This document shows positions 1 through 64,000 of a stretch of DNA of 64,000 nucleotides, piece by piece. The DNA comes from Cephalotus follicularis (taxonomy: Eukaryota; Streptophyta; Magnoliopsida; Oxalidales; Cephalotaceae): assembly GCA_001972305.1 (NCBI GenBank), contig BDDD01001972.1, positions 487,872-551,871 of the forward strand, read 5' to 3'. The first letter of the stretch is position 1. Each line of letters begins with the position of its first letter. A model generated the notes under the pieces. That model was not told the origin of the DNA and ran no database searches. It was given only the letters and a program-made list of their open reading frames with translations. The position numbers were made by a program, and so were the translations under genes.

Positions 1-791
1 CTGAACCTGAGTACTGCCTTCCACCCTCAGACCGATGGGCAGTCTGAGCGTACCATCCAGACCTTCGAGGATATGCTGCGGGCCTGTACTATTGATTTTG
101 CTGGTACTTGGGAGGATCACATTCCTCTGATAGAGTTCTCTTACAATAACAGCTATCAGTCCAGTATCGGCATGGCACCGTTTGAGGCACTGTATGGGAG
201 GAAGTGCAGATCTCCTGTGTGTTGGGATGAGGTCGGGGAGTGACCTTTACTCGGGACTGAATTTGTGGAGGAAACTTCAGAGAAGATCAGGTCGATCAAG
301 AAGAAGCTGCTTGCTGCCCAGAGCCGACAGAAGAGCTATACGGACAGTGTCAAGAGAAGGCCTTTAACCTTCAGTGTGGGTGATCACGTGTTCCTAAAGG
401 TCTCACCATGGAAGGGCGTGCAAAGGTTTGGAAGAAAGGGCAATTAGCTCCTCGCTACATTGGTCCTTTCGAGATTCTGGAGAGAGTTGGAGAGGTAGCC
501 TACCAGCTTGCTTTACCTCCCGCACTGTCAAACGTGCACGACGTCTTCCATGTATCTATGCTGAGGAGATATATTTCGGACCCGTCACATGTCCTGGATC
601 ATGATACTGTTTCGGTGCAAGATGACCTATCTTGCGAAGAGTTGCCTGTGCGGATTCTTGATCGGAAGACGCAGATTTTGAGGAACCGAACGATCTCCAT
701 GGTCAAGGTTCAGTGGCAGTTCCACCGACCTGATGAAGCAACTTGGGAGCGTGAGGAGGATGACCGAGAACGCTACCCGCATTTGTTCTAG
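1..791 (+). pseudogene. Tekay-type chromovirus pol, C-terminal part (integrase end and chromodomain)
   Basis: The reading frame opens inside an integrase core: [13 protein letters not shown] carries the catalytic Glu, and the two Asp of the triad lie outside the window. Next come the GPY/F-like region (VGDHVFLKVSP, IGPFEILERVG), FHVSMLRRY, and a chromodomain-like tail ending at a TAG (789-791). This order is typical of plant Tekay/Del chromoviruses, where the tail is thought to guide integration into heterochromatin. A TGA at 241-243 and a frameshift near 435-445 break it. The C-terminal half of element C at 51.8-52.5 kb is a relative, so the family call rests on internal comparison as well as motif recognition. 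A polypurine tract and an LTR follow directly. Confidence 0.93.
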
Positions 792-822
792 ACTGTTTTA
801 AATTTTGAGGACGAAATTCTTT

Positions 823-837
823 TGAAGGAGGGGTGGA
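823..837 (+). other. Polypurine tract of the Tekay element
   Basis: A purine-rich run (GAAGGAGGGGTGGA) sits directly before the TGTAAC start of the 3' LTR. That is the expected primer site for plus-strand DNA synthesis. Confidence 0.8.
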
Positions 838-1494
838 TGTAACCCCCGTGATTTTCATGTAATGTAATTTCACAATGTAATTGTACCTTATTTGTGGAAT
901 TAATAAAATGATGATGTTTTCCCAAATTATGGTGATGTTGATCTTAATCAATTATATATGTTTGAGAATCACAGAGACAGTAGAGAGAAACCACAAAGAA
1001 AAGAGGGAAGAGGAGTGTTGTCCATTGTTGAAGCTTGGAGCTCAAGGTTGGAGCTGTTCTTGGAGCTGCTGGGCTTGGAGTGGGAGCTTCTGGGAGCTCA
1101 GAACGTCACTGATTGGAACGCAAAGGGTGGACTTACAGATTCCTAACTTGGAATCAAAGGTAGGGGAAGTTGTAATGGTGTTTTGAGTTTAAAGTTACTG
1201 CATGCTTCATGAATCGAAATGCCTGGTTGTATGAGTTATAACTACTGAGGTTAGAATGTGGTCACTACTGTTTCCCGTTGGTTATGCTTGTTACTGTGAA
1301 TCAAATGTGATCAAGTGTATGCATGTTGAACCTTAACATGGAATTGGTTGCACGTTGAAATGTATGTTGGACGTGTTGTTATATGGATGATATGACAATC
1401 TGTGGTTATATTCCTATCCCTGAGCTTGATTTATCTGCTTACCATGATTCGTTGGAGTAGTTAGATAGATTTGCATGCCACTGATTGGCAGAGC

Positions 1495-1757
1495 AGCCGA
1501 CTGTCGAAGGAAGAAAGTCGACTACTCATTGAGACCAGTCGACTGCCAATGGAAAGCAGTCGACTGTTCATACTTCGTACTACCCAGAAGATGGTAATCT
1601 GGGAATGTTTCTCGTGTGAGTGTACTGTAACAGTCGACTGTTGAAGAACAACGGCCGACTGCCTAATGGACAGTCAACTGGTAGAAGGAACCAGTCGACT
1701 ACTAATACTGCTCGACACAGAACAGTCGATTGGTAAGGATTCCAGCCGACTGGTTGG
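1495..1757. repeat. AGTCGACTG palindrome array in the LTR
   Basis: Five exact GTCGAC cores, mostly inside AGTCGACTG, lie among one-base variants such as GCCGAC, GTCAAC and GTCGAT within about 260 bp. Spacer sequences between them are not repeats, so this is a dispersed palindrome cluster and not a tandem array. Confidence 0.8.
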
Positions 1758-2511
1758 ACTGCTGTTTGCCTAAAACGATGCGAAACGATACCGATTCCTG
1801 CTAGGATGCATTTGAGCATTTGTATGCATTGCATATGTACTGTTTTACTGCCTGCTTGTACTTTTTGTATCGAACTATGATTTCTAATGTGTTGTTACTT
1901 TAGAAATGCATATGTGGATTGAAACTGCTATTTTGAGTACAAACGAATATTGATATCGTATTTTCAAATATCTTTGGAAAGCGACTTCCACTACTGTACT
2001 GCTTAAAAGTATTTTCTACTGAAGATGCTTATTTTCAAATGTTGTCACTTTTGGAAACATTTTGGGAAACAACTGCCTGTTGTGGATCTAAACGATCACT
2101 ACTGTCCTGTTTACTGTACTGCTACTGCTTGAATTCACTGTTTGCTCTGTGAATTGCTATGTGTTTATGCTTGAGCCACTAGTTGCATGGCGGAGGCTGC
2201 CAGCGCCAGCTAGTGGTAGGGTTGACCTAGGGGCCAGGAGCATGGCTAGGTAACTCACTGTACTGTTGCCTCGCTCGGTTGCCTGAAGTAGGGACCGGAG
2301 TGGGAGTGTAGCGTGGCGCCAGGAGTTGGCCGCGCTACACATACTGCCTGTTGTTGTGGTCTTATGTGGACATCCTGTACTTCCTGTTAGTCCTTTTGGA
2401 CATTACTGTGTTTGTTGATGTAGCCCTGGCCGGGTTACTACTGTACTATTTCTGCATACATATATTTTCTTATATATGTATCACTGATAATTACCGTACT
2501 GTTATATATAT

Positions 2512-2538
2512 ATATATATATATATTCGTATATATATA
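2512..2538. repeat. TA microsatellite
   Basis: An alternating TA run with one short interruption (TATTCG), inside the Tekay LTR. Confidence 0.9.
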
Positions 2539-3032
2539 AACTGGAGTTTCTACTGCACTGCATCATTCATGCATTCATATCATGACATGCATTTAATTTT
2601 AATCCCGAACTGCTTTTATGACTTAGCCGAGTGAGGACAAAGGCTAACCCCCTACTTTACAGATTGATGCAGCGGACTGTTGGATTGGCATGGACGAAGA
2701 GCAAGTGTTATATTGTTCTTAGTTTTATTTCTCCTGTTATGTAATAAACTGAATTGTTTAAGGATTTCTGATGTACCGATTTTACGGATGTAACTTGTGA
2801 TGGATTTAAATCTTGTACTGTGATCACGCTCCGTTTGTGGGCGATTAACAATGATGAACTTGTCGAGTAGCGTGTAGTATGGGATGTACGTTACGGATTA
2901 CAGCTTATGAATTTATGCTTCCGCAACCGACAGCTTGTTAAAAGTTTTAAATTTTTGGTTTTTACATGAGCTGTATTTATGTGTTAATTGCCTTTACTGC
3001 TTATATGTCGTTCTCTTAAACGGGGTGTGACA

Positions 3033-3335
3033 CCTACCTCCCAATCATAATGTCGTAGGTTTGATTTCTATTTTGCGCAAAAAAAAAATTCAGATTATAT
3101 AAAAAAATATTAAGGAATTATATATAATTATTATTTTTTAAAAACCCCTTTTTGAAATGGAAAAACTATTTCAAAGGGGTATTTAAATAAAAAAAAGCCA
3201 CCCCTTTTAAAACGGATAAATCGTTTCAAAAGGGGTACCCTTTTGCAACGGTTGGACCTCATCGTTTCAAAAGGGTACCCCTTTTGAAACTGTTAGACCT
3301 TACCGTTTGATAAGGGTGCCTTTTGAAACGGTTAG
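3033..3335. mobile_element. CACTA transposon fragment, inner side of subterminal region
   Basis: From about 3145 the sequence is packed with copies of CCTTTTGAAACGG and its reverse complement. The same motif fills 24921-25080, next to a CACTA terminus, so the two blocks were one subterminal region before element A inserted (TSD GTTAG at 3331-3335 and 24916-24920). The first 110 bases are AT-rich flank with a short A run and no assignable feature. The far CACTA end is not in the window. Confidence 0.75.
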
Positions 3336-3832
3336 TGTTGATACAGAAAATCTCTACTCAACAGTATCCTACATGAAGGACTTTGATTTGTTGAGAGAAA
3401 CGCTTGAATGCTCCGAGAAGATGACAAAAATGGTGAATGTATTCCTTGCACAAGTAAGCAAACAGCTCGTAGGTCCAGGAGGTTGAACTCTCGGGGACAC
3501 TTCGATGCTAAATTTAGACAATGCACAGAGAATTTTAGGTTCTTTTGTATGTAAAAATGGATGACCTGTGTATAATCGTTGATTCGTGTATTTATAGCAC
3601 TGGAATGTAACTGCTAAGCATGGATTTCGGAGTTGCTGTGTATCCCCTAAGGAAATGTCTGAGGATCTCGGGAATTTTCCGGATCTCCACCGGATTCGGC
3701 GTCAATATGCCTATTAAGCTCGATTCTTTGAGTTGGTAACGCCTGACCACATGTCTGGGTCTCTGGAGGACATCTGTCCTAATCGTCCGAGGACACGTGG
3801 CAGAGTTGATGGGTTAAATTTTACCTGTATCA
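3336..3832 (-). repeat. 3' LTR of Tat element A
   Basis: It begins TGTTGATACAG and ends CTGTATCA on the plus strand, and matches 24419-24915 over its full 497 bp without length change. A purine run (GGGGGGCATA on the minus strand, 3833-3843) lies next to it as the polypurine tract. Confidence 0.93.
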
Positions 3833-4177
3833 TATGCCCCCCTAGTCTCCATTCTTTGGGCTTACCAGAGGATGGGGACCATATGTGGCATGGTCTTCAA
3901 AAAATGGACTTGTTTCCCGTGGATGAGGAGGGCTTGATCTATGGTTGGGCTCGGCAACCGGGCCTAGTTTGGCCAATAAACCTCTACAAGACAAATGCTC
4001 CCTCCATTTATTATTTCTCAAATTAATGCTCATCATTACACCGAAGTTGAAGGGTTTTGCACGCCTGACGCTTCGGCCCCCGCGCATAACCTCTTCATTC
4101 CCGCGTCTGACTTGACAGGGCGATCTCCACCGTTGAGATCAAAAGAGATCTAAAGGTTTGGATGCATTCCAAGGTTC

Positions 4178-4186
4178 TTTAAATAC
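4178..4186 (+). promoter_or_regulatory. TATA-like box for the antisense ORF of element A
   Basis: CTTTAAATACC lies about 190 bases before the first ATG of the antisense ORF. Similar boxes precede both antisense ORFs of element D. The assignment rests on position and sequence only. Confidence 0.4.
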
Positions 4187-4884
4187 CCCCTCTCTCTTGG
4201 GAGGAAAATCTGTACGCTTTCTTGCTTTCCAGAACCCTAAAATCTCTACAAATCTTTTGCTCTCCTAATCTTCAGGCTTAACTTCTTCGTTTTCTTCTTT
4301 ACCCAGATTCTCAGGCGAATAGCTTTCTTCAATTTCTTCTTAATTTTTCGCTTAAGTAGTCTAAGGTTTTCAATGTCCACTGCATCCTCGTCTTCCTCTC
4401 TCTCTAATAGCGCCATGGCCAGAACTAAGCAAACTAGGAGAATTATTAGACGTCCCGAGGACATAGCTCGAGCATCAGTGCGGGTTACAATTGCTGGGCG
4501 TCCCCTTAATATTGAGGTGGAGATGGAGGCTGTGGCTGCCAGGACTTCCAACATCGCGGCGACAGAGGCTGGGGTCCAAGTCTTTAGGACCCACTTCGAC
4601 CAGACCAAGATGCGCCCGAAGAAGATGGCTGAGTTAGTTAAAGATTTTTCTATCCCCAGCAGTTTGAACTGTGAGATCCCAGCTGATCCCCGGACAGTCA
4701 CGGAGAGCATACCTGGCTATTTTGTTGTGTTCCAAGATGCCTTAGAGCATGGATTGAGGCTTCCTCTACCTCCCTTTGCCACAACTATCCTCGGGCACTA
4801 CCAAATTCACCCATCGATCCTCCAAGCGTAGTCCTTGGGATTCATCATTGGCTTCCTGGTGAGGTGCCTCGAGGCGGGGGTGAC

Positions 4885-6702
4885 TATTAGAGATGAAGTG
4901 CTGCGAGCCAGTATCGAGCTTGTATTTACTTTATCTTGTATAAATGATTTATAAATTATATAAAGATGTTTATGTTTTATCAATGACTATGAGTTCGTTT
5001 CATTAATACATGCTTTATTAATTGTAAATGAATGTCCTGGAATAAAGTTAGAAAACCAAGTTCATGATGAGATCATGATGTGAGAGTTGGAATCTCGGTG
5101 TACTTTATTTCGAATCTTCCTGGTCATAGGATTGACACTCAGGTTATGATCAATCCGGATAGACCAGCACATAATGTCGGATCGATAAGCAGAGGGTAGC
5201 TGATCTCACACTCACTCACATGGATGATGTTATGACAACTACGTGGATGCTCATTTAATGAGTTCACTGAAGGTGACTGTTGATAGAATATCTGTATGGA
5301 GTTTTACTTACATGTCAGACATAATTCTAGTTTTACAGCAGTGCATGTGGTCCTTGGACATGAGCCGTCACTGGATGTCTTGTGCATAGGGTGTTGTGTT
5401 TTGATGATGCTTAAATACATATTCTATGAAGTGTATACAGACATTAGTTGGACATAGTACGCTTATGTATGGAGGCATGTGAACTGGCAACAATAAATCC
5501 ATTGCTTCTAGTAAAAGAAGATTATGCTTAGGATGATTTTCGTTAGCGATTAAACGCTTGGCCAGGCTAGTCACGATATCAATAGTGTGATATCATTGGT
5601 TGAATATTAGAGGGGCACCTCTAATATTATTAAGGCTAATGAAAGATAGTTATGAGGCTAAAGATTAAATTATTGGGGTTTGACATAATCCGCACCCTAG
5701 ATTTAATTAGAGCATTGTCAATGGAGGGACTATATGTGCATGTACCTGTAAATAGTGGTTCGAAAATGATTCATATTACATGGGGGTTGTTATGCATTGC
5801 TAGATGTCGATGTCGATCAGTAGGATGCCCAAGATTAAATTGATAAATAATTTTAGAAGAAAAAGAATTAAAAGAGTTTTAATTCGATATATTCAAGAGA
5901 ATATTTTTTATGAGATAATAAATATTTAATTGGATAAATTATGAGCGTCACAATTTAATCCTACGGCCAGCGACTGAACTCATAGGGTCACACACAATAC
6001 AGGATAATATTTCTAACCATAATAAGAGAAAAATAATTAGGATAATTTTTCCTAATTATATTTAATGAGATTAATATATAAATATATTTAATGAGATTAA
6101 ATATATAAATATATTTAATGAGATTAATTATCCTTAATAATATTAAGGAAAATAGAAGTCAAAAAGGAGAGAAGACTATCTAAGGAAGAATCCTGAATGC
6201 ATTAGGAAACCCTAAGCATGATAGGATAAGAGTTTGTGTTCTAATATGATTGTCTAGCAGCAAGTATATATAGAACACACACCCCTTCCTATTAAGAGAG
6301 TTGTTGGACGTTTTTGTGCTCTCTCTTAGTGTCTTCTCTCCTCTCTCTCATATACAATCAAGAGTTGAAGGTTTAAGAAACATGGTGTTAGAAATTGAAG
6401 CTTGGTGTGGATACCTTGGAGGCTTTCTATACTTGGAAGCTAGAACCGTTTAATACGTTCAACAAGTAGCTGTGTTTTTGGAAGCATGAAGACTCATGGG
6501 AAGAAGGAAGGAGCCGCTCCATTCATGTGAGTAATTCCGCCTGCTCCTCCCTATTGATTTATATCTAACTATATATGTATGCTCAAAAGATCCTAGAAAA
6601 GAACCATATGACTTGATATTCATGAGATGATAACACAATATATGTTTTAGGGTTTTATGTATATAGATATTTTATTGCCTAAATCTCTATAAGGTTCCAA
6701 CA
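4885..6702 (+). repeat. 5' LTR of the copia element
   Basis: It starts TATTAGAGATG (the other copy has TGTTAGAGATG, so the TG end has mutated) and ends GGTTCCAACA. It matches 12301-14072 with scattered substitutions; near 6065-6120 it holds extra copies of an AT-rich block (ATTTAATGAGATTAA) absent from the 3' copy, which explains the length difference. Confidence 0.93.
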
Positions 6703-6705
6703 AAT

Positions 6706-6718
6706 TGGTATCAAAGCC
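6706..6718 (+). other. Primer binding site, initiator-Met tRNA type
   Basis: TTGGTATCAAAGCC starts three bases after the 5' LTR. It matches the usual plant copia primer site complementary to the 3' end of initiator methionine tRNA, with one change from TGGTATCAGAGC. Confidence 0.9.
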
Positions 6719-6839
6719 GGATTTGATGCATATATATAGTTAGAAACTTGTTTGTTGATGATATGCTTGAATTGTTTGGGTTTAATCCGTGAGACGGAAG
6801 CATGGGATGCAAATTTTGGGATTTGGAATTTTCTACAGT

Positions 6840-7118
6840 CGTGAAAGCGTCGACGCGTTCGTGAAAAGTGTCAACGCCTACGCGGGATACCACTGTCAGG
6901 AATCGCACGAAGACGCACAAAGCGTCGACGCTTAGGCGCTAAAGCGCAGACGCTTATGCGTTAAAACTGCATCTTCACTCGAGAAAGACGTCGACGCCTA
7001 CGGGTAAAACGATCGACGATTTTGAGAAAAGCGTCGACGCTCACGCACAAAGGAACGCAAGTGTCGACGCTTAACGCATGGACGTCGACGCTTTGTATAA
7101 AAGCGTCGACGGTTTGGC
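6840..7118. repeat. GCGTCGACGC palindrome array in the copia leader
   Basis: Seven exact GTCGAC cores lie in contexts approaching AAGCGTCGACGCTT, a 14-bp palindrome (near 6848, 6921, 6990, 7031, 7061, 7083 and 7104). Variants include GTCAACG, GCAGACG and GATCGACG. The spacers differ in length and sequence. The array lies between primer site and gag. Confidence 0.85.
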
Positions 7119-7710
7119 GTTAATTTACGGGAAAAAGAGTTTTTTCAATTATCCAATCAATTGTCTATATTTTAGAAATATATCTCTCAAGTTTATTTGT
7201 TGATTCAATGAGATTGAATATGCATGATGGTATGGCTATGGATTGACCTAGTTTGTCTTATTTTATTCAAGTGTTGAATGTATGTTTTTATTTTTCATTA
7301 TTTTCGGGTTGTAATTTTTAGACTTGCATGTCTCTCTTCTCTCTCTTAATTTGTATCTACAATTCTTCTTCACCTCCTTGTAACTCCCCTTGATTTATTT
7401 CAAGGTTTCTGTAGTTTATAGTTGGTTTGTGTAAAAGAAGAGTGAGCGTCGCAGAGGAAGCAAGTTGGAGGAGAACGAAGATATTACAAGACCCATGCAT
7501 GTATGGGAACGAATGTATGATTGTAATAACATACCTAGGAATGAGACCAGCAGCTTGTTTGAGAGTCAAACAAGTTGCAGTAGTAAAAGTCCATAACCTA
7601 CCATTAGTTTATAGTATGTATGTGATACATGTCTAAATTCTGTTCTTGAGGTTCCAACGGCCTCTCCATATTATGCCATGTACCTGTAATTTGATTAATA
7701 AAGGTTTGGC

Positions 7711-7730
7711 TAATAATAATAATAATAATG
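7711..7730 (+). repeat. TAA microsatellite in the copia leader
   Basis: About six TAA units in noncoding leader. Confidence 0.9.
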
Positions 7731-7823
7731 AGATTTATGTTATTATTCCTCAATTATACCATGATATCAAGTTAAAGCGAAACAGGCACAAGAGAGTGTT
7801 CAGTTGTTGCCTTCTGCCATTAC

Positions 7824-7905
7824 AACTTATATAGATGCTTTTGGAAATTGTAAGTGTTTTGGCCCCCGTCAAGGCTTGCTTTTTCTGGGGACATCTATAT
7901 GAGTT
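7824..7905 (+). other. Leader hairpin 1
   Basis: The left arm 7824-7855 pairs with the right arm 7874-7905: 14 pairs, a 1x1 mismatch (C7838/A7891), 9 pairs, a 2x2 TT/TT internal loop, then 6 pairs closing the common loop. That is 29 pairs, about eight of them G-U, by hand. Confidence 0.85.
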
Positions 7906-7932
7906 AACATGAGATGTATATACATATAAATT

Positions 7933-7974
7933 GTGAAAGTGAATGTTTTGGCCCCCGTCAAGATTCACATTCAT
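7933..7974 (+). other. Leader hairpin 2
   Basis: GTGAAT (7939-7944) pairs perfectly with ATTCAC (7963-7968) around the common loop. After one A/A mismatch five more pairs follow (7933-7937 with 7970-7974). Confidence 0.82.
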
Positions 7975-8010
7975 TGATTCATTGTGTGTTGGATGGTAGG
8001 TTAAACTTGA

Positions 8011-8060
8011 CTAGAATGCATATGGCGTTTTGGCCCCCATCAAGGTCATATGTACACTAG
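8011..8060 (+). other. Leader hairpin 3
   Basis: TGCATATGGC (8017-8026) pairs with GTCATATGTA (8045-8054), ten pairs with two G-U, around the common loop (ATCAAG variant). A 2x2 internal loop and a CTAG/CTAG helix follow outside. Confidence 0.85.
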
Positions 8061-8117
8061 AGGCAAAAGCGATGATCGGGAATCATGCTATTGTATGGTT
8101 GGCAAGAGTTTCCCTAA

Positions 8118-8175
8118 CTACAAGATTCAGTATAGCGTTTTGGCCCCCGTCAAGGTTATATTGAATATGTTGTAG
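8118..8175 (+). other. Leader hairpin 4
   Basis: ATTCAGTATAGC (8125-8136) pairs with GTTATATTGAAT (8155-8166), twelve pairs with two G-U, around the common loop. A 1x3 internal loop and a CTACAA/TTGTAG helix follow outside. Confidence 0.88.
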
Positions 8176-8386
8176 GACACCGATCCCCACTCGGAAACGA
8201 GATCCATGAGACTTGGATTATTGTTTCTCATCTCCCATAATATTTGAGGGTTATGGGATTCGCATAAAATAGTGGGAGCCTGAGAGGAAAATACCTAAAA
8301 GATTAAAGACCAAATATTTATGGTTATAAAAATTTAAATTGGATTTATCTGAATATTGTCTTTATTTTATATCTGCAGAAATCACA

Positions 8387-11300
8387 ATGACAAACCCACT
8401 CACTGTAATTCTTGAGAAAAACCAGTTGACAGGTCCAAATTATGTGGACTGGCTAAGGAATGTCAAAATAGTTTTGAATTCAGAGGACATAGATTATGTC
8501 CTAGAGGCCCCTATGCCAGTACTACCTGCTGAAGATGCCTCAACCGAAGATCATGTCATTTATAAGAAATGGGTGGCTAATGAAAAGGAAGTAAGAAGCT
8601 ACTTAATGGCATCGATGAGCAATGCCCTACAAGTCCAACATGGATCGATACAAGACTATAGGGAAATTCTCCTACATCTCCGCGAGCTATACGGAGAGAC
8701 TAGTAGGAATGCTCTGTTCCAGCTCACTGTTGAGCTGTATGGTACTAAAATGGATGAAGAATCTTTTGTTAATGATCATGTGCTTAAGATGATCAATGCG
8801 ATTGAATGTCTTACTGCTCTTGGCATCAGTCAGGATGCTAAATTAAGCACAGATCTGATCTTTCACTCCCTTCCACCTTCCTTCTCTGGTTTCATCACCA
8901 ATTTTAACATGAATAGGATATCAGCTACTCTGTCTGATCTTCTAAACATGCTGAGGGAAACCGAAGTGAACATGAATAAGGGCAAGGCGCCAGTCATGAT
9001 GGTAGGATCGTCCCGTACGCCAAAGAGGAAGGGCAAGTCAAACCTTGAGAAGGGAAAGACTGAAAGTGGGATAATACCACCACGACCGGCATCTTTCAAA
9101 CCAGCCAAAGCCAGACCATATAATCAGACAAACCAGCAAGTTGTTGCTGCGTCGGACACTGCTGCAAGAGTTGCAACTGCTGAGGAGTCTACCTCAGAAT
9201 CTCCTGCTAAGGGATTGTGCTTCCACTGTGGGAAGCCAGGACATTGGAAAAGGAATTGTGTGATATTCCTTGGATCAATTGGCAAAGGTATGCCCTATTT
9301 GTCTTATATAGAGGTGAATATGAATATTTCTGAATCTTCCTGGATTTCAGACAGCGGATATGGTACTCACATATGTTCTATTTAAAGGCCCTCACGGATC
9401 GAAGAAACCTTGAGAAGGGTGAGGGAGATCTACGGCTTGCGGATGGTTCAATAGTTGAAGCCATAACCATAGGATCAGTTTATATTTTGTTACCTTCGGG
9501 CCAGAGTTTAGAACTCAAACATTGTGTTTATTCGCCTCACATTTTGTAAAATATTATTTCTATTCCAGCATTAGATGCTGAAGGTTTTCATATTATTTTT
9601 AAAGACAAGTGTTGTTCTATTTTATTTAATAATATGATTTATGCAAAATGTTTCCTTCATGATGGATTATATATATTGAGTAAACATGAGACTGTTTTCA
9701 ATATGCAAAAAGACAATAAAAGAAAGAGAGATGAAGTTAATCAATCCTACCTATGACATTACTCGTATAAGTGAGAAAAGAGTTCGCAGGTTGATCTCGG
9801 ATGGATACTTTGATTTCTCAATGTATCAACCGTATCCAACTTGTGAACCATGTCTTAAAGGTAAAATGATCAAATCTCCCTTCACAGGGAAAGGGGAAAG
9901 GACCTCAAATCTGCTAGGTCTAGTACATACTGATGTATGTGGACCAATGACAGTTGATGCCCAAAGTGGATATTTCTACTTCATAACCTTTATGAATGAT
10001 CATTCCCATTTTGGTTATTTGTACCGTATGCGGCACAAATCTGAAGCCTTTGAAAAGTTCAAAGAATTCAGACATGAAGTAGAGGAACAGACTAGTAAAA
10101 GTTTGAAAACTCTTCGATCAGATCGAGGTGGTGAGTATCTCTCCACCGAGTTTTTAACTTATCTCAAAGATAATGGGATTATCTCTCAATGGACGCCTCC
10201 AGGAACACCACAGCATAATGGTGTGTCTGAATGGAGGAATCGCACTTTGCTTGATATGGTGTGTAGCATGATGAGTGATGCTGGACTTCCACTGTCTTTC
10301 TAGGGTTATGCTTTAGAGACTACTGTTCTCTTATTGAACAGGACTCCAACGAAATCTGCTCCCAAGACTCCATATGAGATATGGAACGAGAAGAAACCCA
10401 ATCTTAGTTACCTAAGAATATAGGGATGTCCTGCATATGTTAAGCAGGCAGCAGCAAATAAATTGAAATCAAGGTCCATTAAATGTAAACTTGTGGGATA
10501 TCCTAAAGAAACACGAGGATATTACTTCTATTACCCATCTAACAACAAAGTATTTGTAGCCAGGCATGCTACTTTTCTTCAGAAGGACTTCCTATTGGAA
10601 GATAGTAGTGAGAGCATGATCGAGCTAGATGAATGATCTAAAGAACCACAAGTTGAGGACCTGTCTAATCTTGTTCAAATTGATGTTCCTGAAATGCCGG
10701 CTACCACAGATACACAACCTCTGCGTAGAACTACCTGATTACCCAGGGAACCTGAGAGATACTATGGTAGTTTTCTCATTGAACGTACCCAAGAGTTAAA
10801 TCTCGTGAGTGATGATCCGGTAAGCTACAAAGAAGCCATATGCGATATGGACTCGGAGAAATGGCTCAAAGCCTTGAATTCTGAAATAGAATCCATGTAC
10901 TCCAACAAAGTTTGGGATCTAGTGGACGCACCCCAAAGGGTTAAATCCTTAGGTTGTAAATGGATTTTCAAAAGGAAGCTTGGAGACGATGGAAAGGTGA
11001 AGACCTTCAAAGCTAGGCTGGTAGCCAAAGGTTACAATCAATGAGAAGGGATTGATTATGAGGAAACTTTCTCTCCTGTAGCCATGCTTAAATCTATTCG
11101 GATTTTACTTGCTATAGCTGCACATTTTGACTCTGAGATATGGAAAATGGATGTGAAAACTGCTTTTCTCAATGGAAACATTGATGAAAACATTTATATG
11201 ACTCAACCTGAGGGTTTCATATCCACTGGTGATGACTAGAAAGTGTACAAGCTTTAGAAGTCCATTTATGGACTAAAGCAAGCTTCGAGAAGTTGGAACA

Positions 11301-12285
11301 TTCGATTCGATACAATCAAAGAGTTTGATTTCATTAAGAATCGAGATGAACCATGTGTGTATAAAAAGTTTAGTGGGAGCTTAGTGACTTTTCTGGTCTT
11401 GTACGTTGATGACATACTCCTTATAGGAAATGATGTGATCATGTTGTCAAACGTAGAGGCTTGGTTATTTGTAGTTTTCTCCATGAAAGACATGGGAGAA
11501 GCTTCCTATATCCGGGGAAGAAAGGTCTATAGAGATAGATCAAAAAGGATGATAGGGTTATCCCAGTCTTTGTACATTGACAGAGTGTTTAAGCGATTTA
11601 GCATGAAAAATTCCAATAGAGGTTACCTACCTCTATGTCATGGAATTTCACTTTCTAAACAGATGTCTCCCAATACAGCTGAAGAAAGACAAAGGATGAT
11701 GCACATTCCATATGCTTCAGCAAATGGAAACGTCATGTATGCTATGCTTTGTACTAGACCAGATATCGCCTATGTTGTAAATGTTACAAGCAGATATCAG
11801 TTAGATCCAGGTGAGAGTCACTGGAAGGCTGTCAAAGATATCCTCAAATACCTTAACAGGACTAAGGATTTATTCTTGATGAATGGAGGAAAAGGTTTGA
11901 AGATTGAGGGTTTTACTGACTCTAATTTTCAGATAGATGTGGATGATTCGAAATCGACATCGGGGTTTGTGTTCACCTTAAATGGTGGAGCAGTAAGCTG
12001 GAAGAGTTCCAAGCAGCCTACCACTGTGGATTCAGTGACTGAAGCTGAATACATTGCGGCATCAGAAGCTGCCAATCCAAGGAGCCTAGATCGCACTCAA
12101 AGTTTAAGCACATTCTCAGGCGCTTTCACCTTATACGTGAGATCGTTGATCGTGGAGATATAAAAGTGGAACGAGTTCCAAGTGAAGACAATATTGCAGA
12201 CCCGCTTACTAAGGCACTATAAAAGGCGGTCTTTGACAGACACCTTCATGCTACGGGTGTGAGACACTATGGCAACTGGCTTTAG
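8387..12285 (+). pseudogene. Ty1/copia gag-pol polyprotein, degenerate
   Basis: I start it at the ATG of MTNPLTVILEKN because that is the usual Gag start of this family; an upstream in-frame ATG at 8339 reads only leader. In order: Gag of about 300 residues, zinc knuckle CFHCGKPGHWKRNC (9218-9259), protease site WISDSG, integrase (LVHTDVCGP, SDRGGEY, HNGVSEW), reverse transcriptase with YVDD (11402-11413), and RNase H (FTDSNFQ ... TEAEYIAASEAA). Stops interrupt it near 9383, 9548, 10301, 10421, 10636, 10737, 11042, 11236 and 11257, with frameshifts near 9700 and 12080. Several stops read as TGG-to-TAG, CGA-to-TGA or CAG-to-TAG changes. The frame ends at TAG 12283-12285, just before the polypurine tract. 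It cannot make an active polyprotein. Confidence 0.95.
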
Positions 12286-12300
12286 CGCTTAGTGGGAGAT
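12286..12300 (+). other. Polypurine tract of the copia element
   Basis: AGTGGGAGAT lies directly before the TGTTAGAG start of the 3' LTR. Confidence 0.75.
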
Positions 12301-14072
12301 TGTTAGAGATGAAGTGCTACGGAGCCAGTGTCGAGCTTGTATTTACTTTATCTTGTATAAACGATTTATAAATTCAATAAAGCTGTTTATGTTTTATCAA
12401 TGGCTATGAGTTCGTTTCATTAATACATGCTTAATTAATTGTAAATGAATGTCCTGGAATAAAGTTAGAAAACCAAGTTCATGATGAGATCATGATGTGA
12501 GAGTTGTAATCTCGGTGTACTTTATTTTGAATCTTCCTGGTCATAGGATTGACACTCAGGGCATGATCAATCTGGATAGACCAGCACGTACTATCGGATC
12601 GGTAAGCAGAGGGTGACTGATCTCACACTCACTCGCATGGATGATGCTATGACAACTACGTGGGTGGTCATTTAATGAGTTCACTGAAGGTGACTGTTGA
12701 TAGAATATATGTATGGAGTTTTACTTACATGTCAGACATAATTCTAGTTTTACAGCAGTGCATGTAGTCCTTGGACATGAGTCGTCACTGGATGTCTTGT
12801 GCATAGAGTGTTGCATTTTGATGATGCTTAAATACATATTATATGTAGTGTATACAGGCATTAGTTGGACATAGTACGCTTATGTGTGGAGGCATATGAA
12901 CTGGAAACAATGAATCTATTGCTTCTAGTAAAAGAAGATTATGCTCAGGATGATTTTCGTTAGCGATAAACGGTTGGCCAGGCTAGCCACGATATCAAGA
13001 GTATGATATCATTGGTTGAATATTAGAGGGGCACCTCTAATATTATTAAGGCTAATGAAAGATAGTCACGAGGCTAAAGATTAAATTATTGGGGTCTAAC
13101 ATAATTCATACCCTAGATTTAATTATAGCATTGTCAATGGATGGACTATATGTGCATGTACCTGTAAATAGTAGTTCGCAAATGATTCATGTTACCTGGG
13201 GGTTGTTATGCATTGCGAGATATCGATGTCGACCAGTAGAATGCCCGAGATTAAATTGATAAATTAATTTTGGAAGAAAAAGAATTAAAGAAGTTTTAAT
13301 TCGATATATTCAAGAGAATATTTTTTATGAGATAATAAATATTTAATTGGATAAATTATGAGCGTCATAATTTAATCCTACGGCCAACGTAATAGTGAAC
13401 TCATAGGGTCTCACACAATACAGGCTGATATTTCTAACACGTAATGAGAGAGAAATAATTAGGATAATTTTTCCTAATTATATTTAATGAGATTAATTAT
13501 CCTTAATGAGACTAAGGAAAGTAGAAGTCAAAGATGAGAGAAAGACTATCTAAGGAAGAATCTTGAATGCATTAGGAAACCCTAAGCATGATAGGATAAG
13601 AGTTTGTGTTCTAATATGATTATTTAGCAGCAAGTATATATAGAACACACCCATGTTCCTATTAAGAGAGTTTTTGGACGTTTTTGTGCTCTCTCTTAGT
13701 GTCTTCTCTCCTCTCTCTCATATACAATCAAGAGTTGAAGGTTTGAGAAACCTGGTGTTAGAAATTGAAGCTTGGTGTGGATACCTTGGAGGCTTTCTAT
13801 ACTTGGAAGCTAGAACCGTTTAATATGTTCAACAAGTAGCTGTGCTTTTGGAAGCAAGAAGACTTGTAGGAAGAAGGAAGGAGTCGCTTCATTCATGTGT
13901 GTAATTCCGTCTGCTTCTCCCTATTGATTTATATCTAACTATATATGTATGCCCAAAAGATCCTAGAAACGAACCATATGGCTTGATATTCATGAGATGA
14001 TAACACAATATATGTTTTAGGGTTTTATGCATATAGATATTTTATTGCCTAAATCACCATAAGGTTCCAACA
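12301..14072 (+). repeat. 3' LTR of the copia element
   Basis: It begins TGTTAGAGATG and ends GGTTCCAACA, followed by the second GTGAC duplication. It keeps the TG start that the 5' copy has lost. Confidence 0.95.
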
Positions 14073-15088
14073 GTGACAGCCACCGTAGGGCTGTTTAAGG
14101 AGTTCCACACCTTGAATGCCTCCCCTAAAAAGCACGGCTTCTACTTCAAATCTCGCGTGGGTCGCAACAAGCTGCTGGCGAAGAACACCAAGATAGTCAA
14201 AAGCTCTAGGGAGAAGTACTTCTTGGTCAAGAATCTCCCTGGCTTCACACCCTGCCCGTGGAACGACACTCTGGAAACCGTGCGCCTTAACCAGAGGACG
14301 TTTTTTACCATGGAAAAAAAGGCCGACCTGGGGAGACTTTTGTCACACCCCGTCTTTCAACATCACATAAAAGTGATAAAACAATCAACATATAAATCCG
14401 GCTTATGTAATTTACCATAAATTTAAAACTTTTCATATCCATTAACATCTCGCGGAAGCATCAAATATAAGCTGAACACATCACGCATCCCATACTACGT
14501 GATGTTTATAAATATCCCAAACATGACTGTTGATCGCCCGAAACGGAGCGTGAAATAAAATACAATACATCAGTACGAGATAATAATGTAAACCACGTTA
14601 CAAAATAATCCCAAATACATATCATGATAAATGTTCAAAACTCAAATATAAAAAGAGAATATCCAAGCTTTCTCCTGAAGTCTCCTTGCATGCTCCATAA
14701 CATTATCACTCCATCAATCTGTTACAGTAGGGGTTAGCCTTTTTCCTCACTCGGCAAAGTGAATAAACTCATAAATACAGTTTAGGTCATAAGGTAATGA
14801 GTGCCATGAATGAATACATAATGATGCAGTATGACATGAAATTTCCAAGTAGATATACTTTCCTTATATAAAAAAAAAATATATGTATGCTCACGGTACA
14901 AGTATAACTCATAAGTTATATCAACACAAGCAAGAAATATGTTCCCAAAAGGAACCAGACAAGCCAAACGCCATGACCGTCGCCACCTCCTGGCCCCAAC
15001 GTCATGCACTCTTACCCCCTCCCCGGGAGCAAGTCCAAGAAGTTGTTTAGCGCGGCGGCTAAACCAACAGCAAGTTACTAGCACAAAG

Positions 15089-15201
15089 GCTAAGTAATCA
15101 ACAAGTTATTAGCACGATGGCCAATAATCAACAAGTTATTAGCACGATGGCCAATAATCAACAAGTTATTAGCACGATGGCCAATAATCAACAAGTTATT
15201 A
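15089..15201. repeat. 30-bp tandem repeat in the solo LTR
   Basis: About 3.7 copies of a 30-bp unit containing AACAAGTTATTAGCACGATG; 15121-15150 and 15151-15180 are identical. It suggests recent slippage inside an older LTR. Confidence 0.93.
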
Positions 15202-15539
15202 ATAAAACGAGAGAGAGAAGTGGAGAGGGTCGTTCTTAAGCAGATGACTCTCACCTAACACCCTTCTTTTGTCATTTAACAGCTACCCCTGAGATCTCTC
15301 CCACTTCTAAGTTTTCTGCATTTCTTTTTGTTTTCTTTTCCTTTCTTCTGCAGGTGGCATGTTAGGATGGCATAATCCTTGCATGTTCCATGTGAGGGTA
15401 GGTTTTAGTGCTCCTGGTCAGTACACAGACATGCTCAACACGTCGAATCGCACTAGAAAAGGCGTTAGGTAAGCCTCTAAACAAATCCCCCTTGCATGTT
15501 GTTCTGCTGACAAAGAACGTGCTGGCCATTCATACAAAG

Positions 15540-15691
15540 GCGTCGACGTCTTCCTTTAGACGTCGATGTCTTTTCCAGTTTGGTAAGAAGGTGTCGATGC
15601 TTTCTCCCAATGTCGACGTGCATGTCCCTTCCTTCACGTGTGCCCTGGCTCCCAAAGGAGTCGACGTCTTTCCAAAAGACGTCGATGTCTT
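15540..15691. repeat. GTCGACG palindrome cluster in the solo LTR
   Basis: Three exact GTCGAC cores (GCGTCGACGTC, ATGTCGACGTG, GAGTCGACGTC) and three GTCGATG variants within 150 bp. Confidence 0.8.
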
Positions 15692-17711
15692 TTTCCCAGA
15701 ACGTTGCCGTTTCAACTTTGACATACACATCCCATTTCCAAGACCATAATTAGGATTTTAAGCATACTTTGAGTTCAAAAACTCAACATTCTCATTAATC
15801 CAAATTTAAGATTACATCATAAATGGAATATTACATTCAGGAAAATACCGGGCGCTACATCTTTCTACTCTAACGCCCAAGGAGGTGGTCATGGTGGTGT
15901 TTGAGGCTCGCCTGTAAGGACTTGGGCTAAGCATATCCCCAGGCTGTAGGGCTAGCTTGGAGCTGGATGAGGAAATCCCCTTGGGGGTTGAGAGAGGAAG
16001 AAACTTGGACGCCCGAGATGGACCTGTGTCCTCAGCAACTGTCCAAGGAGAGAGGTGTATTATGCTTTCCCTTGGATTATTTTTAACTTTCCTTCATTCT
16101 CTTTCTCTTGCTATTCTATGCAGCGATGTCATCGCAGGACTCTGCCATGGACCTCATAAGGGCTGGTCATGACCAAGCCCGGGCCGCTGATCCCGAGAAA
16201 CAAAAGCGGGATGGTCTTAAGAGGCAAAAAGCCTTGGAAAAGTCCAGATCTGCAACAGCGCGGAGGGCAGCTAGGCATGTCGCTGCCCAGGCCAGACTTG
16301 AGGGGCTATCTCGGGCCCTGTCTGAGCAGGCCAGGCAAGGGGCCGAGGAGACTGATGTTGATGATGCTGTGGTGGGTGAAGACAGGGAGGCTGCGGAGGC
16401 CAGGGCCAGGGAGGCCGCGCAGGCCACGGCAAAGATTGCACGGGGCAAGAGGCCTGCTGGTGCTGATCTTGCCCATCCTTCAAAATGGTACAGGATAGAG
16501 GAGGGGGTCGCGTCCCCGACTGAAAGTACGGAGGTGCTTTCCTATGATCCCAACCTCCCATGTCCTTCTGAGGAGCTTGGGCGAGTGAGGGAGATCCTAA
16601 GGGAGCTTGGCAAGTCTGGCATTTGTCTGAAGACGCCCGAGGTCGCCGTTGAACTTGGCAAGGCGGGCATTTTTCCCCATGAGCTGATGGTGAGGGAGGA
16701 ATGGACCATTGGTCAAACCTAGACCAACCTCTTTAAGTGATGTCTCAGGGTTTGTAAGCTCTTTCCAATTTCTCCTTTGAGCAAACTTCTTGATTATTTC
16801 TAAACCTTTTGTTTCATCCCCAGGATATGGTTGATGCCCACCTTCTGATGGAGAAATCTGACCAGGAGACCGGCTTGAACGAGTAGTTCGGGGCTGAGAA
16901 TGTCGAGCTTAAAATATCCTTGGTTGTAGCCCGTGCTTAGCTGGAGGAAGTATTGGGGGTCCAGGAGACCATAATTGCTGAGAAGAACGAGGCCCTGAAG
17001 GAAGCCACAAGGGAGAGGGGGCTCAAGATAGCCGCGATGCGCCAGAACGTCGAGCTTAACAACAAGTTCACTATTTTGGGTGAAAGGCTGACAACGTTCC
17101 ATGAGCTTGAGGGAGCTCGGACCAAGGCCGTAGTGGAGAAAGCTGTCTTGGATTTCAAGGCCTCCTTAAAATTCCGGGATGCTCTGGACCAGGCCATGGA
17201 CAACTATAAGGCCACTGAAGATTTCAACAGAGAGGTCTTCAAGAAGTCCTTGGCCAATTTTCGTCGGGGGTTCTATACCTGCCGGAACATGGTCGAGTGC
17301 CTCCCGGAGCTCCCGTTGGACTCCATCATCTGTGACCCCTCGGTGGTTTAGTATGACTTCCTCCCTAAAGGCGTTGATGAAGCTGAGGAAGAAGCTCCCC
17401 ATGCCTATGACGAGGAGCAGAATCATGCTTAGGAGCCTGAGTGGTCATCCAATGGTCATGAGATGGTTCTCTTCACTACCCCTGCTGAGGAAGGAAACCT
17501 TGGGCCCTTGGGTGCGGAGCCTCTCTCTCAAATTGTTGCTAAGGACTCAACCTCTGAGCACGTGGCTGTGGATCCTCCTATGCCTGTGATCGAGGATTTT
17601 CCACCTCTCCCAACTGAATAAAGAGTCGAGGATCCTCCACTGCCTTCTCTAACAGATGAAGATGCTCCACCACCTCCTCCAACTGTACATGACATCCCTT
17701 CAGGGGATTAG

Positions 17712-18757
17712 AACTAGAATAGCTTTCTTTTTTCTTTTTCCTTGCCTTGTACTTTTTTCTTACTTTTGCGATGTAATTTTCTTTTGATGAATGAAATACA
17801 AAGCTTTTTTCACCTCGGATCTCCTTTATGTGCTTTATTTGTGTTGTATGCCATGCTTAAGCTTTACTCGGGCACTTGCAGTTCCCTTAGGAATTTTAGT
17901 CTAACTTATAGACTTTATATGGTGGCCTTACAATTTTCAGGCCTAATTACCTAAGCTTCGTAATCCCCTTAGGACACTTTGTTTCAAAAGCGCTTAGGCA
18001 AAAGGACTTAGTCTTTACTAGTTATGCTGTGTTCGTAGACCAAGTTTCAGGTCTGCTCGGGCAAGTTCTTACGGGTTTGCCGAGCAGGGTCTCGTCTGGT
18101 CCGTTATATTCTAGACTAGGTCGCTTGAGCTTGCAGTCCACGTAGGGTCACATATTTCAAGGTGCTCAGTCCAACGAACTTGATCGTTGCGAGTTCTCAT
18201 GGATTCGCCTCTCAAGACACGATGTGGTTGTGGTCGGGCATTGAAATGCTGACCGGTGTTTTCTCCCTTAGGAGTCTAGTTGCTTCCTTAGAAGTCTTTT
18301 GTATGTGGTCTTAGGTGCTCCCCTGGAGGAGTCTTTGGTGCTCCCCTGGATGAGTCTTTAGTGCTCCCCATGAGGGAGGCTTTAGTACTCCCCTAGAGGG
18401 AGGCTTTTATGCTTCTCTGGCGGGAGGCTTTAGTGCTCCCCTGGAGGGAGGCTTTTGTGCTCCTCTGACGGGAGGCTTTTGTGCTCCTCTGGCGTGAGGC
18501 TTTAGGTGCTCCTTGGAAGGAGCCTTAGTTGAATTGAGACCTTGGTCTGTTTGAAATACTCCCTTGGGAGCATGGTCGGGCATGCCTATATTAAAGCTTC
18601 ATGGTTGAGGGACTTGATCGGCGACTGTTCAGAGGTTTAAGGACATGAACATTGGGCCTCTGGTCCCTTGCAAACTTGGAACTATGATCTTTACACATAT
18701 TTTTTGAGAAAAATTCAATATTATTGACATTCTTGAATTTGTACAACTTACAAAGGA
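17712..18757. repeat. Spacer of element A between antisense ORF and pol, with about 24-bp hairpin repeats
   Basis: At 18314-18530 about nine units of near 24 bp repeat (GTGCTCCCCTGGAGGGAGG type), each able to form a short CTCC/GGAG hairpin. The 3' ends of pol (minus) and of the antisense ORF (plus) face each other across this spacer. Element B has a matching array at 61598-61755. The rest of the spacer holds nothing I can assign. Confidence 0.8.
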
Positions 18758-21700
18758 TCACTGGTAATACTTCCTCAGATGCTCGGTATTCCAAGATTTG
18801 GGAATCTCCCTGCCCCCCAGAGTTTCAAGTTTGAATGTTCTTGGGCGGAGCACTCTCTTCACCTTGTATGGCCATTCCCAATTAGGGGCTAGCTTTCCTC
18901 TGGTACCGGTTGGATCTGCTATAGCTGAGTTGCGTAGGACTAGGTCTCGTTCCCTTAGTGGTCGGGGGTGTACCCTTTTGTTATAGTAATGGCCCACCCT
19001 CTGTTGGTATGCTGCAACTTTGATAGCTATCTTGCCTCTGAGCTCTTCTACTAAGTCGAGGTGGGTCCTCAACCCTTCTTCATTATTTTCTTCGCTGAAA
19101 TGTACAACTCTTGATGACTGTACACCAATCTCCACCGGTATCATAGCTTCAGCTCCAAAACAAAGGCTACATGGGGACTCGCCATTTGTGGTCCGAGGAG
19201 TGGTTCTATAAGCCCATAATACAGTTGGAAGCTCCTCTGTCCATCTTCCCTTGCTATGCTCAAGGCGCTTTTTCAAGCCCGAAATGATTTCTCTGTTGAT
19301 CACTTTGGCTTGACCATTACTCTGGGGGTAGGCTACTGAGGCTAGTCTATGCTCTATTCTCCATTCTTTGCAAAAATCACGGAAAGCCTAGCAATCGAAC
19401 CGCTTTCCATTATCTGAGACTATTACCCTCGGGACTCCAAACCTGCAGATGATTGATTTCCATACAAAGCTTTCCGTGTTCTTCTCCATGATCGTGGCCA
19501 GAGGTTCTGCTTCTACCCATTTGGTGAAGTAGTCCACTGCCATAATGAGAAACTTCCTCTGCCCTGTTGCCACTGGTAATGGTCCAACGAAATCCGTCCC
19601 CCACTGTGCAAAGGGCCATGGGGCCGTGATGGATGTCAGGGGTTCTGAGGGTCTCCTGCTTATATTGGCATACCTCTGACACCTATCACATTTCCTCACA
19701 AAGTCTATGGCATCCTGGTGCATGGTCGGCCAAAAATAGCCCTGCCTCAATAATTTGTGGGACAAGGTTCTGCCCCCCGTGTGATTGCCACAGACTCCTT
19801 CATGGACTTCTCTTAGAGCATAATCGGACACTAGGGGAGTCATACACCTCAGCCAAGGATAAAAGAATGACCTTTTGTAGAGGATCCCATCTCAGAGTTG
19901 GTATCTGTTTGCTCTGTACACCAGTTTTCTCGCTTCAACGGGGTCCTTGGGAAAAATCCCGTTCCTCAGCCAATTGATAAATGAAGTCATCCAGTTTGGC
20001 TCTTACGGTGCATCTATGTCCATCACGCTACCTCCGAGATGGTGGGCTTATCCAGATAGTCCATCAACACTGTTTTATTTTCCCGCAACTCCTCCGTTGT
20101 TCCCAACTTGGACAACTGGTCTGCTTGGGCATTTTCTGCTCTGGGCACTTTCAAGATTCTAATCGTTTGGAAGGCTGACTTCAAATTTTGAAAGTATGTT
20201 AAGTACTTATCCATGGAGTCTTCTCTGGCTTCATAGTCGCCACTCCCTAGACCAACTACTAGCTGAGAATCACTGGAGGCTTCTATTTTTTGAACCTCCA
20301 AGTGCTTTGCGATTGTCAGCCCAGCGATCAAAGCTTCCCCTCGGCCTCATTGTTCGTGGCCTTGAATCCGAATCTCAGAGCATACTCTATGATCCAACCA
20401 TCTGGACTTGTTAACACCAATCCTGCTCCACTGCCGGAGACACAGGATAAGCCATCCACGGACAACTTCCATAACCCCTTCTCTTCTTCAGGGGTGTCTT
20501 CTTCCATACACTCCGTAAGTGTATGATATCCTACAAAATCTACCAAGACCTGTGATTTTATTGCTGGTCTAGCTTCAAACTTTACGTCATACTCGCCTAA
20601 TTCGACCGACCACTTGATCAGTCTTCCCGAGAGGTCTGGCTTTGCTAGAACTTGTCTTGGTGGTTGGTTGGACAGGACCTTGATGGTATGAGCTTGGAAG
20701 TATGGCCTCAACTTCCTTGCTGCTATGATCAGAGCATAAGCAAATTTTTCTACCTCCGGATATCTCCCATCAGCATTGTTCAAAGCTTTGCTAACATAAT
20801 ATACTGGCCTTTGAACTTTCTCCTCTTCTCTGACCATCACTGCACTCACCGCGCCTGTTGTTGCCGCAAGTTACAAATATAGGTCCTCCCCGTCCTCAAG
20901 TTTTGATATCAGAGGATGAGAAGCCAAGTATTCCTTCAACTTGTCGAAGGCCGCTTGACATTCTTCAGACCAAGAAAATCCCTTAGGATCTCTCAATACT
21001 TTGAAAAAAGGGAGACACTTATCTGCTGACTTTGAGACAAACCTGCTCAGGGCTGCTATTCTTCCATTCAAATTCTGTATATCCCTAATGGTCTGAGGAG
21101 GCCTCATGCTCTGAACTGCTAAAATTTTCTCCAAGTCGGCCTCTATTCCTCTGCTTGAGACCGTGAACCTGAGGAAGTTACCAGAGGTGACCCCAAAAGT
21201 ACACTTGGAAGAATTGAGCTTCATTTTATATCTCCTTAACACTCCAAAAGTTTCCTCCAAGTCTTTAATGTGGGGGCTCCTTATTGGTGTCTTGACAAGC
21301 ATGTCGTCAATATAAACCCCCATGTTTTTCCCGATCTGAGGCTCAAAGATCTTGTTAACCAACCGTTGATAGGTTGCCCCGGCATTCTTTAATCTAAAGG
21401 GCATGACTTTGTAACAGTACATGCCTCTATCAGTGATGAAGGCTGTCTTGTTCTCGTCGGGCCCATACATGGGGATTTGATTATACCCCGAGTAGGCATC
21501 CAAGAAGCTTAGCATCCTATACCCTGAGGTTGCATCCACCAACTGATAAATCTTCGGGAGGGGGAAGTAATCCTTTGGACAAGCCTTGTTGAGGTCTATG
21601 AAGTCAATACACATCCTCCACTTGCCATTTGCTTTCTTGACTAAGACCGGGTTGGCCAGCCAGTCAGAATAGTGTACTTCCCTGATGAACCCCGCTTGTA

Positions 21701-22640
21701 ATAGCTTGCTCACCTCTTCAGTTATTACTTGCTACCTCTCAGGAGTGAAGTTCCTTTTCTTCTGCCTGGTCAGATGCCTCATAGGATCCACACTTAGCTT
21801 GTGCACCATCACTTTTGGGCTGATCCCAGGGACCTCCTCTGCCGACAAAGCAAAAACATCTTTGTTATTTCTAAGGAACGTTATTAGTTCCCCCTTCTCC
21901 ACCTCTCCAAGTTGTGAGCCGACTTGGATAATTCTTTCTTCGTTGCCCTCCTCCAATGGCACTTGTAAAACTTCTTCAACAGGCTGTGGACGCCCAGGCT
22001 CCACATCCCCTCTGAGCTCCACATTTGCTATAGACAAGGCCTTCTCTTTCCCCTTGTCCATCACAGCAGTTTTGTAGCACTGCCTTGCTACCTGTTGTTC
22101 TCCTCTGACTTTCCCCACATCAAACCTCATTGGGAATTTCATCACTAAGTGTCTCATAGACACTATGGCCTCCAACAAGTTCAAACCGGGATGCTCGATT
22201 ATGGCATTGTGCAGGCTTGGTGTGTCCACTACCAGGAAAGTCATCTGCACTTGGGTCTGACGTGGGGTCGTGCTTGCAACCACGGACAGGTCGATGGATC
22301 CCAAATGATGGACCATCTCCCCTGCAAAGCCGACCAGTGGGGTTTTCACGGGCTTGAGTTGGTCGGTCGGTATCTTTAGCTGATCAAATGCATGTTTATA
22401 CAAGATATCGGCTGAGCTCCCACTACCAATCAGGATCCTCTTCATAGTGAATAGTTCCACCAGAAGAGTTACCACCACTGGATCATCATGAGGGAGACGT
22501 ACTCCCTCATAGTCCACCTCAGAGAAGGATATCGCCTCCTCATCTCCACCATTCTTCAACATCTTTCTATGCTGAATCTGTTGCACTGCAATGGATTGCC
22601 TTCCATAAGCCTTTCTAGACCTATTATGGTCGCCCCCAGA
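18758..22640 (-). pseudogene. Tat element A pol: protease, reverse transcriptase, two RNase H domains, integrase
   Basis: On the minus strand: protease region RILIGSGSSADIL, where the Asp expected before S/TG is Gly (element B keeps DSG); reverse transcriptase (KWRMCIDFIDLNKACPKD, FLDAYSGYNQI, VYIDDMLVK); RNase H; a second, plant-type RNase H (LWKLSVDG ... KATNNEAE); integrase with a zinc finger (HEGVCGNH ... CDRCQ), Asp residues in WGTDF and VSDNGKRF, and SNGQAKVINREI, where the catalytic Glu of element B (GQVEV) is Lys. The C-terminus ends WNTEHLRKYYQ. Stops occur at 20868-20870 (Tyr position in element B) and 19388-19390 (Gln in element B), with frameshifts near 20330 and 19310. Two lost catalytic residues plus the stops make it dead. 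Confidence 0.94.
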
Positions 22641-22689
22641 CGTGACCCCTCCAGAGATGGTGTGGATGACACCTCTGGGCTGCTACTGT

Positions 22690-24377
22690 TGCTCCTCTGG
22701 CTATTGTGGAGCTTCTTCTCTGCGCTCCCTCATTTGCTGAGGAGCATTCCTATCTACATACTTGCGTAGGTGCCCCTTACGAATCAGGTCCTCTATCTGA
22801 TTTTTTAGTTGCCTACACTCCTCGGTATCGTGCCCGTGGTCACAATGGTACCGGCAATACTTTTCTATATCCTTCTTCTCAGCTGAGGACCTCATTGGTG
22901 CAGGCCATTGGATAGGGACCTTATCTTTCTCCACCGCAAGTATCTTGGTACGAGACTCCAGGAGAGGGGCAAAATTGTTATAGGCCGGGATTGGCGCTCC
23001 TCCCCTGGATGAATCCTCTCTCTTGGAGAGTTTGTGTCTGAGGTCATCTTTGTGTAGCTTGGACCTCTCATTCCTCTTCTCTTTCTTCCCAGGAGCATTT
23101 CGTGAATGCTCCCATTTCTCCACCTGATGGCCCGACCAGGATGTTTTTTGTTTCCTGGCTGCCATCCCCTCCTCGGCATTGATATACCTCTCTGCTCTTC
23201 TCAGCAGGTCCGCCATATCCACCGCGAGCTTCTTCAGCAGAGAGAAAGTAAAGGAGGAGTTGTCCTTCAGCCGACTATTCAGTGTTGCCAGAGTGAAGGA
23301 TGGCTCCATGTCTCTCACTATGAGAGACTTCTTATTGAACATGGTGAGGTAGTCTCTCAGTGATTCATCTCTCCCCCGCACCACGCTGATCAAATGGGTT
23401 GAGTTTCTCCTCTGCGTTATGCTGTTGAGGAACTTTGTCACAAACAGTTCCGCAAACTGATCGAAATTCTCCACCATCCCTCTGCCAAGGTAGAATACCA
23501 TGACTGGGCTACTCCAATCAGTGTTGCCAAGAATCCTCAGAAAAGTGTGGCGTCCGAGGCTTGGTGCACTAACATGGTTTGGATCTAGGCACGCACATGC
23601 TGGATGGGATTCATGGACCCATCATACTGCTGGAGACTCAGGAACCAGAATCAACTATGGATATGCTCCTTCATGATCTTGGATATGAAGGGGTTGGCGC
23701 TATTGTTGCACACCTAGGCCAGATATCCCCTTGGCTGCTCGGCTCCTCAGAACCTCTTCTTCATCTTAGCAAGCCTTATGTTCATTGCTTGCTCAACATC
23801 TTCAATGTTCCTAGCCCTGCTAGAAACCCGTGAGTCCTCTACCAGTGTGGCCGTGTGGTCCAACCTACTCCCCCACATTATTCTAGTCCTGTGCGAGGCA
23901 TTGAAGCGCACACGTATTTACTCAGCATCTCCTTGGAGATCCACATCCATTGCTTGGTGCTCGGGATGCTCTGGTCTGGGATATTGTTGTGATCTCGGGC
24001 AGTTGAGGACTCTGCCCTCTGAGATGCATTAATCTCAGCTCTCCTCCTCAGGCGTGTATCAACCCCTGACCGCCTTGGGGGAGCATGCCCCTTGGCGGGT
24101 TTTGCCTTTGCCCACGGGGGCGTTGGTTCTCCTGGACCTGCTTTGCGATCTAGATTGTTCTCGGACCACTGGTTGAGCAGGTCCGGCCTGATTTTGGTTT
24201 GCTAAACTGGTAGCCAACAAGTTGGTGAGGCGCTCCACTCCCTGAAACAGCTAAGTGAATTGCTCCCCAGTGATTGGAGCTTGCTCGGGAGCCGCGACTT
24301 GACCGGCATCAGTAGGTGGGATTTCCTATACTCGGCTGCCCATGGCTTCAGAGATGTTGTTTCTTCTTGGCATGATT
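22690..24377 (-). pseudogene. Tat element A gag, degenerate
   Basis: The frame opens MPRRNNISEAMG shortly after the primer site, then runs through many stops to a readable section (23501-22701): FDQFAELFVTKFLN, RRNSTHLISVVRGRDESLRDYLT, AERYINAEEGMAARKQK and a zinc-binding motif CRYHCDHGHDTEEC. The same blocks occur in element B gag. The N-terminal 280 codons are heavily damaged. Gag would form the particle and bind RNA; this copy cannot. Confidence 0.85.
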
Positions 24378-24403
24378 CTTAGTAGCTTTTTGCTACGTTT
24401 CCC

Positions 24404-24418
24404 ACAGACGGCGCCAAC
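24404..24418 (-). other. Primer binding site of element A
   Basis: On the minus strand TTGGCGCCGTCTGTGG starts one base after the LTR. The same site follows the LTR of element B, so it is conserved in this family. I cannot name the tRNA with certainty. Confidence 0.75.
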
Positions 24419-24915
24419 TGTTGATATAGAATATCTCTACTCAATAGTATCCTACGTGGAGGACTTTGATTTGTTGAGAGAAACGCTTGAATGCTCCGAG
24501 AAGATGACGAAAATGGTGACCGTATTCCCTGCACAAGTAAGCAAACAACTCGTAGGTCCAGGAGGTTGAACTCTCGAGGACACTCCGATGCTAAAGTTAG
24601 ACAATGCACAGAGAATTTTAGGTTCTTTTGTATGTAAAAATGGCTGACCTGTGAATAATCGTTGATTCTTGTATTTATAGCACTGGAATGTAACTGCTAA
24701 GCATGGATTTCACAGTTGATGTGTATCCCCTAAGGAAATGCCCGAGGATTTCAGGTATTTCCCTGATCTCCACTGGATTTGGCGTCAATATGCCTATTAA
24801 GCGCAATTCTTTGAGTTGGTAATGCCTGACCACGTGTCTGGGTCTCTGGAGGACATCTGTCCCAATCGTCCGGTGACACGTGGCAGAGTTTATCGGTTAA
24901 ATTTTACTCGTATCA
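24419..24915 (-). repeat. 5' LTR of Tat element A
   Basis: It is 497 bp long, pairs with 3336-3832, and is followed by GTTAG. A TATAAATA box lies at 24672-24679 on the minus strand, fitting the promoter of the sense transcript. Confidence 0.94.
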
Positions 24916-24920
24916 GTTAG

Positions 24921-25092
24921 TATAAACCGTTTCAAAAGACCCCTTTTGAAACGGTTTATCCATTTCAAAAGGCTTTTGATACGCCACTCTTTTGAAATTA
25001 CATTTTTTCGTTTCAAAAGACCTTTTGAAACGGAAAAATAGGCCTTTTGAAACGGTTTTTATCCGTTTCAAAAGGCCTGTTTTCTTGTAGTG
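24921..25092. mobile_element. CACTA transposon terminus with subterminal repeats
   Basis: The block ends TTTCTTGTAGTG, the reverse of CACTACAAGAAA, the standard CACTA terminus in plants. Inside it are many direct and inverted copies of CCTTTTGAAACGG, typical transposase-binding subterminal repeats. No transposase is present in the window. Confidence 0.85.
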
Positions 25093-27009
25093 AGGACAAT
25101 TGATGAACCGTAAAGACTTTTTGTATTTTGCTTGTCCTCTTGTGTGTGGGGAATGGACCATCTCATTACCATTTGGGTTTACCCTAAAGCTGATACGGGG
25201 TTCGTGCTAGATAGCATGAGTTTGAACAGACCCACCATAGGAAACCTATTTGGAAAGTCATACCTATGTCAATAGGATTCCTATAGTCTCGGTAGTGTAT
25301 AGTCTATGGTGACTAGTAGATCATTCGTGAGCTCCGTTGTGTTCTGAGACCTAAGCGGCTAGCATGCGTTGTGTTGTAACCGCTTGGCTTTGATTTCTGC
25401 CTTCCCCAGCACTAGCCACGTACTGGCAAAAGGATTGTCTTTGGGCCTTGTGGGAGCTTCATTGAGATGTATGGGCGAGTGCGCAATAAGGGATCATCAC
25501 ACCCGTATGAAGGGTGATCGACACTATATTATTTATGTCCGCTGTAGACTTAAGACCCTGATCAGGTATAGGCAGACTGGAAATTAGATTTTCGGGGACA
25601 TCTGCTGACAGTCTCAATGCGTACATGAATTTATAGTTATCACGGCTTTACCTAGGGGTGACATTATTCTGAATCCTAGGTCACGGTCGGAGCTAAGAAT
25701 GACGTAGGATACATGACACATATGCCGAAGACTGGATAAAGTACTGGTTTACCAGATGTAGACTTATAAACATGGTTGATTCCATGGATCCGGGGGATGA
25801 TAGGGAATCATACCGGGGTCATTCTGATAGTCAGGGACTATTAGGGTGGTCGTTTTAGAACTCCAAGTTGTTCTGGGAAACTTATAGTCGTACCGGGGTC
25901 CAACCGGGCTTTCAGGTCCCACCTGGTTTTGGAATCAATGACATGTGTGGGACACATGTCATTTAGTGAAAGGATGACACCTGGGATGTGTTACTTGGCC
26001 AAAGAATATATATTTTGCTAGACTTTAATCATTTCTAAGGAAGTGAGTTCAAGCAGCACCATAAATAGATCATTCCGGGCTAAGGGGTATTTTGGTCATT
26101 TATGAATTATTGAGAATTCATGGAGAGAGGGTGCTATTTGGGACTAAAGGGCCGAACCCTAAAGCCTTGGAAAGGCTCATGATGGGCTGGCCCAATGTTC
26201 ATTTAGTTGCCTTATATAACTTAGTTACAACTTGGTTCGATGCTAAATGGTTCTAAAAGATTTGACACGGTCAACTTGCTTAGCCATTAAGTAATCCCAA
26301 GCTTGTCTCACAAGCTCCTCCAAGGCCAGCTCTTTATGTGAGAATGAGTGTGTGATGTGTTGCTAGATTGTGATTGGTCATAAGCTTATGTGAGAGGAGA
26401 TATTTTCCTTGTCACATGTATAGCACATGGCAACTCTTCATGAAACACACTTAAGTCATTTTGATATCTTCTTGCATTCTTGGATTTCTTAAGAACTCGA
26501 CCGAACTCTCTCTTTTCTCTCTTCTTCTCTTCTTCACCGTGAGCAAGAGTTCTCCATTAATGGAGTCATAGAACTTAAAAGTTCTTGAAGAGTGAAGCCA
26601 AAATATTACTCCTTTCACCCTCTTTTACCTTCTAGTAGGTGGAGTCACATTATATCTCTACCTTCTTTGAGGATTTTTTGTAGGATAAAATATCCAGGCA
26701 AACTCACTTCACAATACCTTCTAGCCGTGTGTGTGGGAAGTCTTTTTGTGAAGGAAGATTTCTTGGAACTCAAAGGAAGAATTTGCCAAAAGTTTAGAGG
26801 AGTAAAGACATTAGGTAATGATACTTTCTCCTGCACCTTTTCTTCTTTTGATGTTGTGGTGTGTTTGTTGGTGCTAGGGCTTTGCCGAGCCCTAGACTTT
26901 TTGTTGTGTTCATTGTGTTGTTGCTATGGATTTTCCGAGCCCTAGCTTCGTATGTGAAGCCCTTAGGGTTATGGCATTGGTGGAATTGGTTTAGGGTTAT
27001 GTGTGTGTT
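25093..27009. other. Unassigned noncoding DNA, LTR-like or leader-like in style
   Basis: I find no gene. The stretch has pyrimidine-rich TCTCTCTTTTCTCTCTTC near 26506 and a perfect 12-bp inverted repeat with a 3-base loop at 25937-25963 (AATGACATGTGT / ACACATGTCATT). Its texture recalls a long retroelement LTR, but I see neither matched ends nor a primer site. Confidence 0.4.
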
Positions 27010-28575
27010 CATGACAAAAGAATGTTTTAAAATTTATACTGCAAGTGCACGGTTGTGCAGTAACGGGTCGAACGCTGGGAAATAAGTTAAACTAGTTATA
27101 ATCTATCCAACCTAGGCGAAGTATACGAAATCAAGGTTTAATTATGAAAACTACTCCTAATTATGAAAAATAAATTAAATAATCAAAACTGGGAATGAAG
27201 GCGTCGACGCTTTGTCAAGGCGTCGACGTGTACAACTACTGAATTGAGTTAAACAGAAAATTAACAAAGCAAATATTGAACTAATCAAAGCAATAAATAA
27301 AACTGAATTAACGATGCAGGACAAAAGCGGTTTTAGGGAATAGAAACTCACCATAGATTGTATTGAATAACTCACTTACTTGATTTATCAAACCTTGATA
27401 ACCAATGGCAGCTAGGTCGATACGGAGTGCGACTGTGATGACAAGACGTATGAGTAGTCATGCTAGGTTTATACAAAGTACGGCAGCGGCGGCAAGACGT
27501 ATGAGTAGACATGTTAGGTCTATACGAAGTGTGTTCGTTGTGACAAACAGTATGAGTAGACTCCATTGATCGCATTAAGAACCATTCATTCACCAACATT
27601 CGCATTCACCGACAAGATGTTTGTGGATTTTAATTAAACAGACAAAGTGTGCGTGAAGGTAGAAAATTGAAGAACGAATCAAAACTTCAAGGAATTTATT
27701 GATAGAGTTAAAACAATAACAATCTAGGCTTGTTCTTCCCTAAAAACCTTAAAGAGTTGGCTACTAAACATTGTAATAAAAACTAAAATTGATGAAGAAA
27801 AAGCGGCTACAAAGCTTGTCACTAACTTTGTTCACACGTTTTGGTGACCTAGCTTCCTCTATTTATACATAAAATCTCGTGCAACAAGAAAAGGAAAAAG
27901 TTTAACCTACTTAAAACTGTTTAAGGAAATAATTACAAGCTAAAAACTTTCCAAATTTGCTGTCAGGCGTCGTAAGCATCGACGCTTAAGTCTTGGGCGT
28001 CGATGCTTTGGTATTGCGTTGACACTTAAATGTACTGAAGGCGCTAAGCGTCAACGTTAATCTTGCATAATGGGGCATAAATAAGTTGTTAAGCGTCAAC
28101 GCTTAAGTAAGGCGTCGACGCTTAAGTTGTGTAGCAGGATGGCGTTGACGTCTTCCTCTTTGCGCGTTAACGTGTAAAGCTACTGTCCGAATTATGCGCT
28201 TTTGGCGTTGACGTCTAAATGATGTCGTTGACGTCTTAATGTTGAATTCCCAGCACGTTGACGCCAAAGTGATTGGCGTTGACGAAAATCATAAAATCTG
28301 CAGAATTTGTTCATCCAAGTGCAAAGCTTCGACGCTTTCTTTGAATCCGTCAGCGCTTAAAGGTTAGGCGTCGATGCTTAAGGTCTAAGCGTCGACGCTT
28401 AACTTTGTTTTCAGTAGAATTTTGCCAATTTAACTCATTCTTCATGCACTTTGGTCTTTTTGGCATTGAACCTGAAAATTAACATAACACAACCAAAGTA
28501 GTTTATTCCAAACATAAAAATGTAACAAATAACTTATTAAAAATAAAAATAAAATTATGCTAAATAGTGTGCAAC
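27010..28575. repeat. Noncoding repeat unit with GTCGACG array
   Basis: It begins near TTTATACTGCAAGTGCACGG, wording I have seen at the edge of dispersed plant repeats, and ends in an A-rich stretch near 28560. No coding sequence. The class of the element is unknown to me and I could not find a target-site duplication. Confidence 0.4.
27199..28400. repeat. GCGTCGACGC palindrome array with many decayed copies
   Basis: Four exact GTCGAC cores (two near 27205-27230, one near 28115, one near 28390) and about a dozen single-step variants: GTTGACG, GTCAACG, GTCGATG, GTTAACG, TTCGACG. The best copy is AAGCGTCGACGCTT near 28388. Most variants are one transition away from the palindrome. Confidence 0.8.
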
Positions 28576-28642
28576 CCTAGTACCATTTTTCTTGTTGGCC
28601 GAATTTTTAGGGTTGGAAACCCTAATCCACCTATGCCTTCCC

Positions 28643-29108
28643 TTACTTGGATTCAGCCATGGGGACTTTTAATAGACCAATTAGTGATCCTTGAGTGTAA
28701 TTGGGACATTTCATGGCATTGGTTATGGGTGATTCCTTTGCTGGAATCAAAATTTTAAAATTAGTCACCCTAAACCCTACTTGCCTGAAATGTGTTTCTT
28801 CCACTGCTATCCCAATATCCAACAACCTCTTCCTCAGATAGTCGAGGTCATCAAAAAGCCTTAGAGAAGAACTTTGATTGCTCCAGGATCCTCTCAGAGT
28901 TCACTTAGTTTTGCTTTGTGAGCTCTTTTGACTCCTTGAGCAGACAGTCCTTAATCCTCACCTGCCTTCCTAAGAAGGCCAAGTTTTCCTAAGCCCAGAT
29001 CAGGTCTTGGACCGCCTTCTGATAGAGGTCCTTGATGCGCTCAAGCTCGTGCTCCAATGAAGAAAATGAGGAGTTAGAAGACGAGGAAGAATATGAGGGA
29101 GAAGCCAT
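28643..29108 (-). pseudogene. Small Ser-rich coiled-coil ORF of Tat-like remnant D
   Basis: The start is the ATG at 29108, MASPSYSSSSSNSSFSSLE, followed by a heptad-like stretch (ELERIKDLYQKAVQDL). A TAG breaks it at 28989-28991, and reading continues through a second stop and a frameshift to DIGIAVEETHFRQVG and the end at 28643. A TATA box lies about 100 bases upstream. I do not recognise a function. It is probably a second antisense gene of a Tat-like element. Confidence 0.5.
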
Positions 29109-29205
29109 TTCGCAAGAAGAGGGTTTGAAGAAGAGTTTTCCTTTCGAGAGAAAGTGAAAGTTAGAAAGAGAAAGGAACAGATGAAAATGATAGAACTGAT
29201 GCTGA

Positions 29206-29213
29206 CTTATATA
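29206..29213 (-). promoter_or_regulatory. TATA box for the small ORF of remnant D
   Basis: GCATATATAAGTC on the minus strand, with a pyrimidine-rich leader between it and the ATG at 29108. Confidence 0.5.
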
Positions 29214-29701
29214 TGCAACAGGGAGCCATCGGTTAACAAGATCAATTAATTGAAGACCTTTGATGTTTGTGAGAAATGATAACCATGGACCCTTGATCAT
29301 CCTCAAAGGCAGTGCACACGGATTTTTGGGGAATATGAAAAGACGTCTGAAGTCTTATCAAAGGCAATTAAATGCTTGACCATTGAAATGCCCAAGGCAT
29401 TCAAAATTTAAAAAGGAGTCAAGTAAAATAAAGGCCTCCTCCAGTGTTACGCCGGTTAAAGGTTATGTTAAAGACACTGGGGAATGACCTTAGAAAAACC
29501 TTAAAGTCTCTTATTTCAAAAATAAATGAAGCAAAGGTAGTAAAGGAAATCAAGATAAGAGTTATGGAGTTCTAGAGACTAAACTTCTCATTTATTTACC
29601 AAGAATAACAACTCCTTTTAGAGAAAAGAGGGGGCCCTCTAGCTGATTACATCCAAACACTAAGTAGAGAAAAAAATAAACAAAAATCACAAACAAGCAG
29701 A

Positions 29702-32084
29702 TTAATTCGGATCCTCTCTGACATACTGGTCATGAGCAGTAGCCTCGTCACCGACCAGTTTACCTTCTTCAACATCATCATGATCCTTTACACCAACTTT
29801 GTCATTCTCGGCCTCGCCCAAACCTTCAATGTATACCTCGACATCCTCTTCATCACCATCAACATCACCTTCCTTTTCACTCTCGCTCTCATCCCAAGTC
29901 TCCTTATTTTCCCTCCTATCATAGCCCTTGTCACCTGAGCCTCTTTGACTATAGGCAGCAACAAATTTCTTCACTTTGCTCTGGAGGAGAGCCTTAGTGA
30001 ATATTGAGATGCTTTTCATCCACCAACTCCAAGGCCATCCTCACTCTAGACTCGAAGAATGGAAAAGAGAGGATGTTAAGCTCTCTCTTGTAATCCTTAG
30101 AGCTATTGTACGCCTCTAAAGTTTCTCGGGGAATAACCTCTAGTCTAGACTTCAGCTCGATCAATGTTGTTTTCCAGGAATCTCTTGTAAAAGAAGTGGA
30201 GTCAAGTACAACCTTTGATAAGCTCAGCTCACCCTTCAAAGTCTCTACCTCTGCAAGAGCTACTTTGAGGTTCTTATGGGAAGTCTTGTGCTTCTTCTCA
30301 GCATTGTCCTTATTTTCCTCCAGGTTATCACATTTCTCCCTCAGAACCTTGCGATCGCGGACAAGGGAACGGAAATTATCACTGAGGAAAGCGGCTTGTT
30401 GAGTGACCTATCAAAAGACTTGTGTCAAGTGGGTCATGTGAGGAAATATAATAAATTCAAAATGGCAAGGAAGTAGATAAGTGCATACCAAAATGTCCTG
30501 GATCATTGCTCCCCATGTCTATGAATAGGAGCACTCCTCATAAAGTTTGAGGTCCTCAGGGAGGTGGACCATCTAACTCAGTTGAATGGTAGTGTCGGCT
30601 GAGGAAAGGTCAGATTCACTCCTACGAACAGATAGAGTGCGAGTCCAAAGATCAGTAACAAAAGAAGGTAAATGTGGAACAGAGGAGGAATCCCAGTGAG
30701 TAGCAGCGTGAGCCCTTTCTCTTTGGTTTCCTCTGGAGAAACTTATCGGTAAGTGACCCTGATGTTGGGCCAATCCTACACCTTTTCTCCCTAACTCGAG
30801 GTGTATGGGAGACAACTTTAGACGCTGAGACCATTTCGGTCCCAGTGGTTTGAGGCTCGCCCCCAGTTTTTTCGCTCTTTGAGTAACGAGACGGAGTCTT
30901 GTGAGCAGGAGCCTTGGATGTACTAGCATCCTTGGACTTCTCTAACTTCTCCAATTCAATGACATGGAAAAGAAGGATATCCTCGTCCATTTCAACTTGC
31001 TCTACAGAAGAAAAAATGTAAGTCAGTAAACTAAAACCAAGGAAAAATTAGTAAAATGACAGTCACCTCTATAGCCAGCCGAGACAGGGAGAGAACTCAG
31101 TCCAAAGAGTGCAATGTTTGGCTCTTTCAGCATAACCAGGATTTTCACTCCGCAAGGGCCAACCTTTTCAAGCATCTTAGCTCAAACTTTATAATCATAT
31201 TCAAACATAAAGGGAGGCTTGTTCTTATTTATTGTAGAAAAAACCTTTTGGGCCTAGGTCTTTTCCACCCACTCATACCTTCGACGTAGAAGAATTGATT
31301 TTTCCACCCTCTATGGAATCGGGGAATTCACCGAATAAACATGGCAATCTCGGACGATTTTTGAAATAAAACCACATACCATAATTGTCAAGATGTTTGG
31401 CGAGATGGAAAAAAAGATCGGAGTAAAAGCATGGAGCGTTCAACTCCAACAGTTTTACTGAGACACAGGAAGCCGATGAAAAATCTCCATGAGTTAGGAG
31501 CTAGCTGGCATGGATGGATTTCATAATAATCCAAGACCAAGTACACGATGTCGAGAATCAAAAATTATAACCCGGACCTAAGTGCCTTGATGTAGCAAGG
31601 AAAAATTTTAGATGAGTAGATTGGGGCTCCCTTATTAATCAAAGGGACATATATGTACACCTTGTTGGGAATGCCAAAGTCGTACGGATTTTATCAAGCT
31701 TCTTTTTGGGCAGAGTTAATCGTATGTTTCATGTATAACATTCTCCGGGAGTCATGTTGTATCCCAAATCTTCATTCTTGGCACCTTTGAGTTTAGATTC
31801 TCGTTTTATGGGAGAGGCTAGAGTACCTCTATTAGGCACGGCAGACAGACCATCCAAACTCAATGATTTGTTGTCTCTCGAGTTGGGATTACTTGGGAAG
31901 ATTGCCACTATATTGGATGAAACCCTGGAAGTAGAACTGGGCTGCATGTTTCCTTGATTTGAGGTTTGCCCTTGGAGTCCTTGTCTGATTGCTCAACAGA
32001 GAGATTGCTTTGCTCTACATCCTCATACTCAGTCCCAGCCTCGTACCGGAGAGATTCATCAATAGAAGTAGACTTGGAAGACAT
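29702..32084 (-). pseudogene. Antisense ORF of Tat-like remnant D, degenerate
   Basis: On the minus strand it opens MSSKSTSIDESLRYEAGTEYEDVEQ at 32084, continues through broken frames with patches such as DLFFHLAKHLDNYGMWFYFKN and FGEFPDS, then KAPAHKTPSRYSKSEKTG, then a helical part (WKTTLIELKSRLEVIPRETLEAYNSSKDYK), and ends in a strongly acidic tail at 29702. The plan matches the antisense ORFs of elements A and B: an N-terminal domain, a basic/Ala-rich linker, coiled coil, and an acidic tail. Sequence identity to them is low, so it belongs to a different Tat family. A TATA box stands at 32209-32216. Confidence 0.55.
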
Positions 32085-32208
32085 GATTACCTCTAAAGAA
32101 AATTGAGAAAGGGTTGTAACAGCAAGAATATCGAAGATTTAGAAAGAGAAAATCTAGAGAGAAGGGAAAGGAGAAGGTCAAGTGTGAGCAAATGAAGATT
32201 ATGAGATA

Positions 32209-32216
32209 ATTTATAG
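32209..32216 (-). promoter_or_regulatory. TATA box for the antisense ORF of remnant D
   Basis: CACCCTATAAATTATC on the minus strand lies about 130 bases before the ATG at 32084. Confidence 0.5.
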
Positions 32217-32289
32217 GGTGAGAACTACTCTTCAAACCTACCATCTAATGGGAACCATTCCCGATAGAAGGAGATCTATTTCCCGCCGA

Positions 32290-33214
32290 AGAGTTCAGTC
32301 GAAGCATTGGGGGCTGGGGAAGATAGTTGAAAGCCCAATGAATGTGGGCCCACCAAGATGATGAAATAAGAATTTCAACCTCTCCAAATCATATAGCCCA
32401 TCCAGACTGTAGGGATGGGCAGCACCAAAAAACTTGGAATACCAAGCTAAATGACTAGATTACCAATGCTCGAAAAGTTGAACCTGGGATAAGCATGGTG
32501 AAGTTTGGGAAAATTCTCGGATCACCCAACCAAATTGCTAGGTTGCCGGATCTCGATTGATTTGAAAACCGATATCGACCGCCAAGACAGGTGGGAGGAA
32601 CCATTTAGTTAAAAGTCATGAATAATCAGTGCATCTTGGAATACCGAGATTAGTCGCTAAGTTTTTAGTGCTCGGATGACAGTAACAGAAAATTCCGGAT
32701 AAACCGAGAATGGACACCACTTCTTCTACTTTGAAAACGTACCAGTATTACTAGTACATTCTTGAAGTGTGGGGCTTTTGATGAGTGTTAGATTTCTTGG
32801 ACTAATAAAAGATAGACACATGGATGATAAAGATACGAGACTTGTTGGCACTGAGGAAATTTCAGAGGAAAGAACCTTGAGACCTCGGATGACGAGATCA
32901 AATAGAAGGAGAGTTAGGAACTCAGGGATGAAAACCTCGACCACCGAAGAGAAGCAGAGGAAGATCACGACGTCGGACATCGGAATCTTGGATACTGAAG
33001 ACCGACAAATGGACATCACAGGAGGATTCAAAGCTATGAATGACAACCGTTTCCTATATTGGTGGCTATTCTTCAAAGGAGTGAATAAGTTACCGTCGGT
33101 GCTGGTACAAAAATTACGAATAGAACCCCTCAGAAATACACATAAGAAAGCGTCATGATCCTCGGAAGGGTGCATAGGTAATCAAGTAGGAATAACAATT
33201 AGAACAGTACAAAC
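32290..33214 (+). repeat. Possible LTR region of Tat-like remnant D
   Basis: A purine-rich run (GGGGGCTGGGGAAG, near 32310) lies beside the antisense ORF, where the polypurine tract and LTR sit in elements A and B. The ends TGAAAGCCC and ACAAACA are guesses. A 129-codon open frame at 32769-33158 has no recognised domain, and I do not call it a gene. Confidence 0.3.
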
Positions 33215-34745
33215 ATGATGGTTTTTTTTTTGAAAAACGATTTCAGGTCAATTCTGGTATCAAATTTGAAAACCCGATACGGTTCTGAGTCGGTTCCGGT
33301 TTTTAATGCTCTGGAAAATAATAAATACCTATATATATATATTACCAAAACCCTAAATATATATATTTAATATATTATAACCTAAATAACATTACAGCAG
33401 CGCCGCTCACATTCGCACTCTCACTCTCTTTTCTGCTCTCATTCTCAGTTTCTCACCTCTACTCTCACTCTCACTCTCAAAATCTTACGATTCTCTCACC
33501 TCTACTCTCACTCTCTCAGCCTGCGGCCAAAGCATCAAAAGACCCTCACTCTATTGCTTCCCAAACCCAGAACAGGCCCCTGTGGTCAACAAAGTTAACA
33601 TTTAATCTAAGGTATATTTGATGTTTCTTTTTAAATGTTAATGTAATTTATATATTTTACCATTAATTTCTGTTTCTAGTTTACTTTGTTGAATAGAAGC
33701 TATATCTTTTTTATTATGTGTATATTTTAAAGCTAATGGTTTAGTGGAACATGTAAACAATATCTAATATCTGTCATGTAAGTTAAAGTTGAAAATAGTT
33801 ACTATTTTAAATGCTCAGATAACTTATTGGCTTGACCTTTCATCCTTAACATTATGCTCGTCAATTATACGAGCATGAAAGGCAATTTTATTTGTTGATT
33901 TGTTGATGGCTTATTATCAATAGTTAATCAACCGATATCTACTGTTTCAGCTTTAAATGCTATTATACATTACACTTATAGCCTATAGTTGTCGCTTTTG
34001 TTATTTGAGTCTTAGCCTTTTGGGACTTCATTATAACCACTTTTAACTGTGATGTTGTTTGAGTCTTAGCCTTTTTCAATTGTGATGTTTATATGGTTTA
34101 TCTTTTCTCATTTATTGATGCAAGTTCTGAAATTTAATTAATTTTCTATTGCTGCTTTTTCGTATTTCTATTTTGATGTTGCGAATGTATTATTACTGAT
34201 TGTAGAGGAAGCAGTGTGTGATTATTGATTACCTGAGATTATAATTTGTTCTTGAAAAACACCACAGAGAAGAAACATCAATAGCATTAAGTGGGGATTT
34301 GGTTCTGTTAACTAAATTTCTCACCGCATATTCATGCTATAAATTTCCAATGGTAAACATGGAGTCAGTAATTGAGGATTAAAGATAGTAAATTTATGGA
34401 TGCTAGGTGTCATCCAAAGGGTTTTTTAGTACATATAAGTTTCTTAACTTGCTTCTTGTACTTATTCAGGTGGGCTTCCTTTTTACCACAACCCTTTTTT
34501 TTCTAATAAATCAACTTAAGCAACTTCAAAGCTGACTGTAAGGTCCTTTTTACCACAATCCTTTTTTTTTCTCATCAATATACATTATTTATTGTGGTTT
34601 AGTGTCTTCTACTCATACTTACAGAATTTATTATTTTATTTGTTGAGACTATTACTCATACTTACAAAATAATAACTACTGTGTTGGATTGTATCTGATA
34701 ATAATTAATGACATCTTTGTTTTTTCTTTTTACTAAGATTTACAA

Positions 34746-37700
34746 TGTCTTCCATTGTTGATGCTTCCCAAGATCCACTTAATGAGGTCTCTCCAAATCC
34801 TCAAGTTTGTGTTTCAGCTTCACCCACACAACCAACTGATAAGCCAGCCACCCCGATTAGCTCTACTAATGACGAAACTGTTTATTGAGATTGAGAGTGG
34901 GGAGGATAGGATGTTAACAGTAGTGGTATGGAATCATATTAGAAGAGAGAGATAAGAATGATGGGAAAAAAAGGCGATTTGTAATTATTGTGCCAAAGTA
35001 ATGGGTGGTGAGAGTAGAAATGGGACAAGTCACATGCTTAAGCATATGGCTAATTGTCCAAAGAAAAGACAGAAAGATCCTTTACAAATGTTGTTGGGGG
35101 AAACAAAAGAGTTAAGTGGGTGGAGCAATGGTAGTTGGTAATTATGCTTTTGATCATAGTGTCTCGCTAAGAGATCTTACTGAAATGATCATATTGCATG
35201 AGTACTTGTTGCCAATTGTTGAGCATGTGGGGTTTAGAAAGTATAGTGCAAATCTCCAACCACTATTCGATCTTCCTTCTCGAAATACAATCAAGAGTGA
35301 TATTATGAAGATCTATAAGACGGAAATGAAGAAGAATATGAAGCTATTAGATGCCAACAAAAGTAGAATTGTGATCACAACGAATATGTGGACAGCAGAT
35401 CATCAGAAAAAAGGGTACATGGCTGTCACGGCACACTATATTGATGATTGTTGGACTTTACAAAAGCGCATCTTAAGGTATTATTCTTATATTATATAGC
35501 TTTGTTTTGTATATAAGTTACACGTTATTATTTGCAATAGTAAATATTTATAAGTTTGACTATTGCATTATAAGAAACATATTGCATGCTATAATTTGAT
35601 ATTTGCATTATATTAATTTTGCACTTTCATTATTTTAGGTTTTGTTATGTGTCTGCTCCGCATACCAGGGCTGTTATTTACGAGCATTTGATGAATTGTT
35701 TGTACGATTGGAACATTGATAGAAAGCTTTCCACAATTACTGTGGACAATTGTTAAGTTAATGACGGAGATGTAGAGAATTTGATTGAGAAGATTGGTGG
35801 TTCTTCGTTATTGTTGGGTGGGACTCTTTTCATCTTCTTTGTTGTGCACTCATCTTGAACTTATTTGTGCAAGATGGATTGTCTTTTATTGGGGAAGGGA
35901 TAGACAAAATCCATTACAGTGTTCAGTTTTTTTCGACGACACCCAAAAGAGTTGAAAAGATAAAAGAGACAACACGTAAAATGCACATTCCTACTTTTAG
36001 GAAGCTATTTCTTGATTGCAAAACTAGAAGGAATTCTACTTATTTAATGTAGCTAACTGCTATACAATATGGATGTTTTTCATTGTTTGCAATAACGTGA
36101 ACCTAAATTTGCGGTTCCACATGACCGTGCACCTAGTGAGGATGATTTTTTTTTTGGAACTGATTTGGTATTATAGAAGTAAAAACTATGATAGTTACAA
36201 AAGGATGTATCAGCCTATTTACAAAAAAATACAAGCATGCTCATATCTCATCCCAAAACATGCACTAACAGTGAGCTAACATAGCCAAAAGCAAGCTAAG
36301 AATACAATAGAGCATCGAAAATGTGCCCAGGAGCTTCTTGAGAACCAGCCGCAAAGACCACGCCTCCATTCCATCTCATGACGACCTTGGCTCCACACCG
36401 TACGATGTAGCCATGATCTATAGTGCGTCCTCCAGAAAAAAAACCCCAGTTAATACAAATGCTATGGTGCCTCTCCCTTCTCTGAATTTTCCCACCCGTG
36501 AGCAGCTTCCAAGCCACATCTTGTCTAATCTTCCGGATGATCTCTAAAACGGGGAGAAACTGATTCTTGAAGCTTCTGCGGTTTCTTTCCAGCCAAATGT
36601 GATACACCGAAGCGGCAAAAGCAAGCTTCCTCACCGTAGCCGGGAACGTGTGCCCCCTGGAATGGTCTATCATCCAATGTATTTCTTCTATCCACAAGAG
36701 GATTGGCCTGGATATGTTACACATTGCAAGAACTGCCATCCATATGTTTTTTGTATAAGGACATTGGAAGAAAAGATGTTCCAACGATTCCCCCTCTCCA
36801 CAATGGAAAACACAGTCGGCCGTCTGCCCCACTCCAACCACAAGGAGTTAATCCTTAGTCCTGTGAGCTCCTCTAATTGCAAGCCAAAGGCAGAAGGCAT
36901 GTTTCGGTATCCGAAAAGGGAACCACACCAGGTTATGCCAAAAGACCTCACTGGAACGAGTCCGAATTCCATGCCATGCCTTGTTGGTAGTGAAGGAATG
37001 TCTCGCGGTTTCCCAAAATATGCAATCCGGGGAGAGAGAGAGATAGGGATGTCTTGTACTCTCTGTTGAATCTCAATAAGATTCTCAGAATTTGGTGGCC
37101 AACACCACCTAACCCTCACAAATCACCTCCTTGACTAAAGCTGACCTGCCCAAACCTGCATCATAGATAACCCTATGTCCATATAGAGCATGAATCGTCT
37201 CGCCATGCATCCACGGATCAAACCATAAGGAGAACTTATCTCAATTTCCACATCTGTATACAAGGTGCTCATTTGCTAACGGCCTGAGCAAAAGGATCTG
37301 CCTCTAAGACCAGGAATGTAAGCCGTGCAAAGGGATGGACCAAAAATTGGACTGCTTTATAAGGTAAGCGTGACACCATCTAGCCCAAAGAGACTGATCT
37401 ATCAGGACATTCCATACCTGTTTAAGAAGCAAAGCCTTATTCCAAGTCTTCAAGTCCTTGATCCCAAGACCCCCTTCCTTCAATGGTTTGCACACCGAAT
37501 ACCACTTCACCTTTCCCCTGCCATGACTACCCCAAAGGAAATTTCTGAGGACACGTTCACAATCCTTGACAATCGAAATTGGTAGGAGGGACATAGGTTA
37601 TGGGCGAAAGAGATTTGTGCATAGAAATTTTTCATTCAACAACTGAATTGTTTTCTGGGACAAAGTTTGTGATGCTAATATTTGTTTTCCAAAGATTTGC

Positions 37701-38610
37701 AAGATTAAATTGGCTTTGAATGAGTGGTGTCGTGATTCAAATGTTTCATTTCTGAAATGGCAACAAACATGATAAAAAAAAGTTTGAGAAGTATTGGGAT
37801 GTGATTCATGGTATTTTAGGAGTTGCTTGTGTGTTGAATCCAAGATATAAATTGTGTTTGCTACAATTTAATTTTGAAAAAATCTATGGGCCGATGAGAT
37901 ATGAGAAAGAAGTTGATAGGGTTAGTCGATTTTGTTATGATTTGCTTGAGGCATATCAGTTCTAAATGTCTACTGGCAGTCCATCATCCAAACATGCATG
38001 TTCTTCTTTACCAAATGAGACAGAATATGGATGACTATGATATGTATGTCAATCATTTGAAGAGGTTGAGGGGATATGTGAAGTCAGAGTTGGATCCTTA
38101 CTTGGAGGATGATGTCCTAGCAAGAGATTCATCATTTGATATTTTAGCTTGGTGGAAAACTAATGGCATCAAATATCCTACCTTGTAAATGATTGCCAGA
38201 GACATATTTGTTATCCCAATTTTCACGGTTGCTTCGGAGTCGTCATTTAGTATGGGTGGTAGATTAGTGGGTGCACATCGTAGTAGACTTTATGCAGATA
38301 TTGTGGAAGCTTTAGCTTGTGCTCAAAATTGGTTATGGGCTGACATGGAAGGTATATATAATATAATCATAGCTATAAATTTTTTTTACCTCTTGTTTAC
38401 TCCTTTGTTTAGTTGGAATTATTAGATTATTATTCGATTGATTATTTGTTTTCTTGTTTTATGTTAATTGTAGCCGAGTGTATGGCATCAAAACTATCTC
38501 TGTTTGCAACAGTATTTGATGATGCAGATGTTGAGTTGGATGAAGTGGGAGATGAATCGGTTGATTTGGTAATTCATTTGTTTGATTGTCATTTTGAGCA
38601 GCAAGCTTAA
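34746..38610 (+). pseudogene. hAT transposase (BED zinc finger, hATC dimerisation domain), degenerate
   Basis: It opens MSSIVDASQDPLNEVSP at 34746. A BED-type finger (CNYCAKVMGG ... HMLKHMANC) lies at about 34985-35060. The catalytic-domain part includes ITTNMWTADHQKKGYMAVTAHYID and STITVDNC. An intron at 35478-35638 (AAG/GTATT ... TTTTAG/G) joins KRILR to FCYVSA. After the LINE come KIKLALNEW and the C-terminal hATC region (ELDPYLEDD, FDILAWWK, VASESSFSMGGR), then an intron at 38352-38473 and a final exon ending FEQQA. Stops and frameshifts occur near 34887, 35100, 35755, 36050 and 38186. The enzyme would have cut and joined hAT ends as a dimer; this copy cannot. Confidence 0.85.
36141..37595 (-). 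mobile_element. L1-type LINE fragment inserted in the hAT transposase
   Basis: The minus strand reads the end of a plant L1 ORF2: ISIVKDCERVLRNFLWG, then KALLLKQVW, then a zinc-binding domain (CVFHCGEGESLEHLFFQCPYTKNIW), ending with a stop at 36296-36298. Frameshifts lie near 37120 and 36840. A T run at 36145-36154 is the reverse of a poly(A) tail. Only about 1.45 kb is present, so it is strongly 5'-truncated, as usual for LINEs. The hAT frame stops at PHDRAPSEDD on the left and resumes at AKEIC-like sequence near 37600. Confidence 0.85.
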
Positions 38611-39060
38611 TTTTCACTGTTAGCTTATATATTTTTATCATTACAGGTTTAAACAGTTGGTTTATTGATTGATGAGTGATGATCTAGAGTCCAGACATCC
38701 AGTGGAAATGTGAACTTTGTGATTTGTGAGGAATTGGTGATTGTTGGGAAACAAACTTTTTATATTTTTATTTTGATGCAATGTGTTTGACGAATGATGA
38801 CTGTTTATTTGTCCTTAAAATGTGGTTGTATGTGTTTTTGCCTTTATGGACAAATGTGGTTGTATGAGTTTTTGTCTTCCCAGATTTGTGTTGCAATCCA
38901 GCAGTTTGATGAATTATGCACTAAAATTTTCAATCCAGCAATTTGATGATTTTTTTTTTTTTTGCTAAACGGTTTGGTATTCTTGTTTTACTACAGGGTT
39001 GGTTCTGGTACTAAGAATTGGTATCTGTGTTGGTTTCAGTTCCACTTTAATGATTACGGG

Positions 39061-40705
39061 TAATGTTCTCATAGTACCTGTTTCGGAATTTGTCATTTTT
39101 ATAATCAAGACATGAGCTCTGGTTTATATGTTGAAGGATTCCATACTTTTTCACTTATAGGGTATTTATCTCTTTTTCTAAAACACCTTTTCAAGAGTTC
39201 TTAACCTAGGATATCTCCCTTGGCTCATTACTCTGATGATTTTTATTGACTTGATCATCAGAAAGTAGCTTCAAGAATCACTTTCGGTTACTTTATAACC
39301 TTTGATTGTGTTGCAAATTATAGAGACTCACCCCAATTGAAATTTGGAGGAAGACCAGCTTTGGAGGAGAAAATACAAATTTGTTATTGATCGAAATTCA
39401 TTCATCAATAATATTGTTTTTTATCAATTGCATGACATGTGTAATGATGAAAAATTAGTAACTGTGTATCATTCCGTTCCTTTTTTATTTGTTCAAAAAG
39501 CAAACCATAAAAATATAATCTAAATTTCTTAAATAACATTATGCATCCAAATGGTATTAAATATAGAAAGATTATATTCATACCCGATAATAACATAAAA
39601 TAAATCTATCCTTAATTTTAATATAACATATATTTACGTAGTGAAGATTTTTATTAAAGATTAAAATTTGTTTTTAACCTCTAAGTTGAGAAATTATAGG
39701 AAGAACTGAAGTTCTTGGTTAATAAAGTTTCGATTTTCTGTCAAACAAGTCTATGATTAATCATATATCTTTTCTATTCAATTTTTTATGTTAAACAGTT
39801 AATTTGGGTGAGTTTTGAAGGTGTTTAGGTTAGAGAGAGAAAAACGGGAAAGAGACAAGAGAAGAGAGTATGAAATGTGTTTAGAGATTCTCACTAATTT
39901 TACCCCAATGCACGATCAATACTGTTAACGAACATACAATCAATCCGTATGAGTATTGAAATACACCACTCTATCAATATTTATATGCACAATCACTTTT
40001 ATAATATTAATAATTATTGTAATAAATGTTAAAACAGTAAGAGTAATGTTTTGGGACGTTATAAAATTATTATGAAATCAAAATTTGAGGCATGAACAAA
40101 TCATTTTTTTAAAGAATTAATATGCTCTTACTTGGTATAATCAAGTTTACTAATTGTTTAGGTAAATAACATGTAAGATACAACAAGTCACCATGAGAAT
40201 TTACAGATAACAACTTTATAAATCTTCAAGATAGTTGCCTTTAAAACTAACAATAAAAACAAAAGCAAAAAACAAATTGTTGTGTTTTAGAAAAACAAGA
40301 AGGTAGAGAAGAAAAGAAAGAAGGTAATTTAAAAAGGAAAAATATTTACGTTTATATAAACAACAACTTTATTTCCTAACAAATATGTTTTAGAAAAACC
40401 TGAAAGAAGAGAAAAAAATTAAAAAAAGAAAACAATTTCATTTATATAAAAAAAACAGCAGAAAATGATATATCTTAACAACTATGTTGGTTGGAAATAA
40501 CTATCCCATTTGAATCGAAATACAATTATTTAAATAATTAAAGTAAAACTAATTAGGGTAAATAACATTTTGCTTTCTAAAATTTTTGTTGATCAAAGCA
40601 ATCTCCCTACATAATTTTGATATTACGTTTTCTTTTCTGGAAGTTAAATTGGCTAACGAAAGTAACGAAATAACAAAATTACCTTTTTATGTAACGTTAA
40701 AAAAA
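39061..40705. other. AT-rich spacer
   Basis: No coding region or RNA gene seen. Near 40557 the wording GGTAAATAACATTTTGCTTTCTAAA recalls terminal sequence of Mutator-like or other dispersed repeats, but no partner was found. Confidence 0.6.
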
Positions 40706-41035
40706 GAGATAAATTACAAAAATCTTCTTTAGTATTTGTTTGATCACAAATACCACTATCTATTTTTAAATTCTAAAAAATCATTATAAATTATATAACC
40801 GTCCAACAAATACTTCTCTTTATATCAAAAATATCATGAATACCCTCGATTTTATTTTTTTAATATATACTTTTTTTTAATTTTACGAAAATATTAGTAT
40901 GTTCTTCATTTATAGTGCGTTTTGAGTAAAAAAATACTCATTTAACTAAATGTCTATTTTTGGATGCAACATGTGTTTTATGAAAAATAAGATTCTTTTG
41001 TTAATAAAGAATAAAATGGAACCAAACAAAGTGGT

Positions 41036-41585
41036 TCAAACAACAGTAGACCCAAACCCGCCATCCCCCCTAGCAGTGGAATCCAGATCTTCAACCTCCA
41101 AAACATCAGGAGTCATGTCTTCTCAATAATCCACTGACCAGTCCTATCACTAACTTTGGCCTCAAAATCAACATTTGAATGGTTAAACAGTATGACCCCA
41201 ACAACCCCCTTCAATCGCCATCTATCACACCCGCACCCACATCGATCGAATGCTTCCAAGCCAGTCCAGATCTTGGCGCAATACGAGCATAAGTCCCTTC
41301 AGGTATAGCAATGCTGAGATCAGTTGCAACAAGAGCTTTGCCTCTCGCTGTTACCTTAGTCTTTGTTGCACTGGAGAGATCGTAGCCAACGACAAGAGGT
41401 GAGGCCCTGGAGGGAAAAACAGCATTTGGAGAGAGCTTCTTCACCTTGAAAAGAGAGATTGGTTGGTTTTGTGACACTTGTTGGAGTACTCCATTGCCAT
41501 TGGAGAGGAGTTTTGTGATTTTAGGAAATGGTTCTTTGGTTTTGAGGCTGCTGTTGTTGTTGCTCTGTGGCTTTTCTAGTGCCAT
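41036..41585 (-). pseudogene. DUT: dUTPase (deoxyuridine triphosphatase) pseudogene, intronless
   Basis: dUTPase converts dUTP to dUMP and pyrophosphate, keeping uracil out of DNA. The minus-strand frame reads VKKLSPNAVFPSRASP, VGYDLSSA (motif I), ARIAPRSGLAWKHSIDVGAGVIDGD (motifs II and III, written here in two known parts: ARIAPRSGLAWK and HSIDVGAGVIDGD). Right after GD a TGA in this frame, beside a frameshift, breaks the YRG part of motif III. In a shifted frame follow VGVILFNHSNVDFEAKV, a damaged motif IV (RTGQW where RIAQL is usual) and motif V-like RGDGGFGST near the end. Plant dUTPase genes have introns, and none is seen, which suggests a retroposed origin, although there is no poly(A) tail. 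The start ATG is 183 bases from the GNA1 pseudogene, head to head. Confidence 0.9.
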
Positions 41586-41768
41586 GGTGGTGGTTGAATA
41601 GATTGATCGGATGGTGGTGAAGTAGGACGGTGTTGGAGAGGTGGCGGTGGTGAAATAAGAGTCGAACCCGAAAGAGACTCATCCATTTCGTCGAACACTT
41701 GGACTGTGTAACCAAGAATCTTCTTGTTTTTGCTAAAGAGGAAAATGCAGACAAGTAATTTATCCAAT

Positions 41769-42208
41769 GAAGAAGAGAAGTTTCAAGTGCACAAATTGGA
41801 GATCTCAGAGAAAAGTAAGGGATTTATATATAGAGTTATTACAACAACTAAGTGCTTGCAAATCTTTATCCGACAGGAATTTCAAGGAACAATTTGACGC
41901 AATCAGCTCCTTATTTGTGTGGAAGATGGTCACTGTTGGAAGATTATTGCAATTGGGAGTGTGATCATTGAGAAGAAGTTTCTGAGAAAGTTGGGCACAG
42001 TGAAGATGTTGTGGTTGATTCTAGTGCTCGTGGAAAGCACTTGGGAAAGAAGATCATTGGATTCCTCACGGATCATGCTCGTTCAATGGGGTGTTATAAG
42101 ATGATTCTTGATTGCAGTGTTTTGACAACATATCCTTTTATGACAAGTGTGTCTATATGCAGAAAGAAATTTAGATGGCAAAGTATTTCATTTGAGAATG
42201 ATACTTGA
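41769..42208 (+). pseudogene. GNA1: Glucosamine-6-phosphate N-acetyltransferase pseudogene (GNAT family)
   Basis: GNA1 acetylates glucosamine-6-phosphate with acetyl-CoA on the way to UDP-GlcNAc. In three shifting frames the strand reads KFQVHKLEISEKSKGF, ELLQQLSACKSLSDRNF, then KIIAIGSVIIEKKFLRKLG, then DVVVDSSARGKHLGKKI (the acetyl-CoA-binding loop), FLTDHARSMGCYKMILDCSV, and a damaged C-terminus. Frameshifts lie near 41825, 41920, 42000 and 42130. The order and spacing fit a near full-length GNA1 of about 150 residues. No intron or poly(A) tail is visible. It lies beside the dUTPase pseudogene in divergent orientation. Confidence 0.85.
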
Positions 42209-42461
42209 TTTCTCTTGAATTTGTTACTGTAACTATAGTAAAAAATATCCTTAATAAAAAGTGGTAGCCAAAGTGAAGGACCTATTAAGAGGGAGACTGT
42301 GGTAATGGGGTTTGGAAGTTAAGAGGTGAAGAAGGCAACAGTGAGGGGGAGACAACAGTGAGTTTGTATTAATTTTTTTAACAGAAAATTTTAACAAAGA
42401 AGATTTTTGTAATATTTAAAATAGAGAGATAAAATGTTAGAAAAGTTTTTATAATTTATCT

Positions 42462-42909
42462 GAAAGTTTAATAAGTTTAATACCTTACATATTTGTAATT
42501 GATGTGGGGAAAAATCATCTTATACCAAGAACGACTCGTATCAATTGCAGACGTTGCCAAGTGTCTAAGAGTATTAAGGTCTACATAAACATGAGTCAGA
42601 GGAAGCTCTTTAACTCAAGCCACAGTGACAGACGAAGAACTCCTCTTCGACATCAGAGCCGAGGAGCGCCCCTGTCGTTGCTTTGTAGAGGTTGTCCTCC
42701 TCGTCATCCGTGCTGGCATCAATGCAGAGGACATCCTCCCTTGCTACTTCGTTGAGAACCTCTTCCTCGGCAGCGTTGCAGGCAACACGATGGCCTAGGC
42801 ACAAGCCCTTGAAGAAGCTCTTGACGTTGAAGACCTGGAAACGGACAAGAGACCAGAGGACCTATCTTTCCTCTCTCTCTACGGTCGTCCTCTACAGGAC
42901 GAGGCCTTG
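42462..42909. other. Unassigned stretch with an open frame of unknown nature
   Basis: The plus strand is open from 42595 to about 42905 (and on to 43050 in the LTR of element B) apart from one TAG at 42796-42798. The frame reads TDEELLFDIRAEERP, VVLLVIRAGINAEDILPCYF and KRPEDLSFLSLYGRPL. I recognise no family, and an acidic frame on the other strand is also open. Coding is not proven. Confidence 0.3.
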
Positions 42910-43357
42910 ACATCCGTCTACATTCCAGGGGTTTATTTCCTCAGATATGAAAAGATAGGATATGGTGAACAACCTACAAGGAAAGTACCAACAAATCCGG
43001 AGAAGATCAAGGGAAATGACCGAGATCCTCGGCATTTCCTTAGGGGATAACAATCACCTCCGTTTTTCACGCTCAAACAGTTACCAACCAACTCTATAAA
43101 TACCAGTTTCACAAACTGTACAAAGGTCGACCATTTTTAACATTCTAAAGAACCTAGTTTTCTCTGTGCATCTACTAACTTGAGCGTCGGAGTGTCCCCG
43201 GGAGAACAACCTCCTAGACCTTCTACCCTTGTTTGTTCTACTTGTGCAGTGATTCTCAACCATCAAACACCTTTCTCGTACATATTCAAGCGTTTCTCTA
43301 AACAAATCAAAGCCCTCCACGTAGGGTGCTGTTGAGGGAAAGATTTTTACCTCAATA
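42910..43357 (+). repeat. 5' LTR of Tat element B (start uncertain)
   Basis: The end is fixed by the primer site after CTCAATA (a decayed CTCAACA). Blocks shared with the LTR of A (GATCAAGGGAAAT, ATCCTCGGCATTTCCTTAGGGGATA in two parts ATCCTCGGCATTTCC and TTAGGGGATA, then TATAAATAC) show it reaches at least to about 42990. A start at TGACATCCG near 42910 would give a length close to that of A. Confidence 0.65.
43095..43102 (+). promoter_or_regulatory. TATA box in the LTR of element B
   Basis: CTCTATAAATACC lies at the same place relative to shared LTR blocks as the TATA box of element A. Confidence 0.65.
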
Positions 43358-43359
43358 AT

Positions 43360-43374
43360 TGGCGCCGTCTGTGG
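43360..43374 (+). other. Primer binding site of element B
   Basis: TTGGCGCCGTCTGTGG, identical to that of element A, starts one base after the LTR. Confidence 0.78.
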
Positions 43375-43402
43375 GAAACGCAGTAAAAAGCCATCAAGAA
43401 TC

Positions 43403-45140
43403 GTGCCTCCGAGAAAAAACATCAACAATTCTAGAGCCACCAACAGCCGACAACAAGAGATCCCACCTCCTCTTCCTGAGGCCGGCCAAGTTGTGGCCCA
43501 AGAACAAGCTCTCGTCACTGGGGAGCAGCTCAATCAGCTCCTCCAATGAATAGAGCGTCTCACAAATTTGTTGACAACCAACATTGCCAACCAGGCCCAG
43601 GCCAGACCTGTCCAAGAAAATAGCATAGGACAAAGCGGCATTGATAGGCCAGCGAGGTGCTAGGCGAAACCCGCCTAGGGGAGAGAGACTTCATTCAAGG
43701 CGGTCATGGGATAATATTCCCTTGGGGAGGAGGCCTGAGATCAATGCATCTCAGAGGGCAGAGTCCTCAACTACCTGAGATCAGCCCAACGATCCCAAGA
43801 GAGAGCACCCAAAGCACCAAGCCAAGGATGTGGATCCTCAAGGGGGAGCCAGGGGCGCAGAAGATGCACAAGTGCGGTCTAATGCCCCGCGCAGAGCAGC
43901 GACTGTCCAGGGAAGCAGGGCAGATCTCGCGGCTACACTGGCCATGGGGTCACGTGTTTCTAGCAGGGCTAAAAACATTGAAGACGTGGAGCAAGCAATG
44001 AACAGAAGGTTTACCGAGGTGGAGAGAAGACTCCAGGGGGGCGGGAAACCAAGGGGATATCTGTCAGAGGTGCGCAACCTTAATGCCCACCCCTTTACAC
44101 CCGAGATCATGACGGAGCGTATCCCCAGCGGATTCCGGCTCCCTAGCCTTGATAAATACGATGGGACCACGGATCCCATCCAACATGTGCGCACCTACAT
44201 TCAGACCATGTTGGTGCACCAGGCCTTAAACGCCACACTATGTCAAGGATTCCCGGCCACGTTGATTGGAGCTGCCCACTCGTGGTTTTCTACCCTGGCT
44301 CAGAGGTCAGTGAAGGATTTCGACCAGCTTACGGAGCTGTTTGTCACCAAATTTCTCAACAGCACTACGCAGAGGAGGAACTCTACCCACCTGATCAATG
44401 TGGTGCAGGGGAGAGATGAGTCACTAAGGGACTACCTCACCAAGTTCAATAGGGAGTCTCTCACGGTGAAAGATCTAGAGCCGTCCTTCGCCCTAGCAGC
44501 ATTAAACAGTGGCCTGAGGAACAACTCGTCCTTCACTTTCTCCCTTTTGAAGAAACACGCGATGGACATGGAAGACCTGCTGAGGAAAGCAGAAAGGTAT
44601 GTCAATACCGAGGAAGAGATGGCATCCAGGAAACAAAAAACACCCTGGTCAGGCCATCAGGAGGAGAAAGGGGAGCATTCACGAAATGCCCCCGGGAAGA
44701 AGGAGAAGAGGAAAGAGAGGTCCGACCTGCCAAAGGACGACCTCAGACACAAGCACTCCAGGAGGGGTGACTCACCCAGGAGAGGGGCGCCTGTCCCATC
44801 CTACAACAACTTTGCCCCCCTCCTGGACACTCGCACCAGAATACTTGCTATGGAGCAGGACAAGGTCCCTATCCAGTGGCCCGAGAAGATGAGGTCCCCA
44901 GCAGAGAAGAGGGACACAGAAAAATATTACCGGTATCATCGTGACCACGGACATGATACCGAGGAGTACAGACAGTTAAAGAATCAGATTGAAGATCTGA
45001 TTCACAAGGGGCATTTGCGCAAATATGTGGACAGAGATGCTCCCGGGGGGTCGCTTCTGGTGGCGACCACAAGAATGCTAGAAAAGCCTACGGAAGACAA
45101 TCTCTTGCTATGTAACAAGTTCGTCACAGCAAAAGGCTGA
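43403..45140 (+). pseudogene. Tat element B gag
   Basis: The expected start codon is GTG at 43403 (the aligned codon of element A is ATG). After stops and a frameshift, a frame of 436 codons is open from 43830 to 45140: RRFTEVERRLQGGG, GFRLPSLDKYDGTTDPIQHV, AHSWFSTL, FVTKFLN, GRDESLRDYLTKFN, AERYVNTEEEMASRKQK. It is better preserved than in element A. The zinc-binding motif reads YRYHRDHGHDTEEY; both Cys of element A (CRYHCDHGHDTEEC) are Tyr here, which would abolish metal binding. Confidence 0.9.
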
Positions 45141-45154
45141 GAACAGGTAGAGAT

Positions 45155-46393
45155 GGGGAGGTAATATCCTTCTCGGAGGTGGACTATGAGGGAGTACGTC
45201 TTCCTCATGATGATCCAGTGGTGGTAACTCTTCAAGTGGCACTTTTCACTATGAAGAGGATTCTTGTTGATAGCGGGAGCTCGGCCGATATCCTGTACAA
45301 GCACGCATTTGATCAGCTGAGGATACCGACCGACCAGTTGAAGCCTGTGAAGACCCCACTGGTTGGCTTCGCATGAGAGATGGTCCCTCCTCTGGGACCC
45401 ATCGAACTGTCCGTGGTTGCAGGCACGGCTCCACGTCAGACCCAAGTAGAGATGACATTCCTGGTAGTGGACACACCAAGCCCATGCAATGCCATAATTG
45501 GGTGACCATGACTGAACTTAATAGAGGCTATAGTGTTCACATGACACTTATTGATGAAATTCCCTACAAGGTTTGGCGTGGGGGAAGCCAGAGGAGATCA
45601 ACAGGTGGCAAGGCAATGCTACAAGATTGCCATACTAGAGAAAGGGAAGGACAAGGTACTTCCTATTACAAATGTGGAGCTCAGAGGAGACGTGGAACCT
45701 GAGCGTCCACAGCCTGTTGAAGATGTTATCCAAGTGCCCCTAGCAGAGGGCGACACTGAAAGAGTCTTCCAAGTTGGCTCACAACTTCCAACTTGGAGAG
45801 GTGGAGAAGGGGGAATTAATAACATTCCTCCAAAACAACAAAGATGTGTTTGCCTGGTTGGCAGAGGAGGTCCCTAGGATCAGCCCGAACGTAATGGTTC
45901 ACAAGCTAAGTGTGGATCCAATGAGGCCTCCGACCAGGTAGAATAAGAGGAACTTTGCATCTTAGAGGCAGCAAGCAATAGCCGAGGAGGTGAGCAAGCT
46001 CCTGCAGGCAGGCTTCATAAGGGAAGTGTATTATTCAGACTGGCTGGCGAACCCAGTCCTAGTCAAAAAAGCAAATGCCAAGTGGAGGATGTGTATCGAC
46101 TTCACAGACTTCAACAAAGCTTGTCCCAAGGATCACTTCCCTCTCCCAAGGATAGATCAATTGGTAGATGCGACCTCGGGCTACAGAATGTTAAGTTTCT
46201 TGGATGCCTACTCGGGATACAATCAAATCCCCATGTACGGGCCCGACGAGAATAAGACAGCTTTCATCATGGACCGGGGGATGTATTGTTACAAGGTCAT
46301 GCCCTTTGGACTCAACAATGCATGGGCTACCTACCAACGACTGGTGAACAAAATCTTTGAGCCACAGATTGGGAGAAACATGGAGGTCTATAT
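45155..46393 (+). pseudogene. Tat element B pol, first part (protease and N-terminal reverse transcriptase)
   Basis: Protease region RILVDSGSSADILYKHAFDQ keeps DSG. A linker with stops (TGA at 45373-45375) and a frameshift near 45790 follow, then EEVSKLLQAGFIREVYYSDW, KWRMCIDFTDFNKACPKD, FLDAYSGYNQIPMYGPDENK and NKIFEPQIGRNMEVYI. Element C begins right after, in the codons for the catalytic YIDD motif, so the Asp pair is missing. The sequence resumes at 58842 about 30 codons further on. Confidence 0.92.
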
Positions 46394-46624
46394 TGTCACA
46401 CCCCGAACCGTGGGATTGACCCCATGACTCGACACGTGACAAACCGTACAATCATCATCATTATTAATCATAAAAATTTAAAACTTAATTAAATCATAAA
46501 CATAATCCTTAATTTAACGTGTGGCTATACAGACCCAGTTCATTACATAAAAATACACTGTTTCAAACCAATAGATAAAATAAATAAATACATATTTATT
46601 TCCTACAATTTCGTCCATAAAAGC

Positions 46625-49240
46625 TGTAACGCCCCATAGCTGTTTTGGAGCTTAAGAGAAAACTTTTCTATGGTGTATAATTTTTTTTATGGGCTTTGGA
46701 CTTAATTTGAGAAAGAGAAGAAGGTTAAGTGTTGTTTGTGTTTAAGCCCAAGTGTGCAAAGCTTGTTAAGGAAGCTTCCATATCCCAAGACGTTTGACGG
46801 CTTAAGTTGGGATTAGTGTGGAGACTTTTTGAGTTGTAATCATCCTTTCTTCTAGCTTCAGCAGAGAGTTTAGAGAGTTTTAGAGAGAGAGAGCTCTAGT
46901 TTTCTTTTCTTCTTCTTCTTCTTTGTTCGTGCGCCTGGACCAGTAGCAGTTGAAGCTTTCCGAGCGCAGCAGTGAAAGAAGCAGACAAGCCAAAAGAAGA
47001 GAGTAGCAGAGAAGAAGAGACGTTAGCGTCCAAAGAAGTAGCAAGAATTGTGAGTGGGACATCCTTTCTGTTAAAGCATTTTTATTTGTTCATCTTATTT
47101 TCTTGAGATTCTTCCTCCTCAGCTTCAATTGAGTAAGTGAGTTATGATGGGAAGTTGTTTTCCCTAATGTCTTATGTTAACCATTCTTTTTGAGTGGAGT
47201 GTTTCCCAGAGCCTAGAGGAAGACGTTATGTAGCCATGATATCATTCATCTTCGGATGAGATGACGTGTACGCGTTCACCCCCTCCTCAGCGTTCCTATT
47301 GTCTATGATGGGTTGTTGAGCGAGTCTGCCCCCAGGTCCTACCTGGATCTCCTTACATTGTGTCTAGGACAGTGTACAAGGTGAGTGCAGTCGAACACAC
47401 ATGTACAAGCTCCTTCCTCCTCAGCCTATCATCACAGGATGAGAAGTTGAGTGAGTCTGTCCCCGGGTTCCATACCTGGATCTCCTTGCATTGTTGCTAG
47501 GACAATGTATAGCGGTGAGTACAGTTGAGCTAAGTTATCAGATATTGTAGTATAGAGAGCCTTTCAGTAGGTTTTCTAGAGGAGGACCTTGTCCTCGGAC
47601 TTTTAGTCCCCAGCCCAACATTCAGTGAAGTAGTAAGGAAAGTACATATGAGTCGGCAGGTAAGCTGCCCAGCTCGGCTTAGGCCAAAAACCAACTCAGC
47701 TCAGGCCACTATAAGTTGGCAAGTATATTTATGTAAACAGCAAAGCAAGCACAGCATAGAAAAAGCCAGTTCCTAGCTTAGTTGTTCTCCTCGGGTGTTT
47801 AGCCGGGAATGACCCCAGTTCTTTATCAGATCTCTTTCTTTTAATCAGTTGTATTCTTTTGTTGTTTCAGTTTTCATGTATATTCTAGAATTAGCTAAGC
47901 AGAGAAAAGAGTAAGTTTTTCTTCAAGTACTTTAAGCTTTTCCTTACTGTATGCCATGAGATATGCTTCGTATATAGTCTTTTCCCCAGTTGGGATATTT
48001 AATCATGCTCATGGTAAGTTTTCTTCAGCGCATTCCTTTTTACGGATGCACCAGAGGATGCTTTGTTTCCAGTCACTTAGTCAGTTGGACTAATCCCCTC
48101 ATAGATTACCTTGTAGATCAGCCAGCCGGAGGAGACCCTCCAGCCCAGCAGTAGATAGCTAAGCAAGGTAGTTTTTGAGCTCAGCAGCTTGGAGGGCCAG
48201 CTCGGGCGTTTAGCTTTGCATTTCATTGGGCATTCTTTGGGTTGTTTTACCCTTCTTTTGTAGTAGAGTAGCTGAGAGCAACTTTTCCTTGTAAGCTTTG
48301 TTTTTCTTTTGCCTGCCAGGGAAGGTAGTGTATGTATACCAGAGGACAAATATGTAATCATTTGATACTTTCAAGATATGTTTATGGATGTTTTAAGTTG
48401 ATAGATGTGTTTATCATATGTTTTTATGAAGTTATCATGTTTTAAGTTTTGTGATCCCAGGCCTGGCAGGGGAGCTAGAGAGTCCCCGGGCTTGTATAGC
48501 AGAGATGATGCTTAGCGGGGGAGAATAGTTAAGGCTAAGGTGGAATTTTACCCGTGGTGGTAGGGTGTCCTCGGGTAAGGTTGCTTTGGTGTATGACCCC
48601 AGAATGGAGTCCTCGGGTAGATGCCAGGGAAGGCTTGTTAGAAGAAGGCCGGGATAGGCATAAGTTTTGATGTTAGTTGTTGTTGAGTTGAGCAGGGTTG
48701 TACGCCGAGGGACAACTTATGTATGTGTAGTCTACAAGGGAGTTTAAGTGAGCACGTGAGGCGTGCGGGGGTTTCTCCCCAGGGCGTTAGTTATGCGCAG
48801 CATTTTGGACTTGGGTCTAAGGGTGTTTTAGCCTAAGAAGGATAAAGACCCGAGGATAAGAAGTGTCCCCGGGCATGTTGCTTAAGTGTGCTCGTGTGTT
48901 GCACGTGTGTGCTCTCCCCGGGCATGCTTTGCGCGTTATGTTAAGTCCATGTGAGGAGCACGTGGGGCTTAAGTAATGCGGTGCGTTTTGGAGCTTTGGT
49001 TAAGTAAAGCCTTGGGCGTTAGTGATACGGCACGTTTGGAGTTTTGGTTTTAAGTTGTGCGCGGGGCTTGAGCAGGAGAGGAGTTAGCTCCTCTGCCCCG
49101 ACTGCCCAGTTAGCTGCGCGCCCAACCCAGCCCAGGCTTTCTCCTCGGGCAGTTACAGTTTAAGAGGGTTGTTGGAAAGAGGAGCGCCATCCCCGGTCAG
49201 GGCACATGTCTCATAGAGTTAGTGGGAATGGGTCATGACA
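46625..49240 (+). repeat. Solo LTR (2616 bp) inside the LTR of element C
   Basis: It begins TGTAACGCCCC and ends GGGTCATGACA, with a perfect 5-bp duplication AAAGC (46620-46624 and 49241-49245). The right LTR of element C lacks it, which proves the insertion. Length and ends fit a Tekay-type LTR. No gene inside; 46850-47060 is rich in GAGA and TCTTCT runs. Confidence 0.93.
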
Positions 49241-49578
49241 AAAGCGTACTGTCGAGGAGGAGGAACTTACTGCACTCTTTATCCTTGTCGTTGCTGCGAT
49301 GTGCCACCACTACCTGTTCCTGCACCTGGCCCATTCAAAGGAATGGGTCAGTAACCCTGAGGGTTGTGTAGGCTACCACATATACAGGCACATACCAGAG
49401 GAACAAACAATACAAGCAGAGAAGAAATAATAATAAAGCATAAATACCATAAAAGTAGCCCACAATCCTTATCATAACATTTCATTTCCTTTGTCCTCGG
49501 ACTACTCTACTCAAACCATACATATCAATCACATACAGATGAGTCTAGTCCGGTCATCCTATGGTCTGATCAATATAC

Positions 49579-49815
49579 AAGGCTCACCTTTAGGCTCACC
49601 AGCCCGCGAAATTCTCCTCCAGGTTCACCTGCTGAGCGGAATTCGCCTTTTGCTCACCTGCTCTGTGGTTCACCCTTCGGATCACCAGCTCTGGCGGAAT
49701 TCACCTTTAGGTTCACCATTGGCGGATTCGCCCAAGATCACCTGTCTCGTGGAGTTCACCCCGTAGGTTCACCTGCTCGGCGGAATTCCCCCTTGTTGGG
49801 CTCACCTGTCTGAGA
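49579..49815. repeat. GGTTCACCTGCTC-type imperfect tandem repeats in the LTR of element C
   Basis: About five or six imperfect units of 40-45 bp, each with GGTTCACC and GCGGAATTC. The same array stands at 57206-57430 in the other LTR. Confidence 0.75.
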
Positions 49816-51549
49816 CCATCTATGTAATTCTTTTCCTTTTATATTCCATTTCCTAAATCTATCTCTTTCCTTTAATTATTTCCCTTTCTTTCCTTTAACA
49901 TTCTTAATCCATTCCTTAAGCCAGACCAGGGCTCACCATTGTGTGTGGCACTTCCCATACACAAGGCTCACCTCAATGCGTGCATGGCGCATGCAGGCCG
50001 TTATTCACTATGTAAAGGCATGCCAGGGAACATTGGTAGCTTCATTGGAATGATTCCCATGCAGAGGACGTGGGTAGGCTCCCACGCAGTGGCCATCTCT
50101 TCGCAGCACGTACCAGAAGCGCCAGGCCGGGAACAAAGCGCATGCATGGGGAAGGAAAGCCAAGGACGGCTCTTTGGGTGCCTGGCAGAGGACCATAACG
50201 CATGCATGGCAGGAGAGAACCCGCAACGGCTCCTCTGGCAATGGCGCAAAGCACCGCTGGGATCCTCTGGCCCTATGACGGCTCGGCATGGGAGCTTGGC
50301 AAGCACTGGAGGGAAGCTTGTGCCTTGCATGGAGCTCGGCGTTGAGCTCAAGCATGGTAGGAGCTCGGGCGGGGTGGCAGCTCTGGCATGGCGTGGAGCT
50401 CGGCACCTCCGGCGTGGAGCTCGGCACCTCAACCATGGCAGCTCGGACACTCAAGCTCGGCATCATGGAGCTCAGGCATTCACCTCGGCAGCTCGGGCAT
50501 TCACGCCTTGGACGCATGATCCATACTTACTAGCGATGAAGGGAGTTTGGCACCTGCCAGGGAAGGCGAGGCGAGTAGCCATGCCTGGACGCATGTCCAG
50601 GGGAGTTCAACTCCACCACGACACCTTTACCATGACACCTATGCGCATTTTGCACCGTTAACGCATACTAAATCGAAGCGCCAGGGATGAAATGCTCAAA
50701 GCTTATGCGTGCAGGTTAGCATTATATCGAGTCCCGTGTTCAACAATAACATAACTTACATAATTACCAATAACAAATAATAATACAAAAACAAGCAAGC
50801 AAGAAATGAACGCACACAAAAAGCAAACATCAACAATCACACATACAAACATGCTGGTAGGCACTCAGATATGGAGCAACCTACCTGAAAAACGGTTGGA
50901 AACGGATATTATCTTCTTCCATCTTGAATTCTGGACTCTCTTCTGGCTGAGGACTGCTACTCGTTTAAGCTTGCCTTATTCCTTCACACTTGCACGATTT
51001 TCTTTCTTCTAGGAGATGGGCGTATATATACAGAGGCAGGAATTCTCCCGATGAAGGCCCCAGTTTTTCTTCTTCTTCCATTTCCACCAGTATCTGGCCC
51101 CATCTCCCACTTCTATCGCCTTTCTATCGATTTCTCTAGACACAAGAGTATAAAAAAATGGCAATAGTGTGTCCCTCGGCATTTTCCTCCTTTTATAGTT
51201 ACAAGTGGAAGAATCTAGAACTTTCTACACAATTCCAACGAATGCAGGCCTTGCTTAGCGCCTGGGCCGACCTCCTCCCTTGGGCCTTCTCTTCTATCTT
51301 TCACTCTTGGGTCCAATATTTACACTTCCTACCCAGCCCAAGGAAAAAGAAGCGTTTCCTTTAAGCTCAACAAGTCAATTATTACATTAAATTCAGCCCA
51401 AGGAGAAAAACATATTTTCTTTAGCCCAAGTCCACAAATTATGTTCCAGTAAGGCCCAAATAAATACATTATAAAATACGGACCCAGCCCAAAAGGTGGA
51501 AAGATAATTACAAATCCCAATAATAATAATTTATAGTATTTAGGGCTCT

Positions 51550-51717
51550 TAGGGACGGCAATTTTACCCGCCTCCGCTCCGCCCCGCTTAAAATGGGGTG
51601 GGGATTCCCCGCCAAAAATGGAGATGGGGGTGGGGGTGGGGCAAAAAATCAGCCCCGCAGGCGGGGATAGGGTGGATATAGGAAAAACTGCCCCACCCCG
51701 CCCCATTGCCAACCCTA
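51550..51717. mobile_element. hAT-like MITE (168 bp), GC-rich
   Basis: Ends TAGGGACGGCAAT and ATTGCCAACCCTA are inverted repeats of the plant hAT-like TAGGGATGGCAAT type, flanked by a perfect 8-bp duplication AGGGCTCT (51542-51549 and 51718-51725). The interior is rich in G runs (GATGGGGGTGGGGGTGGGG). It sits four bases from the end of the LTR. Confidence 0.9.
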
Positions 51718-51729
51718 AGGGCTCTTACA

Positions 51730-51745
51730 CCCTCCCCTCCTTACA
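51730..51745 (-). other. Polypurine tract of element C
   Basis: On the minus strand GTAAGGAGGGGAGGG lies directly before the TGTAAGAGCC start of the LTR. Confidence 0.85.
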
Positions 51746-51766
51746 GAAATCTCGTCCCGAGATTTC

Positions 51767-54678
51767 CTAGGATGAAAATAACTGGGGGTATTTAGCCTGC
51801 ATATCGTCTTTTCTTTCCCAGGTAGTTTCTTCCATTCCGTGGTATTGCTATAATACCTTCACTAATGGAATGGTTTTATTCCTCAATTGCTTGATTCGTC
51901 GATCGAGAATCTGGATAGGTATCTCTTCGAAACTTAAATCCGTTCTCAACTCCAGGGGTTCCCATCGTAAAACGTGAGAAGGGTCGGGTTGGTACTTCCG
52001 CAGCATCGAAACGTGAAACACATTGTGTACATCAGCCAGGATGGGTGGTAAGGCAAGTCGATAAGCAACAGCGCCCACCCTCTCAAGGATCTCAAAAGGT
52101 CCTATAAACCGAGGGGTCAACTTTCCTTTCTTACCGAACCTCATAATTCCTTTAGTCGGAGAGACTTTAAGGAATACATGATCGCCCACAGCGAACTCCA
52201 ACTCTCGCCTGCGGTGGTCTGCATAGCTTTTCTGTCTACTTTGCGCTGTACGAAGTCTTTCCCGGATAACCTTTGCCTTCTTAACTGTGTCTTGCACAAG
52301 CCTGGGTCCCACGAGACTCTGTTCTCCCACTTTGAACCAACAGATCGGGGTTCTGCATTTCCTTCCATAGAGAGCCTTGAACGACGCCATTCTAATACTG
52401 GTGTGAAAACTGTTGTTGTACGAGAACTCTACTAACGGTAGATGGTCTTCCCAACTACCTCCCCAATCCAAAACACATGCCCGAGCATATCTTCCAGAGT
52501 CTGAATGGTCCTCTCAGACTGTCCATCAGTCTGGGGATGAAAGGTTGTGCTAAAGTTTAGCTGAGTACCAAAAACTTCTTGTAGTTTCCTCCAAAACCGC
52601 GATGTAAAGCGGGGGTCTCTGTCAGACACCACACTGATTGGTACTCCATGGAGCCTTACAATTTCAGCAATATACATATTTGCTAGCCGTGTGAGAGAAA
52701 AGTCCGTCTTGATCGCGAGGAAATGTGCAAACTTGGTAAAGCGATCGACGATCACCCATATAGCATCACGACCATTCCTTGTTCCAGGCAGTCCTGTCAC
52801 GAAATCCATCGTTATGTGTTCCCACTTCCATTGTGCTACAGGCAATGGCTGTAACAATCCTGCTGGCCTTTGGTGTTCTACATTAACCTGTTGGCATGTC
52901 AAACAGAAAGCAACATATTCAGCTATCTCTCTCTTCATGTTGTTCCACCAATAGCTCAGCTTTAGATCTCGGTACATCTTGGTGCTCCCTAGATGTACGG
53001 AGAAACTGGAGCGATGCGCTTGTGACAACAGTTCATCCTTCAGCTCTTTGTCGTTAGGAACACATATTCTGCCCTGAAAGCGGATCAATCCGTTACCTTG
53101 TACAGAGAAATCCGTCTTTAAACCTCTGTCTTTGCTCAAAGCTAGCTTGAGTAAAACACCATCGTGGCTCTGAGCTTCACGGATCTGGTCCATTAACCAT
53201 GGACGGGTTTGAATATGAGCAATGGTTAGGCAAGCTAATCGGCGACTGAGAGCGTCTGCTACAACATTAGCCTTGCCTGGATGAAACTGTATTTCACAAT
53301 TGTAGTCATTAAGCAATTTCGTCCATCTGCGTCGTCTCATATTCAGGTCCTTCTGTGAGAACAGGTACTTTAAACTCTTATGATCGGTATACACCTCGAA
53401 CTTCACACCGTATAAGTAGTGCCTCCATTTACGTAGTGCGAACACTATCACTGCTAACTCTAGATAATGCGTTGGGTAGTTCTCCTCATGGGGCTTTAAC
53501 TTCCTCGAGGCGTATGTGATCACTCTTCCATTTTGCATAAGAACACATCCCAAGCCACTGCCTGATGTGTCACTATAAACAACAAAACCTTCGTTGCCTT
53601 CTGGTAAGGTTAGGACTGGCGCAGTAGTCAGGCAATGTTTTAACTCTTGGAAACTCCGTTCACAAGCATCGTCCCAGACAAAAGCTACATTCTTCTGCGT
53701 CAATCGAGTCAGAGGTGCAGCTATCTTGGAAAATCCTTCAACAAAACGACGGTAGTATCCTGCCAAGCCGAGAAAGCTCCGGACTTCCGTCACACTCATT
53801 GGTCGCTTCCAGTTCTTCACTGCTTCAATCTTTGTAGGATCTACTGACAATCCTGCACTGGATATAACGTGGCCAAGGAATGTCACCTCTGATAACCAGA
53901 ATTCACACTTGCTAAACTTGGCATACAACTGGTGGTCTCTAAGAGTCTGTAATGCCAAGTGCAAGTGTTCACCATGCTCTTCCATGGACTTCGAATATAT
54001 CAGGATGTCATCTATAAACACCACGATAAACCGATCCAGATATGGACTGAATATCCTGTTCATCAGACTCATGAATGCAGCAGGGGCGTTGGTCACCCTA
54101 AAAGGCATTACCACGAATTTGTAGTGTCCATATCATGATCTGAACACGGTCTTCGGAATGTCCTCTGCTCTAACTCAGAGCTGGTGATATCCGGATCTCA
54201 AATCCAATTTAGAAAACACTGAGGATCCCTTCAGCTGATCGAACAGGTCGTCGATGTGTGGTAGTGGATATCTGTTCTTGACTGTCACTTTGTTTAGCTG
54301 CCGATAATCGACACACATTCTCAGGGATCCGTCCTTCTTCTTCCCGAACAAGACCGGTGCTCCCCATGGGGATACACTGTGTTTGATAAAACCTTTATCC
54401 AACAACTCCTGTAATTGTACTTTCAATTCCTTTAACTCAGGAGGGGCCATCCGGTAAGGAGCTGTTGTTACTGGAGCTGTTCCTGGTAGGAGATCTATAG
54501 CAAACTCCACGTCACTCTCAGGAGGTAAGGATGTCAACTCTTTCGGAAACACATCCGGGTATTCACAAACCACAGGAACATCTTCTAACTTCGGTATCCA
54601 TTTGCTGTCGTCCGTAACATGTGCTAGGTAAGAACCACAACCCTGTCTCAAGAGTCTGTCAGCCTGAACAGATATCAT
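51767..54678 (-). pseudogene. Element C pol: reverse transcriptase, RNase H, integrase, chromodomain
   Basis: Minus strand: [24 protein letters not shown] (as [14 protein letters not shown] and [10 protein letters not shown]), [10 protein letters not shown] (catalytic Asp pair), [11 protein letters not shown], RNase H ([30 protein letters not shown]), integrase zinc finger (H ... H ... CLTCQQ), core Asp in TMDFVTG and VSDRDPRF and Glu in [10 protein letters not shown], then a chromodomain tail (ILDRRIKQLRNKTIPLVKVL, then a TAG where Trp is expected, then QYHGMEETTWERKDD). All key residues remain, but stops at about 54175 and 54133 (both fit CGA-to-TGA), a frameshift near 52450 and the TAG near 51850 break it. 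Confidence 0.95.
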
Positions 54679-56528
54679 AGAAACTGGCGATGCTCTAACG
54701 TCCCGATAAACTGGAACGGAGACTGTCCTGGAAAATGGAAGGTTACAACCTTCCTATTAGAATCCACGTGTGCATTATATACTGACAACCAATCCATACC
54801 GAGAATCAAATCAAGTTCGCCCATCTGTAGTACTATAAGGTCTACCGGAAGGATATGTCCACAAATCTCAATGGCACTGGATCTACACACCCATCGAGAG
54901 GTAACCGACTCTCCTACCGGTGTGCTGACCTCTATCGTAAAAGGTAAAGGCTCAGGCTCCACATCCATACGACTCATAAAATGAGAAGCAACATATGAAT
55001 GGGACGAACCTGGGTCAATCAAAGTCCGTGCCAAAAGTTGAGGTACATAAACCATACCTCCAATCACTGAGGGTGATCCAACTGTAGCTCGCTGATCCAT
55101 AGCATATACTCTTCCTTGTACCGTAGGTGCAGATCCCATCGGCTGCTTACCACGATCTCCACGTGAACTAGTGCTATGACGGCCTTGCTGGAAACTTCCC
55201 TGTAGTCGGTTCGAACCTTGTCCTATTTGACCTCCTGTGTTGAACTGATTCTGTGGACATTGGGTAGATATATGATATGGGGCTCCACAAGTCCAACACC
55301 TACCATATTTCCACCAGCAATCTTCAGAAGTATGATTAGTACGACCATAATGTACACAGGGTTCAACAGACTCCTGTTTGTCAATAGCAGGTCTAGAGGA
55401 ACCTCCTTGCGAAGCTGTCCTCTGCTGATGCCTCCGTCGTACATCATGACCGGGTCTTCTCTGTTGAGAACCACGAGATTGTCTTCCCAACCTCGGAGGT
55501 CTTGCGGGGCTACCAATACTGCGGGGAGATTCTCCCTGTCTCGGACTGCTGTGATATCCCGACCTTCGGGATTTATTGCTACTGCCAGAACTCCTTCCTG
55601 ACTGATCACCGAGAGGGGCAAGTCTCCGTTGGCCTGTCTGGATCTCTAAACTCTGGAACCACTGAGCCAAGGCTTTCACTTCACGTGCCCTGTTAGATAA
55701 CTCGAAGAAGGATCGTAGATGTAGGGGCACTAACTTCTCTTGAATGTCAGGTTGAAGTCCTGCAAGGAACTTCTTAGCGTTTCGCGACTCAGTATTCACC
55801 AGGTACGGAGCTATCCTCGATAGCTCGATGAACTTGGCCGTGTATTGGGCCACTATCATGTCTCCCTGAGTCAAGCCTAAAAATTCAGTTTCTCTTTTAT
55901 CGATCTCCACCCAGGGATAAAATCTGTCACTAAACTCTGATTTAAAGGTATCCCAAGAATATGTCATTCCAGATATCTCCCACTGGGATTCAATCATCTT
56001 CCACCAGTGTTCAGCTTTTCCTTGTAACATGTACGTAGCAAACACAACCTTCTGGGAGTCAGAGTAATCCATGACTCGAAAGATCTTATCCATTTGCATT
56101 AACCACCTTTTAGCCGATATACCATCAAGATCTCCCGTGAAGGCTGGAGGATTTAACTTCAAGAATCCTATCAAACGGTTCTCTCGTCGCGAAGGTTGGT
56201 CGACTGATCTCCTTGCCGCTACAACCCGCCTGGCTGGTGGAGCGGCTGATGTCTGTTCGGAAGCCTCTACTGCACGTCTAGCTGGTACAGCAACAGGTGG
56301 TTGTTCATCTTCATCCGGGTGTCCTTGGAGAAATTCATGCATTTGACTTATCATGGCGCGCATTCTCCTAATGAATCCTCTTCGTTCCTCTCCTGCAGAA
56401 GTAGCAGGTTCTACTTTTTAAGGTGCATTAACTTCTCCTTGTTCTTCGGCACCTCTATTTGAACGGGTACGCCTAGCCGATGGCCCGGACCTCTCTCCTC
56501 GTACGCTTCTATTTCGTCGTCCTTCCAT
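54675..56528 (-). pseudogene. Element C gag and protease
   Basis: The probable start is the ATG at 56528 (MEGRRNRSVRGERSG). A TAA near 56420 separates it from the long open frame 56363-54675. Gag core: WLMQMDKIFRVMDYSD, QGKAEHWWKMIE, FLGLTQGDMIVAQYTAKF, FLAGLQPDIQEKL. Zinc knuckle CWTCGAPYHISTQC at about 55260. Protease: TLIDPGSSHSYVASHF, where DPG replaces the usual DSG or DTG, and DLILGMDWL. Apart from the early stop this is the best-kept frame in the window. Confidence 0.92.
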
Positions 56529-56619
56529 TCTGATTCATATAAAAGAACGGGTCAATATCCACACATATGACTTAATTCCACTGGCCAAGGGTCCTATCCT
56601 GGCATATCCAGAATAGTAC

Positions 56620-56634
56620 GGCTCTAATACCAAA
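56620..56634 (-). other. Primer binding site of element C
   Basis: On the minus strand TTTGGTATTAGAGCC lies just after the LTR, one base off the initiator-Met tRNA complement TGGTATCAGAGC. Confidence 0.88.
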
Positions 56635-56637
56635 ACT

Positions 56638-58828
56638 TGTCATACCCCGAACCGTGGGATGGGCCCCACGACTTGACACGTGGCAAACCGTACAATCATC
56701 ATCATTATTAATCATAAAAATTTAAAACATAATTAAATCATAAACATAATCCTTAATTTAACGTGCGGATATGCAGACCCGGTTCATTACATACAAATAC
56801 ACTGTTTCAAACCAATAGGTAAAATAAATAAATACATATTTATTTCCTGCAATTTCGTCCATAAAAGCGTAATGTCGATGAGGAGGAACTTACTGCACTT
56901 TTTATCCTTGTCGCTGCTGCAATGTGCCACCACTACCTGTTCTTGCACCTGGCCCATTCAAAGGAATGGGTCAGCAACCCTGAGGGTTGTGTAGACTACC
57001 ACATATACGGGCACATACCAGAGGAACAAACAATACAATCAGAGGAGAAATAATAATAAAGCATAAATACCATAAAAGTATACCACAATCATTATCATAA
57101 CATTTCATTTCCTTTGTCCTCGGACTACTCTACTCAAACCATACATATCAATCACATACAGAGGAGTCTAGTCCGGTCATCCTATGGCCTAGTCAATATA
57201 CAAGGTTCACCTTTAGGCTCACCAGCCCGCGGAATTCTCCTCTAGGTTCACCTGCTGAGCGGAATTCGCCCTTTGCTCACTTGCTCTGCGGTTCACCCTT
57301 CGGATCACAGCCTCTGGCGGAATTCACCTTTAGGTTTACCATTGGCGGATTCGCCCGAGATCACCTGCCTCGCGGAGTTCACCCCGTAGGTTCACCTGCT
57401 CGGCAGAATTCCCCCTTGTTGGGCTCACCTGCCTGGGACCATCTATATAATTCTTTTCCTTTTATATTCCGTTTCCTAAATCCATATCTTTCCTTTAATT
57501 ATTTCCCTTTCTTTCCTTTAACATTCTTAATCCATTCCTTAAGCCAGACCAGGGCTCACCATTGTGTATGGCACTTCCCATACACAAGGCTCACCTCAAT
57601 GCATGCATGGCGCATGCAGGCCATTATTCACCATGTAAAGGCATGCTAGGGAACATTGGTAGCTTCATAGGAATGATTCCCATGCAGAGGACGTGGGTAG
57701 GCTCCCACGCAGTGGCCATCTCTTCGCAGCACGTACCAGGAGCACCAGGCCGGGAACAAAGCGCATGCATGGGGAAGGAGAGCCAAGGACGGCTCTTTGG
57801 GTGCCTGGCAGAGGACCATAACGCATGCATGGCAGGAGAGAACCCGCAACGGCTCCTCTGGCAATGGCGTAAAGCACAGCTGGGTTCCTCTGGCCCTATG
57901 ACAGCTTGGCATGGGAGCTCGACAAGCACTGGAGGGAAGCTTGTGCCTCGCATGGAGCTCGGCGTTGAGCTAAGGCATGGTAGGAGCTCGGGCGGGGGTG
58001 GCAGCTCTAGCATGGCGTGGATCTCGGCACCTCCAGCATGGAGCTCGACACCTCAACCATGGCAGCTCGGACACTCAAGCCCAGCGTCATGGATCTCGGG
58101 TATTCACCTCGGCAACTCGGGCATTCACCTCGGCAGCTCGGGCATTCATGCCTTGGATGCATGATCCATACTTGCTAGCGATGAAGGGAGCTCGGCGCCT
58201 GCCAGGGAAGCCGAGGCGAGTAGCCATGCCTGGACGCATGTCCAGGGGAGTTCAACTCAACCACGACACCTTTACCATGGCGCCTATGCGCATTTTGCAC
58301 CGTTAACGCGTACTAAATCGAAGCGCTAGGGATGAAATGCTCAAAGCTTATGCGTGCAGGTTAGCATTATATCGAGTCCCGTGTTCAACAATAGCATAAC
58401 TTACATAATTACCAATAACAAACAATAATACAAAAGCAAGCAAGCAAGAAATGAACGCACACAAAAAGCAAACATCAACAATCGCACACACAAACATGCT
58501 GGTAGGCACTCGGATATGGAGCAACCTACCTGGAAAACGGTTGCAAACGGAGATTATCTTCTTCCTTCTTGAATTCTGGACTCTCTTCTGGCCGAGGACT
58601 ACTACTTGCTTAAGCATTCCTTATTCCTTCACTCTTGCACGATTTTCTTTCTTCCAAGAGATGGGCGTATATATACAGGGGCAGGAATTTTCCCGAGGTA
58701 GGCCCCGACTTTTCTTCTTCTTCCATTTCCGCCAGTATGTGGCCTCATCTCCCACTTCTCTCGCCTTTCTCTCGATTTCTCTAGACACAAGAGCATAAAA
58801 AAATTGCAACAGTTTGTCCCTCGGCATT
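56638..58828 (-). repeat. 5' LTR of element C, truncated
   Basis: It aligns with the left LTR from TGTCATACCCCG up to GTCCCTCGGCATT near 58828, then stops; the part matching 51178-51729 is missing. It lacks both the solo LTR and the MITE, which dates those insertions after element C. The missing part holds the start of the LTR in the element's own direction, so promoter function is lost. Confidence 0.92.
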
Positions 58829-58841
58829 GCAACAGTTTGTC

Positions 58842-61290
58842 GCTCAACCCCTCCAAGTGTACTTTTGGGGTCACCTCTGGCAAGTTCCTCGGATTCATGG
58901 TCTCCAGCAGAGGAATAAAGGCCGATCCAAAGAAGATCTCAGCGGTTCAGAGTATGAGGCCTCCTCAAACCATCAGGGATGTTCAGAGGCTGAATGGAAA
59001 GATAGCAGTCCTAAGTAGGTTTGTTTCAAAGTCGGCGGAGAAGTGCCTCACATTCTTTAAAGTGCTCAGGGATCCCAAGGGATTTTCCTGGTCAGACGAG
59101 TGTCAAGCAACCTTTGACAAGTTGAAGGAATACCTGTCTTCCTCTCATCTGATATCAAAACCAAAGGACGGGGAAGACTTGTATTTGTACCTTGCAGCCA
59201 CCTCGTGCGCAGTGAGTGCAGTGCTAGTCAGGGGGGAGGAGAAAGTTCAAAAGCCAGTGTACTATGTGAGCAAGGCTTTGAATGACGTCGAGGTGAGGTA
59301 CCCAGAGGTGGAAAAGTTTGCCTATGCTCTAATCATAGCGGTCAGGAAATTGAGGCCATATTTTCAAGCCCATACAATCAAGGTTCTGACTGACAAACCA
59401 CTCAAACAAGTTCTTGCGAAGCCTGACACCTTAGGAAGATTAATCAAGTGATCAGTCGAACTAGGTGAGTATGATGTGAAGTTCGAAGTCAGACCAGCCA
59501 TCAAGTCACAAGTCTTGGCCGTTTGTTTGAGATAATACACCTACGAAGTGTACGAAGGAGAACCCCTCCGAGAGCGAGAGGGGGTTATGGAAGTTGTCTG
59601 TAGATGGATCTTCCTGCATCACTGGTAGTGAAGCAGGGCTAGTGTTAACAAGTCCAGACGGGTGGACATTGGAGTATGCTCTGAGGTTCGGTTTTAAAGC
59701 TACTAACAATGAGGCCAAGTAGGAAGCTCTAATTGCTGGGCTGAAGATTGCAAAGCACTTGGAGGTACAAAAGATAGAGGCCTCCAGTGATTCTCAGCTA
59801 GTGGTCAGTTTGACAAGTGAAGAGTACGAAGCCCGAGAAGACTCAATGGCCAAGTACTTATCACATTTTCATAGTTTGAAGTCAGCCTTCAAAGTTCTAA
59901 TTGAAAGTCCCTAGAGCAGAAAACGCCAGAGCAGACCAATTATCGAAACTAGCCACGGCAGAGGAGCTAGAAAAGAATCAAACCGTGTTAGTTGACTACC
60001 TGGACAGGCCTACCATCTTTGAAGTAGATGTGACGGACATTGATATACCACAGGAGCCAAACTGGATAACCCCTTTTATCAATTGGCTGAGGAATGGGAT
60101 CTTTCCCGATGACCCAGCAGAGGCGAGGAAACTGGTGTACAGATCAAACAGATTCCAGCTCCAAGACGGAATCCTCTACAAAAGATCATTTTCTTTTTCT
60201 TGGCTGAGATGCTTGATTCCCTTAGAGGCCGATTATGCTCTAAGGGAAGTCCATGAAGGAGTTTGTGAAAACCACACAAGGGGCAGGACATTGTCCCACA
60301 AGCTATTAAGGCAGGGCTACTACTGGCCGACCTTGCACCAATATGCTATAGACTTGGTGAGAAAATGTAACAAGTGCCAGAGAAACGCAAAAATAAGTAG
60401 AAGACCTACTCAACCTCTAACGTCCATCACCGCCCCATGGCCCTTTGCACAATGGGGAATGGACTTCGTCAGACCACTACCCATGGCGATAGGTCAGAGG
60501 AAGTTTTTCATTGTAGCAGTAGATTACTTCACAAGTGGGTGGAAGCAGAGCCTTTGGCCACAGAAGCAAACACGAAGAGTTTCATTTGGAAATTCATTAT
60601 CTGTAGATTTGGAGTCCCGAGGACAATAGTCTTAGATAATGGTAAACAATTTGACTACCAGGCCTTCCGTGACTTTTTCAAAGAGTGGAGAATAGAGCAT
60701 AGGCTTGCCTCAGTAGTCTACCCCCAGAGCAACGGTCAAGTAGAGGTGATAAATAGAGAAATCATCTCAGGCTTGAAGAAACGCCTTAAAGATAGCAAAG
60801 GAAGATGGACAGAGGAACTACCAAGTGTACTATGGACGTATAGAACCATTCCTCGGACCACAACTGGTGAGTCCCTATATAGTCTTTGCTTTGGAACTGA
60901 AGCTATGATACCGGTAGAGATTGGTGTGCAATCACAAAGGTTGTACACTTTACTGAAGAGAACAATGAAGAAGGACATAGATGCCTCCTCGACTTAGTAG
61001 AAGAGATCAGAGATAAGGCCGCTATCATAATGGCAGCCTACCAACAGAGGGTGAGCTGTTACTACAACAAAAAGGTGAACCCTAGACCATTAAGGCAAGG
61101 AGATCTAATCCTACGCAACTCAGCTATTGCGGATCCAACCGGTACCAGAGGAAAACTAGCTCCCACCTGGGAAGGACCATACAAAATCAAGAGAGTGATC
61201 CGACCAGGAACATTCAAACTTGAAACTCTGGGGGGAAGGGAGATTTCCAGAGCTTGGAATGCCGAGCATCTGAGAAAATACTATCAATGA
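58842..61290 (+). pseudogene. Tat element B pol, second part (reverse transcriptase end, two RNase H, integrase)
   Basis: It resumes at LNPSKCTFGVTSGKFLGF, then FVSKSAEKCLTFFKVL, RNase H (VYYVSKALNDVEVRYPEVEK), plant-type RNase H (LWKLSVDGSSC, FKATNNEAK, SSDSQLVVSL), integrase (HEGVCENH ... CNKCQR; Asp in WGMDF and LDNGKQF; Glu in NGQVEVINRE) and the C-terminus WNAEHLRKYYQ. Stops lie near 59449, 59530 and 59718; frameshifts near 59510, 59885, 60535 and 60940. Unlike element A the integrase triad is complete, yet the frame is broken. Confidence 0.93.
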
Positions 61291-62279
61291 TTTTGTGTAA
61301 GTTGTACAAATTCAAGACATCAATAAAAGTTGAATTTTTTTCAAAATATTAGTTCAAGATCATAGTTCCAAGTTTGCAAGGGACTGGAGGTCCAATGTTC
61401 ATGTCCTCAAACCTCCGAACAACCACCGATCAACTCCCTCAACTGTGAAATTTTACTTCAAGCATGTCAGACCACGCTCCTAAGGGGGCATTCAGAGTAC
61501 ATCTCAGTTCAGGTCCAAAGCTTTCTAAAATTCACAAACACAAGCCGAGGTCTCGAATGGACTAAGGTGACAGACGCCCAAGGGCGCACTCAACAAATGA
61601 CTCCTTCCGAGGAGCAGCCTAGAGACTCCTTCCGAGGAACTCAAACGACTCTTTTCGAGGATCTCCTAAAGACTCCTCCCGATGATCACCCAAAATACTC
61701 CTTCCGAGGAGCACCAAAAGACTTCCAAGGAAGCATTAAGACTCCTCAGGGAGCGAACTCTGGTCGGCAATACCATGGGAACTTGTCCGACCATACCAAA
61801 ATCGTGTCTTGAAAGGCGAATCCATGGGAACTTGCAATAATCAAGCTCGTTGTACTGAGCACTTTGAAACAATTGTCCCTATGAGGACTGCAAGCTCAGA
61901 CAACCTGGTCCATAACATGATGGACCAGACGATATCATGCTCGGCAAACCCATAGGAACTTGTCCGAGCAGACCAAAGACTTAATCTACGAACACAACAG
62001 AACTCGTAAAGATGAAGTTCTATCACCTATGCGCTTTGCAAGCAAAGTGTCCTACGTGGATTACAAAGCTTAGGTGATTATATATATAAGTCTATAAGCT
62101 AGACTGGGATAAAATTCCTAAGGGAATTGTAAACAGATGCATATGTAAAGTTCAAACACAAGGTACGAAGAAATAAAGGCAATATCTGAGAATATTAAAT
62201 GGTCTGTCTTTTCATTGATTCTCCAAAAATTACAAGTTTAGGAAAATCAAAAAGCTATTACAATTTAAAAGCCAAAAAG
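61291..62279. repeat. Spacer of element B with about 24-bp hairpin repeats
   Basis: At 61598-61755 seven units of near 24 bp repeat (GACTCCTTCCGAGGAGCAC type). Each unit has a CTCC/GGAG inverted pair. It lies between the converging 3' ends of pol and the antisense ORF, as in element A (18314-18530). The remainder shows no gene. Confidence 0.8.
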
Positions 62280-64000
62280 CTAAAGTTGAGGGGGATCTGC
62301 ATCGCTGGGCAGAGGAGCATTGAAGGCATCAGTGACAGGAGGCAGAGGAACCTCGAGCTCAGAGGAAGGATCCGTGAGACCAGAAGAGGTTGGAATTATA
62401 GGAAGGGCCAAAATGGGGTTCGAGGGTAAGATAACCAACTCTGGCGACCCAGTCTTTGCAAATTCCTCTCCCATAGCTGAGGATACCCTTTCTTCCAAAG
62501 CAAGCTTGAACTTCTCCTCCTCTTCTTCGATTCCCTCAGGGTAGAAATCGAAGGCGTTAGTCTCTGAGCTGTATACCACGCCATCCAAAGGAACACTTGA
62601 TGGAGGGAAGAAACCCAGTTCCTGCAGGCATAGAACCCTCGACGGAAGTACTCGGCCGCGTACGCAAACACTGCATCCTCGAACTCCTTAGAAGCTTTGA
62701 ACTCCTCCACGGAGGACCTCATCAGTGCTTGAAATTCGTCCGAGACTTGAACTCCGCCACAACCTTTTCCCTCTCCCTCTTCAGATGGACTTCATCATTT
62801 TTCCTCTGGCGTGCTAGCTGGCCCTCCAGGTCATGGCACCTTTCTCGGACACGGCTGAGTTCCTCCTCTAGCTCCTTCTTGTCAGCCCTCTCCTCTTCCA
62901 AGTCCTCCACTGCCCGCTTCTTCTCCTCTACCAAAGAGTCTTGAACTTTGAGGACTTCATTCGACTGAGACTGGGCCGAGCGAGCAGTCTCCTCCAGTTC
63001 CTCCATGCTCGCCCTCAGCTTCCTATCCCTAGCCACAATGGCAGAGAAGTTCTGCACCAGCAGCTGGGGGAAAAAGGAGGCGGCAGAGGAAGAGGTTACA
63101 TACCCTCAAGTTACTTCGAAGACACTGGGTCACCAACTCTTCGTTGGACCAGCCTGCCCTCGCCATCATCTCTAGAGGAAAGAAGACTAATTGACTGATC
63201 GCTTGGGGGACCCCTGGAGCATTCAAGTATAGTTTACTGCTATCCAAGGCCTCCAGGTCGTTGAGTATGTCTTCAACCTCTCGAGATGGGGGCAACATAA
63301 TTGGATCTTGAGAACTCGAGCCCAGAGCAGCGACGTCCTCAACGGTCCTCCCTTTCCCGGCATCCTCGACGCCTTTCCCTTTTTTGCTCCTCTTCACCAG
63401 AGGAACATGAACCTCGCTAGGAGAGGTGTCCTCCAGGAGCCTTTTGGTTGCTTCACTTCTCTTCTCAGCAGCAGCAATGCCCTTAGCAGGAGGAGGAGCC
63501 TTGGCTCTTGGCCTTGATCCCTCGGCCTCAGGAGCTTTCTTTGATCCTCCCGCTGTGGCCGTTTTCTTTTTGTCAGTGGCCTTAAAGATAGTAGTCGCCC
63601 CGAGGAGCCATTGCTACATAAAAAGAAGAGGACAAAAAAAAAATCAGAGGCATAGCAAATAGGAGTAAGTAGATAGTAAAAATGTAAAAGCTTAGATTGG
63701 AGAAGACGAAAGCTTTATACAGCTTTCCCCTGACACTGGGGGCACATATCTATCTTCGGCTCCCTCCCCCTCCTAGATGTCCTCAGCACCATCCGAGTGT
63801 GATTCTTGGGCAGGGACCACGCTCAGCCCAGCCTGGAGCAGACGATCCTCGCGCACAGTAGAATTCACCTCCTCAGGCTATAAGGCCAGCAGTTTGTTGA
63901 GGTCCGTTTTCTCGGCCGAGGTCAAGCGGGACCTTTTGTTTAGAGGAGGTGTATCCATAGAATCACACCAGGGGGAGGGAGTGAACCCTTCAAAGTTTTT
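62280..64000 (-). pseudogene. Antisense ORF of Tat element B, 5' part outside the window
   Basis: Minus strand, from the right edge: GFTPSPWCDSMDTPPLNKR and SAEKTDLNKLLAL (aligning with GFTPCPWNDTLETVRLNQR and KKADLGRL of element A), Lys/Ala/Pro-rich linker (KKTATAGGSKKAPEAEGSRP), VPLVKRSKKGKG, LNAPGVPQAISQLVFF, then coiled coil (MEELEETARSAQSQSNEVL ... DLEEERADKKELEEEL), YFRRGFYACRNW (compare FRRGFYTCRNM in element A) and an acidic Pro-rich tail to 62280. A short intron-like gap (GTATGTAACC ... TTTCCCCCAG) lies near 63060-63100. Stops near 63880 and 63775 and frameshifts near 62720 and 62600 break it. Function unknown. Confidence 0.72.

Follow-up and report, generated by a model that had tools for sequence, protein, structure and literature searches.

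Between its primer-binding site and Gag, the leader of a Ty1/copia retrotransposon of Cephalotus follicularis carries an array of four hairpins that is a conserved, structured sense RNA, as in the retroviral Psi region. Related elements carry hairpins with other apical tips, and the tip changes together in several hairpins of one element. On balance, the array is probably a multivalent signal by which the RNA of each family is recognized, and the likeliest candidate to bind it, for packaging, is the Gag of the element itself, a reading built on sequence comparison and predicted folds. How plant LTR retrotransposons select their own genomic RNA among many co-resident families is poorly known, and tips that are short, readable and specific to a family, and that change in concert, open the link between tip and cognate Gag to direct testing.

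The window, by which we mean the whole 64-kb stretch of a C. follicularis contig and to whose positions all coordinates refer, contains the carrier as a Ty1/copia insertion with both ends present, recognized by its target-site duplication, two LTRs and copia-type Gag:

4880–4884, unstranded: target-site duplication GTGAC, left copy (right copy 14073–14077)
4885–6702, + strand: 5′ LTR, a repeat block with ends read from the sequence (3′ LTR, 12301–14072)
6706–6718, + strand: primer-binding site TGGTATCAAAGCC, located by sequence and presumably of the initiator-Met tRNA type
8370–8378, + strand: T-rich YAG, similar to a 3′ splice site, immediately 5′ of Gag, seen by eye within the stretch 8370–8386
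8387–9385, + strand: Gag ORF of copia type with PF14223 and a CCHC zinc knuckle, from the ORF and a domain search

The leader is about 1.68 kb long, and the array lies where the earlier note had put it, between the primer site at 6706–6718 and the Gag start at 8387. The domain search places integrase (rve, 9686–10300) before reverse transcriptase (RVT_2, 11357–12160), the copia-type order; both frames are broken. The nine best matches of the window Gag are all from C. follicularis. The other LTR elements scanned in the window are of gypsy type and were left out of the analysis; they lie at 18555–23474 and 43284–61492 in opposite orientations, the right-hand one being split by a further gypsy element, whose LTR blocks start at 49240 and 56863.

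The array and a fifth hairpin downstream of it comprise the following:

7812–8001, + strand: region around H1 and H2, closed by a predicted long-range helix pairing 7812–7822 with 7990–8001
7824–7905, + strand: hairpin H1, cap 7856–7873, 35 pairs in the local fold
7918–7989, + strand: hairpin H2, cap 7945–7962, local fold
8011–8060, + strand: hairpin H3, cap 8027–8044 with a G-to-A change, local fold
8118–8175, + strand: hairpin H4, cap 8137–8154, local fold
8298–8319, + strand: hairpin H5, loop AAAGACCA at 8305–8312, one mismatch in the window copy

The motif GTTTTGGCCCCC[G/A]TCAAG starts on the + strand at 7856, 7945, 8027 (the copy with the G-to-A) and 8137, and at up to three mismatches the 18-mer has these four matches in 64 kb against 0.02 expected. 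The uninterrupted stems that adjoin it measure 6, 6, 10 and 12 pairs in H1 to H4 with G-U allowed, and stems of these lengths or more occur around randomly chosen 18-nt segments of the window at frequencies of 0.0040, 0.0040, 0.0002 and 0.00006, which bears out the initial observation that four copies each sit in a stem of their own. The hairpins are not all unrelated to one another, since H3 and H4 share 81% identity across 42 nt, a stretch that takes in the cap, and H1, put at 29 pairs in the earlier note, has 35 in the local fold, cap included. The "18-nt loop" of that note is a conserved stretch, as described, but not an open loop: in H1, H2 and H4 the 18 nt are themselves predicted to fold into a 2-nt bulge, a cap stem UUGGC/GUCAA and a CCCC tip, whereas the cap predicted for H3 with its G-to-A is unlike these. 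Over the array, 411 nt fold at -134 kcal/mol, a value reached by none of 100 shuffles (mean -104.2, sd 5.25); in 120-nt windows scored against mononucleotide shuffles, only H1 stands out (z -3.85), with the H2 to H4 windows at z +0.7 to -1.9.

The 1.58-Gb host assembly contains 3070 exact copies of the motif (1519 + 1551), against 0 + 3 for the reversed pattern. From the window's own family (F1) we sampled 54 distinct copies, the window plus 53 from the first of the matches listed. Among these listed matches, all four motifs were present within four mismatches in 48 of the 54 copies, and Gag started 229–259 nt 3′ of H4 in 51 of the 54; the Gag start of L063 has 25 mismatches in 60 relative to that of the window. 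Motif spacing is about 90/82/110, the largest departures being 86 (L055) and 76 (L070). In all 48 F1 arrays the predicted fold is more stable for the sense than for the antisense strand (means -119.9 versus -82.2 kcal/mol), as it is in 15 of 15 arrays of a second family, F2, and in 7 of 7 others tried.

Selection on pairing was assessed by asking whether a transition in a Watson-Crick stem pair yields G-U, which keeps the pair, or A-C, which breaks it, neutrality predicting an even chance; the F1 test used the 48 four-motif copies and took stem columns from the window's own fold. Variants found in at least five copies kept pairing in 13 cases and broke it in 1 (P 0.0018), and those in at least three copies in 19 versus 4, counts that exclude columns with a G-U majority and become 20:1 and 27:4 when these are included. 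Singletons divided 12 to 10 (the 33:18 for variants in at least one copy minus the 21:8 for those in at least two). Because shared variants keep pairing and singletons do not, inherited variation has been filtered for pairing of the sense RNA, while decay after insertion was unfiltered. Together with the strand asymmetry, this upholds the original suggestion of selection on RNA. The same test on F2 gave 1:0 for shared and 6:4 for single variants, with too few shared variants to be informative. Covariation of the stems, also claimed at the outset, is thin inside F1, where double changes are few and most columns do no better than re-dealt partners; it is strong between families, in the cap stem. 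Mean pi in F1 is 0.072–0.107 in the caps, below most of the values for arms and flanks (0.079–0.295), a conservation that, like the count of copies with all four motifs, is biased upward because an exact match to the motif was what retrieved the copies.

Arrays with other tips occur in elements related by Gag, for which ten sequences were compared in an identity matrix. F2 comprises 30 loci found via Gag P0014, which is 51% identical to the window Gag; two of them, L090 and L098, look like one sequence on two contigs. In 25 of the 30 loci the best hairpin pair has the cap TTGTTGAGCACACTCAAG, or one near it, with a CACA tip, and no common-cap hairpin pair was found in the remaining 5. A four-position spacing rule is passed by 15 of the 30, typically at 92/81/115, and in these H2 has a different cap stem, of GGG/CCC type, around the same CACA tip.

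More distant relatives, L012 and L013, are copia elements of other plants, present as contaminants in bacterial assemblies deposited under the names Geminicoccus harenae and Streptomyces fumigatiscleroticus. L012, whose Gag is 38% identical, has a leader alignable with that of the window, including sequences like those of the predicted long-range helix. At the H3 and H4 positions it carries a different shared loop, identical at 16 of 19 positions at a spacing of 108, which 0 of 500 shuffles reproduced; the third-best + strand match to this loop motif in 5,141 bases (15/20) falls at the H2 position, and H1 looks degenerate by eye. L013, with 30% Gag identity, has CAAA hairpins spaced 86/84/130, and such quads arose in 4 of 1000 shuffles. 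Its count of same-loop hairpins by itself was unremarkable, being reached by 73 of 1000 shuffles, this leader did not pass the long-loop test, and its sense strand is only slightly above antisense (-89 versus -83), so that L013 is no more than suggestive as an array-bearing relative. Tandem units around TTAAAACCCGAGTTGGA also occur at 600–720 in its leader, some with A/U stems alongside.

A further 24 leaders were fetched from 166 genome matches to the L012 Gag query. With tips read between constant cap stems, by patterns written after the loci had been seen, with no control and with a few loose cross-matches left uncounted as chance or neighboring frames, an identical tip recurs in three or more hairpins in 16 of the 24:

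UCA tip: L113, L116, L118
CCUA tip: L115, L120 (six CCUA hairpins), L129, L130; also L134, on the cap stems of the UCA family
UAAA tip: L111, L126, L127, L128
UAUA tip: L137, whose H2 reads UAAA
CAAA tip: L119
CACA tip: L136
CCCC tip: L121

The other 8 have fewer than three equal tips: two in L110, L114, L117, L133 and L135 (5 of the 24), one in L131 and L132, and none in L112. Across families the tips are mostly 3–4 nt, lack G and sit on a short cap stem; an element usually has four such hairpins, at spacings that hardly vary. In seven leaders (two F2, three UCA, two CCUA), none of 300 dinucleotide shuffles each reached the best same-cap hairpin pair; under the strict rule of this test, no pair was found in L110, L111, L112, L114 or L119. 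A generic search for quartets of equal tetraloops spaced as expected recovered L013, L126, L127 and L128 and missed F2 (0 of 30), and the F1 rows that it found had CCCC in only 3 cases and other cap words in the rest. It gave 4 positives among 110 reversed controls, of which three came from F6 leaders, and 0 among 163 other window segments.

The tips change in concert. The L129 and L128 leaders are identical at 481 of 668 aligned positions (72%), and at H2, H3 and H4 the former reads CCT, CCT and CTT where the latter reads TAA three times, the caps being otherwise the same except for one extra difference in H4, at the base beside the tip. In the families of these two elements the H2 cap stem, ACACG/CGUGU, differs from that of the sister hairpins, yet it carries the sisters' tip. 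Similarly, L134 reads CCUA or UCUA where the 73%-identical L116 reads UCA. Among 18 cap types, hand-picked and hand-typed with bulged F4 caps, L012, L013, L132, L133, L137 and decayed copies excluded, 89 of 90 cap-stem cells are paired and 23 have changed on both sides, and neither figure was reached by any of 5000 re-dealt sets of arms. Cap stems thus covary between families while the tip stays common within an element. The earlier note had regarded a loop not conserved in related elements as contrary to its reading, and between families the loop indeed differs; but it changes jointly in several hairpins of one element, which speaks for a binding partner.

Not every hairpin of the leader behaves in this way. 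The loop AAAGACCA of H5 recurs in 18 of the 24 other leaders, in L012 and in 40 of the 54 F1 copies (among the matches listed), and is absent from L013. Its stems vary, for example AAAGATT/AATCTTT and GTAGACT/AGTCTAT, and in 6 of the 9 compared, one or two of the seven pairs are mismatched. The H5 loop is therefore common to most families, unlike the four family-private tips.

We propose that the four hairpins expose one apical tip on freely varying outer stems, and that the tips may be where a partner docks that likewise differs from family to family. Because several families are co-resident in one host, such a partner is most likely encoded by the element, and a partner that differs by family, together with joint change in separated hairpins, is explained most simply in the same way. 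By elimination, the obvious choice of candidate is then Gag, with its basic, RNA-binding zinc-knuckle region. An array of tips would recruit more than one Gag molecule and so initiate the packaging of cognate genomic RNA, which would keep the RNAs of co-resident families apart. Of the initial suggestion of a multi-copy Gag-binding or dimerization element, multi-site Gag binding thus appears as the likeliest role, while dimerization through GGCC is not supported. A more specific model, which we offer tentatively as somewhat under an even prospect, is a packaging code in which at least four hairpins with a family tip of 3–4 nt would be read by the element's own Gag, the tips being swapped in concert as Gag specificity shifts so that cross-packaging is avoided, and the common-loop AAAGACCA hairpin serving a shared step. 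The tips could in this way help to sort elements by mutual recognition.

The main alternative, that the ligand of the array is an RNA-binding protein of the host, acting in the nuclear export of unspliced transcripts or in translation control, is unlikely, though it has several observations in its favor. The paired sites of the constitutive transport element serve nuclear export of unspliced RNA. In the plant elements a long structured leader precedes Gag, and the H5 loop is common to most families, as a host ligand would require. A YAG resembling a 3′ splice site was seen by eye before the Gag ATG in the window, L012, L013 and 17 of the 24 other leaders, so that unspliced RNA may need marking; it suggests a leader intron that would contain the hairpin array, comparable to the leader splicing of BARE1. 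Against a host ligand, a single host protein would hardly account for six or more tips within the same genome and for their concerted swaps.

Pairing of the tips with another RNA site, in the element or in a host RNA, that changes along with them would likewise yield concerted change, but we judge it improbable. Read as its reverse complement, TTGACGGGGGCC, the cap core equals a widely conserved 12-mer of 16S rRNA; the match to the caps at 7856–8154 is probably a coincidence, and it is missing in other families. Within the whole element there is no 7-base complement of the window cap, where about 6.7 would be expected, and three F2 loci have 0, 5 and 1 scattered 7-mer complements. Loop-loop contact through GGCC, by which the earlier note had the tips dimerize the genome, is still less probable. 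The window cap does contain GGCC, but in the predicted fold most of it, the GG included, falls in the cap stem, and three of ten caps or tips tested have it (the window cap, H2 of F2 and one L013 hairpin). No palindrome is common to the ten, in contrast to the conserved self-complementary loop of a kissing-loop dimer initiation site: CACA, UAAA and CAAA are not self-complementary, and ACATGT in H4 of L012 and TGGCCA in H2 of L013 are absent from their sister hairpins. Finally, that the array is a by-product without RNA function, inverted repeats duplicated, spread with the element and homogenized by template switching, would suit the very high copy number, the H3/H4 similarity that extends past the cap and the extra units of L120, but is very improbable given the pair-preserving bias in shared and not single variants, the sense/antisense asymmetry, and the fact that H2 in F2, F4 and F6 has a different cap stem with the same tip, for which the homogenized tract would need to be 3–4 nt.

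Among known systems, the closest in working to a Gag-docking array are the GACG hairpins of murine leukemia virus and related gammaretroviruses, likewise several pre-Gag hairpins with a common short tip that act in packaging; according to the portion of the source cited, alpha- and gammaretroviruses use such GACG tetraloops, and one tip is shared across viruses, where it may aid heterodimers, whereas each plant family has its own (PMC516450). The plant array, with usually four hairpins and up to six, has no sequence relation to that system, and GACG is not among the plant tips CCCC, CACA, UCA, CCUA, UAAA, CAAA and UAUA. The arrays fit the idea of specificity against cross-packaging, as outlined in part of another source (PMC5086612). 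BARE, also a plant copia element, keeps separate RNA pools for translation and packaging and makes Gag from spliced RNA; its packaging and dimerization signals, compared here by description only, include no hairpin array in the cited part (PMC3735527). The Ty1 and Ty3 leaders likewise have Gag and dimerization functions in an LTR element; the signals described in the cited parts are palindromes, plus a pseudoknot in Ty1, with no repeated common-tip hairpins (PMC8396678, PMC11381356), and those of Ty3 for packaging in cis are called not precisely defined (PMC11381356). The Conserved Hairpin Site of the fungal copia elements GalEa is, in the cited part, likewise a conserved hairpin 3′ of the 5′ LTR, but a single one, at the LTR junction of elements without a primer site, and with a stem more conserved than its loop, the reverse of the plant pattern (PMC5445492). 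Among open-access papers, judged by titles or abstracts, we found no description of such a hairpin array.

Outside plant elements, plasmids yielded no relative by DNA or protein searches, and viral contigs none by Gag or reverse-transcriptase searches; a 17-mer search of the viral contigs gave 11 single matches with stems of 0–2 pairs, which we read as chance. The whole assembly containing L013 showed just the known Gag match. The Rfam 15 covariance models, run against 4800–14200 at E<=1, gave no match to the array and only two sub-threshold MIR6136 matches, at 7012–7110. The strongest local fold in the leader (z -7 for 7005–7124) belongs to a separate, palindromic motif array around GCGTCGACGC at 6844–7123, which is also found at 15541 and 27201–28398, the 10-mer itself recurring at 27201, 28112 and 28389.
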